Shown: piece by piece, positions 1 through 64,000 of the stretch | How positions within the stretch are numbered: position 1 is the first letter of the stretch | How the letters are laid out: each line of letters opens with the position of its first letter | Assembly (NCBI GenBank): GCA_020152595.1 | Contig: JAIGNY010002171.1 | Coordinates: forward strand, 3,392,001-3,456,000 | Source: Chiridota heheva | Taxonomy: Eukaryota; Echinodermata; Holothuroidea; Apodida; Chiridotidae | DNA: 64,000 bases | Reading direction: 5' to 3' | Made by a program: the position numbers and the translations under genes | The notes under the pieces: generated by a model | What the model saw: only the letters and a program-made list of their open reading frames with translations | Database searches by the model: none | What the model was told of the DNA's origin: nothing

Positions 1-388
1 GTGGTTGAAAATGATTTGGGGGTGGTTGAATATGATTTGGGGGTGGTTAGAAATGGGGTGGTTGAAAATGATTCAGGGGTGGTTGAAAATGATTTGGGAG
101 TGGTTGAAAATGATTCAGGGTTGGTTGAAAGTGATTCAGGGGTGGTTGAAAGTGATTCAGGGGTGGTTGAAAATGATTCAGGGGTGGTTGAAAATGATTT
201 GGGGGTGGTTGAATATGATTTGGGGTGGTTAGAAATGATTCAAGGGTGGTTGAAAATGAACCGGGGTGGTTGAAAATGATTTAGGGGTGGTTGAAAATGA
301 AAATGATTTGGGGGATGGTTGAACTTGAAAATGATTCGGGGGATGGCTGAACTTGAAATTGATTCGGGGGTGGTTGAAATTTGGGACA
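1..388. repeat. 21-bp minisatellite, truncated by the window start
   Basis: Direct repeats of a 21-bp unit with core GTGGTTGAAAATGATTTGGG start at positions 1, 22 and 43, then (after one 15-bp unit) at 58 and 79, and continue in register to about 300. Units near 300-385 are longer and more diverged. Because 21 is a multiple of 3 and the unit lacks stops, one + frame is open as a VVENDLG heptad. I read that as a by-product of the repeat, not a protein. The array continues left of the window. Confidence 0.93.
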
Positions 389-550
389 CTCACCATACTG
401 CATAGGCCTACTGGCAATTACTGCCATACCCTACATTTGTTTCACTGCACTTTCAGACTCAAAGAGGATCAGAGAACGTTTCAAATTGTGCTTTTTATTT
501 GAAACCCTAATCAATTTGTTCCTTAAGTAGTTAAAATTCGAAACTACTAT

Positions 551-1530
551 TCTACAGTATTTTCACATCTGAATCGGTAATTTCCGAAAATTTCATTGAA
601 ATAATGTCACACAGCTGAAATTCATGTAACCACAATGGACCAATCAAACTCCGGGATATCCTGATTGTCTGCACAATTTACTAGCGTATGGGGTCAAGCC
701 CATTAAAAATACAAGTTCACACAATAATCAACAGTATATACGGGCCTACATACACAAATAAGCACTTCACTGAGACTTAAATGGTAGCGTAATTTGGTTA
801 GGAAATTCCATACTAAACAGAAAACTTTGTATAATTTGTATCCTCTCCATTCACACATTTTTTTCCGATATGCAAAACTAGTTGTCTCAATCTTAGATAA
901 CAAGGGATTTGCTGCTGCAAGTTCTGGATACTATTTTCACATTTTGTGCAGCGAGGTCAACGGCACAATTTCATACCATTACATTAGGCTCTCTGCACTG
1001 AACATCAACGTTTTCAAATTTGAACAATTTTTGCCAATTTCCGTCCTATTTTTGTGTTTCAAATGTGCCCAAATATTTTTTATGTTTTGTATATGTTGAG
1101 GGAATGCGAACATACAATGTTATAAACTCTTCACTTGAAATCTTACTTGGTTATTGTGTATTCCTTAATTCAGGCAGCCTGAATGGAAGACAGTACGGAT
1201 CTTCTTGCAATATGACAACAAGAAAACATCCCCATAACATCCCCAGATAGAACAGTTAAAACTTTGACGCAAATTTAGATGTGCATACAACACAAAGCTT
1301 ATACATTTCACATAACGTTTACATACGTCGTGCATGTAATATTGTTACTATTATGTACGTGCGTACAAGCTTATTATGAAGGTAATACGCGCGCGTGTTG
1401 TTGTTGTTTACAATTTTCCCTGCAGCTGATTGGTTGGTTAGTAAAACATAAAAGCGAAAATTCCCCTGCATTTTATTAGTTAAAGTACCTGACGTTTCAC
1501 GTTCGGCTGAACTCGGTTTGAAAAGGTCTA
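551..1530 (-). mobile_element. ~1 kb dispersed element, copy A (possible non-autonomous DNA transposon)
   Basis: This stretch matches 29744-30828 in reverse orientation along its length. Shared landmarks include the CTGCAGGGAAA block beside CCAACCAATCA (near 1420-1440 here, 29840-29850 there) and the ATTACCGATTC block near 575. Both copies open with an almost identical TAGAC/GCTTTTCAAACC end. No protein is visible. In copy B the two ends form an imperfect terminal inverted repeat (TATAGAGCTTTTCA versus a reverse-complemented CATAGACCTTTTCA). In copy A the far end is degenerate. No target-site duplication was found, so the class is uncertain. Confidence 0.7.
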
Positions 1531-2607
1531 TTGGAACTAGTACCATGCTACAATGTCAGCGGAGTGGGCAGTCAGACAAAATACATTCATATTTGCAATT
1601 GGTTACGGTTTAGTGTGACTGGTGCTAGGCTACAGTGACAGTACTGTGTAGGCCTACTGTGTTAATAGTAACTTTATTATGTCAGACCGTTGCTCACAAA
1701 CTTCAAAGGGAAATTACAGTACATCACCCATTCAAGCTATGACTTAAAATCAGTTTGTAATACAATTACACATACAAAATCAAACAAAATGTAAGATACT
1801 TGCCAATCAAAAAGGATAGTGTCAGCTGCAGTTCACTGTAGGCTACGAAGTGAATATGAATATATGGAATTGAACTTCAAGGTTTATTTGGCAGCACAGC
1901 CAGATTTATCAAAAAAATCATTGCTCTAAATTCCATACATCACAATAACACCTAAAGTCAATCTTTGTACATATTTCCCAATAAGTCTATTTGATATCCT
2001 CAATAACTCGTATTTAATTTTAATTGAAGAAGTAGATACATTTATAAAAGTTTCTTTATTATTTAAATTCAAATAAGAAAATAAGCAATGCTTTGATCTT
2101 CCTCAATAGTGCTATTTTTAAAGTATTTCGAACTACCGTAACTTTGTCGGTTCGTTGTTTTTTCAAAAAATGTATACCTCGCAAATAGACAAACAGAACA
2201 TTAGGTCCTTGGGACATGTCAGGACTTCTTGAATATTTCAAAGAAGGGGCTTAGCAGTGGCTGATCTAGGCAGTGGCGTAGTTAAAGTTGAGAAGCTAAA
2301 TTCTCGTTACTTTTTGAAGTTGATACAGGACAAGCTTTGCTTTCGACACGTTGAAACTTCAACCAGAGAAGAAAAAATGCAATTCTTGAGCTATTATCAT
2401 TTTTATTCACATCAGAAGAAGCTATGAAATATAATCTGCAAGTTGGTGAAAATTGGTGAAATTTTTTGTGAAAGTGATCATAATATAATGAGGTGGAAAA
2501 TGGTTATTACAGATAAAATTGAAAATGAGCAAATGAACCAAAAGACTTAAACTTACACAAAGGTCAATATGATATAACTAGCCGAACTAAACCTACCAAC
2601 ATTGATA
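1531..2607. other. Non-coding stretch, nothing recognised
   Basis: AT-rich sequence with no reading frame that resembles a known family. A lone hAT-like terminal motif CAGTGGCGTAG occurs near 2271. I could not find its partner. Confidence 0.5.
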
Positions 2608-2885
2608 TATAGGAGGGCCAGGGGTGATATGATTGAAGTATATAAGATCATCTCCTACATCTATGATCCAGCTGTGACCAAGTTCTTTGTTTTCAGGCAT
2701 AATACTACAGTATAACTAGGGCCTACATGCTCAAATTCCAAAAAGATTCTACAACCATGTTGTCGCACAAGTTTTCGTCACAATTTATTTTCTACTTTGG
2801 AACTCTCTACCAGTTGTTGTGATGGATGCCAATAACATGAACATTGAGTCAAAAACAGACTTATTCTTTGGTGCAAGCGAGCGTT
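2608..2885 (+). pseudogene. LINE reverse-transcriptase C-terminal fragment
   Basis: The + strand translates, with breaks, to a stretch beginning RRARGDMIEVYKIISYIYDP, followed after frameshifts by residues resembling the 'GHSLKL...FF..R....WN.LP' region that closes the ORF2 protein of CR1/Jockey-type LINEs. It is too short and decayed for clade assignment. The - strand LINE that ends at 2985 follows directly. Confidence 0.6.
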
Positions 2886-2984
2886 CCGTCATTACGACAG
2901 TGACACAAAAGAGCTCTTAAGCTCAGATTTACGATCTGGACTTCAGGAAGCACTGGCTTTCGTCCAGAATTCATCACAGTACAA

Positions 2985-5760
2985 CATAACATAACAAAAT
3001 TACGGGTTAATAAGGGTTAGTCACCCCATAAAAAGCCCCAACTAACACCACCACCACAATTTTTTTATTAATAATCAAAGATGCCCAGAATTAGTAAAGA
3101 ACTTATCAATGTTGACTTTGAAGTTGTGAACATAATTGGAGCTAACTGCACACTCGGGCAAACCATTCCACTCATTAAAAACTCTTTGCGAAAAGCTAAA
3201 ACGCCGAATATCTATCCGTGAGAACTCTTTGGTCAACTTCAAACTGTTACCACGTGTCACATAAGGATTAGCTGAAACATGCAAGAAATAACAGGAAATC
3301 AAAGCATCACTAGGAATTTACTTTTCTCAACTTAAGCGTGATAAAACCAAGAATTTGCAAACTAGGTTTATAAGAGAGATTCCTTACTTCGGGAATAAGT
3401 CTAGTGGCTCTTCGTTGAACCTGCCCCAAAATGAACTTATCCTTCTTACAAAAGGGATTCCGAACCTGAATAGCATACTCAAGATGAAGCCTGACTTACT
3501 GCTTATACAAATTAAAAACAACCTCTCTACCAAGAAAACAACAATTTCTTCTAATCAAACCAAGCATCCTATTTGCCCTTGCAGCTGCCATAGCACACTG
3601 TTTAGAAGGCTTTAGATTGCTAGTAATGACAACACCTAGATCCCTTTCTTGATCAACACAACCACGATTTGAACCATTCATGCAGTAATCACTTGAAAAG
3701 CCAAATTGCTCTGACCAAAATGAATTACTTAGTATTTATTAACAATGACATCTGCCATGTTTGGGATACAAAAAAAAAAACTAACTTATCCAGATATGTT
3801 TGCAAAAGTAAAGAATCCCTAGCATCAACAACAGTCCTGTACAGCTAACTGTCATCAGCAAATTTACAAAGCCTGGAGCCAAGGGAAACATCAATATCAT
3901 TAATGAAGATTAAGAAACGAAGCGGACCCAACACAGAACCTTGAGAAACACAACTTGTAACCTTTTTTATGAAGATACTTCACCATTAACAACAACTCTT
4001 TGTGACCTGTCAACTAACCAAGAATATATCCAACTGGCACACTTTCCCTCCACACCAAGCGCTCTTGTTTTCATCATAAGCCTGCCCAATGGAACCTTAT
4101 CAAATGCTTTTTGGAATTCTAAATAGATAACATCCACATTATGACCAGAATCAACTAGTTTAGTAACATCATCAAGAAACTTCAATAAATTAGAAACACA
4201 AGACCTCTTAGGTAAGAACCCATGCTAGGACAAATTCAACAAACCAATGACCAGTACATAATCTAGTACAACGTTCTTAACAATAGACTCCATGACCTTG
4301 CACACAACACTAGTAAGACTCACTGGCCAATAGTTACAAGACAAACTCTTGTCACCCTTTTTACAAATCTGAGTGACATTAGCAATTCTCCAATCACTAG
4401 GAACAACACCAACATCAAAGCACTTTGAAGAAATAATACTCAGGAGAACAGAAAGAACATTAAAACACTCACGTAAGACAGCAGGATGTATACCATCTGG
4501 ACCGGGTGCTTTATTTGACTTCAAACACTTCAACTTCTTAGACACGACATCAACTAAAAAATCAACAATCTCAATGGAAACTGGAGAGTGCACACTAAGA
4601 TAATCCACAACATCATCAGCAGGGGACTCCTTAGTAAAAACAGACACAAAGTAGTCATTCAAAACCTCAGCCATATCCTTACCACTATTGATAGTAACAC
4701 CATCACTACCATAAAGGGGACCAACAACCTCCTTGTATTGTTTTTTTCTTTGAGCGAACATAAGAATGAAACGACTTAGGATCAATCTTAATCTCTTTGG
4801 ACATTCGTTTTTCAAAAAGCACTTTAGTATCTCTTATCAAACCCTTTGTGAACTTTACGTGATCCTTATACCTAGCAAGCTCCGCAGGACACCCACTGTG
4901 TTTATAACAATGCCACAACTTCCCAAGACCTCCCAAGACATCCACACTGGCCGATTACGCCTACAGACTGTCTTTAATGGGACAAACCTATTTACTCCCT
5001 CCAAAACTATAGTTCGGAAAATATCCCATGCTTTTCAAGGATCTAAGTCACGGAGCAAAGAAGTCCAGTCGAATGACAAATTATCCTGAAGTGCAGCAAA
5101 GTCAGCATTCTTAAAAATCTAAAACCAGTTTTTATTTAGCTGGAGAAGCTTTTGTGAAACAATACAGATCAAAACCAATAAGGTCATGATCACTACACCC
5201 TATCTTACCGCTACTTAGCACATTTCTAACCATACTTTCTTTACTACTGAAAAACAAATCAGGACAATCACTACCACACGTGGGAAACAACCACTGGGTG
5301 AAAAAGCAGATACAGCTTCCAGAAAATCTTTACCATGTGGACCACTAGTACAAAGATTAATCAATGTCTGGAAAATTAAAGTCCCCCAAAAATAACCATC
5401 TTAGAAGCAACTTTCCTGAAGCAGTCAAGCAATTTCTGATTGTTCTCAGGACTAGAATTTGGTGATCTATACACATCACCAACAACCACTGAACTACCAA
5501 CATCGCCATCAACAATAAGCTCACACCATGGCAATTTGAAAAACCAAAAGAAAACTGAGCAGTCCTATCTATACTTGAGAGTATCTAATGTCTTGCCTAA
5601 AAACTGAGTAACCTGGAATATGTACCTCTGATCACTAATTTCACTATAAATCCAACTCTCAGTAATACCAATTATATTAGGTCTACTAATTGAAACTTCA
5701 GCCAGAAGCTCATCACGCTTATTCAAAATGCTACGAATATTTAAAAAGGTCATAGGTATA
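2985..5760 (-). mobile_element. CR1-like LINE (family A, copy A1), broken ORF2
   Basis: Read on the - strand, the pieces occur in the normal order of an APE endonuclease / reverse transcriptase ORF2. Endonuclease residues are LNIRSILNKRDELL and TESW (about 5750-5620) and GDFNFPDID (about 5400-5370). Fingers/palm residues include NKAPGPDGIHP (in 4815-4225) and FQKAFDKVP (4185-3967). A FADD catalytic box lies near 3870 and is followed immediately by a stop. The thumb contains ARANRMLGLIRRNC (3681-3496). The C-terminal block is SANPYVTRGNSLKL (3302-3075). Frameshifts and stops separate the pieces. The 3' end carries a short TTATG-type pentamer tail near 2985-2997. The same 3' sequence recurs at 16310 and 26466, which defines the family. 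The element is dead. Confidence 0.85.
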
Positions 5761-5815
5761 TAATGAAGCAACTTCACTTCAATTGATTCCGAAATGGAAT
5801 TTGAAGGGAAATCGG

Positions 5816-6759
5816 TCAATGACATGTGGAAATTGTTTAATGATGTGATTCAAGAGAAAATAGTTAAATTCATACCAAGAAGGAAAGCAACGGTAGAAAT
5901 AAACCTAAATGGATGACAAATCATATATTGAAATTGATTCGTAAGAAAAGGAAAATGTGGAGAAGATACAAAGAAAGTTTTGTAAATGAAGATTGGATAA
6001 TATTCAAAGATTTACAAAAATCAGTACAACAATGCACAATGTATACATGAAGCAAAGAGAGACTTTGAAATGTACTTGGCAAGTAAAATTAAAGATGATC
6101 CGAAGTCCTTCTATTCTTATGTAAGGTCAAAGCAAAAAATGAAAGATGGATTATTTTGGACCACTCAAATCAAGTGACGGTAGAATTACTGACTCCGACT
6201 TAGAGACAGCGGAATTGTTAAACGAATTTTTTGCTCAAGTTTTTACAATCGAGAATAACGACCATTAATTTACCCGAGGTAGATCTAGTTCATTATCTAG
6301 TCAATTATCCACCATCGATATTACAGATGACATTGTATTTAAGTATATCAAGGCACTTAAAACCAATAAAGCTGCAGGGCCGGATTGGTTGTTTCCTTAA
6401 GTGTTATTTGAACTTGCTGAAGAAGTAACAAGGCCATTAGCAATGATAATTCGTCGGTCAATTAGCAATAGTCAGAATCCAAATGACTGAAATATAGCGG
6501 ATATAGGGGGAAAATCAAATGTATCCAATTAGCAATTATCGACCAGTACTAGTTTAACATCTGTGTCAAGAAAATTATTAGAAACCATACTACGGGATAA
6601 GATAGCGGAGCATTTAGAGCACCGCACCAAAATCTTATAAGAAATACACAACATGGTTTTAGAAGAGTGGCAGATCTTGTGTGACTAATTTACTAGATAA
6701 ACTGACAATGAGTATTGATTCAGGAATCCCAGTTGATGTCATAGATCCAGACCAGAGAA
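5816..6759 (+). pseudogene. LINE ORF2 fragment (linker and RT fingers), + strand
   Basis: The + frames, with many stops, read NDMWKLFNDVIQEKIVKFIP then basic residues RKRKMWRRYKESF, then SKIKDDPKSFYSYVRSK, DLETAELLNEFFAQVFT and ALKTNKAAGPDW. This order is characteristic of the endonuclease-RT linker and RT domain 0/1 of CR1-like LINEs. It lies head to head with copy A1 and is cut at 6760 by a hAT-like element. RT thumb sequence at 7565-7930 may be the continuation of the same copy. Confidence 0.72.
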
Positions 6760-7535
6760 CAGTGGCGTAGCCAGGATTTTTATATTTGGTTGGTTGGGGG
6801 AGAAGGTGAAGGAAGGGGAGGGGGAAATTAAACCGACACCATATTTAGTTTTTAAATATAAATCGCTCGACTTGTCGGCGTGGGATCCAGGGACCCGTTT
6901 AAGCTTTCGCAAAACGGAAGCTCTCGCAAAATTGACATTTCAAGGGCCAAAAAGTATGTCACAACGCATAGTAAGAAGGTGTATCATAAAAGTCAAAATT
7001 TATGTCAAAGAGGGCTATAATATACCATATACAAAACACAAAATCAAAGCACAAAACGCTTGACTTATTATCGACGTGGGGTCCAGGGGCCCGCTTAAGG
7101 GCCCCTGGTTAGGTCCAGGGGCAAAACCCCAGTAGGGATTCAGGGGGCGAAGCCCTGGAAGCTCTCGCAAAATTGACCTATCTAGGGCAAAAACGTACGT
7201 CACAACGCATAGCAAGAAGGTGTATCACACAAATCAAACTTCATGTCAAAGAGAGCTATAATATTCAAAACAAAATCATGGAAACGCATAATGTGGAAAT
7301 ATAATGTTTTGTTTAGGTTTGTACATGTTTAGATTTATCGTCACTGTCACTATGAGTTGTCTAAAAAAAGTTTTAAATAATTTACCACAAACTTGTGTAA
7401 ATGTTGTCAAACTTTTAAAATGAGCCGGTTCTGTATCAGGTGCAATCCGACAGCCACCTCTCTCTCTCTCTCTCTCTCTCCCTCTCTCTCTCCCCCCCCC
7501 CCCCTCTCCCTCTCTCTCTCTCTCTTATAAGCTAA
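6760..7535 (+). mobile_element. hAT-like non-autonomous element, copy 1 (right end lost)
   Basis: It begins with the terminal motif CAGTGGCGTAGCCAGG at 6760 and aligns, in opposite orientation, with the complete copy at 51295-52292. Both copies share a GTCGGCGTGGG-type block, an internal direct duplication (CTCTCGCAAAATTGAC at 6921 and 7162 here), a GGCCC-rich hairpin (7083-7108, 10-bp perfect stem) and a CT dinucleotide tract (7457-7532). No transposase is visible, so it is non-autonomous. The homology ends within the CT tract, so the right terminus is missing or replaced. Confidence 0.75.
7457..7532. repeat. CT-dinucleotide microsatellite
   Basis: An almost uninterrupted CT run with a central C homopolymer. 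The equivalent GA run lies at about 51545-51575 in the other hAT-like copy, so it is an inherited part of the element. Confidence 0.9.
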
Positions 7536-7564
7536 ATCCTGTTATGTTATGTTACATAAGCAAT

Positions 7565-7930
7565 GTGCAGAAACTATCAAGAAAGCAAACAAAGTTGTAT
7601 AGGGATTAATTAAACGAAATTTCCGCAATTTTAATAAAAAAGATCGTTGTCAACCTGTACAAATCTTTTGTAAGACCACACCTTGATTATTGTATTCAAG
7701 CATGGCGACCCTACCAAAAGCAAGACATTCAACTTTTAGAGGGAGTACAAACTGGCAAAGGAGAATAATTAAACTTGTACTAGAATTGTAGAATCTGAAC
7801 AGACTAAAAAAAAAAATATTAATAATGAACTTAGAAAAAAGGCACCTCAGACGAGACTTAACCACTGTTTAAAATATGTTTCAAAACAAAATAGATATAA
7901 ATCTTGCATTTTGTTTCGATTAATATGCGA
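7565..7930 (+). pseudogene. LINE RT thumb fragment, + strand
   Basis: With frameshifts the + strand reads IKKANKVV, GLIKRNF, VVNLYKSFVRPHLDYCIQAW and QLLEGVQ. This is the thumb region that follows the catalytic box in CR1/Jockey-type RTs. It probably continues the fragment ending at 6759, with the hAT-like element lying between the halves. Confidence 0.7.
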
Positions 7931-7934
7931 GTCA

Positions 7935-8297
7935 CAGACAAAAGGCCACTCCAAATGAGTCCGTCCAAGTATTGTTAGGTTTTATGTGCGTAATTTTTTT
8001 TTTTTTTGAGTTTGGGGAACATTGAATCGGCCCCCAGAAATTTTTTTGTCGGCGCCGTCTCTCCTTACATTAAAAAAAAAGTTTAGATGAATGTAGAATA
8101 TTATGGGCCAATATGTCCCCTTTCCCGTAAAACCACATTCAAATTTATGGATGTGGCCACCAAGGTAAAAAAGGAGCGGGGGAGGGGGATTCTAGTTGGA
8201 AATTTTCAACCAGGGGGGAGGGAGTTAGCTTGGATTCTGATTTTTTATTCTATTTTATGGTTTCCCCCTGCAAAACTTGAAGTCTAGCTACGCCACT
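7935..8297. mobile_element. Probable hAT-like element remnant (right terminus only)
   Basis: It ends with CTAGCTACGCCACTG at 8283-8297, the reverse complement of the CAGTGGCGTAGC terminus used by the other hAT-like elements in this window. The left boundary is not clear. It could be the displaced right end of copy 1, but its interior does not align with the complete copy at 51295. Confidence 0.5.
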
Positions 8298-9226
8298 GGA
8301 TCTTGGGAGGGGGTAATTTGTATTGCTAGATTTAGGTTGGGTGGAAGCTCTAAATATATTTAATTCAGTGCATTCCCATCCGTCGCACACCCACGATCAC
8401 TCATTCCCCACTCTAGTAGTTAGGCTTCCGCCGCATCTAAACCGGGGGCCAGGCCCGTTAGTTTCCGCTGATGATTTTCTGCCGCAGAAAACTGTGTTTT
8501 CCGCCCTAATAATTTAACAATAATTAACAACTTATCCTTTTCAAACTTAAAACACTTAAATGAAGTGCTGGATTATGTCGCGGACTGTTCTTCTCGTAAA
8601 CTTAAAATTCTGAATATGTCAATAATCGAACAACTTTGAATTTATTAAAACATATCCTGTTCAATTTCTGAACGTGTCAAGGGGGTTGAGCCTCCCGATT
8701 CGGGGACCCCCTCCCCCATACATTCTGAATTCTTGATCCATGAAATATTGGCAAAATCATAGGCAAAGTATAGTCAAAAATATCACTAAGGAAGTATTGA
8801 AAATCAACTTCAATAATTTATATGATAAAAAAAAAAACTATAGTAAAACATTGTCCATTTAGTCTCATTTAAAACGCGACCAGCAAAATGCTCATTTCGT
8901 TCATGCAAAATGCAAAATGCTCATTTCGTATAAAGCAAGTCCGACAAACCTAATATCTGTAACTGAACACAGCAAAAATAATGCAATATAGTGACTTAAC
9001 AGAGTTGGACTGGGATGCTTATGGGGGCTGTGCCATCAAATAACTGGAGAGGGCCAAGGTATGCTCAAGTATACGAATTATGCAAATATGCCTATTTAAG
9101 GAGGAGCCCTTGGAGGTTGGAGCAAGGGGCCTTTGTACTGTTGGCATTATGGCCTATCAAAGGCTGTGACTTAATGGCAAAACGTCAATTCATATTCAAA
9201 ACCAAACAGAAAGTCTTACACAAAAC
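8298..9226. other. Non-coding stretch, nothing recognised
   Basis: No supported gene or repeat was seen. A short near-duplication of ATGCTCATTTCGT occurs around 8890-8930. Confidence 0.45.
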
Positions 9227-9665
9227 AGGCTGCTGACAAACCCAACACCAAGCATACATACCATTTGTACAGGTTGCTGACAAACCCAACACCGAGCATA
9301 CAGACCATTTGAACAGGCTGCCGACAAATCCAGTACCAAGCATGCACACCATTTAAACAGGCTGCTGACAAACCCAACAACAAACTTACAGACCATTTGA
9401 ACAGACTGTTGACAAACCCAACACCAGGCATACACCATTTGAACAGGCTGCTGACAAACCTAACACCAAGCATGCAGACCATTTGAACAGGCTGCTGACA
9501 AACCCAAAAGCAAGCATACAGACCATTCGAAGAGGCTGCTGACAAACCCAACACTAAGCATACATACCATTTGAACAGGTTGCTGACAAACCCAACACAA
9601 AACATACAGACCATTTGAACAGGCTGCTGACAAACCCAACTGACACCAAGCATACATACCATTTG
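9227..9665. repeat. 44-bp minisatellite, 10 copies
   Basis: Unit starts (AGGCTGCTGAC or a close variant) fall at 9227, 9271, 9315, 9359, 9403, 9445, 9489, 9533, 9577 and 9621, so the spacing is 44 bp except for one 42-bp unit. Because 44 is not a multiple of 3, translations cycle through three phases. The 170-codon antisense ORF here is therefore a repeat artefact. Confidence 0.95.
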
Positions 9666-10069
9666 TTTTGGGGGGTTAATCAACTTTAACTCTGCCTGCA
9701 AATTCAAAACTGTAATGCCTTTATACATTTCATAAAAACTATAATATTCAAAATAACATTTCTGGACAATTTATGATCTCATCACCCACACATACATATA
9801 TGTGGGGTTGAGATATTGTAGTCATTTTGTTGTATAAGCAAATAACTGCATATAACTCCTACACTACATGGCCGCCCCCATTGATAGTAGGTGGCTGGTA
9901 GGGTCTCATTTGATGACGTTTTTAGAATGGAACAAAATTTGGTGATTTTTGCGTCTGTCTGTGTGTCCATGTGTGTGTGGGGAGGGGTGTGCGTGTGTGG
10001 GTATGCAACAATTAATTTTGTGTCACTTATAAGTCAAAGACTATAATACACACATTAACCAAAATTAGC
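9666..10069. other. Non-coding; GT-rich simple sequence near 9955-10005
   Basis: Contains a degenerate TGTGTG-rich tract at about 9955-10005. Nothing else was recognised. Confidence 0.55.
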
Positions 10070-11115
10070 GGACGGCTACCCCTGGCCCAGAACTTTTGTC
10101 TCCAAGGTTTAGGGGTACAAAGGTCACAGGTCAATTAAAGCAAGTTTTTGGTGATGGTTGTATCTTTTGAATGCATTTTTTGGTATTTTTACAAATTGCA
10201 TAAGTGGGTAGGTTTAATATTCTAACAAACAAATTTAATGATTGGAGGTCAAAAGGTCATGGATCAAAGGTCAAATAAGTGTTTTTTATGCAAAATTTTG
10301 CGCCATTTTAAACTAAAAAAATACAAGACCTATACTAACCCTTTGTTGTACCATAATACCTTGGTACATGAATTTGTGTCCCGTAGACCCTGGGGTGAAA
10401 AGGTTAAAGGTCACAGAGTTATTTACCACTTTTCACCATTTCCCCCTATAGTTAAGGAATGGTAAGTGTATCGTGAGCATGAATGCTGTCATACAATAGG
10501 GTACGATAAATGTGAAAAATTTCAGAAGTTGTTTAAGTGATTAGGGTCAAGGGTCAGAGGTCAGAGATCAAATATGTGATTTTAGGGGGCAGTTATGTAC
10601 TAATTGGTACATTTTTGTGCCACTTTAAATTCCGAAAGTGCAAGACCTATATATGTTTGTATCATGATAACTGTACTTGTGTCCCGTAAACTCTGAGGTC
10701 AAGAGATAAAAGGTCAAAGGTCGCAGAGATAGTGACTCCTTTGAACCATTTCCCCTATAGTTTTGGAATGGTAAAAGTAATCTGAGCGTGAGTGGTGTAT
10801 CGGTGTAGTAGTGTAAGATGAATGCAAACAAAATTCAGATATTGTTTTGGTGGTTAAGGTCAAAGGTTAAATATGCAATTTTAGGGGGTAATTATGTGGT
10901 AATTTGTACAATTTAGTACCACTTTAAACTCCAAGAGGGCATGATCTGTACCAACCCTATGTGGTACCATGATACCTTGCTACATGAACTTTTGTCCTGT
11001 AAATCTGGGGTCAAGTGGTCAAATGCAACAGAACTAGTGTCCCGTAGACTCTGGGATCATAAGGTCAAAAGTCACAGAGCTATAGTGACCCTGTTAGCCA
11101 TTTCCCCCACTATGC
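10070..11115. repeat. ~310-bp tandem repeat, about 3 units, rich in AGGTCA motifs
   Basis: A block containing the CTATAGTT..GGAATGGTAA anchor recurs at 10445 and 10753, and a truncated form lies near 11100. A second anchor (CACTTTAAA followed by GACCTATA or GATCTGTA) recurs near 10305, 10622 and 10920. Spacing is about 310 bp. Each unit contains several AGGTCA or AAAGGTCA hexamers, some paired as in AAGGTCAAAGGTCG near 10708. Confidence 0.82.
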
Positions 11116-11756
11116 TGTATGCTTAAGGTGATAAGATCAGCAACTCCATGGATTGCTTTCTTGTTACCAATGCACTAGCATAAAAACCAGGGCTTTCAAA
11201 ACTATACTCCCAACTTACCCCAGTCTCTGAAGTATGTAAGGTGTTAAGAGAGTGCAAATTTGTTTTTCTGATTTAACTTGGGGAATCAATAACCTCCCAT
11301 CTCTGTATGGTGATGCAAACACTGCCTCCTACCCATGTGATAATCCATTAAACAGAACAATTTGTTGGTTTGCTACTTTGAAATTTTAAAAAGTTCCAAA
11401 TGATGTGTGCAGCTAGCAGGCTAGTGCAGCTTGCTCACTTCTTCCCACAATCATAGATGATCTGTAATTCTAGAACCCGTTGAAAAACTTGGATAACGTA
11501 TGAAATGCAGCTGTTTTGTGCATCTCTTGTGATCAAACTGTTAGAATGACTTATCAACTAAAGGACAGTTATCGTCCCTAACGTGGAAGGAAATGGAATC
11601 AACTTGTGTGTTTTTATTGGTCGCAGTACAATGGGCCAATGTGCACTTAAATTGATAGGCCAATCAGTAATCGTTTTGAAATAAAATGTACGCCGACACA
11701 TTTTAATCGCAATAGACAGCCTTTAACATGACATGAAGATAATTATGAATTGAATC
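11116..11756. other. Non-coding stretch, nothing recognised
   Basis: No coding or repeat signal that I can support. Confidence 0.45.
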
Positions 11757-12017
11757 AATGTCATGACCACTCCATGAGATGACCACTCCATGAGATGATC
11801 ACTCCATGAGATGATCACTTCAAGAAATGACCACTCCATGAGATGAATACTCAATGAGATGACCACCCCACTCCATGAGATGACCACTCCCACCTCATGA
11901 GATGACCACTTCCTGAAATGACCAAACCCACTCCATGAGATTACCACCACCACTCCATGGAATGACCACCTGCACTCCATGAGATAACCACTCCATGAGA
12001 TGACCACTTCATGACAA
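11757..12017. repeat. 16-bp minisatellite (ATGACCACTCCATGAG)
   Basis: About 15 imperfect copies of a 16-bp unit, with several units extended to 21-23 bp by extra CCCA or CCAC residues (for example near 11860-11960). It directly abuts the 5'-truncated LINE at 12018, which may mark the insertion point. Confidence 0.92.
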
Positions 12018-13047
12018 TATCTAGCACCTCCCGACGGTACCGGTGTACCACAAGGTACTGTCTTGTGTCCTTTACTTTTCCTCTTATATATAAATGACAT
12101 CCCTGATAATATAAACAGCACAGTCAGACTGTTTGCTGATGACTGCCTTGTGTACAGAACAATTGATAACCCCTCTGACCAACAAATCCTCCAAGATGAT
12201 CTTAACAAACTTGAACAATGGCAAAACAAATGGCAAATGAATTTCAACCCCTCCAAATGCTACATCTTGTCAATTTCCTCTAAGAAATGCTTTAAATCAC
12301 CTGTTTATACCTTATGCAACCAGCCACTAAAACATGTCAACTCCCACCCATACCTAGGTGTTGAAATTGATAATAAACTTAGATGGGATAAACATATACA
12401 TAACATAACCAAGAAAGCTAACTCTATACTTGGCCTTTTAAAACGTAACCTCTCAAACTGTCCCACCGACGTTAAATCCACTGCTTATAAAGCTCTAGTC
12501 AGGCCAGTACTTGAGTACGCATCTGCAGTCTGGGACCCCATCACCAGTGCGATGTAGATAAACTTGAATCTATTCAAAGGAGAGCAGCCAGGTTCTGTAT
12601 GGCAGACTACTCTTATAAATCTAGTGTAAAAAACATGCTTTATAAATTAGATTGGCCCCTGCTTAAAACAAGACGATACAACACCCGGCTACATATGCTA
12701 TATAAAATCAATAACAATCTTGTCGCCATCAATAAAGATGAACTTATCCCCACCGTTAGAACTAATACAAGAAATAATCATGACCTTAATTTCCAGGTTC
12801 CCTATGCTAAAAAGAATGTATATAAACACTCTTTCTTCCCTCACACACTAAAGGATTGGAATGCTTTACCGTCAGACATTGTTCATGCACTAAGTCTCAA
12901 TTGTTTCAAAGCTAAACTTACTAACACCTGTATTGCTAACTAATTTTTTTTATATTATTTTTTACTCATACTTTTTACGCTCGGTTGGCGTTCATGTCCT
13001 CTTGAAGGATTTTTGCCGACTTAACCGTTTCAGATTCAGATTCAGGT
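12018..13047 (+). mobile_element. 5'-truncated CR1/Jockey-type LINE with 3' tail
   Basis: Coding starts within the RT palm. GTGVPQGTVLCP (about 12042 on) precedes LLFLLYINDIP, then the intact catalytic box LFADDCLVYR (about 12130) and the thumb motif YLGVEIDNKLRWDKHI in a 164-codon frame (12063-12557). A frameshift leads to a 114-codon frame (12599-12943) carrying the C-terminal KNVYKHSFFPHTLKDWNALP block. The 3' UTR contains ACGCTCGGTTGGCG and AAGGATTTTTGCCGACTTA and ends in TTCAGA repeats at about 13029-13046. The same tail is found alone at 18461-18614. The 5' half is missing, as expected for abortive reverse transcription. Confidence 0.87.
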
Positions 13048-13555
13048 ACCGCACGTTGATACTGAAACAGGCACGGCCCTAAGTTATTTTTTTTTGCCCC
13101 GGCCCTGTACCAAGGCTTAATCTGACCCTGGGTATAGCATCTGAATTAAAACAAACAAATTGCCGCCAAAGGCCAAGGGGCGAAGACCCCAGAAGTTCTG
13201 AAGATTCGGCGTTTTTAATGCCCCAAAGTCATAATTTGAATGATAGTTATATTTTCGTACAGCTTCACTTTCAAATTATCACGGACTTCTTCTTGCGTAT
13301 GATGAACGTCAATGTACAACACACATTTAAAACATAAAATATAAAAACTTCTGTAGTTAAGATAAAATGTTTCTGATATGTGTCATCAACGAATGTTAAA
13401 GTTCTTTATCCATGTAAGCTAAGGTTGTGAAGGTCGAGCAAATCTCCATTATACAGTCTTTTTGGACACTGTAAAATGTGATTTAAAGTTTGATCTGATC
13501 ATCTGAGTGTCCACAGTCGCAAGCAGGGCTATCTTTTAGGTTCCACTTGTGAACA
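13048..13555. other. Non-coding stretch, nothing recognised
   Basis: No coding or repeat signal that I can support. Confidence 0.45.
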
Positions 13556-14060
13556 GTGGCGTAGCAAGGAGCATCGAGGCCTCAGTGTAGCCATTAAAAT
13601 GGGCCCCAAGGAGAGTTCACATTCACCCCAGCCACCAGCCCCACAATGGTTGACTCAATTTGTGATATTTGAAACGAAAACTAGATGCCCTAAATGGCAC
13701 TTTCAGGCTCATCTATTCAAAAAACTTTTTATTTATATTTTTAATTTTCGGTCCATCTATCTTATAGCTTTCAGTGGGCCCGACTTATGATTAAAAGGCC
13801 CATCATTATAACAAGAGACAGAAAGGAAGGCCCGATATATTTATCTTACTTGGTGGGCCCGACATAGGACTGAAGAGGCCCCATGCATCATGATAGCAAA
13901 GGACAGAAAGGAGCAGCATATTGATCTATATATCATTTCTGTTGGCCCGACTTATGATTGAAAGGTCCGTCATGATAGCAAGATGTACAGAAAGGAAGAG
14001 CCCATATGGGATATGAAAAAGGCCCTTACAGATTACACGGGCCCTGTTAGTTTCTGTCTG
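13556..14060. repeat. hAT-like left end followed by an ~85-bp tandem repeat
   Basis: A CAGTGGCGTAGC terminal motif at about 13556 is followed by three imperfect copies of a block beginning GGGCCCGACTTATGATT or a variant, and containing a CAGAAAGGA motif (near 13776, 13856 and 13944). The repeats are part of, or next to, an element whose right end I could not identify. Confidence 0.6.
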
Positions 14061-14426
14061 TGCCTTTCATATAACAAACGGATAGGCAGGTGTTTTTACT
14101 TGTGAAGGTTGTAAACAGTCCTGGCATGCTGTGTTCTGATCTTGTATTTGGTGTTGGGAGTCAAACGTCAGGTGGAGCTATAGGACTGGAAACCACTGAG
14201 TATATAGATATAGGTGAGTACTTCATGGTTTCACTGAGTGATGATTCTCATCGTTCAATTGAAGATTGTGTTCTAGGGTGTGTGTGTGTCGACTCTCTGT
14301 CCACACAGGAGCATATAGTATACAGTGGAGTACATCAGTTCGAGGCTTGCAATTCGAGAGTAGTTGCATCGGCTCCCCAGCTAGTGCCTGCCAGCTTCCT
14401 TGTGATGTTAACTCTGGGCAGTCAGG

Positions 14427-15395
14427 CAGTGGCGGCGCCAAGATTTTGGTCATGGGGGAAAGAGAGTGGCAGTTTTGTCTCATAGGGGAGGCAAAAGCCT
14501 ATTGATCAGACAAAATATGTCACTTTTTAAATTTTCTTGGGTAAGTGGGGGGAAAGCGATCTCGTGGGGGACCCCCCCACTTATGCCATGCCCTCCGTAG
14601 CGCCGCTACTGAAGTTTCTGGGCTTTATTTTCTCTTTTAGCTTTTCTGATGTTGTATTTTGTTCAAGTTGTATGTCAGGCATCGGTCAAGACTGACGTCA
14701 AGATACACTGAATAGGCCTACTTAGCATTTCTTATCAGTTCTTTGCAAAATTCTCGAAGCTATTCTTTGGAAGCCCGTTTATTCAGATGAAAGGCAGTGA
14801 TGGTGGATTTGTTTGGGTTTTGACGGAGTCACCAGTAGTGTGTTGAAGCTATTTGGTTGAAGTATATACTTCCAACGGTGAGGAAAAGAAAAACAAATCT
14901 AAAAAGAAAAACAAAAAAGGACATAATGTTTTGAATTTAAGTCATCTGTAAAAATGTTTAATGCCGGTTTTGTCATTTTTCGGGAACTCGGTCAGGCATC
15001 GGTCAAAGACTGACGTCAAGATACACTGAATAAACCTACTCAGTATTTCTGATCAGTTCTTCGCAAAACTCTCGAAGCTATTCTTTGAAAGCCCGTTTAT
15101 TCAGATAAAAGGCAGTGATGGTGGATTTGTTTGGGTTTTGACGGAATCACTGCAGTAGTGTGTGGAAGCTCTTTGGTTGAAGTATATACTTCCAACGGTG
15201 AGGAAAAGAAAAACAAATCTAAAAAAAAAAAAAGAAAGGATAACGTTTGAAATTTAAGTCATCTGTAAAAAAAATTAATGCCGGTTTTTTTCATTTTTCG
15301 GGAATTCCCTTAAACCCCCTCCCCCAAACCCCTCCCCTTTCCTTTCCACCCTCCGTTGACGTCCCTAATATTTGCAAGCCTTAGCGACGCCACTG
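14427..15395. mobile_element. hAT-like termini enclosing a tandem duplication
   Basis: The left terminus CAGTGGCGGCGCCAAG is at 14427. A right terminus near 15381-15395, read in reverse, is CAGTGGCGTCGCTAAG, matching 14 of 16 positions. An alternative right end at 14601-14613 (reverse CAGTAGCGGCGCTACG) would define a 187-bp MITE instead. Neither pairing has an obvious 8-bp target duplication, so boundaries remain open. No transposase is visible. Confidence 0.5.
14676..15302. repeat. 317-bp direct tandem duplication
   Basis: CAGGCATCGGTCA occurs at 14676 and again at 14993. The following ~310 bp match closely (for example GTATATACTTCCAACGGTG in both, and an adenine-rich AAAGAAAAACAAATCT block in both). 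It is a clean two-copy tandem duplication lying between hAT-like termini. Confidence 0.9.
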
Positions 15396-15608
15396 GAAGT
15401 GAAAAGTCCATTCATAGACTCTGTAGTTTCTTTAATTGTTGATTGATTGTATCGTTGACATTTTAATGAACCTTTCATGCAGCCTGGCCTTTCGGACGTC
15501 AATATGGACATGCATGCAACGTAGGCCTACGTAACACGTCAGTTAAATCCTTCCACAATTCGCCTGCCATCTGTTCTGCGAGAAAATTAAAAATACCATA
15601 ATTTCATC

Positions 15609-15726
15609 ATGGCTGCAGCTCTTACGAAATGGGAGACGGTTTCTTACAAGAAAAAGGCATCTGCTACAGACAAAAAGGCTGCACGTAAAGCTTTAATGGA
15701 AAATGCCCCTATTTTGGATGATTCCT
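15609..15726 (+). CDS. TMEM214: TMEM214 exon 1 (codons 1-39 plus 1 nt)
   Basis: The ATG at 15609 has A at -3 and G at +4. The exon encodes MAAALTKWETVSYKKK and ends TCCT|GTAAGC, phase 1. The intron frame runs into a stop within 12 bases. I see no TATA box in the 60 bp upstream. Confidence 0.85.
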
Positions 15727-18700
15727 GTAAGCATTTTTGATTTGCTAGGAAAGCATGCAGTATTACATATGGCAATTCCACGAAGAATGCAGTCACAATA
15801 TGGTTATTCATGATTTAGCAAGAACTGCATAAGCAAAGGCCTTATACCTATACTTCCATCTTATTCCTCTCGTACAACTTTCGTATAAGTTATTATTTTG
15901 GTAAAATCTTAGTAGGCCTATACTATAGGGGTAAATTTCTGTATAAGGACTTTCGCTTATATTTCTTTTTAATTTTGGTTTTATTTCGTTGTAATATTTA
16001 AATATTTTAAATAGGGCCTATTTGCCTTTTTATATTTGGGTCTTTTATGTAGAATCAAAATTGTTTAGAAAAGAGGAATAATTCTTATGCACTTGTCATT
16101 TGTATGACTCACCCGTACTACCCAGCAATGTCAGTCAAATGTGAGTCATTGATCTAGATCTTGATCGATACATTACAGAGGCCACCACATTGGCTATAAT
16201 TACGATGGAAAAGGAGTGCACTGCAAATTTATTTGCTGGTTGCAGATGGGAAGGACTTGATAGTCTTGCAGTTCACGATGTCATTATTCAGATGGTTCCA
16301 GTCAGTAACATATAATATAACATGATTACGGGCTAAGAAAGGTTAGTCACCCCATAAAAAGCCCAAACTAACACCACCATTGCCACAACGAAAATCAAAG
16401 ACGCCCAGAGTTAGTAAAGAACTTATCATTTTTGACTTTGAAATTGTGAACAGAATTGGAGCTAACTACCCACTCAGGCGAACCATTCCACTCATTAACA
16501 ACTCTTTGCAAAAAGCTGAAACGCTGAATATATATTCGTGCGAACTCTTTGGTCAACTTCAAACTGTTACCATGTGTCACATGAGGATTAGCTGAAACAT
16601 GCAAGAGCTTGCCTCGCTCCCCACAACTCAATTGCTGAGTTCTTCCAGAAAAATCCTCCGCATAAAATTATCTCCTTCCTTCATCATGCTTCCCTCTACA
16701 ACCATATTTAATTCTCCTCTTCCACCCCCTCTCTGTTTTTGTTTCACCCGTGCACCTCCTCTCACGATCACAGCTTTCTGACTTTTTGTTGTTGAATTTC
16801 TCTCATTCTCTTCCTATTTCCTTTCCTTCCTACCTCTAGAATGATCTGACCTCTCAGGCACAATTTGACCCTCATTGTCGTGGTGCTGTTAAACCCTCAT
16901 CAAACAAACAACCTCTCTACCAAGAAAACTAAAATGTATTCTAATCAAAGCAAACATCCTATTTGCCTTTGCAGCTACTAAAACACCCTGTTTAGAAAGC
17001 TTCAGATTGCTAGTAATTATTATTATTATTATTATTATTGTTATTATACATTTATAGTGCGCTTGATCTTAAATAGCTCTAAGCGCATTACATAATAAGC
17101 ACCATATACATGGACATAAAGAAATGTTAAAATAAGATAAATAGGTAAGAATATACAAAAATGTTATAATGAGAATAATACTGAAATTGTTCTAAAATAG
17201 ATACAAAAAAAAAAAAAAAAAAAAGCACGATGGGTAAAAAGGGAACAAATTTAAAACTAAAACACCACTGTTCATTGAAAGCAGTAAAAATAAAATTCTG
17301 AGAGATGATTAATCAAAACATTAAAATTAAAGACCACTGTAAACATGATAGTTATGAAGATAAAGGACTATTCACATAAGAAAGCAGTATAAAATGGCAA
17401 AAAAACACAGGAATTAAATGACATCATAAGACATTGTTTTCCGTAAAAAGGTAAGTTTTGAGTGAACGTTTGAACGAGTAAAAGGAGCATGTGGTACGTA
17501 AATGAATTGGCAAGTTGTTCCAGAGACGAGGTGCGGAAAATTGAAAACTCACATCACCAAATTTGTTATTCAACCTTGGTGCAATAAGCATGTTTGTAGA
17601 ACTTGAACGAAGGGTACGACTTGGATTGTAAGGTGAAAGGAGCTGAGATAGATTAACAGGAGCTCTGTCGTGTAAACAACTCAAAACAATAATTATAAGC
17701 TTAAAAACGATTCGTTTATCAATTGGAAGCTAATGTAACTGGTAGAGAAGAGGGGTGGCATGACAGGAGCGAGTTTGATTCAATGTGAGCCTAGTCGCAT
17801 TGTTTTGTAAAACCTGTAATCTTCTAATCAAATTAGAGTTTACTCCAAACAAAACACTTGGCATAGTCAATACGTGAAATAATGAAAGCATAAACTAATA
17901 TTTTTGTGGCTGTCGGTGTTAAATAGTGACGTATGCGTGAAATGTTGCGAGGATAATAAGAACAGGTTTTTACTTTATCATTTATGAAACGTTCCATAGA
18001 AAGTTAAGAGTAAAGAAAAATACCTTGATTTTCAAAATGATCAGTTGAAGTTATTACGTTACTGTCAATTTCAAGAGATAAACTGTTCAATTTAGATAGA
18101 TTATGAGATGAACCAAACAGAGATAACCCGTCTTGCTGGGATTGAGTTTGAGAAAGTTGCTGGACAGCCAACTACGAAAGTCAAGAATGCATGTTTGAAG
18201 TAGCATAGTTAGAGTCTCATCTGGATCAAAAGCAATATAAAGTTGACTATTGCGGCATAAAAGTGATAATTAATATTGTGCATCTTGGCGATGTCGGCCA
18301 GGGGCGGTACATACATTGAAAAAAGGATCGGGCCTAGTGCAGAACCTTGTGGAATGCCAAAGGTGATTTTAGCAGCTTTGGATGATCTCTTCTTAATGCA
18401 GATCTGCCAACTAGTACGATTTTGCCGCAAGTAATACAGAAAAATGTTGAGAATACGATTGTACGTTTTTTGGCACCAGAATATGTTTTTCTTATTTTTT
18501 TAATTATTATTATTATTATTATTATTTTTATATATTTTTTTACTTATCTTTTTACGCTCGGTTGGCGATCATATCCTCTTAAAGGATTTTTGCCGACTTA
18601 CCCTATTCAGATTCAGAATACGATTTATAACCATTTGCGGCTGCCACCAAAAAGTGTAGACTACAAGTTAATTATGCATTAAAGGCAACCTAACTGCAAC

Positions 18701-21700
18701 AGAGTTCTGATCAAGTTTAAGTACTCCAGTTCTATAAGACTGTTTAACTAGCAAGATTTATTGGCAAGCAGCAGGGGTTCCATCCCATCAACGTACATTA
18801 AAAAATAAAGCACTCCAGAAATGAAAAAAAGGCAACTGCCGCGTACAATAAGAGAAACTGAAAGTACAGTGGTAATTTTGTTTCAGCCACAGTAAACCTT
18901 TGTTTTCTACATTTTGTTTGAAGAGTACAGTTTTTTTTATCAAAAATACAACTTTTGTGGTTCCAGAATACAGTTTGCTGATCCTAAAGGTTGGCAGGTC
19001 TATTAATGCAAACTCTTTGAGCACGATTTGTCAGGTACAATTTAATCCAAAATAAAGCAGGCCCTTGTATATTGAAACGATCTTGCAAACGATTGAAGAA
19101 AACATTATGATCTATGGTGTCAAAGGCGGCACTCATATCAAGAAGCGCAAGAAGAACCATTTTATGGTTGTTCAAGGCAATAGCAATGTCATTATGAACA
19201 CAAAGGAGAGCACTTTCAGTTGAGTGGAATGGTCTATAGGCACTTTGGTAGGTATCAAGAAGATTGTTGATGGAGAGATGTTTTGTGATCCCTAGCTGCC
19301 ACAACCCGCTTCAGCACTTTCGATAAAAAAACTGAGATTTGAGATCGGACGATAGTTATTGAAATTGTTTGGGTCTAATGAAGGTTTCTTGAGAAGAGGA
19401 GTTATTAGTGCTTCCTTGAATTTTGTTGGGACTTCAGAATCTTTGAGAGACAGATTTATGATATGAGTCAATGAAGGTATAAATTCGTTCATGCAATCCC
19501 TCAGTAGCCAAGTTGGCAGAGGATCGAGGCTGCAGGAAGCTGACAGTGCATTCAGTATAAGTTTCCGTAATTCATCATCAGATGTAAGCTTGAAAGATGT
19601 CAAATATGGGACATTAACAGGGCGAGAGCTTGGGTAAGGACTATTAAAGGTGGGGAAAGTGTTAGTATCAGTGGTGATGGTCTGACGTATTTTGATTATC
19701 TTTTCTGTGAAAAACGAACACAAAAGTTAAAGCAAATCTGCTTTCGGTTGATTCGTAGGTAAATCTGTTTGTTTGTTCCAATTCAGAAATCGTTTTGAAA
19801 GTCAATAACTTTTTTGGAGTAGAAGTCAGATTTGGCCTTCCTGGCAAGATAGCAAACTTTATTACATTAGGCACGGTAAAAAGAGCGATCGTTGTCTGAC
19901 TCTGATTTGAGGTACTGGCGTTCAAGTCGGTGTCGAAGAATCTTTGCCTCCCTTAGCTCATCAGTATACCAGTCTGTATTAGGTCGAACAATAACACAAC
20001 CCTCACGTTTAGGGGCATGTTTATTTACAATCCTCTTAACACCATCGTTATAGCAATGAACAGCTTCAACAGCATTGTTTAGAGACGATATAGATGTCAT
20101 AGATCATAGATCAATATATATATAGCACCGTCTGTGGTAGCGTGTCTCTCCTTTTGCTCCTGTTTAACTGCTATTTTTACCTTGTTTGGTATTGTTTTAG
20201 TTTCTACAAATTTAACAGCTGGAAGTTGTTATTGTAAGGATTTACGTGGTGTAACCTGTTGTGACTTCTCTGCTAATTTTTTGTGTAATTTTTTATTTAA
20301 ACTTTTTCATTTTTCACCATCTTACTTTGGACATTATGCTGGCTTTTCCACACCACTTTTGGAGCCTATTGTGTTCTTTCATTACAATAGTGTTTTGTTT
20401 GCCATTATCTTCTCTCTGTGAAAGCGATTCAGTTGAGATCACAATGGTGCTGCATCATTACAGTAGGGATTATCTCCTTGCTATGAGACCTGAGAGGTTT
20501 ACCAGCAGGTTAAGTGAGGATATAGTATCAACTCTGAATCAGTGTTGTATTTTGAGACATACCAGGACAGGTTCAAGAAAGGTTATATCAAAGTGCACTG
20601 AACCACAAGTTTATGTTTTGGCAAAAACAGCAAAGGTCAAGACAACTAAAAGTAGCAGTCAAACTTAAGCCAATTTGACCAATTTGATAACCATCAAAAC
20701 ATTACCATTTTACAGAAACATGAATATTAATAAGCTGACCTATTCCGTTGTTAATGTCAGATCAATCTGCAATAAAATAACCATGTTCCTTGATTATCTA
20801 GTTAGTGCCCAAATTGACTTATGTGTAGTAACTGAAACCTGGCTTACTGATGCTCATGACGATATCAGAGCTGACATCATTGAAGCTGGTTTTACTCTTG
20901 ATGATAATCCCCGTCCTGACCGTAGGGGTGGTGGCCTCGCTGTTCTTCATACAAAATCAATCAAGAGCAAAAGACTCAAGTCTGGTCAACTTCCATCCTT
21001 TGAATTTTCTGAATGGCAAATTAAGTTTATTGATTTTTCTATTCTAGTGGTTGCAATTTATCGACCACCATATTCAACAGTTCACCCTGTTTCTTTAAAC
21101 ACTTTTCTTGATGAATTCAGATTATATGCAGAGGGAATTTGTGCGACATCAAATCACTTAATTATTTCGGGTGACTTTAATATTCATACCAATGTTGGTG
21201 CTAATGCTCATGCATCTTCATTTCAGGACATTGTAGCTTCTCTTGGACTCAAACAAGTAGTGAAATGTCAAACACATGTTTCTGGTAACAGTCTAGACCT
21301 TATGCTTGTTCGAAATGAAGACAACATGGTTATTTCAGAGCCTAGAAAGGGTTTTTACATCTCTGATCATTGTTTTGTCCTCTGTAGCTTGTCACAGGAT
21401 AAACCTGGAAGGAAGACCAAAGTGATTGAACATGGACATTTTAAAGCTATTGACAATGACCAATTGTCATCATTATTATCAACTTTTACTCAGGAATGCT
21501 TAGCATTGACAACTATAGTCTATCTTGCAAATTTCTACAATGCGGGTCTGACTAAGATTCTTGATGTTGTCGCCCTGATACAATCAAAGATAGTAACAAT
21601 ACGGGAGAAAGTCCCTTGGTTTGATGATTCCCTCAAGTCTTTGAAGCGGAGTCGTAGAAAAGCAGAAGCAAAGTGGTTGAGGAGTCGCTCCGATGAGGAT

Positions 21701-24700
21701 CATTGCTCGTTCAAGGCTCTCAGAATCAAGTACAATCAAAGGCTTCACCAAGCCAGATCAGAGATCATCTCAGCCAAGATTCTCAGTGTGGTAGCGATCA
21801 ACATAAACTTTATCGGCTTATCTACATATTGACTGGTAAAACAAAGGTCAATCCTCTGCCTGATGGTGACAACCAAGTTCTTGCTAATAGTTTTGCTTCT
21901 TTTTTTTTTGTTGGAAAAGTGTTAGACATTAGAAATGAGCTGCAACCCTATGATGATTTTGATACAAGTTGTTATACCTGTGATAGCTCGTTTTCTCAGT
22001 TTAATCTAGTTGACTTAGATACCACTCACAATACCATTAAGTCATCAAAGGTGACAACCTGTGCTGCTGACCCATTCCCGTCTCATGTACTTCTTGACTA
22101 CACTGGACTGTTGCTGCCAGTTTTTCAAAACATGATTAACTTCTCTCTGCAAGAAGGCAGCTTTCCAAGGTCTGGAAAACAGCATATGTGTCATCTTTGA
22201 TAAAGAAACCATCATTTGAACCCATTTTCAGTAATTACAGGCCAGTTAGTAACCTGCCCCTTGTATCTAAGTTTGTCGAAAGGGCAATGGTTAATCAACT
22301 TTTTGATTATGTTAATCACAATGAGTTGCTTCCTTCGTATCAGAGAGCATACAGGCAGTTCCATAGCACTGAGACTGCAACCATAAAATTGTTAAATGAT
22401 CTGCTACTTGGGATGGACAGAAAATAAACCACACTGCTGGTTGCAGTAGATCTTCGCAGCCTTTGACACGGTGCATCATGGAATTCTTCTAAATGTCTTA
22501 AAGAATAAATTTGGCATCTCTAACACTGGCCTGGAATGGTTTACTTCCTACCTTTCTTCTAGGAATTGTGTTGTTTGTGTCAATGGCTGCCAATCCAAAT
22601 TACATGATCTACCTTTTTCTGTTCCCCAGGGCTCAGTGGTAGGTCCGGTTGCGTTTACTTGCTATGCAAGTACTCTGGCAGATGTTATTTCACATGCTAA
22701 TGACCACGTGAATATCATTGGTTATGCTGATGATCACTCTTTTTATTCTAGCTCTGATTCTGGTAATGTAGCTCAAGAATTAGATTCTGTTAATGGTATG
22801 CAACAAGTCTTATCCAAACTAAAACACTGAATGCAGCTGAATAAGCTTAAAATGAATGACAGAAAAACTGAGGCTATTTTCTTTAGTTCACTTTATTACA
22901 GGCGTAGAATTGCGACAGACACGATTCAAGTTGGTACTGATTCTATAAAACCATCCAGCTGCATTAAATTACTAGGTGTTTCACTTGATACTAACTTAAA
23001 TATGCAACTACTGTACCTATCAAGGAAAAGTGCCTTGTAGCCAGTTGCAACTTAAATATGATTTGTCAAATCAGGAAACCCTTGACCACTGAAAGTTGTA
23101 GGCTGCTAGTTCAAAGCTTAGTCATCTCACACCTCGACTATTGCAATGCTGTGTTTGCTGGGATGCCCACTTCTAGTTTATTACCAATGCAATCAATTCA
23201 GAATGAGGCAGCTAAAGTTGTTTTGCAAAAACGCAAATTCGATAGTGCTTCAAGCTGCCTAAAGGAACTGCATTGGCTTCCTATTGTTAAACGTATCCAA
23301 TTTTAAGTTTTCTGTCTTGTTTTTAATGTATTCATAATCATGCGCCAGCACCTCAAACAGCTAATTCAGTCCCGTAAATCCACATATAATACACGCAGCT
23401 TATGTAATCCTCCTCTCTCTCTACCCCGTACTCATACTTTGTTCAGTTCTTGTGCATTTTGTTCCATCAGTCCCAAACTATGGAATGACCTGCCTAAGTC
23501 TAATTCATCATTTACCTCATTCAAACGTAACCTTAAAACTCACTTTTTCAAGCTGGCCTTTATTAATTTTTATTTTTATTCTTCTTTGGTTCTTTTGGCA
23601 GTTTCTCAGTGTGTTTTATTATTTTACATCTTGATTGGAAAGCGCGATAGAATATCTTTTTAGTAATGGCGCTGTATAAGTTCTTTATTATTATCAGATA
23701 AGGCAGTAATATCTTTTTTGAGGGCTGATTTGTCCATGGCCTTGTATCTGCGGCGTTTGACCCGTACTGATGTGGTCTCTTATTTGATATGAGGTAAAGG
23801 TGAAGGAGATCAGTCTATGATCAGAAAAACATGGATCAGAAATATGTATTCCTTTTGGAATGAATTCTGGCTCTGATGTAATTATCACATCAAGACTGTA
23901 TCCATTTGAATGTGTGGGGCCATTTATAAATGGTATGAGATTGCAGGATGACAATAACGAGAGAAAAACGTTCACGGTCTCATCAGATTTGATATCAGTG
24001 TAAATTCAAGTCACCTCCAATAAGTATATAGCGCTTATTCACTAATATGTTCATAATAAATTGTTAAAACTCAATAAGAAATTGTCTAAAATTACATTTA
24101 TGAGGATCAGGCCTGTAAATGACAGCAACATAAATCTGTTTATCAGAAGTATAAAGATTACATTCCAGTAACTCAAATGAGCTGTATTCATCACTTTGAA
24201 TAACTTCAGTTTTAAAGCATGACTTATATAAAAGTGCAATACCGCCACCTACTTTATGGGTGCGAGGTTTATGGAAAAACGAGTACCCTTGTGGACATAA
24301 GTCAGCTATGACAGCACCATCATCATCATGACCGAGCCATGTTTCACATAAAAGAAGAAGATCAAGTTTTTCATCCAAAACAAGTTCAAAATTGCATGAT
24401 TTATTCCTCACAGAACGGGGATTGAAAAGAGCACAAGTTAAATTGATAAAACGACACAACTTTTGGTGGCCTTAATTTGAATCAGATTCTGATGATCACT
24501 AGAATTGGTATGTGGGGTAATTCCCCTGGTTGAAATAAGTACCTGGATTCTCTTTTAAGGTTTACACCATGATCATTGACCTCTTTTTGCAGATTTGGTT
24601 GCACAAATTCCAAGGTCTCTCATTGTTTTATATGTAGCAGGAGAAATCTCTTTAAAAGGCAAATAGTTCCTCCTTTGTATATTGTATAGTGCTTAAAGTC

Positions 24701-27700
24701 ATGATGACAAAAGAAAACAGCCAATATAAGCAGCTTTGCTATTAAGACTTGAAAGTCAAGTTTCACAGTTTCAAAAGCTATTCAAACTAAATGGAGCATG
24801 AAAGAAAACAGAATAAAGTTGATAAACAGTTAAAGGCACTGGGCCTAAGCATTAGGCTACTATCAGGTATAAACGCACCAAAAATATCTCCAAAATTTCT
24901 CAGAAAAAAGAGTTGAAAATGTTGAAACAATGGTCCAATAGTAATCTTGACATGAATTAAAACAAGTGTGCAAAAGATGGACTCACAGAAAGAGCTAATA
25001 AAATGTAAAAAATCAGATTTACTCAGAGCATAAGAATAGTGCACCCGCACAGGTGCAACCCAATAGATATACCTACTGTAGATCCTTTTCTTGATCAACA
25101 CAACCAAGATTTGAAGCATTCATGCAGTAATCAAAAGCCAAATTGTTCTGACCAAAATTAATAACTTTGCATTGATCAACATTGAATGACATCTGCCATG
25201 TTTGGGAAATTGGGACCAAGAAACTTAACATATTCAGATCAGTTTGCAAAATTGAAGAATCCCTAGTATCATCACAATCCTATACAGCTTAGTGTCAGCA
25301 GCAAATTTACAAATCCTGGAGTCAAGGGAAACATCAATATCATTAATGAAGATTAGAAAAAGAAGCGGACACAGTACAGATTTCTTCCATGGAGATACTT
25401 CACCATTAACAACAACTCTTTGTGACCTGTTAACTAATCAAGAATGTATCCAACTGGCACTCTTTTCCTCCACACGAAGTGCTCTTGTTTTCATCATGAG
25501 CCTTTCAAGCTTTTCTTAATCTTCATTAATTTTATTGATGTTTCCCTTGGCTCTAGGATTTGTAAATTTGCTGATGACACTAAGCTGTACAGGATTGTTG
25601 ATGATGCTAGGGATTCTTCAATTTTGCAAACTGATCTGGATAAATTAGTTTCTTGGTCCCAAACATGGCAGATGTCATTCAATGTTGATATGCAAAGTTA
25701 TTAATTTTGGTCAGAACAATTTGGCTTTTGATTACTACATGAATGGTTCAAATCTTGGTTGTGTTAATTAAGAAAGGGATCTATCTTATTACTAGCAATC
25801 TGAAGCTTTCTAAACAGTGTGCTTTAGCAGCTGCAAGGGCAAATAGGATGCTTGGTTTGATTAGAAGAAATTGTTATTTTCTTGGTAGAGAGGTTGTTCT
25901 TAATTTGTATAAGCACTTATTCAGGCCCCACCTTGAGTATGCTATTCAGGTTTGGAGTCCCTTTTGTGAGGAGGATAAGTTTATTTTGGAGCAGGTTCAG
26001 TGAAGAGCCATTAGACTTATTCCCGAAGTAAGGAATCTCTCTCTTATGAATCTAGGTTGCAAATTCTTGGTTTTACCACGCTTAATTTGAGAAGAGAACG
26101 TGGCGATATAATTCAGGTTTTTAAGTTCCTGTCTGGTAGTGATGCTTTGACTTTTTGTTGTTTCTTGCATGTTTCAGCTAATCCTCATGTGACATGTGGT
26201 AACAGTTTGAAGTTGATCTAAGAGCTCTCACAGATAGATATTCGGCATTTTAGCTTTTCGCAAAGAGCTGTTAATGAGTGGAATAGTTTTCCTGAGTGAG
26301 CAGTTAGCTCCAATTCTGTTCACAATTTCAAGGTCAACATAGATAAGTTCTTAACTAACTCTGGGCGTCTTTTATTTTTGTTTGTGGTGGTGGTGGTGTT
26401 AGTTTGGGCTTTTTGTGGGGTGACTAACTTTTCTTAGTCCGTAATCTTGTTATGTTATGTTATGTAAAACTAAGTTACAAATGGAATGATGAATATTTTG
26501 TATGTAAAAAAACTCTAAAATTATGGAAGAAATGAGATTCCGGTCACTTTGCAAGTTCCTCACTTTAGGAAACGTATACACATTTAGTGCACGTATCACC
26601 CTAGGGTGTTGACAACTGCTATTTGAAAATGTACATCAGTACATTAAATGCGCGCAGTGTTTGATTAATTGCTATATGCACATTGACTTCACCGATGCTC
26701 TATTGTTCGACAACTTTTCAACTAATTAGATATATCCATCCAAGGCGCTGTTCGAAAAATAGCCACTAGCGAAGGCTCTTGCACAAAACCCAACTTTTCA
26801 CAGTTTTCTTTATTAAACCCATGCCCAAAACATAAGTGAAGTGCTCAGTATAGTATTATTGACTATAAATATTTAATTAGTATTATGTAAAAGTGTTCCA
26901 TGACAATGAAAGGCATTGTCAGAAGTTGACCTTAGATCGCCATGGAAAGGCCAAGTTATTCTAGCATGTAGTCGAAATTCATCTACGCTATAAGCGAATG
27001 CAGCAGTTCCAACGTTGTAAAGTATATAGCTTCGTCTGACTGTGTGTAGCAGCCATGTGGCTATAGCGTATACTACAATCAGTTGTTAACTGACTATAAT
27101 CAACCCCTCAACCATCTTGTAAAACTTTGTTAGCCTCAGTTGTTTCCGTTGCTCCTCCAATCGGTGTAGGTGGAGATCTTGGAGCATCCTGGATCCTGCT
27201 CTTTTGACCTATAGTCTCTGGTAATGAAGCAGGCTGCCTGTCTTTGTATTGTTTTCAGGCTTTCAGTGTCATGTTTGGTGTACAGATCCTATACTACCAT
27301 GCATACTCCATCATTGATCTTATAGGGTTAAGAAGGCTGTACGTCTACAGTCTCAGGGGCAGTTTTGAAGATTTTGGCATAGGAAGCCAACTGTTGGTCT
27401 TGCTCTTTTACACAGTTTGGTAATATGCACTGACCATTTCAGATCTGACGGCTGTTGGATCCCAAGGTATGGATGTTGTTCAACTTGTTTCAAAATGACT
27501 CCAAGTTAAAACAGTAAAAGTAGGGTGATGTAGGTGTGGAAGAGAGGATGTAGCATTTCTTTGTGCACAATAAATCTCATGCCCAGTTTAAAACCCACTT
27601 ATCAAGGTCCGCTTGCAGTGCATGGTGATCCCTGAAATTGCAGATTACTCTGTTCAGGAGGCAGTCATCTGCGGAAAGTTGTACTGTAGATTTGACTGAC

Positions 27701-30700
27701 TGGGTAAGTCGTTTATGTGGCATAGGAACAGTAAGGAGCCAAGTACTGTACTGTTCCCTGTGGGACTCCTGTGTTGATGGTCACCTCTGATTTCTAGAAC
27801 CACCATCATCTTCCTCTTAGTTAGGAAGCTGGAGATCCATCTTTGCAGTGGGCCGATGATACCATAGTGCTCAAGCTTAAACTGTAGTTTCCTGTGTAGT
27901 ACGGTGTCAAAAGGCCTGAAGTCAAGTATGGCCATGACTGTCTGTCCGTCTTCCTGCATCATGGGAGGATAGTAGGTTGTGCACAGTGGTCAGAAGTTGC
28001 ATATCACAGAAGTAGCCACTTTTGAAGCTGTGGTTGACATCTGAGACAGAGACTAACATGTGCGTCAATGTACCAAATAGTCATTATCAGTCAGAATAGT
28101 TTTATTCTGAGGTATGATTATAGCCAAAAAACTTAGAGCTTTACCAGTGGGCCCTGCACCCCTCGCCGAAAAGATGTACATCCGCATCCATTAATGTGCC
28201 CCTCAACAAATCTAGCACCCTGCCCCTTTTTAAATCAAGCTAGAGTCTGGATACTACTACTAATCTTTTTTATTCTGACAAAGATATATGTGCTTTGTAT
28301 TTACTGTAAACAGAACTAAAACTTTTTTAACTAATAAACTTTCCTTAAATTGAACATTAAATAATAAAAAAGACTAATTTTATCGTATATAATCCCCATA
28401 GCAAAAAATCACTTATATTAAAACCTAATCAATATGATATTTCTTAAGTTTCATACACTAAGTTTCTTGGTATTTATATTGATGAAAATATTTCATGGAA
28501 TCATTTATATTAAGATTATTATTTCTAGGAATGTTGGTATTATCTCCAGAGTGTGGCATCTACTTAACAATAAAAATGTTAGAAACCTTTACTTTACTAT
28601 GATATATCCATATATTTTTTATGCTTATTCAATTTGGGCATAGCATTCACCCGCAAATTTACAACCTATTCTTAAACTATAAAAGAGATATGTGATAATC
28701 GCTACTTTTTCTCTTCTAGTAAGCCTCTATTGAAGATTTGTGATAATTGTTAATGTTTTGTCATCTTTGTTAATCTCTAACATCGATAATAATGTCAGCA
28801 AAATGTATATGAGGGCAAAGCAAGGAGACATCTAGTTGGAAATGCAGTGGGCCTCTGTACATAGAGTTACTGGAATATCACTATTTATGTAATCTTCTTA
28901 TTCTCTCTCTGATCCACTTGGCATTATTCATTTTGTAGTGTTTAGATCAAGCTTCCATAATATAACACTATTGACATTAGAGGTCAATATGTTCTCTAAA
29001 CAACATGAATCAGAGCCATAAGTATGTACCAGAATATCATGCATTCTAGCCTCCATCCTCTCTGAAACTTTAAAGGGAAGAATCACTTACAGTTGTTGTT
29101 TACATATTATTAGCTTGAAAGCAAAAGTCTTGGATTAATTAAACAAATTATTAAAGGATTGATGACCAGAGTCAAAGCAAAACAACCTCTAGATAAATAC
29201 AGTATTTTGTATAAAGTCTTACAGTGAAGCACATACTTTATGTCAAGGACAAAAAAGAAGAAAATATATTTAAGATTGTTCTTGCATAATACATTAGAAG
29301 CTGGTAAAGATCTGCATAGAATGACATTATTTTATAATGTATTTTGAAGTTTTACTCATGAAAGTGTCTGGATTAATGTAATCCTCAAGAGTGTAAGACT
29401 AATGTCTGTTTCATTCTTTAATAGCACCCCTACAAGAAGATGAGACCCAATTTAGTGCAGCATTTCAGGGTCCCAAACCCAATTCTGTTGTTACCAACCA
29501 CAAGAAACCTGAGGTGCAATCCCCAAAGAAAGGGACCCAACAACTCAAGAAGAAAAAGGACAACAGTGGGAAGAAGAAATTAGAGAAGTTTGCGAGTCTT
29601 GAGGATGCCCTGAAGAATATCTCCATTGATGAAGTGAAACATCAGTGGGAGGATGTAAGAACACGATGTCCAGATGCACCATCGGTATGAACATTTACAT
29701 CATTTGAATTGCTTGCTATTTTAGATGATAAAGAGCACAGCTATAGAGCTTTTCAAACCAAGTTTAGCCAAATGTGAAACGTCAGAGTACTTTAACCATC
29801 AAATTCTGGGGGAATTTTCCTTTTACTAACCAACCAATCAACTGCAGGGAAACTTGTAATCAACAATATGCGCACATATTACCTTCATAAGTTTGTACTC
29901 ATTCATACCTAGTACATTAAGTCAGTGCATACACATTACACACATAGATTTGATGGAAAATGTATAAGCTATGTTTTGTATGCACACGTAAAGTATTTGA
30001 ATTTGCATCAAAGTTCAAAGTGCTTTTCCTTGATAATTGTTTCGTATGGAAATGTTTTTCATTTTTCAAACCATGAATATGAACCGTCTTACCTTCAGAC
30101 TTTCGCATTAAGGAATATGCGATAACCAGGTAAGATTTGAAGTTCAAATTTGGCCTTACATACTTTTGGCTTCATATACTTTTACTTTTACTTTTTTTGT
30201 TCAATGCATGGAGTTGCAGGCCTAGTGTGCATGTAAAAATGCTGCTTTTGTGAATGGAACACTGTATGTTCCTTGGGGTTCACATTCCCTTACCATTCAC
30301 AAAACATTAAAAGTATTTGTGCACAATTTATACACAACAATAGGACGTAAATTGGCAATTGTTTAAAATTTAAAATGTTGGTGTTCATTGAGGAGGTCCT
30401 AATGGTATGAAATTGTGCCGTTGACCTCACAACACAAAATATGCAAACAGTATTGGGTACTTTTGGCAGCAAATCCCTTGTTATCATTGAACGAGACGAC
30501 TAATTTTGCATATTGGAAAACTTGTGTGAATGTAAAGGATACAATTTATAGGAAGTTTTCTGTTTGGTATGGAATTTCCTAGCCAAATTACACCACAATT
30601 CAAGTCTCTGAATAGTTCAGTGAAGTCCTTTTTTCTGCATGCATATACTGTTGATTAGTGTAGAAATTGTATTTTGAATGAGCTTGACCCCATACACTAG

Positions 30701-33700
30701 TAAATTGTACAGACCATCAAGATTCCCCCAGAATTTGATTGGTCCATTATAGACATGTAAATTTTGGCCATGTGACATTATTTAGATTAGATTTCCAGAT
30801 ATTACCGATTCCGATATGAAAAGGTCTATGGGCCACACAATACGGCAGCGAATGATATTAGCAGACCCCCGGGGTGTTCTAGGGATCTACTCTATATCGA
30901 ATATAGATGGACTTCTAAGCATACCCCTCGGAAGTGGCAGCATGATTCCAAAGTTTGAATATATGCATTGTTTGGGCCCTATGACTGTGCTGATACTACT
31001 GGTATACTGTATTTAGAGTCAGTTTGAAATACATTTATAGTCATTGTTTTGTAATTCAGTTTTTCCAGGAAATGTAAAACAGCTTTTCTTCTGCTGAAGA
31101 CATTCAGCTTGTTCAGAAATTATTCTGGGTTGCTGCAAAGAAATTGATAAACAACTAGATTTAGATGACCTAGATTAGGTTTGTTCGAAATGTCAACATA
31201 CAGTATATTATACAGTTGCTCCTTATAAAATGTGTTAAACCCAACTTATTTGCTGCTGAGTGGAGTGAAACAAGGGAATTATTCTTCTTGCTCCAGGACA
31301 ACACAGCACTTTTGTAGGAAATAAACCTTTTGAAAATGATTTGACTCTCTAAGCTCTTAAGTTACTGTACTTCCTTCATAATATGAGAAGCATATGGGTA
31401 ACATTCTTGCTTTGATCAAAAAGCTACATATAGAGAAAGTGCAATATACTGTATCAGTTACATTGGCCCTGTGTAATTTTGCAATGTACAGAGTGTGTTA
31501 CTAAGGCTGAAAACTCAAACTTAAGGAATAAAATACAAAGGACCATCAATAAACATGGTCACAAAATTGTAAGTGATTATTTTAAAGATATAGCCTCTTC
31601 TTCGTCTTTCTGGGGCTTTTTGAAATCCATCAGGAATCCAACTGATATACATGATGGTGAAGGCATATCTGCAGATTTTGGCTGCGAATTGAGTGACCAC
31701 TTTGGACGCTTTATTAGTACAGTAAATAAAGACCCAAGTACCATTCCACCAGTTTGGAAGCACGCCAAAACTTCACCTGTACCCAAAATAGGTAAACCTG
31801 TTTCAGTCTGGAAGCATACCAAAACTTCACCCGTACCCAAAATAAGTAAACCTGCTTCAGTTTGGAAGCATGCCAAAACTTCACCTGTACTTAAGATAGG
31901 TAAACCTGCTTCAGTTTGGTTGCATGCTAAAACTTTACCTGTACCCAAAATAGGTAAACCTGCTTCAGTTTGAAAGCATGCCAAAACTTCACCTGTACCC
32001 AAAATAGTTAAAGCTGCTTCAGTTTGGAAGCATGCCAAAACTTCACCTGTACCCAAAATAGGTAAACCTGCTTCAGTTTGGAAGCATGCCAAAACTTCAC
32101 CTGTACCTAAAATAGGTAAACCTGCTTCAGTTTGGAAGCATGCCAAAACTTCACCTGTACCAAGAATAGTTAAACCTGCTTCAGTTTGAAAGCATGCCAA
32201 AACTTCACCAGTACCAAAAATAGATAAGCCAGCTTTAGTTTGGAAGCATTCCAAAACTTCACCTGTACCCAAAATAGGTAAGCCTGCTTCAGTTTGGTTG
32301 CATGGCAAAACTTCACCTTAACCAAAAGTAGTTAAACCTGCTTCAGTTTGGAAGCATGCCAAAACTTCACCTGTACCCAAAATAGGTAAACCAGCTTCAG
32401 TTTGGAAGCATGCCAAAACTTCACCTGTACCCAAAATAGGTAAACCTGCTTCAGTAAATGATTACAGACCTATTGATATTCATGTATCGGGTTTAATTGC
32501 ATGCAGAAAATACTGCTACCATATATAATGCAGTCTATAATTACAAGGGGTGATTCAGACCAATTTGCATATAAAAATGGTGTTTCTTGTACTGATGCCA
32601 TACTTACTCTTGTCCGTTGTATAGTTTAAGGGCTTAATAAGAGAGATGCAAGTGTTTCCAAAGTCTTGTTTCTTGATTTCTCAAGTGTCTTTAACACAGT
32701 TTTTCCAAATCGTCTAATCAGTGACTTAACCAATTTCAGTGAAGAAAAGTGGCTTATCCACTGGCTGGCGGACTTCCTACAAGGATGGTCTAGACAAGTA
32801 AAACTATGAAAAGGGTACTCTGATAAATTAGAAATCAAAATTGGTGTTCCACAGGGCGGTCCACTTTCAGCATTATTATTTACTATATATACTGATGAAA
32901 TTCGTTCAGACTCAAATTGTGCTGTTGTCAAATATGCTGATGATACCACCATTTCGTGCAATATCTATAAGCAGACCCATTGCAAAAATCAAGGTGACTA
33001 TCAAAATTTTGTAAATAGTTTTGTGGATATGTGCAGAGAGAAAAATTTGCTTCTTAACCCAAGAAAATCAAAGGAAATAGTTTTTGAAAATATAAACATA
33101 AAAAATAAAGGGTGGATTGTAACAAACAATGAGATTCAAAACCTATCTGAGAGTGTATCGATGATAAGTTATCGTTTTCTAACCATATTTCAAAGATGTT
33201 GTCCAAAGTGTTGTCCAAAAGATATTGTCTCTACATTAATCTACAGTATATTATTTCAAAATTTCCCTCCTGAAACTAGGATTAAGATATTCACAGCCTC
33301 CATCTCGCCTCATTTCATTTATGCAGTCCCAGTTTGGTACCATTTTTTAAAAGTAAAAGATAAAAATAAAATTAAAAATTTCTTGAGATATTGTGCCAAT
33401 ATATTCTGTTTAGACTGTGATTTACTTATAAATAAAGTCAGCTATGCAGCAAAAAATGAATTTGGCAGACTTGCCCAAAACATAGTTTCAACGAAAACCA
33501 CTCATTAAATTTAGAAATAACATCCATGTGCAATAAAACAAATTATAATCTGAGAAACCCAGCCACCATCCCAAGTTTTAGAATGACAGTTTAAAAAAAA
33601 TTATTTGTATATAAAGCTGCAATTTTTATTCATTTTGGTATTTTAGAGCCCTTATTATAACCCTTTTTAACTTATCAGTTTGTATTCATTTTCGTATCTT

Positions 33701-36700
33701 TAATCCTTTTTTTGTCTCATTTTCTACATTCTTTCCTTTCTTTTATTGTTCTGCATTGTATAATATTGTAGTATTGTATTTTCCTATTTGAATATTCTAC
33801 ATATTTGATTTTTATTTTTATTTCTAAAGCTATGAATGATTAGTCCTGTCCCAGCAGGAAGAAGCTATATACTACAGTACACTGATCCGTTTTACTGATT
33901 ACACTGAGAGTAATTGTAATAGATATTTATATTTGGAATATTTATATACAGGCAAGCTGTTCAAACTTCTCACTTATGTTAAACATATTTTATTGTAATT
34001 AAAAAAACAAAAGCAATTCTTCAAATTTAAATGGAAGTTAAGATTGTACGATTTTGTATTATTTTGCTTTATATTTTTGTGTTTTGCTTTGATTTATCCT
34101 CAGCTTTGGCTTGGCGACATTGTTGGTTTCTTGAACCGCAAACTGGAGGTGAAAGAAAATGAACCTGTGTTTATGAATGAGCCACCAGGTAAATGTTGAA
34201 CCTTTCATCAAATCCTATAATTTAAAGTTACAAGTCTATACTTACTTTTATACTCAAGAATTTTATAACAAGACAAAGGTCCTTGATTTCATTACTGTAT
34301 GACACACTATTAAAAAAAATTCTTCGAAACCTGTTTATTTTCCTTCGTTCTGTTGTTAAAGGTAGCAACGAGGTAATTTAAATGTTTTAAAATCTACTAT
34401 AGATCATGCAAGCTGCTTAAAGTCCTATTTTGAGTGGGAAAATTTGACAATAGTGAACATGAAATAGGATAGTATTATAACATTGTCCCAGATTTAGCAG
34501 TACTTAAAATGCAATTTGAGAAACTTTCATTTTTGAAACTTGTGTAAGAAATATAAAGAATTACATTAAGAGAATTTTAGCTGTATTCGTGTTCATACAT
34601 TATCACTTTTGCACATGCTGAATTTTTTTACAAAATTTGATTTGTCAGAACTTCAAAACTATTTGCTATTTTGTCCATTTAATGACTGTTCTGCTTAGAA
34701 TTGAATGAGTGAAAAATCTCTACCTGTCCATATACCTTTAAAAAATTACAATACTGTTAGGACCAATATCTGGCTTCAGGTTATCTGAGTTATTAGCTGC
34801 ATATTTTCTTGGCCTAACAACTTAGGACTGCCACTGATGTTTTCCAGCAGGATTATTGTGCAGTCTCCACTGTCAATGGGTTCATTAGTTTTCAAATATC
34901 CTAGTTTGTATTTTAAGCTCAAAACTGAAAATGATGCATTCATCTCTCCTGTGGTGTTGGCCTAAGTTTCCTCTGCTGTAAGAGTGGCAAATACAAAGAA
35001 GATAAAGCTGATTGCATCAAAAATATGCATTGCTTCTTGAATTACTTGGTCAGAAACTTCTTATCGTTCCCTTATAAGTTTATTTTTAATTTCTATACTG
35101 CTTGAAAGATCATTAATATCTGAGCAAATCAGTTTTAGAATTTTGAAGAAAGCACTTTTAGTTTTTGAGTAATGGCTGATCAAAGTTTGATCAGGTTTTG
35201 ATTGATGATATATGGACTAGGTGAAATGCTCCACATCTTATGTAATTCTTTCATAAATTTTAGTCACTGAAAAGGATGGAAAAGTCTATTCCTGCCAGAA
35301 TTTGTTTTTGGGGTAAGGTAAAGAACTTAAAAACTTTTGGTCAAAGTTTGCTGCACCACTTCAAAGAATCATGATAGACATTTGATAAACAAATGATTTA
35401 CAAAAGAAAATACCAAGATCGCCTTGTAATACATCACAAAATTTGCTTACAATTTGCAAATTGATGGCGGGCATTTAAAAACACGGTAAAATGGTTTTTG
35501 ATAGATTTTAAAGCAAGTTTGCTAAAGTTGCTTCTCTATATCCATAGACTTTTATGATTTTCAAAACAGGTTAGACTTCAGTGAACTGCTGTAAACATGA
35601 GTGTAAACATAAGTATTTACAATGAAACTGAAGAGCTAGCAAACACCCTCTTGTATATAGATCAACTTAAAAATAAACAAGAAATAAATATTTTCCAGTT
35701 GAAGTATTACATTTTTTCACACTATGCAGATTTCCCATGCTGCCGTCTAGACTCTGGCCTCAAAGACTTCCTGAGTAACACTTTGGTGACGTATGACTTC
35801 AAGATGCTGAAAGAGTTCTTTGATTACTGCTTGAGGGAAATGCTAAGTGACTTGAACAAAGGTATGTCATCTGTAAAGTATTTCTTTGTGCATGAAAATC
35901 AGTTGATGATCAATTGTATGTGAAGATGTTCTAAGAATAACAACTTTCAGTTTATGCATCAGTATCAGAGAGGGAGGTAAAAATGTTTTATGATAAGAAG
36001 TACACTAATTGTGCCTAATTAGAAGGTGTGTTGCTATAATTTTTTATTTGAATTAAAGCCATTCGAGCCATTTGGTCCATAGAGCTGGTGTGATCGCCGG
36101 TTTCCTTGGGGTAAACAGATGAGAGCACATGGCTCCCCATGGGTAGGATGCCAGTCTACTGCAGGTTAACTCCCTAGCAGTGCTGGTACTCATTTCACAG
36201 CTGAGTTGCCCGGAGCAAGTAAAGTGTCTTGCTCAAGGACACAATGCAGCGCACATGGCAGGAATCAAACCTGGTAACTTTTGCATACAAGCATGATTCC
36301 TCAACTGCTTAGCCACTGCACCTTCAGCGAATTCTATTTGAGTTAACCTTGTATAAGTTTTATCCAGTGACAGTGGATAAACATTGTAAAGTTATATAGG
36401 TTTTATTCATTGTCCTAACCACTTGTTGTCTTCCAATAAATATCTCAGAGAACTCTGGGAATGCTGAGGTCCTGGGTTCCATTCCCAAATAGTCTTCATT
36501 CATCAGTGCTTCACAACTGGTTTATGAAACGGCCGTGAATATCTCTGTAATAACCTTAGCTGTTAACATAGGGATGTAAAATGCTCAAACTACGTACCTG
36601 CCTACCATTAAATATATATTTATACTATGATTTTAGTGTAATTAACATAAATAACATCGTTATTTAGCTAAGAATAAATTTAGTTCGCCGTGAGCATCTT

Positions 36701-39700
36701 TAAATTATGCAGACATTTTCCCAAACAGTATATCAAGGTTACATGAGACACCATCCCGATATGTTACTCTTAATTCTATAGAAGTAGGATGGTGAGACCC
36801 ATTTCCGTGCACGTAAGGACTTATTTCGTTTGGTTTAAGAAAATGTGACAAAAGTATTATTTTCCAAATTCACACAGAAAAGAGAAATTCCTCTTTAAAC
36901 CAGTGATAAATTCTTTAAATTTGCTATTAACATTTAGTAGTTATCGTCCTGGAAATAAAGAAGTTTCGCTTGCTCTTTTGATGCCGCAAGTGAATCTTAA
37001 TTCGTGCATCTAATGATAAACATATGTAAAAACACACCAGGTGTACCAGTAAAAAGTAAGGGCACTCCACCGACAAAATTGGCTTAAATTTTGAAAACAT
37101 GTCACTCATAAAACACAAAATGAAAAGAAAAATATTTGGATCTATACAATTTGAGACATATTTTCATTAGGAATGTTAGATTTTGGTACTTTAAGTTTTA
37201 AAGCTACTGAATTAATGGATGCTTGTAATTAGGGATAGCACGAAATTGGATTCTTTAATTATACTGTGAATTTCAAAAGAAATGCGCTGTGGCACTTGTA
37301 TAACATGAATCTACCAATCATAGAAGTGGTATTTGAGAAATGATTATTTTTTCCTTTAGTTCCTCTAGAAATACTAAGATACTCTTTACTTACTTAACCC
37401 TTACTCTCCCAAGGTTCCAAAAATAGAATAAGTTATTTCTGAAATTTTTGGAAAGAGGATTTTTTCAGCACTTTCTGTTCCATTTGTAACAAAACAAGTT
37501 TGACTTATATGAAAGCTAACATGTTGAACTTTCCAAAAATGTGCATATTTCCGAACTCAAATATGCAAATTAGGTCATTGAATTAGCATATTAGGTCTCC
37601 AAACATTCTATCTTTATGACACGCTTGTGCCTTGTGGCTAAATAGCAAAAAAATATAGATAGAATTTCTGAATCGTCCTTGGAAAGACCTTTCATTTGAT
37701 ACTATTCATGGATTTTTAGGAATCAGAAGAAAAAAAATGACGCAAATATGAAAAATTTGGTACATTTTGACCTAAAAATTATCCCCCGATTCTGTGAATA
37801 ATCTATCTAATAGTGTATGGTACTAAATTTTCCAAAAAATTGCATTTTCCCCTTCTATGATGTCCAAAACTAATAGAATGCAGAAAAACAAGATGTTTAC
37901 ATCATCATTTGCAAAAAATGAAATAAGAAATTATGCAAATGATATGCAAATTAGGTCATTTATCTTATTTATTATGTACGAAACTGTTTTTTGTTTATTT
38001 GTGACCCAATTTCAGCCATTACAAGCTTCACAGCTACTTTTATGTTGATAGACTATGCTGATTATCTATTGAACACTTACTTCTGTTCATTCCACATGGA
38101 ATTCATAAGAAATGTTTGCCAAAAAGGTCCAAATTTGTAAAGTCTTCTGCTATACCTTGTTGCTGCAAATAGAATTAAAAAAAAAAAAATTGCAACTATA
38201 TTCATTCAACTTACTTTAGTTTGGTCTTCCCATAACCAGTTACCGAAGACCTCGTGTCGATCCCGGTCACTCTCCACCAGTACTTCCCACAGATGATAGT
38301 CTTTATCGGCTGCAGGGATGACCTTCGACCGTTGTATCTCCTGCAGCCGAGCGTTCCGCTCTTCCTACCTGGTTTTAAAGGCAGCTTTTTCCGCTGCAGT
38401 CGGATTTTCTTTGAGTGGTGATGGTGGCGCGACTGCAGCGGAAGGCCTGGAAGAGGGGCCTGGGCTCATCTTCAACGGTCTGTCCCTCTTCCTCTTGGGT
38501 TGGGGAGTAGCGGGCGGCTCGTCCTCTTCAAGCATACGCATAACTGTTATCGCATAACATGTTATTGTGGTTTCTAGTAGTGGCGGCTCGTCCTCTTCAA
38601 GCATACGCATAACATGTTATCGCATAACATCTTATCGCATAACATGTTATCGCATAACATGTTATTGTGGTTTCTAACCTGCCCCACAATTTTGTGGTAA
38701 CCGTGGGGACAGACTTTTACAGCCGGAAAGCCCGGGGGTACATACAGGGGTCCAAAATGTTTGTTTTATCGATCTAGTCATCACCACAACAGTGGCATAG
38801 CCAGGGGGAGGGGAAAAGGATCATGGTCCCAAAAAATGGGGCATCAAAATAATGTACTTGTACTAAGCATATACAAGCATTTTCCTCTAAATGGGCCTGG
38901 GGCACCCCCAACATGTGTATTTTGCCCTAACATGGGACCCCTACTCCACTTTCCCCCATAAAATTGTGATTTCGGCCCCTGAAATAATGGAACTTGGATT
39001 TTGTGAAATTGGGAATACACATATTTCAGTAGGCCTAAATTTACAATTTTGCCATTGGGAATTACATATATTTCAGTCCATTTAGAAATGTTATTATTGG
39101 GGTTCAGCTTTCATTTGTTTTATCTGGGCTATTATAGAAAGGACCTAAATCCTTTTTTTTAAATGTGATTTTAGTGTCCCTTTTACTTGTTTATCGTAAC
39201 AAGCAAAAAATCCCCGCTAATTTATCATTATAATTCTATAAGCCTTATTTTATTACTACACATTTACAATGTAGTACTTTTGCTATTTTTGGAAGAAAAC
39301 ACTCACCAACTTCGTAATTTGGAACAGATCACTATCCATCTCAGCAGGCTCTATATTCTCCTCTTCCTCAATCTGGTCGAGTTCTGGTACATCTTCTTCA
39401 TCAGAAGTACCTTCCGGCCCCTCTGAGTCATCATTATTCTGAAGAAAACATAGGAGTCGGAAGGCACGTTTGACGTTGTAACTTTTATCTCGCCATTTTG
39501 TGATGTCGAATGTGCGAGGAAAAAAAAAAAAAAAAACGACGCAAATTGACGTCATCAACAGAGACCTTTTAGGCAAGTAGAGGGGGTGCATCTGTTATTG
39601 TAATAGTTCGTCTGAACGATCTATTTCTCCTCTACCCGTAGAGATTTAAAAAATTCCAATACAATATTTGGGCCGATTTTTATAATTTTTTGCTCAAAAA

Positions 39701-42700
39701 AGGTCCAAAATGGCCCAAAATCACAAATTTTGGCATATTTTCTCCAAAAAAACACAAACATTGACCAAGTACAAGTAAAAATCGTGTAGCAACCAACAAT
39801 TCAAACTATCTTTATACTTTACCTGAAAAAAAAAAGTAGAACAAATATTCACGTATGACATTCGTCTTTAAAAAAAAAAAAAAAAAAAATGCCGTTTTAA
39901 AAAAAAATGCACTTTTGTGTAACGATTTTACTCAAAATTTTTCAATCTAACCCCCCAACAAAATAACCATATTATGAAAGATCTATTCAATCTGGTTTGA
40001 ATGAACTTATTTGCAGCTCTATAGGATTTTGGGAAGGTACTCAAAAATTTTTTTGGAAAATGGATCGTAACTGTCACGGTCACCGTGACTCTGGGAGAGT
40101 AAGGGTTAATCCTCTTTGTGCCTCTGGCACCACCTTTGCCATTCCTGCTTGTCCTGGCATTGTCTCTGAAGTACTCCCCAGGTGAACTTGTTTTCTTTAA
40201 GTTCCCTCTCTACAATTCTGTGGCATGTCTCTTTCAGTCTTCCTCTTACTTCTATTTCCATGAGGATTCCAATGGAAAGCTACACTTGCTAAAGCAGCTA
40301 GGGGCATTCTTAGGGCATGTCCTAGTCATTGCCATCTCCATTAAAAAAAAAAAATCAGTTTTGATTTCTAGTGTTGAGGTTTGTAGTCAAAGTTCTTCAT
40401 TTGAGATTCTTTGGCCAAAATATCTAAAGTATTTTAAGTAAGCATCCGTTTTGACAGGTATTAAGCTTCTTTACATCCTCAAATTACAATAGATAGAAGG
40501 TATGTATGATATTGCTGCCAGTCTTTTATTTTCATTTTCACTCCCTTTACCCATCAGGCCAATCTGTGTATGCTTACAGGATATACATACAGCTTCTGAT
40601 TTGGAAGAATCCTCAGCTCATCACAAAGTCGTTCAAGATCGTAAGTCCTAAATTCAATGAGTTTAAATATGAATGAAATTGATACTTAATCTACAGCTTA
40701 CTTAAGAGTAATGGATATTTACATAGGGATTATAATAAAATTTGATCAGAATTAAAAGAAACTTAATTATATAAAAAGTGATATATGATTGTCTTAAAAA
40801 GAAGTGATAATTGCATCCTGAATTGTAATGTAAACTATTGCATAAATAATGGAGCCAGTAGTTCTGGTTTAAGTGCTGCACACATGGCAAAAAAAGTGAT
40901 AGCAGTTGGGTAGCATAAAATGAGGAAAGTAGTACAGCTTCAAATGAATACAGGTTAAACCTTCCATCTAGATATATGATATACAACAAAACCCGATAAA
41001 AACCATATTTTTATGTGGATTGCATCCAGTGGTAATAGTAAAAAGTAACAGCGGAAATGATTTCATATTTTTTTCTGTGTAGTTTTTGGAATTGGCCAAA
41101 AAGAAACAGAATGACAGGGCAGGATGTTTAGCTGTGCTGTGGACAACCAATCAAGCTGGACTCAAGAACTCTGTCACAGGTCTTCAAGGTAGGTCAAAGC
41201 ATCTCCTTCACATATATAATCTGAAATCTAGTGGTAAAATCATTACAATCTTCTTGTACACTACGACATAAATATTGATGAGGAATTTAGTATAAACAAT
41301 TTTGCTGCCTTAAGTGTGGTCATGTGGTAAAGTGATTTATGTCAGAAATCAGGGGCTGTATGGACATAGAGTGGGATGCCATGTGGGACACCAGATGGAA
41401 TGCTATGTGGGATATGAGGTGGACATGGGGTGGGATGCCACATGTGACAGAGGATGGCATGCCATGTGGGACATCAGAAGGGATGCAATGTGGGATATGG
41501 GGTGGGATGTCATGTGGGATATCATGTGGGACATAGGGTGGGAGCCATGTGGTACATAAGGTGGGATGCCATGCGGGGCATCGGGTGGGAAAATACTGAT
41601 GCGAGACACAAGGTGGGGTGCCATGGGGACAAAGGGAGGGATGCCATGGGGGATACAGGGAGGGAAACCATTCATGCAGGACATAAGGTGGAATAATGTG
41701 GGACATAGGGAGAGATGCCATATGGGATCCAATATGGGACAAAGGATGGGACGCCATGTGGAACATAAGATGGGATGCCATCTGGGACATAGAGCTGTGA
41801 CCGTTTAGCGTGTACACGCTCGCATATCCCATGTTTCACAGAGTAGGAGGCCATGTGGGACATGGGATATGATGCCATATTGGACATAAAGTAGGATGTC
41901 ATTTAGAGATGAGGAGGGATACCATATGACCATATGGTGGGATCCAATGTGGGACATCAGGTGGGATGCCATGTGGGACATTGGTTGGGAAGCCACTGTT
42001 GGGAGACGTAAGGTGGGATTCCATGGGGTACATAGGGATGGATGCCATGTGGGACACAGAGAGGTATGCCATGTGGGAATAGGGAGGGATGCCCATATGG
42101 GTGTCAATTTGCATGGGCATGGGAACCATGGCGGTATTTACCGTTCTAGTTTAGTATAGTGTGGCTCCTGGTCACTCAACATTAAAAGGATCATTAGACC
42201 AAAAAGTGAGTGCTTTCATTTTTGCGAATTTCATAGATATATATTATCCATAACAGATCAATAAACTTCATGCTTCTAAGCCCACAAAAGACATGAGGGG
42301 CATAGGTTACTTGAATATTCATATTAACCATAAAATTGCTATAGTGTTGCATGCTAGATAAGTATTTGATTTCTGGGGGATCCCCCTGAAAATACACCAT
42401 CACTTTTCGGTCTAGTGCCCCTTTAAGCTGATTAATAAAACAGAATTTAACAAAGTAACAAATGTAGATATGTGATGACGTCTAGTAGAGCACTGATTAT
42501 TTCTTGTTTCTCTTTCCTGTCCATTAGTGTGGAGTCAGGTTATGCTTCCCATGTTGAGCCACAAGATCATTGCTCCATATGTGCTTGCCACTCTGGAGAG
42601 AATATTCAGGTAACAAATCTTATTTTCATTAGAAGAATCTTTGGAGCTTACTTGCTCTTTGTATTGTAATGGGTTATGAATTGCTTTGTGGCAGTTAAGT

Positions 42701-45700
42701 TTAAAGCAAAAACAATTACCGTATTCGACGTAATAAGCTCCTGGAGCACTTACGAAAATAGAATTGTACCACTTCTTAGGCCTAAAGTTTCTTCCTGATG
42801 AGCGCCCATGCTCCGGCCGTGTACAGTGTGCTATTCAAACTGCATTGTGTGAACTGGATCTGTATACTACCACAATAAAACAAGAAACTAGAACATAGAC
42901 AACAAGGACCAGGTAGACCTCATCGTCCTTGATTTCTCGAAGGCTTTTGATAAAGTTCCACATGAAAGATTACTTCACAAAGCACAGTGCTACGAGATAA
43001 GAGGACCAACATTTCAATGGCTACGAGATGTCCTGACTGATAGCCAACAGCGTGTTCTCAAGAAGATTGAACCAGACATCCAGCTTCGGCCTTCTTTTAC
43101 CTAAATAATAATAATAATAATAAATGTTATTTAAATACGCCATTCACCAAAGTACCATGGCGCTTACAAAGTAAAATAAACACAAAATGAAAAATATCAA
43201 AATAAGTGGGTCTTTAAGAGTTTTTTTAATACTGTGGTGGATGGAGAAGTTCTCATGTGGGTGGGTAAAGTGTTCCAGGATCTGGATGCAAGTATTTCAA
43301 ATCTTTTGTCACTTGCACCATGTATATTGACTACACAATATTAATTCGCACCGAGAACGCATTTAGTTCACAGTACATTTATACTCCCAATTGGAGGACT
43401 GTACTTTAATGGAAGAAGAAGAATGACCACCACAAAAAACGTTGTGAGTGTCAGACACAAAATAAGTAAATTATGTAACAAAAATTATTTCAAATGAATT
43501 ATGTTATCATTAAAAAAATGTTGGGTGGGCGCTTATTAGAGCAGGGGCGCTTAATATGTCAAATACGATATTTCTGAGATGACAATGAGAGTTTGAACTT
43601 TTACTTTTAGATATATTCAAAATGCCTCTTGCTGCAAGTGTAAAGTTTTTGTCACCAAATTTAATTAAGAAGTATGTGTCATAAGTGTGTGATTTGGAGG
43701 AAGAGACTGCAAAAGTTTTGGGAGAATTAAGAAAGCTGGATTCATGGATATGAATTTCTGTATAATAACAAGAAAAAAGTATAAATAAAGAAAAAGGGCA
43801 CAATCAAGGGATGGATAATTGGGACCACCTCGGATTTTTCACCTTTGCAGATATTCTGAAGGTGACATGACCTATGTGGCTGAAATGGTAAATGCATGAG
43901 CACCATTGAAATAAAAATGCATACCGTCTTCAGTGATTCCGTTTGTTACTTTTGGAATATTTCCTAGGATGGGAGGGGGCCTTAAGATTGATATCAAATC
44001 TTTATCAGTACTGTAGGTCAGGGATCAACAAATGAACCAAAAATAAACTGCCAGCCGGGCAGGAGTATATAAATTTATGGTAGTCCTGAAAGTAAATGAA
44101 GGCTCAGTGAAATATTTTTGTATACAGTACATGCAATGGATTTTTGCTGAAAACAAAAGTTGTCCATTCGCGCATGTCAACTTATGTCATAGTTGCCCGG
44201 ATAAGATTTTTGGTTGTGCCCAGCAGCCGGATGCTTGATTTGTCGAACGCTGCTGTAGTTGTGCCTTCTTTTCCTGATTTATTTTCCGTGGTAGCAGCTA
44301 CATCAATTCCTATTCTGTTAATCATTTTGTAATTGTTATTTTGCAGCATATTTAGTCCATCCATTTTTATTTGATTTCTTTGTAGTGGCAAGTTGGACGT
44401 AAAGAAAGCAAACAACGTCTTTGGCCCGACTGAGTTTTTCCCTTTACTAGATGTGGTCTATACTTCCAATGCAACTCTTCCGCCAAAGTAAGACACCAAA
44501 AGTTGCAATTTTTATTAGTTTGACTATTCGAAGAATAGTAGAGCTACATGTATTCTACTACCCTCGGCGTTGGCGTCAGTGTCCAGTTAAAGTTTTGGTT
44601 AAAATTTTCATAACTTAAGTTACCAATGCTGTACATTCATGTGACTTAGGACAGGGTTAGAGGACATGGGTACTGATTAAATGATCATGATTGGAGGGTT
44701 GTGTGTACATACTAATTAGCTTATTTGTATAACAATGCAAATATTCATCAGGTTAAAGTTTTGCTTAAAGTTTATGGTTAAAATTTTCATAACTTATGAA
44801 TAGTGTACATTCATGTGACTTGGCATAGAATTAGAGGAAGTGGGTACTGTTCAAATGAGCATGATTGGGGGGTTGTGTGTGCATACTAATTAACTTGTTT
44901 GCATAACAATGAAAATATTTGTCAGGTTAAAGTTTTGGTTCAAGTTTTCATAACTTAAGTTATGAATGGTGTACATTCATGTAACTTGGCATAGGAGTAC
45001 TGTTCACGTGAGCATGATTAGGGTTGTGTGCATACTAATTAGCTTATTTGCATAACAAAATATTTCTATCTATGATATCTCCTAAATTAAAGTGGATCTG
45101 GGAATTTTGTTTGCACAAAGTATCATATATGTGAAGAGCATTGTCTACACTTAATGGTGAGGTAAAGTTTGCATATTAATTAGGTTATATGCATAACAAT
45201 AGACTTTCGTACAAAATGTTTAACATGAGCACATAGCTTAAGTTATGAATGGTGTCCATTCATGAAACTTGGTACAGGGGTAGAGGACATGGGTAGTATT
45301 CAAATAAGCATGATGGGGTTGTTGTGTATCCATACTAGTTAGCATTTTTGCATAACAATGAAAATATTTATATCTATGATATGTCTTACATTAAAATGGG
45401 AATAGGGATTTTGTTGACACAAATGATCATGTATGTTAAGAGTATTGTCTACACTCAATGGTGAGGATTAGTTTACATATTGATTGGGTTATTTGCATAA
45501 CAATAGACTTTTGTAAAAAATAATTAACATGAGATAATAACTTGGTTCAGTGGTAGAGTACATTTGTACTGTTCACTTGAGCATGATTGGGGGGTTGTGT
45601 GTGCATACTAATTAGCTTATTTGCATAGCAATGAAAATATTTGTATCTGTGGTATCTCTTGAATTACATGTAAAGTGGGTGTGGTGATTTTGTGTAAACA

Positions 45701-48700
45701 AATGATCTTACAGTATATGTGAAGAGCATTGTTTACACTTAATGGTGAGGTATAGTGTGCATATTGATTTGGTTATTTGCATAAAAATAAACGTTGCTGC
45801 AAAATGTTTGACCTGAGATCAAAAATATATGGCAGGCGAGACTTTTCACGTTTCTAGTTTTGTTATGATATTGACATTCCTGACATGAATAGGAATCAAA
45901 ATGTTTGTTTTGCCATGAATAAAGTTCTAAACAAGTAAAAGTGTTCTCCCTTCTAAAGAATTTTAGATTATGGGTTTGGGAAATATAAACAATAAGTGGA
46001 ATGTGGGGAATTCATGTGGGACAGGGTGGAATTGTATGTAGGGCAGGGTGGGGTGGGATGTTGGTCAGGATGTGTTAGCATGTTGGACAGAGTGGGTTGG
46101 CATGTAGAGCAGGGTTGGTTGGCATGTGGAACAGGATGGGTTGGCATGTGGAACAGGGGGGTTGACATGTGGGACAGGGTGAAATGGCATGTGGTGGGGT
46201 ATCAGCTGGATTTTAGTTGTGATGGCATGTGGGTCATGCAAGTGGTGGAATGACATTCAGTATCTGGTTTTAAGGGGCGATTGCATGGAGTATAGGGGTG
46301 GGATGACATTTGGGACAGGTTGGGATGGAATGTGGGACAGTCTGGAATATGCATTATTAGCAGTGAGGGGATTTGTATCATTTCCAATGTCTAGTGTGTC
46401 ATACGTTAAGCAATATTGTTTCACATAATTTTGCTTTAAGTTTATTGTACATTTTTCTGTTGCTTGACTTTGCTTGACACACATATTTTCTTAAATTGGA
46501 AGTTATATTACAATCCAGGATGTAGTTCTTGGATGTGTAGAGGTTGGGGGAGAGTAGGGGGCCTAATGACATTCTTTCATTGACATTGGCAAGTTAGGGC
46601 CTTTCCTTTCTTTGTTGTTCAATTGATAGAACCAAAAGAGGTGTCATGGTTATAGAGATTGCTAGCTTTGACATGTTGTCTGAACTACTGCATGGCTGAG
46701 GTAACCTTGAACTTTTTTCTTTTTTTTTGTCTTAAAATTTCTCTATGAAAACTCAAAGATAGTTTGAAGCTTGTAGTAAAGTGTCGTTAAAATTAACAAA
46801 GCAAATACAAATGTAAGTACATATTTCAAAGCTCAAGTAAATTGAAATCATCTGCCCCTGCTACCCTATTTCTGCATATACTTCCCTCAATAAGCCCATT
46901 CTCTCTACTAGCTTTGAATAGTCGAGCATGCTGTCCTTCCGATAGTTCTTGTTAGTTATTTATTATCTGTCATTATAATTTTCTTGTAATATCATACATA
47001 AAGAATATACAATGTGAGTACAATGAACCTTGATTGAAAAAAGAAAACTTTTATCATTCTCTGAAATAAGCTTGAGTGTGGTTAGAAAATTGATGTGTTT
47101 CTGGATTAATATAAAGCATAATCTTTTATGTTTTTATTACACGCTGACAGATCCAAACAATTTTGGTTGGGGTCACAAAAGTTGAGTAAGGTTTGATACA
47201 AATTTTGGTTGGCATTCTAGCAAGTTTGAATGAAAATAAGCACTCTTTGTGAGAATCACTTTTTTGTTGTGTTGTACTTTTTAGACAAGCGTTTGAACAG
47301 ATATTTTGAATAATAGAGATAGATATGTATACTTAGGTAAGACCTAAAAGTGGCACCAATTTCTTGCTGACAATAATGACCATTTTATTTTGAGATTGAA
47401 GCTGAGCACAAAAAATAGTTTAATTAGATCAAGATAATTCTGGGATAGATATTGATAAACCCACTCTAGAAGAAATCAGTGATGCTATAAAAAGCCTTAA
47501 GAATGGAAAGACACCTGGCATTGACTTAATCACCAGTGAAATACTTAAAGCAGACGTAGGCTTTTCTACCAGAGAAATCAAGAAGCTGTTGCTCCAGGTA
47601 TCGAACCAGAAGCGAACACCTAGGAAATGATACAAGGGCTTAATCATTAAGATACCCAAAAAAGGAGACCTAAAGGAGTGTAAGAACTGAAGAGAGATAG
47701 CATTGCTACCCATTATCAGCAAGATACTTGGAAAGATCATCATTGACAGAATAAGGAAGGACATTGACTGCAGACTACGTAATGAGAAAGCTGAATTTCG
47801 CTCTGGTAGAGTCACAACTGTACAAATTTTAATTTTAAGAAAAATTGATAAACAAGTCAGTGAGTGGCAAGCGCCCCATACATTAACTTCATTGATTTCA
47901 TAAAAGCCTTCGATTCCACTCATAGAGAGAGCCTGTGGAAAGTTATGAAAAGCTATGGGATTCCAAACAAACTAATATATATGGTCTGAGCTTTATACAA
48001 TGATTTTCCATGTGCTGTGATGGAAATGAGACGTCTGACTGGTTTAACATCAAGACAGGTGAAACGTATGCGATATGTCTGGCATTCTCTTTCTTTTAGC
48101 AATTGACTGGATGATGAGAAGGACTACCGAGCTAGGCGTCACAGGCATTAGATGAAAACTGACAACACAACTAGAAGATATGGATTTCGCTGATAATGTA
48201 AGCTTCGTTGTCAACCACAAGGCAACAAATTCAAACAAAGACCAACACACTTTAAAAATGAAGCAGCAAAAATAGGCCTTACTGTCAACGTGCAGAAATG
48301 CAAAGCCATGAGGATCAACGCCAAATCTCAGGAAGATATTTCTCTAAATGAGCAGAGAATGGTTAATGTTGATAGCTTTGTGTATCTGGGTGCTACCATT
48401 ACAAAAAAAGGAGGTGGTATGAGGGACCTCAACTACAGGATTGGAAAAGCTAGCGGAGCTTTCCATAAGCTAAAGAAGATCTGGAGTTTAAATGGAGTTA
48501 CAATGAAGACCAAGATTAGACTCTACAAAGCCTTGGTCCTACCAGTCCTAATATGTGGCTGTGAAACCTGGAAGATGAACAAAGAGGATGACAAGAAAAT
48601 TGATGTTCCAGACTCGTTGCCTATGAAGAATGTTTAAGATCAGCTGGGAGGATAGAATTACCAACAAAGAATTATGACCTACAAAAAACGAGTAATGAAG

Positions 48701-51700
48701 TCAGGAGAAGGAGAGGGTCATTCATACGTCATACCCTATGAAGAGGGAATGATGAAAACTGTATGTTAGCAATGATATGGGAAGAGAAGGAAGGAGAAAA
48801 AGAGGGCGACCAAAAGCAATGTGGAGAAGAACAGTTATCAAAGAAAGACAGGATGGACATCCTGGAATGCTGCAAGAATACAAGCCAGAGACAGAAAGAG
48901 ATAGAGGGAGAGTGTCAAGGCCTTATGTGCCTTATACCACTAAGCAGACAGGTAGCAAGTAGGGCACAATTACAGCCTATTAACAATAAAATATGTCACC
49001 CATCTCACATACAACCGTTCAACTAGGCTGGGACCAGGATATGCCCATTCAAGCTGTGTGCATCACCTGTTGTTTATTTACGGCACGTGATGATAAATTC
49101 GACATTGGCACTCAATCATGAGAGTTTGAACATCTGGAGTTAAACAGACTATTCTCTATGTAGGGTGATATGCTTTGCACTGCTACAAAGAGTCACTAAG
49201 CTTTCCTATTTTGATCAAGGGATTTGTAAAAGGTATTCTGTACATTTTTTTTGTTAGTTTTATTATCACATGACATCAGTCTTTAAGGGAAATTGATAGA
49301 TTATTGTGAGACCTCATGAAAATGTGATGATGTAAGGATATAAAAAAAATGATGTGGAAAATAATCAATGATTTGCTTGGATTCAAGACCCTGACACTTT
49401 CAAATGCCTAGCTTGATCCAGAAATAGGCAGGGTGTCACTGACCAAAAGAGGCATTTATAGGGCATCAAGGGCACTTTAAAGGCAGGTGTGAGGGCACTT
49501 AAAATGTAAATAAGGGAGAAATCAATACAACAAGTAGTGTCCCTGCATCTTGGGGCTACTGTAATCAGCATGAAAAGAAGACAAAATAGTTCTCAAAAAT
49601 ATGCCTATTAAGAATAAAATGAACAAATGAGTGCTTAGTGAAAAGGGGACAGGGTAGAGGTAATGAGGGGCAGGGTTGAAGCTCTGAAAAAGCCAAACTA
49701 AAGGCTTGACTGTGGTTCACTTAAATTATTTTGTTGATAAATTGTACTCAAATGAACTTCTTCAACGTTACCACAAAACCTATGACTCTATATATTGTTT
49801 CTTCCATGTAGCTTGCAGAAACAACTACAGTATCGTTATACAAAACTAAAGGTAAGGTTGAAATTGTTTAAATTTTGTGATGAAAGTTGAATTTAAGTGC
49901 TTTTCTTAAAATAATATTTTGATTACTAAGTAGTATTAAAATCTGTTATATTGTTCTTGAGATAGGTTTGCTTGCCATTGAGAAACAGACAGACAAACAC
50001 AGCCAAAAACATTGCCCAAATTCAGCTTCGTCAAAGTAGTGGAGGTCAAAATGGATGTTTAATTATTATGTGTTTTGAACTGTTTTAGGTCTTGTGTTTG
50101 TCTAATTAGGGGATAAAGGCGAGGGTGGCCGCTTCAAATGCCATATGAGCCCTATGATGATGTCATCGGCGGTCTTAAATGCCATTTGAGACTGGCCACC
50201 CTCACTTTTATCCCCATTCATAGATATCTAATTTCTTAGGTGAAAATATAGAAAAAAAGGCAATTTATTTTGATCACTTTTTATATTTTCCTGTCACTTA
50301 TTGTGACATCAATTAGTTAAACGTTTCTTCATTATTTGTTGCGATTCTCAACTGACCAGTCGAAGATCTGACTGTACAGATTAAAGTTACTTGGTAAAGT
50401 TAATGAAACAAAACACATTTTTGTTCTCAAACATCTTTTTCATATTACTTTCGTATGACAGCAAGAAGCTGTTCATTGTTTTTCGAACAATAAAGAAATA
50501 CATTAAAATGGGCAGGTCATATTTGACAGACAGAATCGTTAAAACTGAATCGCGAAACCGGCTAGCAGTGGCACTCTGAACATTTAGAACAAAGTTAAAA
50601 AACAAGGTCTTGGAAAAGTATAAACAGCCACAGGTGAATTAGGGATCAAGGTAAGACTTGAATGATAAACATAGGTTTATTTTTAGGCTTCTTTTGAAGA
50701 AATTGAGAAAGTTCGCGAACGTCTAATTTTGGTTTAATTGGGCTATAAACGTTAGTCTGCTGCTCATTTGTTTTGTGACCAAAATAGGCCAGGCTAACTT
50801 TCTGTTAGTACGTTTACACATAAACAGTCACACTGCGGACAATGCCTAACGTTAGTGTTACATATCTACAATTTGATGTATTTTGATAACAGTGTCAGTA
50901 AATCTTGCGGCATTTATTCACTTAGGGGCTAAATATTGACTTTGCAAGGCTTTCAAATTTCTGTTCTGGTCAGTAGAGGAAGGGTGGCAAAAAATTTAAT
51001 AATCCTCATTTTAATTTGTATAAATGAATTAAGAACGGTTGCTATGGAGGATTGTTCTCAAATCAAAGCCAGAGCTGCTGATTGAGACTCATGAGAGTCG
51101 TGATGACTCATGAGAGTCGTGATTGTTGTGGCTAGAATTTTGTGGTTGCTTTATTTTTCTCATACATTTTCTTATATTTCTTTGCATACCATTGGATATA
51201 CTTTTCATTATTTTGCCAATGTAGGCCAATATTTTTCCACGTGGCACATATACACTGCCATACAGGTCAGTCTGGTTTCAAACGTATTCAAGACCATGGC
51301 GTAACCAAAGGGGGGAAATCGCCCCCCCCCCTCCCCCCTCCAATAATTTATTCCGTCGGTTCAGATTTTAATCCATCGGTTTAGATTGGTAACGTCGGCT
51401 CAACAGGCTTTGACATTCCAGGTGCTTATTATGTTTTAAGATTTCAAAAAGGCACTTTCTCAGAAAAACGTTCTTCAGTAATAATTTATTTAACATAGGT
51501 GTGATTTTGTATTTAAATACTTGAACTAAGACACAGAGAAAGAAAGAGAGGAGCGAGAGAGAGAGAGAGAGAAGGGGGAGAGGGAAAAGTGGGTGTCGGA
51601 GGGTACGTGATACAAAATAGTCTCATTTCAAAAGTTTGACAACATTTACACAAGTTTATACTAAATTATTGGAAACCTTTCTTTAAGACAACCCATATTT

Positions 51701-53424
51701 TTCAAAGAGTGACAATAAACCTAACCATGTACAAACGTAAACAATAAAACATTTTATTGCCACATTATGCGTGTTTATGATTTTGTGTTTTGTATATGTA
51801 TTATAGCTCTCTTTGACATGAATTTTGACTTGTAGAATACACCTTCTTACTATGCGTTGTGACATACTTTTTTGCCGTGGAAATGTCAATTTTGCGAGAG
51901 CTTTGCCCCCTGGACCCCTACCGGAGTTTCGCCCTGAACTCCACCAAGGCCCTTAAGCGGGCGCATGGACCCCACGCAGACAAGTTGAGCGCTTTGTGCT
52001 TGATTTGTGTTTTGTATAGGGTGTATTATAGCTCTCTTTCAAATTTGACTTGTGTAATACACCTTACTATGATTTATGCCATACATTTTTGCCCTTGTCA
52101 ATTTTGCGAGAGCTTTGCCCCCTGGACCCCTTCCGCGGCTTCGCCTCTGGACCCCACCAGGGGCCCTTGAGCGGGCCCCTGGACCCCACGCCCACAAGAC
52201 AAAGTGACACCTCAACTACGCCACTAAATATTTTGTCGGTTCAATTCAATGCTTCGCTCCCCCTCAATATGAAAATCCTAGCTACGCCACTGTTCAAGAC
52301 CATTGATTAGCCAAGCAGAGTAATTACAAATTAGGCTATGATGTAGGAGTAGGATGCGACTGCACCGAATCTAAAATTGCGCCATTTGAGACCTAGGATG
52401 ATGTACATTTATTGTGCTTAATAAGGGTGTTATTATATGGAAAGTGTTGATCATCATAGTCTGGAATGTATTCGAGACCAACTATTAGCCAATCAGAGAG
52501 CTAGAAACTTAATTTACTATTTATAAACGATATTTAATGAGTTCCGTAAAAGCTGTTTGAGCAGTTGTGTGTTTGTCAGGTGCTTCAAGGAAATTTGAAT
52601 GTGTCATCTCAAATTCACTATTTGTCTCCACAGGCCATTGCCATTGGTCCAGATCCACACACAAGTTTGCGGAATTTCTTTCCTTCGTTGCTGGAGAGAA
52701 CAACCAAGAGCTGTCCAGAGCCTTTGAAAACTGAGGTAAAAAATATTATTGAATTCCTTTTCGATAATGTTCTATGTTCAAACAAAATGATGGAGAAAAT
52801 AAGAGCTTGGAAGTACAATTTATGTGGTTAATTTTGTTAACATAATGTTACTTGAGAACGATGAAAGAAATCAAAAGGTAGATTGAAATTCTCAAAAGAG
52901 TTTATTTATATTTTTTCATTAAAGAGATAAATTCAATGTTTATTTTTCAGTTTCACTCTAAATGATTGTTTTCCTAAGTCTAATTGCAACCTTATATCTC
53001 GTAATGCAATTTCTGTTTCCTAACATGAGCTGTTAGGATGAAAAAGGAAGATTACTTCACAGTACACTCAAGAAAGTTATACAAATGATTTGTGCTCTGG
53101 TAATACTCTTGTGTGAAACCAGTACTCTGAGGGTACTCAATGTAACACCATGATGATACTCCGTGTGACATACATCAGTTTTGTATACCAAACACACAGT
53201 GACACCATTTTTTGAAGATGCTCAGTATGCGTGTAGCACATCTAGTGATACTTAATGTTGATTATTATTTCTTTGTTTTGCAGCTTTTGAAGTCATTGAT
53301 TCATTGCCTGGCAACTGACGTTGTTTGCTTTAGTGTGTGGCGTCAGATGTATGACTCACACATGGCACAATCAGGGGTCCTCCTCAACTACATGAAGGAT
53401 AATTGGTTTAAGATAAATGCTACT
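15609..53424 (+). CDS. TMEM214: TMEM214-like gene, 5' part, 11 coding exons visible
   Basis: Eleven exons with GT donors and AG acceptors join in frame to 417 codons: 15609-15726, 29425-29684, 34104-34188, 35730-35861, 40558-40640, 41083-41188, 42528-42609, 44386-44487, 49812-49851, 52634-52735 and 53284-53424. The product matches the TMEM214 family along its length. Landmarks are KWETV near the N-terminus, a lysine-rich stretch, FASLEDAL, WLGDIVGFLN, FFDYCL, FGPTEFFPLLD, FFPSLL and VWRQMY. Vertebrate TMEM214 is an ER membrane protein, reported to anchor procaspase-4 in ER-stress apoptosis, of roughly 690 residues with membrane helices in its C-terminal third. That part is absent here, so the gene continues beyond 64000. 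The identification is from remembered family sequence, not a search. Confidence 0.92.
15727..16309. other. Intron 1, proximal part, nothing recognised
   Basis: AT-rich intron sequence with two TAGGCCTA-type palindromes. No supported feature. Confidence 0.5.
16310..17015 (-). mobile_element. Family A LINE 3' end, copy A2, interrupted
   Basis: 16330-16605 aligns with the 3' end of copy A1 (3000-3290), including the C-terminal codons SANPHVTHGNSLKL on the - strand. 16910-17010 aligns with the thumb region of A1 (about 3520-3630). The 300 bp between them (16606-16909), pyrimidine-rich and unrecognised, replace the sequence present in A1. This could be an insertion or a gene-conversion patch. Confidence 0.82.
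17018..20108 (-). mobile_element. L2-like LINE, 3' part (RT), - strand, interrupted by two insertions
   Basis: On the - strand the pieces run from the ORF2 linker (NAVEAVHCYNDGVKRIVNKHAP, 20100-19867) through the RT domain (LKKPSLDPNNFNNYRPISNL, 19723-19292; LDMSAAFDTIDHNVFF, 19304-18984; FGIPQGSALGPILFSMY, 18430-18209) to the C-terminal RLWNNLPIHLRTTCSFYSFK (17684-17424). The 3' end has the GCGC..TATAAAT tail and an ATT microsatellite (17019-17045) typical of L2. The catalytic YADD is mutated (YAAI). A short LINE tail sits at 18461-18614, and the 5' part of the element lies beyond the nested + strand L2, from 23690 on. Confidence 0.86.
18450..18625 (+). mobile_element. 154-bp LINE 3'-tail insertion with 11-bp target duplication
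   Basis: 18461-18614 carries the same 3' UTR as the LINE at 12018-13047 (ACGCTCGGTTGGCG, AAGGATTTTTGCCGACTTA, terminal TTCAGA repeat). It is flanked by AGAATACGATT at 18450-18460 and 18615-18625. This is an extremely 5'-truncated retrotransposition into the - strand L2 element. Confidence 0.88.
20675..21832 (+). CDS. LINE (L2-like) AP endonuclease domain ORF, 385 codons
   Basis: The longest non-repeat ORF of the window. It shows the APE-type endonuclease motifs in order: VNVRSICNK (N of motif I, ~27-35), TETWL (E of motif II, ~54), YRPP (~127), SGDFNIH (~165), the LDLMLV segment (~208) and ISDHCFV (SDH motif, ~230). The protein nicks target DNA to prime reverse transcription. Downstream basic residues (RSRRKAEAKWLRSRSDEDH) belong to the linker before RT. 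The frame then ends in a shift, and RT coding continues in another frame from about 21840. The start codon is uncertain. Most likely a decayed transposon ORF, intact only in this segment. Confidence 0.85.
   Translation: MTNLITIKTLPFYRNMNINKLTYSVVNVRSICNKITMFLDYLVSAQIDLCVVTETWLTDAHDDIRADIIEAGFTLDDNPRPDRRGGGLAVLHTKSIKSKRLKSGQLPSFEFSEWQIKFIDFSILVVAIYRPPYSTVHPVSLNTFLDEFRLYAEGICATSNHLIISGDFNIHTNVGANAHASSFQDIVASLGLKQVVKCQTHVSGNSLDLMLVRNEDNMVISEPRKGFYISDHCFVLCSLSQDKPGRKTKVIEHGHFKAIDNDQLSSLLSTFTQECLALTTIVYLANFYNAGLTKILDVVALIQSKIVTIREKVPWFDDSLKSLKRSRRKAEAKWLRSRSDEDHCSFKALRIKYNQRLHQARSEIISAKILSVVAININFIGLSTY
21833..23600 (+). pseudogene. LINE (L2-like) reverse transcriptase, frameshifted
   Basis: Continues the endonuclease ORF through at least five frames. 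The RT motifs are largely preserved: KKPSFEPIFSNYRPVSNLPL, AYRQFHSTETA, SVPQGSVVGP, the intact catalytic box GYADDHSFY (in 22471-22830), LLGVSLDTNLNM, SHLDYCNAVFAGMP and LKELHWLPI. The 'AFDTVHH' motif near 22455 is broken by a frameshift. Confidence 0.85.
23690..25075 (-). mobile_element. L2-like LINE, 5' part (endonuclease), - strand
   Basis: Two - strand frames carry an APE endonuclease: 24459-24064 (FNPRSVRNKSCNFELVLDE, CETWLGHDDD, GGGIALLYK, AVIYRPDP) and 23975-23694 (NGYSLDVIITS, FSDHRLI, ending with KKDITALSD-type linker). They resume at 20108 as the linker of the same element, so the + strand L2 (20110-23692) inserted into this copy. The stretch from 24470 to 25075 is probably its 5' region. 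I recognise no protein there. Confidence 0.82.
25082..26466. mobile_element. Family A LINE with inverted 5' segment (twin-priming-like)
   Basis: 25082-25505 matches family A on the - strand (equivalent to about 3645-4085 of copy A1). 25508-26466 matches it on the + strand from just before the FADD box to the 3' end with a TTATG pentamer tail. The + part reads KFADDTKLYRIVDDARDSS, then ARANRMLGLIRRNCYFLGRE and LFRPHLEYAIQVWSPF, with stops later. The two halves overlap in element coordinates by about 270 bp, so arms 25082-25354 and 25508-25785 form a large inverted repeat around a ~150-bp spacer. No target duplication was identified. Confidence 0.85.
26467..27099. other. Intron 1 spacer, nothing recognised
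   Basis: No supported feature. Confidence 0.45.
27100..27962 (-). pseudogene. CR1/Jockey-type LINE RT fragment, - strand
   Basis: The 27962-27654 frame reads AILDFRPFDTVLHRKLQFKL and LLFLCHINDLPSQ, i.e. RT domains 3-4 with the S-K-A of SKAFDTV lost. Further along, frameshifted, HHALQADLDKW, CYILSSTP and the KTIQRQAA..FIT-like block are found (27620-27150). The catalytic FADD box is not readable. This appears to be the same broad type as the LINE at 12018. Confidence 0.78.
27963..28429. other. Intron 1 spacer, nothing recognised
   Basis: No supported feature. Confidence 0.4.
28430..28800 (+). pseudogene. LINE RT thumb fragment, + strand
   Basis: After one frameshift the + strand reads LGIYIDENISWN, then RNVGIISRVWHLLNNKNVRN and LYFTMIYPYIFYAYSIWA, the region that follows the catalytic box in CR1-type RTs. 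It is AT-rich and truncated on both sides. Confidence 0.75.
28801..29424. other. Intron 1, distal end
   Basis: No repeat or ORF recognised. The last 20 bases form the acceptor of exon 2 (TTCTTTAATAG). Confidence 0.5.
29425..29684 (+). CDS. TMEM214: TMEM214 exon 2 (codons 40-126)
   Basis: Acceptor TTTAATAG|CACCCC, donor TCG|GTATGA. Entry phase 1 completes a serine codon with exon 1, exit phase 0. It encodes an acidic/aromatic segment (LQEDETQFSAAF), a lysine-rich linker (QQLKKKKDNSGKKKLEKF) and FASLEDALKNISIDEVK, which corresponds to the conserved 'RFRSLEEALKAL' stretch of vertebrate TMEM214. Confidence 0.9.
29744..30828 (+). mobile_element. ~1 kb dispersed element, copy B
   Basis: Full-length counterpart of 551-1530 in the opposite orientation, in intron 2. 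The ends TATAGAGCTTTTCA and (reverse) CATAGACCTTTTCA form an imperfect ~14-bp terminal inverted repeat. The interior has no supported ORF. Flanks do not show a convincing target duplication. Sequence divergence between A and B suggests old insertions. Confidence 0.7.
30829..31478. other. Intron 2 spacer, nothing recognised
   Basis: No supported feature. Confidence 0.4.
31479..33507 (+). pseudogene. LINE RT gene with internal 54-bp tandem expansion
   Basis: The 5' frame reads QRTINKHGHKIVSDYFKDI, FWGFLKSIRNP and LSDHFGRFISTVNKD, an RT N-terminal region. It then passes straight into IPPVWKHAKTSPVPKIGKP, missing the usual 'APGPDGI' segment. After 13 repeat units (31752-32453) the frame exits as VNDYRPIDI. 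Frameshifted pieces follow: FLDFSSVFNTVFPN, IGVPQGGPLSALLFTIYTDE, the intact catalytic KYADDTT (~32935), then a 161-codon frame (33023-33508) with LLLNPRKSKEIVF and the thumb. The type is CR1-like in the broad sense. Not functional. Confidence 0.85.
31752..32453 (+). repeat. 13 x 54-bp minisatellite made from an RT motif
   Basis: GTTTGGAAGCATGCC-type unit starts fall exactly every 54 bp from 31752 to 32400, and the next base (32454) begins VNDYRPI. Each unit encodes VWKHAKTSPVPKIGKPAS with substitutions but no length change. Units at about 31968 and 32184 have W changed to a stop, and one near 32316 has a TAA. Confidence 0.96.
33508..34103. other. Intron 2, distal end
   Basis: AT-rich, no feature recognised. 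Ends in the exon 3 acceptor (TTATCCTCAG). Confidence 0.5.
34104..34188 (+). CDS. TMEM214: TMEM214 exon 3 (codons 127-154 plus 1 nt)
   Basis: Acceptor TCCTCAG|CTTTGG, donor CCACCAG|GTAAAT. Phase 0 in, phase 1 out. Encodes LWLGDIVGFLNRKLEVKENE, corresponding to 'IWLKDLASYLNYKL' of the family. Confidence 0.9.
34189..35729. other. Intron 3
   Basis: 1.5 kb of AT-rich intron. I recognise no repeat or RNA gene. A reading frame starting at 35597 merely reads through intron sequence into exon 4. Confidence 0.6.
35730..35861 (+). CDS. TMEM214: TMEM214 exon 4 (codons 155-198)
   Basis: Acceptor CACTATGCAG|ATTTCC, donor AACAAAG|GTATGT. Phase 1 in and out. Encodes DFPCCRLDSGLKDFLSN, then FKMLKEFFDYCLREMLSDLN, matching the conserved 'LELFFDHCLFTMLQELDK' segment. 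Confidence 0.92.
36060..36322 (-). mobile_element. tRNA-derived SINE-like repeat
   Basis: On the - strand, starting near 36322, GTGGCTAAGCAGTTGA resembles a tRNA A box, and about 40 bp on AGGTTTGATTCC (36272-36261) resembles a B box. It is followed by CCTTGAGCAAGACAC, a block I have seen in dispersed SINE-like repeats of several animals. No acceptor-stem structure of a true tRNA is present. The boundaries and family name are uncertain. Confidence 0.62.
36323..37397. other. Intron 4 spacer, nothing recognised
   Basis: No supported feature before the TTAA at 37394-37397. Confidence 0.45.
38215..38610 (-). pseudogene. Unrecognised exon-like coding in the piggyBac-like element
   Basis: The - strand carries a proline- and lysine-rich stretch (MLEEDEPPATPQPKRKRDRP, SSRPSAAVAPPSPLKENP), one TAG stop, then a charged segment (ARLQEIQRSKVIPAADKDYH, VESDRDRHEVFGNWLWED). 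It ends at a consensus splice donor, AAA|GTAAGT, reading down from 38215. GC content is well above the surroundings. I do not recognise the protein. It could be an N-terminal part of a degenerate transposase or a captured gene. Confidence 0.5.
38525..38675. repeat. Short tandem duplication with CGCATAACATGTTAT repeats
   Basis: GGCGGCTCGTCCTCTTCAAG occurs twice (near 38513 and 38583), each followed by CATACGCATAAC and one to four copies of a 15-bp unit with the palindromic core ATAACATGTTAT, and both closing with TTATTGTGGTTTCTA. A local duplication has enlarged the coding segment on the - strand (MRMLEEDEPP twice). Confidence 0.85.
39307..39438 (-). pseudogene. Acidic exon in the piggyBac-like element, 44 codons
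   Basis: On the - strand, acceptor ATGTTTTCTTCAG|AATAATG and donor AAGTTG|GTGAGT bound exactly 132 bases (phase 0/0). They encode a highly acidic peptide including TSDEEDVPELDQIEEEEN and ending DSDLFQITKL. Acidic N-termini are common in piggyBac transposases, which makes a transposase N-terminal exon plausible, but no catalytic domain follows in the element. Confidence 0.55.
40110..40557. other. Intron 4, distal end
   Basis: No repeat recognised. Ends in the exon 5 acceptor. Confidence 0.5.
40558..40640 (+). CDS. TMEM214: TMEM214 exon 5 (codons 199-226)
   Basis: Acceptor TTACCCATCAG|GCCAAT, donor AAGATC|GTAAGT. Phase 1 in, 0 out. Encodes GQSVYAYRIYIQLLIWKNPQ and ends ITKSFKI, matching the family's 'GYRICIQAIL' segment. 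Too short to have been found as an ORF; placed by phase and similarity. Confidence 0.88.
40641..41082. other. Intron 5, nothing recognised
   Basis: AT-rich, no supported feature. Confidence 0.5.
41083..41188 (+). CDS. TMEM214: TMEM214 exon 6 (codons 227-261)
   Basis: Acceptor TTTCTGTGTAG|TTTTTG, donor CTTCAAG|GTAGGT. Phase 0 in, 1 out. Encodes FLELAKKKQNDRAGCLAVLW, then TNQAGLKNSVTGLQ, matching 'FLELL...CLTIMWALGQAGF'. Confidence 0.92.
41310..42130. repeat. ~24-bp minisatellite in intron 6
   Basis: About 30 diverged copies of a unit near GATGCCATGTGGGACATAGG plus GTGG, mostly 24 bp but ranging from 18 to 30 bp. Open frames on both strands (up to 170 codons on the - strand) arise from the repeat. 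A non-repeat island lies around 41800-41850. Related in sequence to the 22-bp array at 45990. Confidence 0.9.
42131..42527. other. Intron 6, distal end
   Basis: No supported feature. Ends in the exon 7 acceptor (TTCCTGTCCATTAG). Confidence 0.5.
42528..42609 (+). CDS. TMEM214: TMEM214 exon 7 (codons 262-288)
   Basis: Acceptor GTCCATTAG|TGTGGA, donor TATTCAG|GTAACA. Phase 1 in, 2 out. Encodes VWSQVMLPMLSHKIIAPYVL, then ATLERIF, matching 'VWLGIMLPVLGIKSLSPFAI'. Confidence 0.9.
42893..43085 (+). pseudogene. LINE RT palm fragment
   Basis: One + frame reads DNKDQVDLIVLDFSKAFDKV, PHERLLHKAQCYEIRGPTFQ, then WLRDVLTDSQQRVLKK and a stop. This is RT domain 3 of a CR1/Jockey-type element with the D of the first catalytic position intact. 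Truncated on both sides, in intron 7. Confidence 0.82.
43104..43330 (-). mobile_element. L2-like LINE or SINE 3' end, - strand
   Basis: An AAT microsatellite (43105-43126) followed by sequence whose reverse complement contains GCGCCATGGTACTTTGGTG and GGCGTATTTAAATAAC, the arrangement of L2-type 3' ends (GCGC...TATAAAT then ATT repeats) seen at 17018 and 23640. Confidence 0.65.
43331..44385. other. Intron 7, distal part, nothing recognised
   Basis: No supported feature apart from the exon 8 acceptor. Confidence 0.45.
44386..44487 (+). CDS. TMEM214: TMEM214 exon 8 (codons 289-322)
   Basis: Acceptor TTTCTTTGTAG|TGGCAA, donor CCGCCAAA|GTAAGA. Phase 2 in and out. Encodes GKLDVKKANNVFGPTEFFPL, then LDVVYTSNATLPP. 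FGPTEFFPLLD is the most family-like motif of the gene (vertebrate 'IGPKDFFPLLD'). Confidence 0.94.
44530..45830. repeat. Composite ~140-175-bp tandem repeat in intron 8
   Basis: A conserved ACTAATTAGCTTATTTGCAT anchor or variant ends near 44735, 44909, 45054, 45193, 45357, 45498, 45628 and 45787, so the spacing is 130-174 bp. The later half alternates two half-unit types (one with CATAACAATGAAAATATTT, one with CATAACAATAGACTTT), giving a ~300-bp higher-order period. No coding. Confidence 0.85.
45990..46345. repeat. ~22-bp minisatellite in intron 8
   Basis: About 14 copies of TTGGCATGTGGAACAGGATG plus GG with variants. Repeats decay after 46200. Both strands have short open frames caused by the repeat. 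Confidence 0.9.
46346..47424. other. Intron 8 spacer, nothing recognised
   Basis: No supported feature. Confidence 0.45.
47425..48965 (+). pseudogene. RTE-like LINE reverse transcriptase, inactive
   Basis: Frames on the + strand read IDKPTLEEISDAIKSLKNGK, TPGIDLITSEIL, IPKKGDLKECKN, LLPIISKILGKIIIDRIRKD, EFRSGRVTTVQILILRKI, then IDWMMRRTTELGVTGI and MDFADNVSFV, a 115-codon frame with VYLGATITKKGG and LYKALVLPVLICGCETWK (48290-48637), and the C-terminal RRGRPKAMWRRTV block (48777-48962). This domain order is that of RTE-type LINEs. The second catalytic aspartate is replaced (FADN), and several stops occur. The endonuclease is missing. Confidence 0.85.
48966..49811. other. Intron 8, distal part, nothing recognised
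   Basis: No supported feature before the exon 9 acceptor. Confidence 0.45.
49812..49851 (+). CDS. TMEM214: TMEM214 exon 9 (codons 323-336), 40-nt microexon
   Basis: Acceptor CTTCCATGTAG|CTTGCA, donor CTAAAG|GTAAGG. Phase 2 in, 0 out. Encodes NLQKQLQYRYTKLK, equivalent to 'LQEQLCQLYPRLK'. The exon is very small, but phase, splice sites and sequence all agree. Confidence 0.88.
50109..50215. repeat. 107-bp imperfect hairpin
   Basis: GGGGATAAAGGCGAGGGTGG at 50109 and its inverse near 50196-50215 (reverse GGGGATAAAAGTGAGGGTGG) continue inward through CAAATG..A. The arms are about 36 bp with roughly 80% pairing and a ~30-nt loop. No target duplication was obvious. It could be a small foldback MITE or a transcribed hairpin. 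Confidence 0.75.
50216..51286. other. Intron 9 spacer
   Basis: No gene recognised. A short direct repeat (ACTCATGAGAGTCGTGA twice) occurs at about 51088-51121. Confidence 0.5.
51287..52300 (-). mobile_element. hAT-like non-autonomous element, copy 2, with 8-bp target duplication
   Basis: TTCAAGAC occurs at 51287-51294 and again at 52293-52300, immediately outside the termini CATGGCGTAACC (left, one G lost) and GTAGCGT-type right end read in reverse as CAGTGGCGTAGCTAGG. An 8-bp duplication and CAGTGGCGTA-like termini fit the hAT superfamily. The 998-bp interior has no transposase. It carries the internal 212-bp-spaced duplication (TTTGCGAGAG at 51891 and 52103), the GA tract and the GGCCC-rich hairpin (52157-52182) shared with copy 1 at 6760. 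Confidence 0.88.
52301..52633. other. Intron 9, distal end
   Basis: No supported feature. Ends in the exon 10 acceptor (TTGTCTCCACAG). Confidence 0.5.
52634..52735 (+). CDS. TMEM214: TMEM214 exon 10 (codons 337-370)
   Basis: Acceptor GTCTCCACAG|GCCATT, donor ACTGAG|GTAAAA. Phase 0 in and out. Encodes AIAIGPDPHTSLRNFFPSLL, then ERTTKSCPEPLKTE, matching 'FGAKPDSTLHTYFPSFLSRATPSCP'. Confidence 0.94.
52736..53283. other. Intron 10, nothing recognised
   Basis: No supported feature. Confidence 0.5.
53284..53424 (+). CDS. TMEM214: TMEM214 exon 11 (codons 371-417), last in window
   Basis: Acceptor TTTGTTTTGCAG|CTTTTG, donor GCTACT|GTAAGT. Phase 0 in and out. Encodes LLKSLIHCLATDVVCFSVWR, QMYDSHMAQSGVLLNYMKDN, WFKINAT, matching 'CLTVDPLSASVWRQLYPKHL'. 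The donor and the missing C-terminal third indicate that more exons follow beyond the minisatellite. Confidence 0.93.
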
Positions 53425-53457
53425 GTAAGTTTTTTTTTATATCTCAATGTGAAATAG

Positions 53458-53605
53458 TTTGTACTACTTTTAGACACTTCATGTGTTTTTTATACTTTAA
53501 TTTGCTTTATTGTAGGACTAGTGTTATTTTGCTGTTTTTTTGTAATTTAAATTGTAAAGCTCATTGAGACCGCTAGCATAATGTGCTATATAACAGTATT
53601 TGTAT
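53458..53605 (+). mobile_element. L2-type 3' end fragment
   Basis: AAAGCTCATTGAGACCGCTA followed by GCATAATGTGCTATATAACA and a degenerate TTATT tail resembles the 3' end of L2-like LINEs and their SINE partners. Short and diverged. Confidence 0.55.
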
Positions 53606-54059
53606 TATTCATTTATATCTTGTTTAAAAAGTTTCATAAATGCCATATGTAAATTTCATAATTGTTTATGTGGGGACACGTCCTTTTCCTGCAGTGCTAG
53701 CGTACACCTTTTATGTAAATCTGAAGAGTATGTATACGGATTAGAATAGATTTCTTTTGAGTATTGAATTTTGATTTCCTTGTCAGTGACTGAAAATATT
53801 ATATTCTTAGTAAGGGGTAAGTCTAATCCATGTTATGAAACTTACCAAAGCGATCTTATAAGGAAAAAGGATTGCTGAGGAGAGGGCATTTTCTTGCCTT
53901 CTTTTAGAATTTCATTAGAAAAATAACTTGGCTCTTACATCAAGCTGCCTACCAACAGCCAAAGACTATGTGAGTGTTTATTCTCTCTCAGATAATGCTG
54001 TCAAAGAGATATACCAAGTGCAAAATTGGCCATTTTTGCATCCTTCCTGAAACACCATG
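53606..54059. other. Intron 11 before the array
   Basis: No supported feature. Confidence 0.5.
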
Positions 54060-57000
54060 TTATTAAGAGTTATTTTATCCATAATAAACATCTGGTTCTG
54101 AGTTATTTCATCCATGATAAACATTTGGTTCTAAGTTATTTCATCCATAATAAACATCCAGTTCTGAGTTATTTCATCCATGATAAACATTTGGTTCTGA
54201 GTTATTTCATACATGATAAACATCTGGTTCTGAGTTATTTCATCCATAATAAACATCTGGTTCTGAGTTATTTCATCCATGATAAACATCTGGTTCTGAG
54301 TTAGTTCATCCATGATAAACATTTGATTCTGAGTTATTTCATTCATGACAAACATCTGGTTCTGAGTTATTTCATTCATGATAAACATCCAGTTCTGAGT
54401 TATTTTATCCATGATAAACATCTGGTTCTAAGTTAGTTCATTCATGATAAACATTTGGTACTGAGTTATTTCATCCATGATAAACATCTGGTTCTGAGTT
54501 ATTTTATCCATGATAAACATCTGGTTCTGAGTTATTTCATACATGATAAACATCCGGTTCTGAGTTATTCGCACATGATAAACATCTGGTTCTGAGTTAT
54601 TTTATCCATGATAAACATCCGGTTCTGAGTTATTTCATCCATGATAAACATTTGGTTCTGAGTTATTTCATCCATGATAAACATCTGGTTCTGAGTTATT
54701 ACATCCATGATAAACATCCGGTTCTGAGTTATTTCATCCATGATAAACATTTGGTTCTGAGTTATTTCATACATAATATACATCTGGTTCTGAGTTATTT
54801 CATCCATGATAAACATCTGGTTCTGAGTTAGTTCATCCATGATAAACATTTGGTTCTGAGTTATTTCATTCATGACAAACATCTGGTTCTGAGTTATTTC
54901 ATTCATGATAAACATCCAGTTCTGAGTTATTTTATCCATGATAAACATCTGGTTCTGAGTTATTTCATTCATGATAAACATTTGGTACTGAGTTATTTCA
55001 TCCATGATAAACATCTGGTTCTGAGTTATTTTATCCATGATAAACATCTGGTTCTGAGTTATTTCATACATGATAAACATCTGGTTCTGAGTTATTACAT
55101 CCATGATAAACATCTGGTTCTGAGTTATTTCATCCATGATAAACATCGGGTTCTGAGTTATTTCATCCATGATAAACATCGGGTTCTGAGTTATTTCATT
55201 CATGATAAACATTTGGTTCTGAGTTATTTCATCCATGATAAACCTTCTGTTCTGAGTTATTTCATCCATGATAAACATCGGGTTCTGAGTTATTTCATCC
55301 ATTATAAACATCCGGTTCTGAGTTATTTCATCCATGATAAACCTTCTGTTCTGAGTTATTTCATCCATGATAAACATCGGGTTCTGAGTTATTTCATCCA
55401 TGATAAACATCGGGTTCTGAGTTATTTCATTCATGATAAACATTTGGTTCTGAGTTATTTCATCCATGATAAACATCGGGTTCTGAGTTATTTCATTCAT
55501 GATAAACATCGATTCTGAGTTATTTCATCCATGATAAACATCTGCTTCTGAGATATTTCATCCATGATAAACATCTGGTTCTGAGTTATTTCATCTATTA
55601 TAAACATCTGGTTCTGAGTTATTTTATCCATGATAAACATCCGGTTCTGAGTTATTTCATTCATGATAAACATCGGGTTCTGAGTTATTTCATCTATTAT
55701 ATACATCCGCTTCTGGGTTTTTTCATCTATGATAAACATCCCGGTTCTGAGTTATTTCATCCATGATAAACATCTGCTTCTGAGATATTTCATCCATGAT
55801 AAACATCTGGTTCTGAGTTATTTCATCTATTATAAACATCTGGTTCTGAGTTATTTCATCCATGATAAACATCCGGTTCTGAGTTATTTCATTCATGATA
55901 AACATCAGGTTCTGAGTTATTTCATCTATTATATACATCCGCTTCTGGGTTTTTTCATCTATGATAAACATCCGGTTCTGAGTTATTTCATCCATGTTAA
56001 ACATCCGGTTCTGAGTTATTTTATCCATGATAAACATTTGGTTCTGAGTTATTTTATTCATGATAAACATTTGGTTTTGAGTTATTTCGTCCATGATAAA
56101 CATCCGGTTCTGAGTTATTTCATCCATGATAAACATTTGGTTCTGAGTTATTTCATCCATGATAAACATCTGGTTCTGAGTTATTTCATCCATGATAAAC
56201 ATCTGGTTCTGAGTTAATTCATCTATTATAAACATCCGGTTCTGAGTTATTTCATCCATGATAAACATTTGGTTCTGAGTTATTTCATCCATGATAAACA
56301 TCTGGTTCTGAGTTATTTCATTCATGATAAACATTTGGTTCTGAGTTATTTCATCCATGATAAACATCTGGTTCTGAGTTATTTCATCCATGATAAACAT
56401 TTGGTTCTGAGTTATTTCATCCATGATAAACATTTGGTTCTGAGTTATTTCATCCATGATAAACATCCGGTTCTGAGTTATTTCATCCATGATAAACCTT
56501 CTGTTCTGAGTTATTTCATCCATGATAAACATTTGGTTCTGAGTTATTTCATCCATGATAAACATCTGGTTCTAAGTTATTTCATCCATGATAAACATCG
56601 GGTTCTGAGTTATTTCATCCATGATAAACATCGGGTTCTGAGTTATTTCATTCATGATAAACATTTGGTTCTGAGTTATTTCATCCATGATAAACATCGG
56701 GTTCTGAGTTATTTCATTCATGATAAACATCGATTCTGAGTTATTTCATCCATGATAAACATCTGCTTCTGAGATATTTCATCCATGATAAACATCTGGT
56801 TCTGAGTTATTTCATCTATTATAAACATCTGGTTCTGAGTTATTTCATCCATGATAAACATCCGGTTCTGAGTTATTTCATTCATGATAAACATCGGGTT
56901 CTGAGTTATTTCATCTATATATACATCCGGTTCTGGTTTTTTTCATCATGATAAACATCCGGTTCTGAGTTATTTCATCCATGATAAACATCTGCTTCTG

Positions 57001-60000
57001 AGATATTTCATCCATGATAAACATCTGGTTCTGAGTTATTTCATCTATTATAAACATCGGGTTCTGAGTTATTTCATCCATGATAAACATCGGGTTCTGA
57101 GTTATTTCATTCATGATAAACATTTGGTTCTGAGTTATTTCATCCATGATAAACCTTCTGTTCTGAGTTATTTCATCCATGATAAACATCGGGTTCTGAG
57201 TTATTTCATCCATTATAAACATCCGGTTCTGAGTTATTTCATCCATGATAAACCTTCTGTTCTGAGTTATTTCATCCATGATAAACATCGGGTTCTGAGT
57301 TATTTCATCCATGATAAACATCCGGTTCTGAGTTATTTCATTCATGATAAACATCGGGTTCTGAGTTATTTCATCTATTATATACATCCGCTTCTGGGTT
57401 TTTTCATCTATGATAAACATCCGGTTCTGAGTTATTTCATCCATGTTAAACATCCGGTTCTGAGTTATTTCATCCATGATAAACATTTGGTTCTGAGTTA
57501 TTTCATCCATGATAAACATCCGGTTCTGAGTTATTTCATCCATGATAAACCTTCTGTTCTGAGTTATTTCATCCATGATAAACATTTGGTTCTGAGTTAT
57601 TTCATCCATGATAAACATCTGGTTCTAAGTTATTTCATCCATGATAAACATCGGGTTCTGAGTTATTTCATCCATGATAAACATCCGGTTCTGAGTTATT
57701 TCATCCATGATAAACATCCGGTTCTGAGTTATTTTATCCATGATAAACATCCGGTTCTGAGTTATTTCATTCATGATAAACATCCGGTTCTGAGTTATTT
57801 TATCCATGATAAACATCCGGTTCTGAGTTATTTCATTCATGATAAACATTTGGTTTTGAGTTATTTCGTCCATGATAAACATCGGGTTCTGAGTTATTTC
57901 ATCAATGATAAACATCCGGTTCTGACTTATTTCATCCATGATAAACATCCGGTTCTGAGTTATTTCATCTATTTTAAACATCCGGTTCTGAGTTATTTCA
58001 TCTATTTTAAACATCCGGTTCTGAGTTATTTCATCCATGATAAACATCCGGTTCTGAGTTATTTCATCTATTTTAAAAATCCGGTTCTGAGTTATTTCAT
58101 CTATTTTAAACATCCGGTTCTGAGTTATTTTATTCATGATAAACATCCGGTTCTGAGTTATATCATTCATGATAAACATCCGGTTCTGAGTAATTTCATC
58201 CATGATAAACATCTAGTTCTGAGATATTTCATCCATGATAAACATCCGGTTCTGAGTTATTCATCCATGATAAAACCTCCGGTTCTAAGTTAGTTCATTC
58301 ATGATAAACATCCGGTTCTGAGTTATTTCATCCATGATAAACATCCGGTTCTGAGTTATTTCATCCATGATAATCATCCGGTTCTTAGTTATTTCATCCA
58401 TGATAAACATCTAGTTCTGACTTATTTCATCCATGATAAACATCCGGTTCTGAGTTATTTCATCTATTTTAAACATCCGGTTCTGAGTTATTTCATCTAT
58501 TTTAAACATCCGGTTCTGAGTTATTTCATCCATGATAAACATCCGGTTCTGAGTTATTTCATCTATTTTAAACATCCGGTTCTGAGTTATTTCATCTATT
58601 TTAAACATCCGGTTCTGAGTTATTTCATTCATGATAAACATCCGGTTCTGAGTTGTTTCATTCATGATAAACATCCGGTTCTGAGTTGTTTCATCCATGA
58701 TAAACATCGGGTTCTGAGTTATTTCATCCATGATAAACATCCGGTTCTGAGTTATTTTATCCATGATAAACATCCGGTTCTGAGTTATTTCATTCATGAT
58801 AAACATTTGGTTTTGAGTTATTTCGTCCATGATAAACATCTGGTTCTGAGTTATTTCATCCATGATAAACATCGGGTTCTGAGTTATTTCATCCATGATA
58901 AACATTTGGTTCTGAGTTATTTCATCCATGATAAACATCGGGTTCTGAGTTATTTCATTCATGATAAACATAAACATGGTTCTGAGTTATTTCATCCATG
59001 ATAAACATCTGGTTCTGAGTTATTTCATCCATGATAAACATCTGGTTCTGAGTTAATCTATTTTAAACATCCGGTTCTGAGTTATTTCATCCATGATAAA
59101 CATCTGGTTCTGAGTTATTTCATTCATGATAAACATCTGGTTCTGAGTTATTTCATCTATTATAAACATCCGGTTCTGAGTTATTTCATCCATGATAAAC
59201 ATCCTGGTTCTGAGTTATTTTTCCATTATAAACATCCGTTCTGAGTTATTTCATCCATGATAAACATCCGGTTCTGGTTCCTGATAAACCTTCTGTTTAG
59301 TTATTTCATCCATGATAAACCTTCTGTTCTGAGTTATTTCATCCATGATAAACATCCGTTCTGGTTCTGAGTTATTTCATCCATGATATCCATGTTCTGA
59401 GTTATTTCATCCATGATAAACATTTCATCGATTCTGAGTTATTTCATCCATGATAAACATCCGGTTCTGAGTTATTACATCCATGATAAACATCCGGTTC
59501 TGAGTTATTTCATCCATGATAAACATCCGGTTCTGAGTTATTTCATTCATGATAAACATCCGGTTCTGAGTTATTTCATCCATGATAAACCTTCTGTTCT
59601 GAGTTATTTCATCCATTATAAACATCCGGTTCTGAGTTATTTCATCCATGATAAACCTTCTGTTCTGAGTTATTTCATCCATGATAAACATCCGGTTCTG
59701 AGTTATTACATCCATGATAAACATCCGGTTCTGACTTATTTCATCCATGATAAACATCCGGTTCTGAGCTATTTCATCCATGATAAACCTCCGGTTCTGA
59801 GTTATTTCGTCCATGATAAACATCTGGTTCTGAGTTATTTCATCCATGATAAACATCCGGTTCTGAGTTATTTCATCCATGATAAACATCCGGTTCTGAG
59901 TTATTTTATCCATGATAAACATCCGGTTCTGAGTTATTTCATTCATGATAAACATCCGGTTCTGAGTTATTTTATCCATGATAAACATCGGGTTCTGAGT

Positions 60001-63000
60001 TATTTCATTCATGATAAACATCGGGTTCTGAGTTATTTCATTCATGATAAACATCGGGTTCTGAGTTATTTCATCCATGATAAACATTTGGTTCTGAGTT
60101 ATTTCATCCATGATAAACATCTGGTTCTGAGTTATTTCATCCATGATAAACATCTGGTTCTGAGTTATTTCATCTATTTTAAACATCCGGTTCTGAGTTA
60201 TTTCATCCATGATAAACATCTGGTTCTGAGTTATTTCATCCATGATAAACATCTGGTTCTGAGTTATTTCATCTATTATAAACATCCGGTTCTGAGTTAT
60301 TTCATCCATGATAAACATCCGGTTCTGAGTTATTCGCACATGATAAACATCCGGTTCTGAGTTATTTCATCCATGATAAACCTTCTGTTCTGAGTTATTT
60401 CATCCATGATAAACCTTCTGTTCTGAGTTATTTCATCCATGATAAACATCCGGTTCTGAGTTATTTCATCCATGATAAACCTTCTGTTCTGAGTTATTTC
60501 ATCCATGATAAACCTTCTGTTCTGAGTTATTTCATCCATGATAAACATCGATTCTGAGTTATTTCATCCATGATAAACATCCGGTTCTGAGTTATTACAT
60601 CCATGATAAACATCCGGTTCTGAGTTATTTCATCCATGATAAACATCCGGTCCTGAGTTTTTCGTACATGATAAACATCCGGTTCTGAGTTATTTCATTC
60701 ATGATAAACCTCCGGTTCTGAGTTATTCAATCCATGATAAACATCGGGTTCTGAGTTATTTCATCTATTTTAAACATCCGGTTCTGAGTTATTTTATCCA
60801 TGATAAACATCGGGTTCTGAGTTATTTTATCCATTATAAACATCCGGTTCTGAGTTATTTCATCCATGATAAACCTTCTGTTCTGAGTTATTTCATCCAT
60901 GATAAACATTTGGTTCTGAGTTAGTTCATTCATGATAAACATCCGGTTCTGAGTTATTTTATCCATGATAAACATCGGGTTCTGAGTTATTTTATCCATT
61001 ATAAACATGCGGTTCTGAGTTATTTCATCCATGATAAACATCCGGTTCTGAGTTATTTCATCCATGATAAACCTTCTGTTCTGAGTTATTTCATCCATAA
61101 TAAACATCCGGTTCTGAGTTATTTCATTCATGATAAACATCGGTTCTGAGTTATTTCATCCATGATAAACCTTCTGTTCTGAGTTATTTCATCCATTATA
61201 AACATCCGGTTCTGAGTTATTTCATCCATGATAAACCTTCTGTTCTGAGTTATTTCATCCATGATAAACATCCGGTTCTGAGTTATTTCATCCATGATAA
61301 ACTTCTGTTCTGAGTTATTTCATCCATTATAAACATCCGGTTCTGAGTTATTTCATCCATGATAAACCTTCTGTTCTGAGTTAATCCATGATAAACATCC
61401 GGTTCTGAGTTATTACATCCATGATAAACATCCGGTTCTGACTTATTTCATCCATGATAAACATCCGGTTCTGAGCTATTTCATTGATCTGAGTTATCCA
61501 TGATAAACATCTGGTTCTGAGTTATTTCATCCATGATAAACATCCGGTTCTGAGTTATTTTTCATCCATGATAAACATCCGGTTCTGAGTTATTTTATCC
61601 ATGATAAACATCCGGTTCTGAGTTATTTCATTCATGATAAACATCCGGTTCTGAGTTATTTTATCCATGATAAACATCCGGTTCTGAGTTATTTCATTCA
61701 TGATAAACATTTGGTTTTGAGTTATTTCGTCCATGATAAACATCGGGTTCTGAGTTATTTCATCAATGATAAACATCCGGTTCTGACTTATTTCATCCAT
61801 GATAAACATCCGGTTCTGAGTTATTTCATCCATGATAAACATCTGGTTCTGAGTTATTTCATCTATTTTAAACATCCGGTTCTGAGTTATTTCATCCATG
61901 ATAAACATCTGGTTCTGAGTTATTTCATCCATGATAAACATCTGGTTCTGAGTTATTTCATCTATTATAAACATCCGGTTCTGAGTTATTTCATCCATGA
62001 TAAACATCCGGTTCTGAGTTATTCGCACATGATAAACATCCGGTTCTGAGTTATTTCATCCATGATAAACCTTCTGTTCTGAGTTATTTCATCCATGATA
62101 AACCTTCTGTTCTGAGTTATTTCATCCATGATAAACATCCGGTTCTGAGTTATTTCATCCATGATAAACCTTCTGTTCTGAGTTATTTCATCCATGATAA
62201 ACCTTCTGTTCTGAGTTATTTCATCCATGATAAACATCGATTCTGAGTTATTTCATCCATGATAAACATCCGGTTCTGAGTTATTACATCCATGATAAAC
62301 ATCCGGTTCTGAGTTATTTCATCCATGATAAACATCCGGTCCTGAGTTTTTCGTACATGATAAACATCCGGTTCTGAGTTATTTCATTCATGATAAACCT
62401 CCGGTTCTGAGTTATTCAATCCATGATAAACATCGGGTTCTGAGTTATTTCATCTATTTTAAACATCCGGTTCTGAGTTATTTTATCCATGATAAACATC
62501 GGGTTCTGAGTTATTTTATCCATTATAAACATCCGGTTCTGAGTTATTTCATCCATGATAAACCTTCTGTTCTGAGTTATTTCATCCATGATAAACATTT
62601 GGTTCTGAGTTAGTTCATTCATGATAAACATCCGGTTCTGAGTTATTTTATCCATGATAAACATCGGGTTCTGAGTTATTTTATCCATTATAAACATGCG
62701 GTTCTGAGTTATTTCATCCATGATAAACATCCGGTTCTGAGTTATTTCATCCATGATAAACCTTCTGTTCTGAGTTATTTCATCCATAATAAACATCCGG
62801 TTCTGAGTTATTTCATTCATGATAAACATCCGGTTCTGAGTTATTTCATCCATGATAAACCTTCTGTTCTGAGTTATTTCATCCATTATAAACATCCGGT
62901 TCTGAGTTATTTCATCCATGATAAACCTTCTGTTCTGAGTTATTTCATCCATGATAAACATCCGGTTCTGAGTTATTAATCCATCCATGATAAACATCCG

Positions 63001-64000
63001 GTTCTGATCCATTATTTCATCCATGATAAACATCCGGTTCTGTTCTGAGTTATTTCATCCATGATAAAACATCCGGTTCTGAGTTATTTTATCCATGATA
63101 AACATCCGGTTCTGAATTTCATTCATGATAAACATCCGGTTCTGAGTTATTTTATCCATGATAAACATCGGGTTCTGAGTTACATAAACATTCTGGTTCT
63201 GAGTTATTTCATCCATGATAAACATTTGGTTCTGAGTTATTTCATCCATGATAAACCATGATAAACATCTGGTTCTGAGTTATGATAAACATCTGGTTCT
63301 GAGTTATTTCATCCATGATAAACATCCGGTTCTGAGTTATTTCATCCATGATAAACCTTCTGAGTTTTATTTCATCCATGATAAACATCTGTTCTGAGTT
63401 ATTTCATCCATGATAACTGAGTTATTTCATCCATGATAAACATCCGGTTCTGAGTTATTTCATTATCCATGATAAACATCCGGTTCTGAGTTATTTCATC
63501 CGGTTCTGAGTTATTTCATGATAAACATCCGGTTCTGAGTTATTTTATCATCATGAGTTATTTCATCTATTTTAAACATAAACATCCGGTTCGGTTCTGA
63601 GTTATTTTCTGAGTTATTATGATAAACATCTGAGTTATTTTATAAAAACATCGGTTCTGAGTTATTTTATTCATGATAAACATTTGGTTCTGAGTTATTT
63701 CATCCATGATAAACATTTGGTTCTGAGTTATTTCATCCATGATAAACATCCGGTTCTGAGTTATTTCATCCATGATAAACATCCGGTTCTGGTTCATGAT
63801 AAACATCCATTCATGGTTCTGAGTTATTTCATCCATGATAAACATCTGGTTCTGAGTTATTTCATCTATTTTAAACATCCGGTTCTGAGTTATTTCATCC
63901 ATAATAAACATTTGGTTCTGAGTTATTTCATCCATGATAAACATCTGGTTCTGAGTTATTTCATCCATGATAAACATCTGGTTCTGAGTTATTTCATCCA
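54060..64000. repeat. 33-bp minisatellite array, ~10 kb, about 300 copies, runs off the window
   Basis: Tandem 33-bp units with core ATCCATGATAAACATC followed by a variable tetranucleotide (CCGG, CTGG, TTGG or CGGG, or CTTCTG type) and TTCTGAGTTATTT. The unit has no stop in one frame per strand, so it translates as VLSYFIHDKHP on + and MFIMDEITQNR on -, giving ORFs up to 389 codons that I consider artefacts. Higher-order duplications exist: about 1.1 kb at 60150-61285 recurs 1689-1690 bp further on; a block at 57724-57963 recurs at 61590-61823; a block near 54391 recurs 527 bp later. Units become irregular (truncated or fused) at 59030-59420, 61380-61500 and 62970-63660. Inferred to lie in TMEM214 intron 11. 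Confidence 0.97.

Follow-up and report, generated by a model that had tools for sequence, protein, structure and literature searches.

Minisatellites are arrays of head-to-tail units of about 10-100 bp, and satellite DNA with higher-order repeats is characterized by block duplication, a younger interior and a decayed edge. Among intronic arrays, the 30-bp VNTR of CACNA1C (TRACT) is described as 3-30+ kb long, with many unit variants that differ by single bases (PMC13131567). In the account given there, some alleles carry as many as 26 identical units in perfect tracts, through which growth is thought to run, and the authors refer in their discussion to recombination that duplicates blocks (Moya et al. 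2025, as cited in PMC13131567). In fibroblasts and testis, long CACNA1C alleles are reported to go with reduced expression (PMC13131567), and the length of the intronic VNTR of ABCA7 is reported to correlate with exon 19 skipping (PMC5954066).

The locus considered here lies at the end of a 64,000-nucleotide stretch of Chiridota heheva DNA, which was analysed as a whole (hereafter the window). Tandem Repeats Finder and wrap-around alignment place a 33-bp tandem array at positions 54067-64000 of the forward strand, still open at the window end; since that end cuts the array, 9.9 kb is a minimum for its length. We hold with good confidence that it is a large non-coding minisatellite within an intron of TMEM214, copied in blocks by unequal exchange or conversion and neutral apart from its length. 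The 33-bp unit (consensus GAGTTATTTCATCCATGATAAACATCCGGTTCT) and the 305 rows, including a partial row at each end, place the array among minisatellites and agree with the sequence-only reading, which had put about 300 copies in the last 10 kb. That reading had also noted long stretches in perfect register: row length is exactly 33 in 259 of 305 rows, and the longest such run comprises 60 units (56967-58946). The alignment left 258 of the 305 rows free of indels, and with indels counted there are 111 unit types, 70 of them singletons. Tandem Repeats Finder gave period-33 rows at 54067-61484, 61496-63501 and 63646-64000, and rows with periods of 66 and 99 spanning 54067-64000. A 22-base core of the unit, with up to three mismatches permitted, matches 279 times in the window, where 0.02 matches would be expected; all of the 200 matches listed, in position order to 60954, fall within the array, and among these 200 no copy lies outside it. 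One exact unit pattern each was absent from viral and prokaryote collections, a result of little weight for animal sequence, and 20-21-base strings of the unit matched no paper in the literature collection searched.

Table 1. Window positions of the TMEM214 features, duplicated blocks and irregular islands.
Feature	Position	Strand	Remarks
TMEM214 exon	53284-53424 (141 nt)	+	Upstream of array; Pfam PF10151; splice sites read in sequence
ORF holding TMEM214 exon	29403-29690	+	PF10151 profile 40-132, E 7.1e-10 and 1.4e-12
ORF possibly holding TMEM214 exon	35585-35923	+	Profile 153-210, E 2e-4, 20.4 bits, below the cut-off of 27
Most similar large block pair, copy 1	59871-61286	+	11 mismatches and one 1-bp gap relative to 61560-62976
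Most similar large block pair, copy 2	61560-62976	+	Off-register junction at each end (61560, 62977)
Older block	54574-55697	+	93.7% like 55795-56918, offset 1221; ungapped self-comparison
Island 1 of off-register junctions	58970-59432	+	Jump decomposition
Island 2 of off-register junctions	61378-61560	+	Between both copies of the most similar block; jump decomposition
Island 3 of off-register junctions	62970-63820	+	After the second block copy; jump decomposition

The tandem-repeat decomposition proposed in the sequence-only reading resolved the array into 33-bp units and multi-unit block copies. The longest repeated string comprises 30 units, against 2-3 in 20 shuffles, which bears out the nested duplications and the reuse of variant strings as blocks described in that reading. 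In the most similar pair, 59871-61141 and 61560-62830 are 99.1% identical without gaps, and an exact repeat of 1019 bp starts at 60123. The input to the gapped alignment of this pair was cut at 59700 and 61400, so that the left end was set by the cut, and 59871-61286 was kept as the first copy. The mismatches of this pair are confined to 133 bp, a clustering matched in 0 of 20000 random placements, and this suggests conversion rather than point mutation. Other block pairs show 3-7% divergence at offsets of 495, 527, 1221, 1911 and 3861, and exact repeats of at least 150 bp occur at offsets from 495 to 3861. The blocks recur at many offsets, not as the one regular multi-unit block of a higher-order repeat; pointing towards a higher-order register are a weak excess of identical unit pairs at lag 3 (27 vs. 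a mean of 10.0 and a maximum of 21 in 500 shuffles) and the best Tandem Repeats Finder score on the array, that of the 99-bp period (14629). At lag 52 there are 46 identical unit pairs, against a shuffle mean of 8.4 and a maximum of 18 (500 shuffles); such counts and p values overstate the case, given the common history of the units and the overlap among some of the six pairs of blocks compared.

Neighbouring units show little of this likeness. Identical neighbour pairs are in modest excess (20 vs. a shuffle mean of 10.1, a number reached in 7 of 2000 shuffles), and indel-free neighbours are barely more alike than any two units (2.78 vs. 3.04 differences on average). The longest run of identical neighbouring units is two and the longest exact 33-bp periodicity 98 bp, so the long identical-unit runs of a TRACT-like expansion through perfect tracts were not found in the array; shuffled unit orders had a maximum run of 2 in 1032 of 2000 cases and of 3 or more in 968. 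Since neighbours are hardly more alike than other units, runs do not exceed two and pairs at lag 52 are in large excess, many-unit copying seems to be the dominant mode of array growth. The variant strings allow the order of the duplications to be read.

Variation between units is concentrated at few positions, as had been noticed earlier, most of it being located in eight unit columns (27, 26, 13, 17, 28, 10, 24, and 14). The variable tetranucleotide, which holds the sole CpG of the consensus unit, reads CCGG in 126 of the 289 rows that have no gap at this place, CTGG in 51, TTGG in 32, CGGG in 32, TCTG in 28 and otherwise in 20. Among six chosen block pairs, some of them overlapping, the two CpG columns account for 38 of 150 mismatches, against 9.1 if these were uniform; by column, 31 of the 150 fall at column 27, 18 at column 26, beside the CpG of CCGG, and 16 at column 13. 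Non-CpG columns vary too, so CpG decay would be only part of the cause. The observed/expected ratio of CpG is 0.68 in the array vs. 0.44 in the rest of the window, where that of TpG+CpA is 1.25; a CpG depletion that is stronger outside the array would be a pattern as in methylated DNA. CpG-bearing units, counted with omission of rows that have a gap in the tetranucleotide, are rare over the first kilobase (4 of 31), rise to 27 of 59 over the following two and to 123 of 174 at 57067-63000, and number 14 of 25 beyond. A CpG-poor edge and a CpG-rich inside would result if the edge is old and the interior was copied recently; an edge poor in CpG would also follow from an ancestral unit with CTGG.

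A decomposition model permitting jumps finds 60 junctions in the array, 23 of one base and 37 larger. All 37 larger junctions lie inside the three islands of Table 1, a figure that is descriptive since the bounds were set after the junctions had been seen, and the islands also take in 7 of the 23 one-base indels. As many as 25 junctions fall within 700 bp, against at most 15 in 500 uniform trials. Mean microhomology, evaluated for 33 of the 60 junctions with shifts of 3 to 30, is 1.09 vs. 0.68 (P 0.015); the share of junctions with at least three bases is not raised (6.1% vs. 5.6%), and this signal is therefore weak. Both blocks joined off register and local assembly faults fit the islands.

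Misassembly, in a repeat unspanned by reads, is a rather unlikely source of the most similar block pair or of the irregular islands, and would be compatible with a minisatellite grown by blocks. The 1019-bp exact repeat could be a false duplication, and the crowding of junctions resembles false duplication or faulty consensus. However, 55511 and 56732, equivalent sites in two block copies of 93.7% identity, carry the same 1-bp deletion, which is what inheritance of a variant would give, and the older blocks, diverged by 3-7%, would be hard for an assembler to create. The 1-bp deletions common to 60335/62024, 60550/62239 and 60660/62349 decide nothing, because they lie inside the exact repeat and an assembler would copy them too.

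The presence of a TMEM214 exon upstream of the array bears on its location in the gene. This exon is preceded by the acceptor TTTTGCAG and followed by the donor GTAAGT at 53425, and the Pfam family PF10151 (TMEM214) matches 53281-53427 of the forward strand over profile positions 374-422 of 660 (E 6.6e-14 and 2.8e-11 in two scans). The scans for TMEM214 covered 28000-54100 in the three forward frames. The weaker of the two further matches in Table 1 was absent from the long-frame scans covering that ORF, and the ORF at 52550-52831, which gave no match in a Pfam search, may hold the exon preceding the one next to the array, as the human TMEM214 protein would suggest. In these scans no match ahead of the array covers profile positions 1-39, 133-152, and 211-373, which indicates that the scans miss exons. 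Between the last exon and the array there is no further TMEM214 match. The array starts 642 bp past the splice donor, and the 633 nt available at 53428-54060 fall short of the 714 nt needed by the remaining 238 profile positions; we infer that an intact TMEM214 gene must continue beyond the array. Given the donor ahead of the array and a space in front of it too short to hold the remainder of the gene, the array very probably lies in an intron of TMEM214, as the sequence-only reading had it; the upstream exon and donor are present on this strand, and exons beyond the array would lie on the downstream side, outside the window.

The window region is rich in tandem repeats. Further minisatellites are found at 9224-9665, 41362-42101, 46013-46194, and 1-381, with units of 44, 24, 22, and 21 bp among the periods reported, and two-copy tandem duplications lie at 14674-15304 (period 318 bp) and 44587-44948 (period 174 bp). 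A 54-bp repeat at 31750-32455, with 13 copies of 18 codons, overlaps long ORFs on both strands; it is located between two TMEM214 matches and just ahead of a reverse transcriptase match at about 32.5-33.1 kb. In the parts that were scanned, LINE-type pieces (reverse transcriptase or endonuclease) occur at 12.0, 20.7, 24.1 and 32.5-33.5 kb. A 387-aa ORF at 20669-21832 contains, according to Pfam, an endonuclease domain as in LINE-type elements, and the ORFs after it resemble, by eye, the reverse transcriptase part of that element. An origin of the array from an inverted-repeat element was rejected, as the sole flank within the window (53400-54200) contains one short palindrome.

On the transcript strand the array comprises no GTAAG, no GTRAG, one AGGT, 14 YAG and no polypyrimidine-YAG, together with six AATAAA. 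The suggestion that the array affects TMEM214 splicing is not borne out by these counts, which include no strong splice-like signals; an effect of length remains compatible with them. Structure at the RNA or hairpin level was rejected as well: a 132-nt stretch folded on both strands was less stable than shuffles (z 1.22 and 1.86), giving no unusual fold, and no Rfam family reached its gathering score in the window.

Forkhead factors recognize the motif RTAAACA and GATA factors WGATAR. The array contains 240 forkhead-like sites, all on one strand, and 249 GATA-like sites on the forward strand with one on the other. These nearly one-stranded clusters, the probable intron position shortly past a donor and the length effects described for the ABCA7 and CACNA1C VNTRs (PMC5954066, PMC13131567) speak for an array that acts on TMEM214 expression or splicing, either through its length or by clustering transcription factor sites. 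We nevertheless find such a role improbable, as the motifs of any unit recur in every copy, strong splice-like signals are absent and the forkhead core is not spared by rare changes: 5 of the 26 rare states of array units fall in it, against 5.5 expected, with no sign of constraint. In a more specific form, the array would be a regulatory element of variable length, with its some 240 same-strand forkhead-like sites titrating a factor or slowing the polymerase and TMEM214 output set by array length; this appears highly improbable. The array tells little on gene function before length variation and expression are measured.

The unit has one stop-free frame on each strand, giving 11-residue repeats as reported in the sequence-only reading, and the longest ORFs in the array are 462 aa (forward) and 319 aa (reverse), with neither frame spanning the whole array. 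An 11-codon unit repeats its own frame, so chance alone would leave most such units open on both strands, as it did 3851 of 5000 shuffled 33-mers. The codon-position analysis proposed earlier used 258 of the 305 units and 26 rare states, each present in at most 3 of these 258. In the forward frame 5 are synonymous, 19 nonsynonymous and 2 stops, against 4.3, 21.0, and 0.75 expected, and in the reverse frame 5, 20, and 1 against 4.1, 21.0, and 0.9; among these states neither frame has an excess of synonymous changes. Of 45 off-length rows, the partial first row counted among them, 35 shift the frame. Pfam searches with the two ORFs gave matches to five families, of which R-HINP1I, on the forward ORF, exceeds its cut-off (41.3 bits vs. 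25), over profile positions 70-131 of 208 only. The other four are unrelated and below their cut-offs, and all these matches are read as chance effects of repetitive sequence. A protein of 11-residue repeats encoded on one strand, which the open frames and the R-HINP1I match would favour, is barely credible, since openness by chance, the lack of synonymous excess and the frame shifts speak against coding on either strand and uphold the earlier non-coding reading.

The preferred explanation, a neutral intronic minisatellite copied in blocks, would work as follows. Unequal exchange or template switching would copy about 15 to 50 units at once, making the array grow and shrink, and conversion would shuffle variants among its units. 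The commonest variants may stem from decay of cytosines, in part at the unit's one CpG, and the 5' edge, copied less often, would have lost its CpGs. The array would be removed with the intron by splicing, its sequence being neutral apart from length.

With higher-order satellite DNA the array shares block duplication and a presumably younger interior and decayed edge, but its block copies stand at many different offsets, from 495 to 3861 among exact repeats of at least 150 bp, rather than with a single regular period. Like the VNTR described for ABCA7, it is a tandem repeat within an intron; there, a correlation of length with exon 19 skipping is known, whereas the 33-bp array is known from one sequence. 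The nearest described case that was found is the CACNA1C VNTR, as portrayed in PMC13131567, likewise an intronic array with units of about 30 bp and many single-base unit variants. The perfect tracts there reach 26 units, whereas runs do not exceed two here, and by the argument of that report the absence of such tracts would predict low present-day instability of the 33-bp array. Beside these systems, the array is a clear case of an intronic minisatellite that apparently grew by many-unit blocks, not by runs of identical units.
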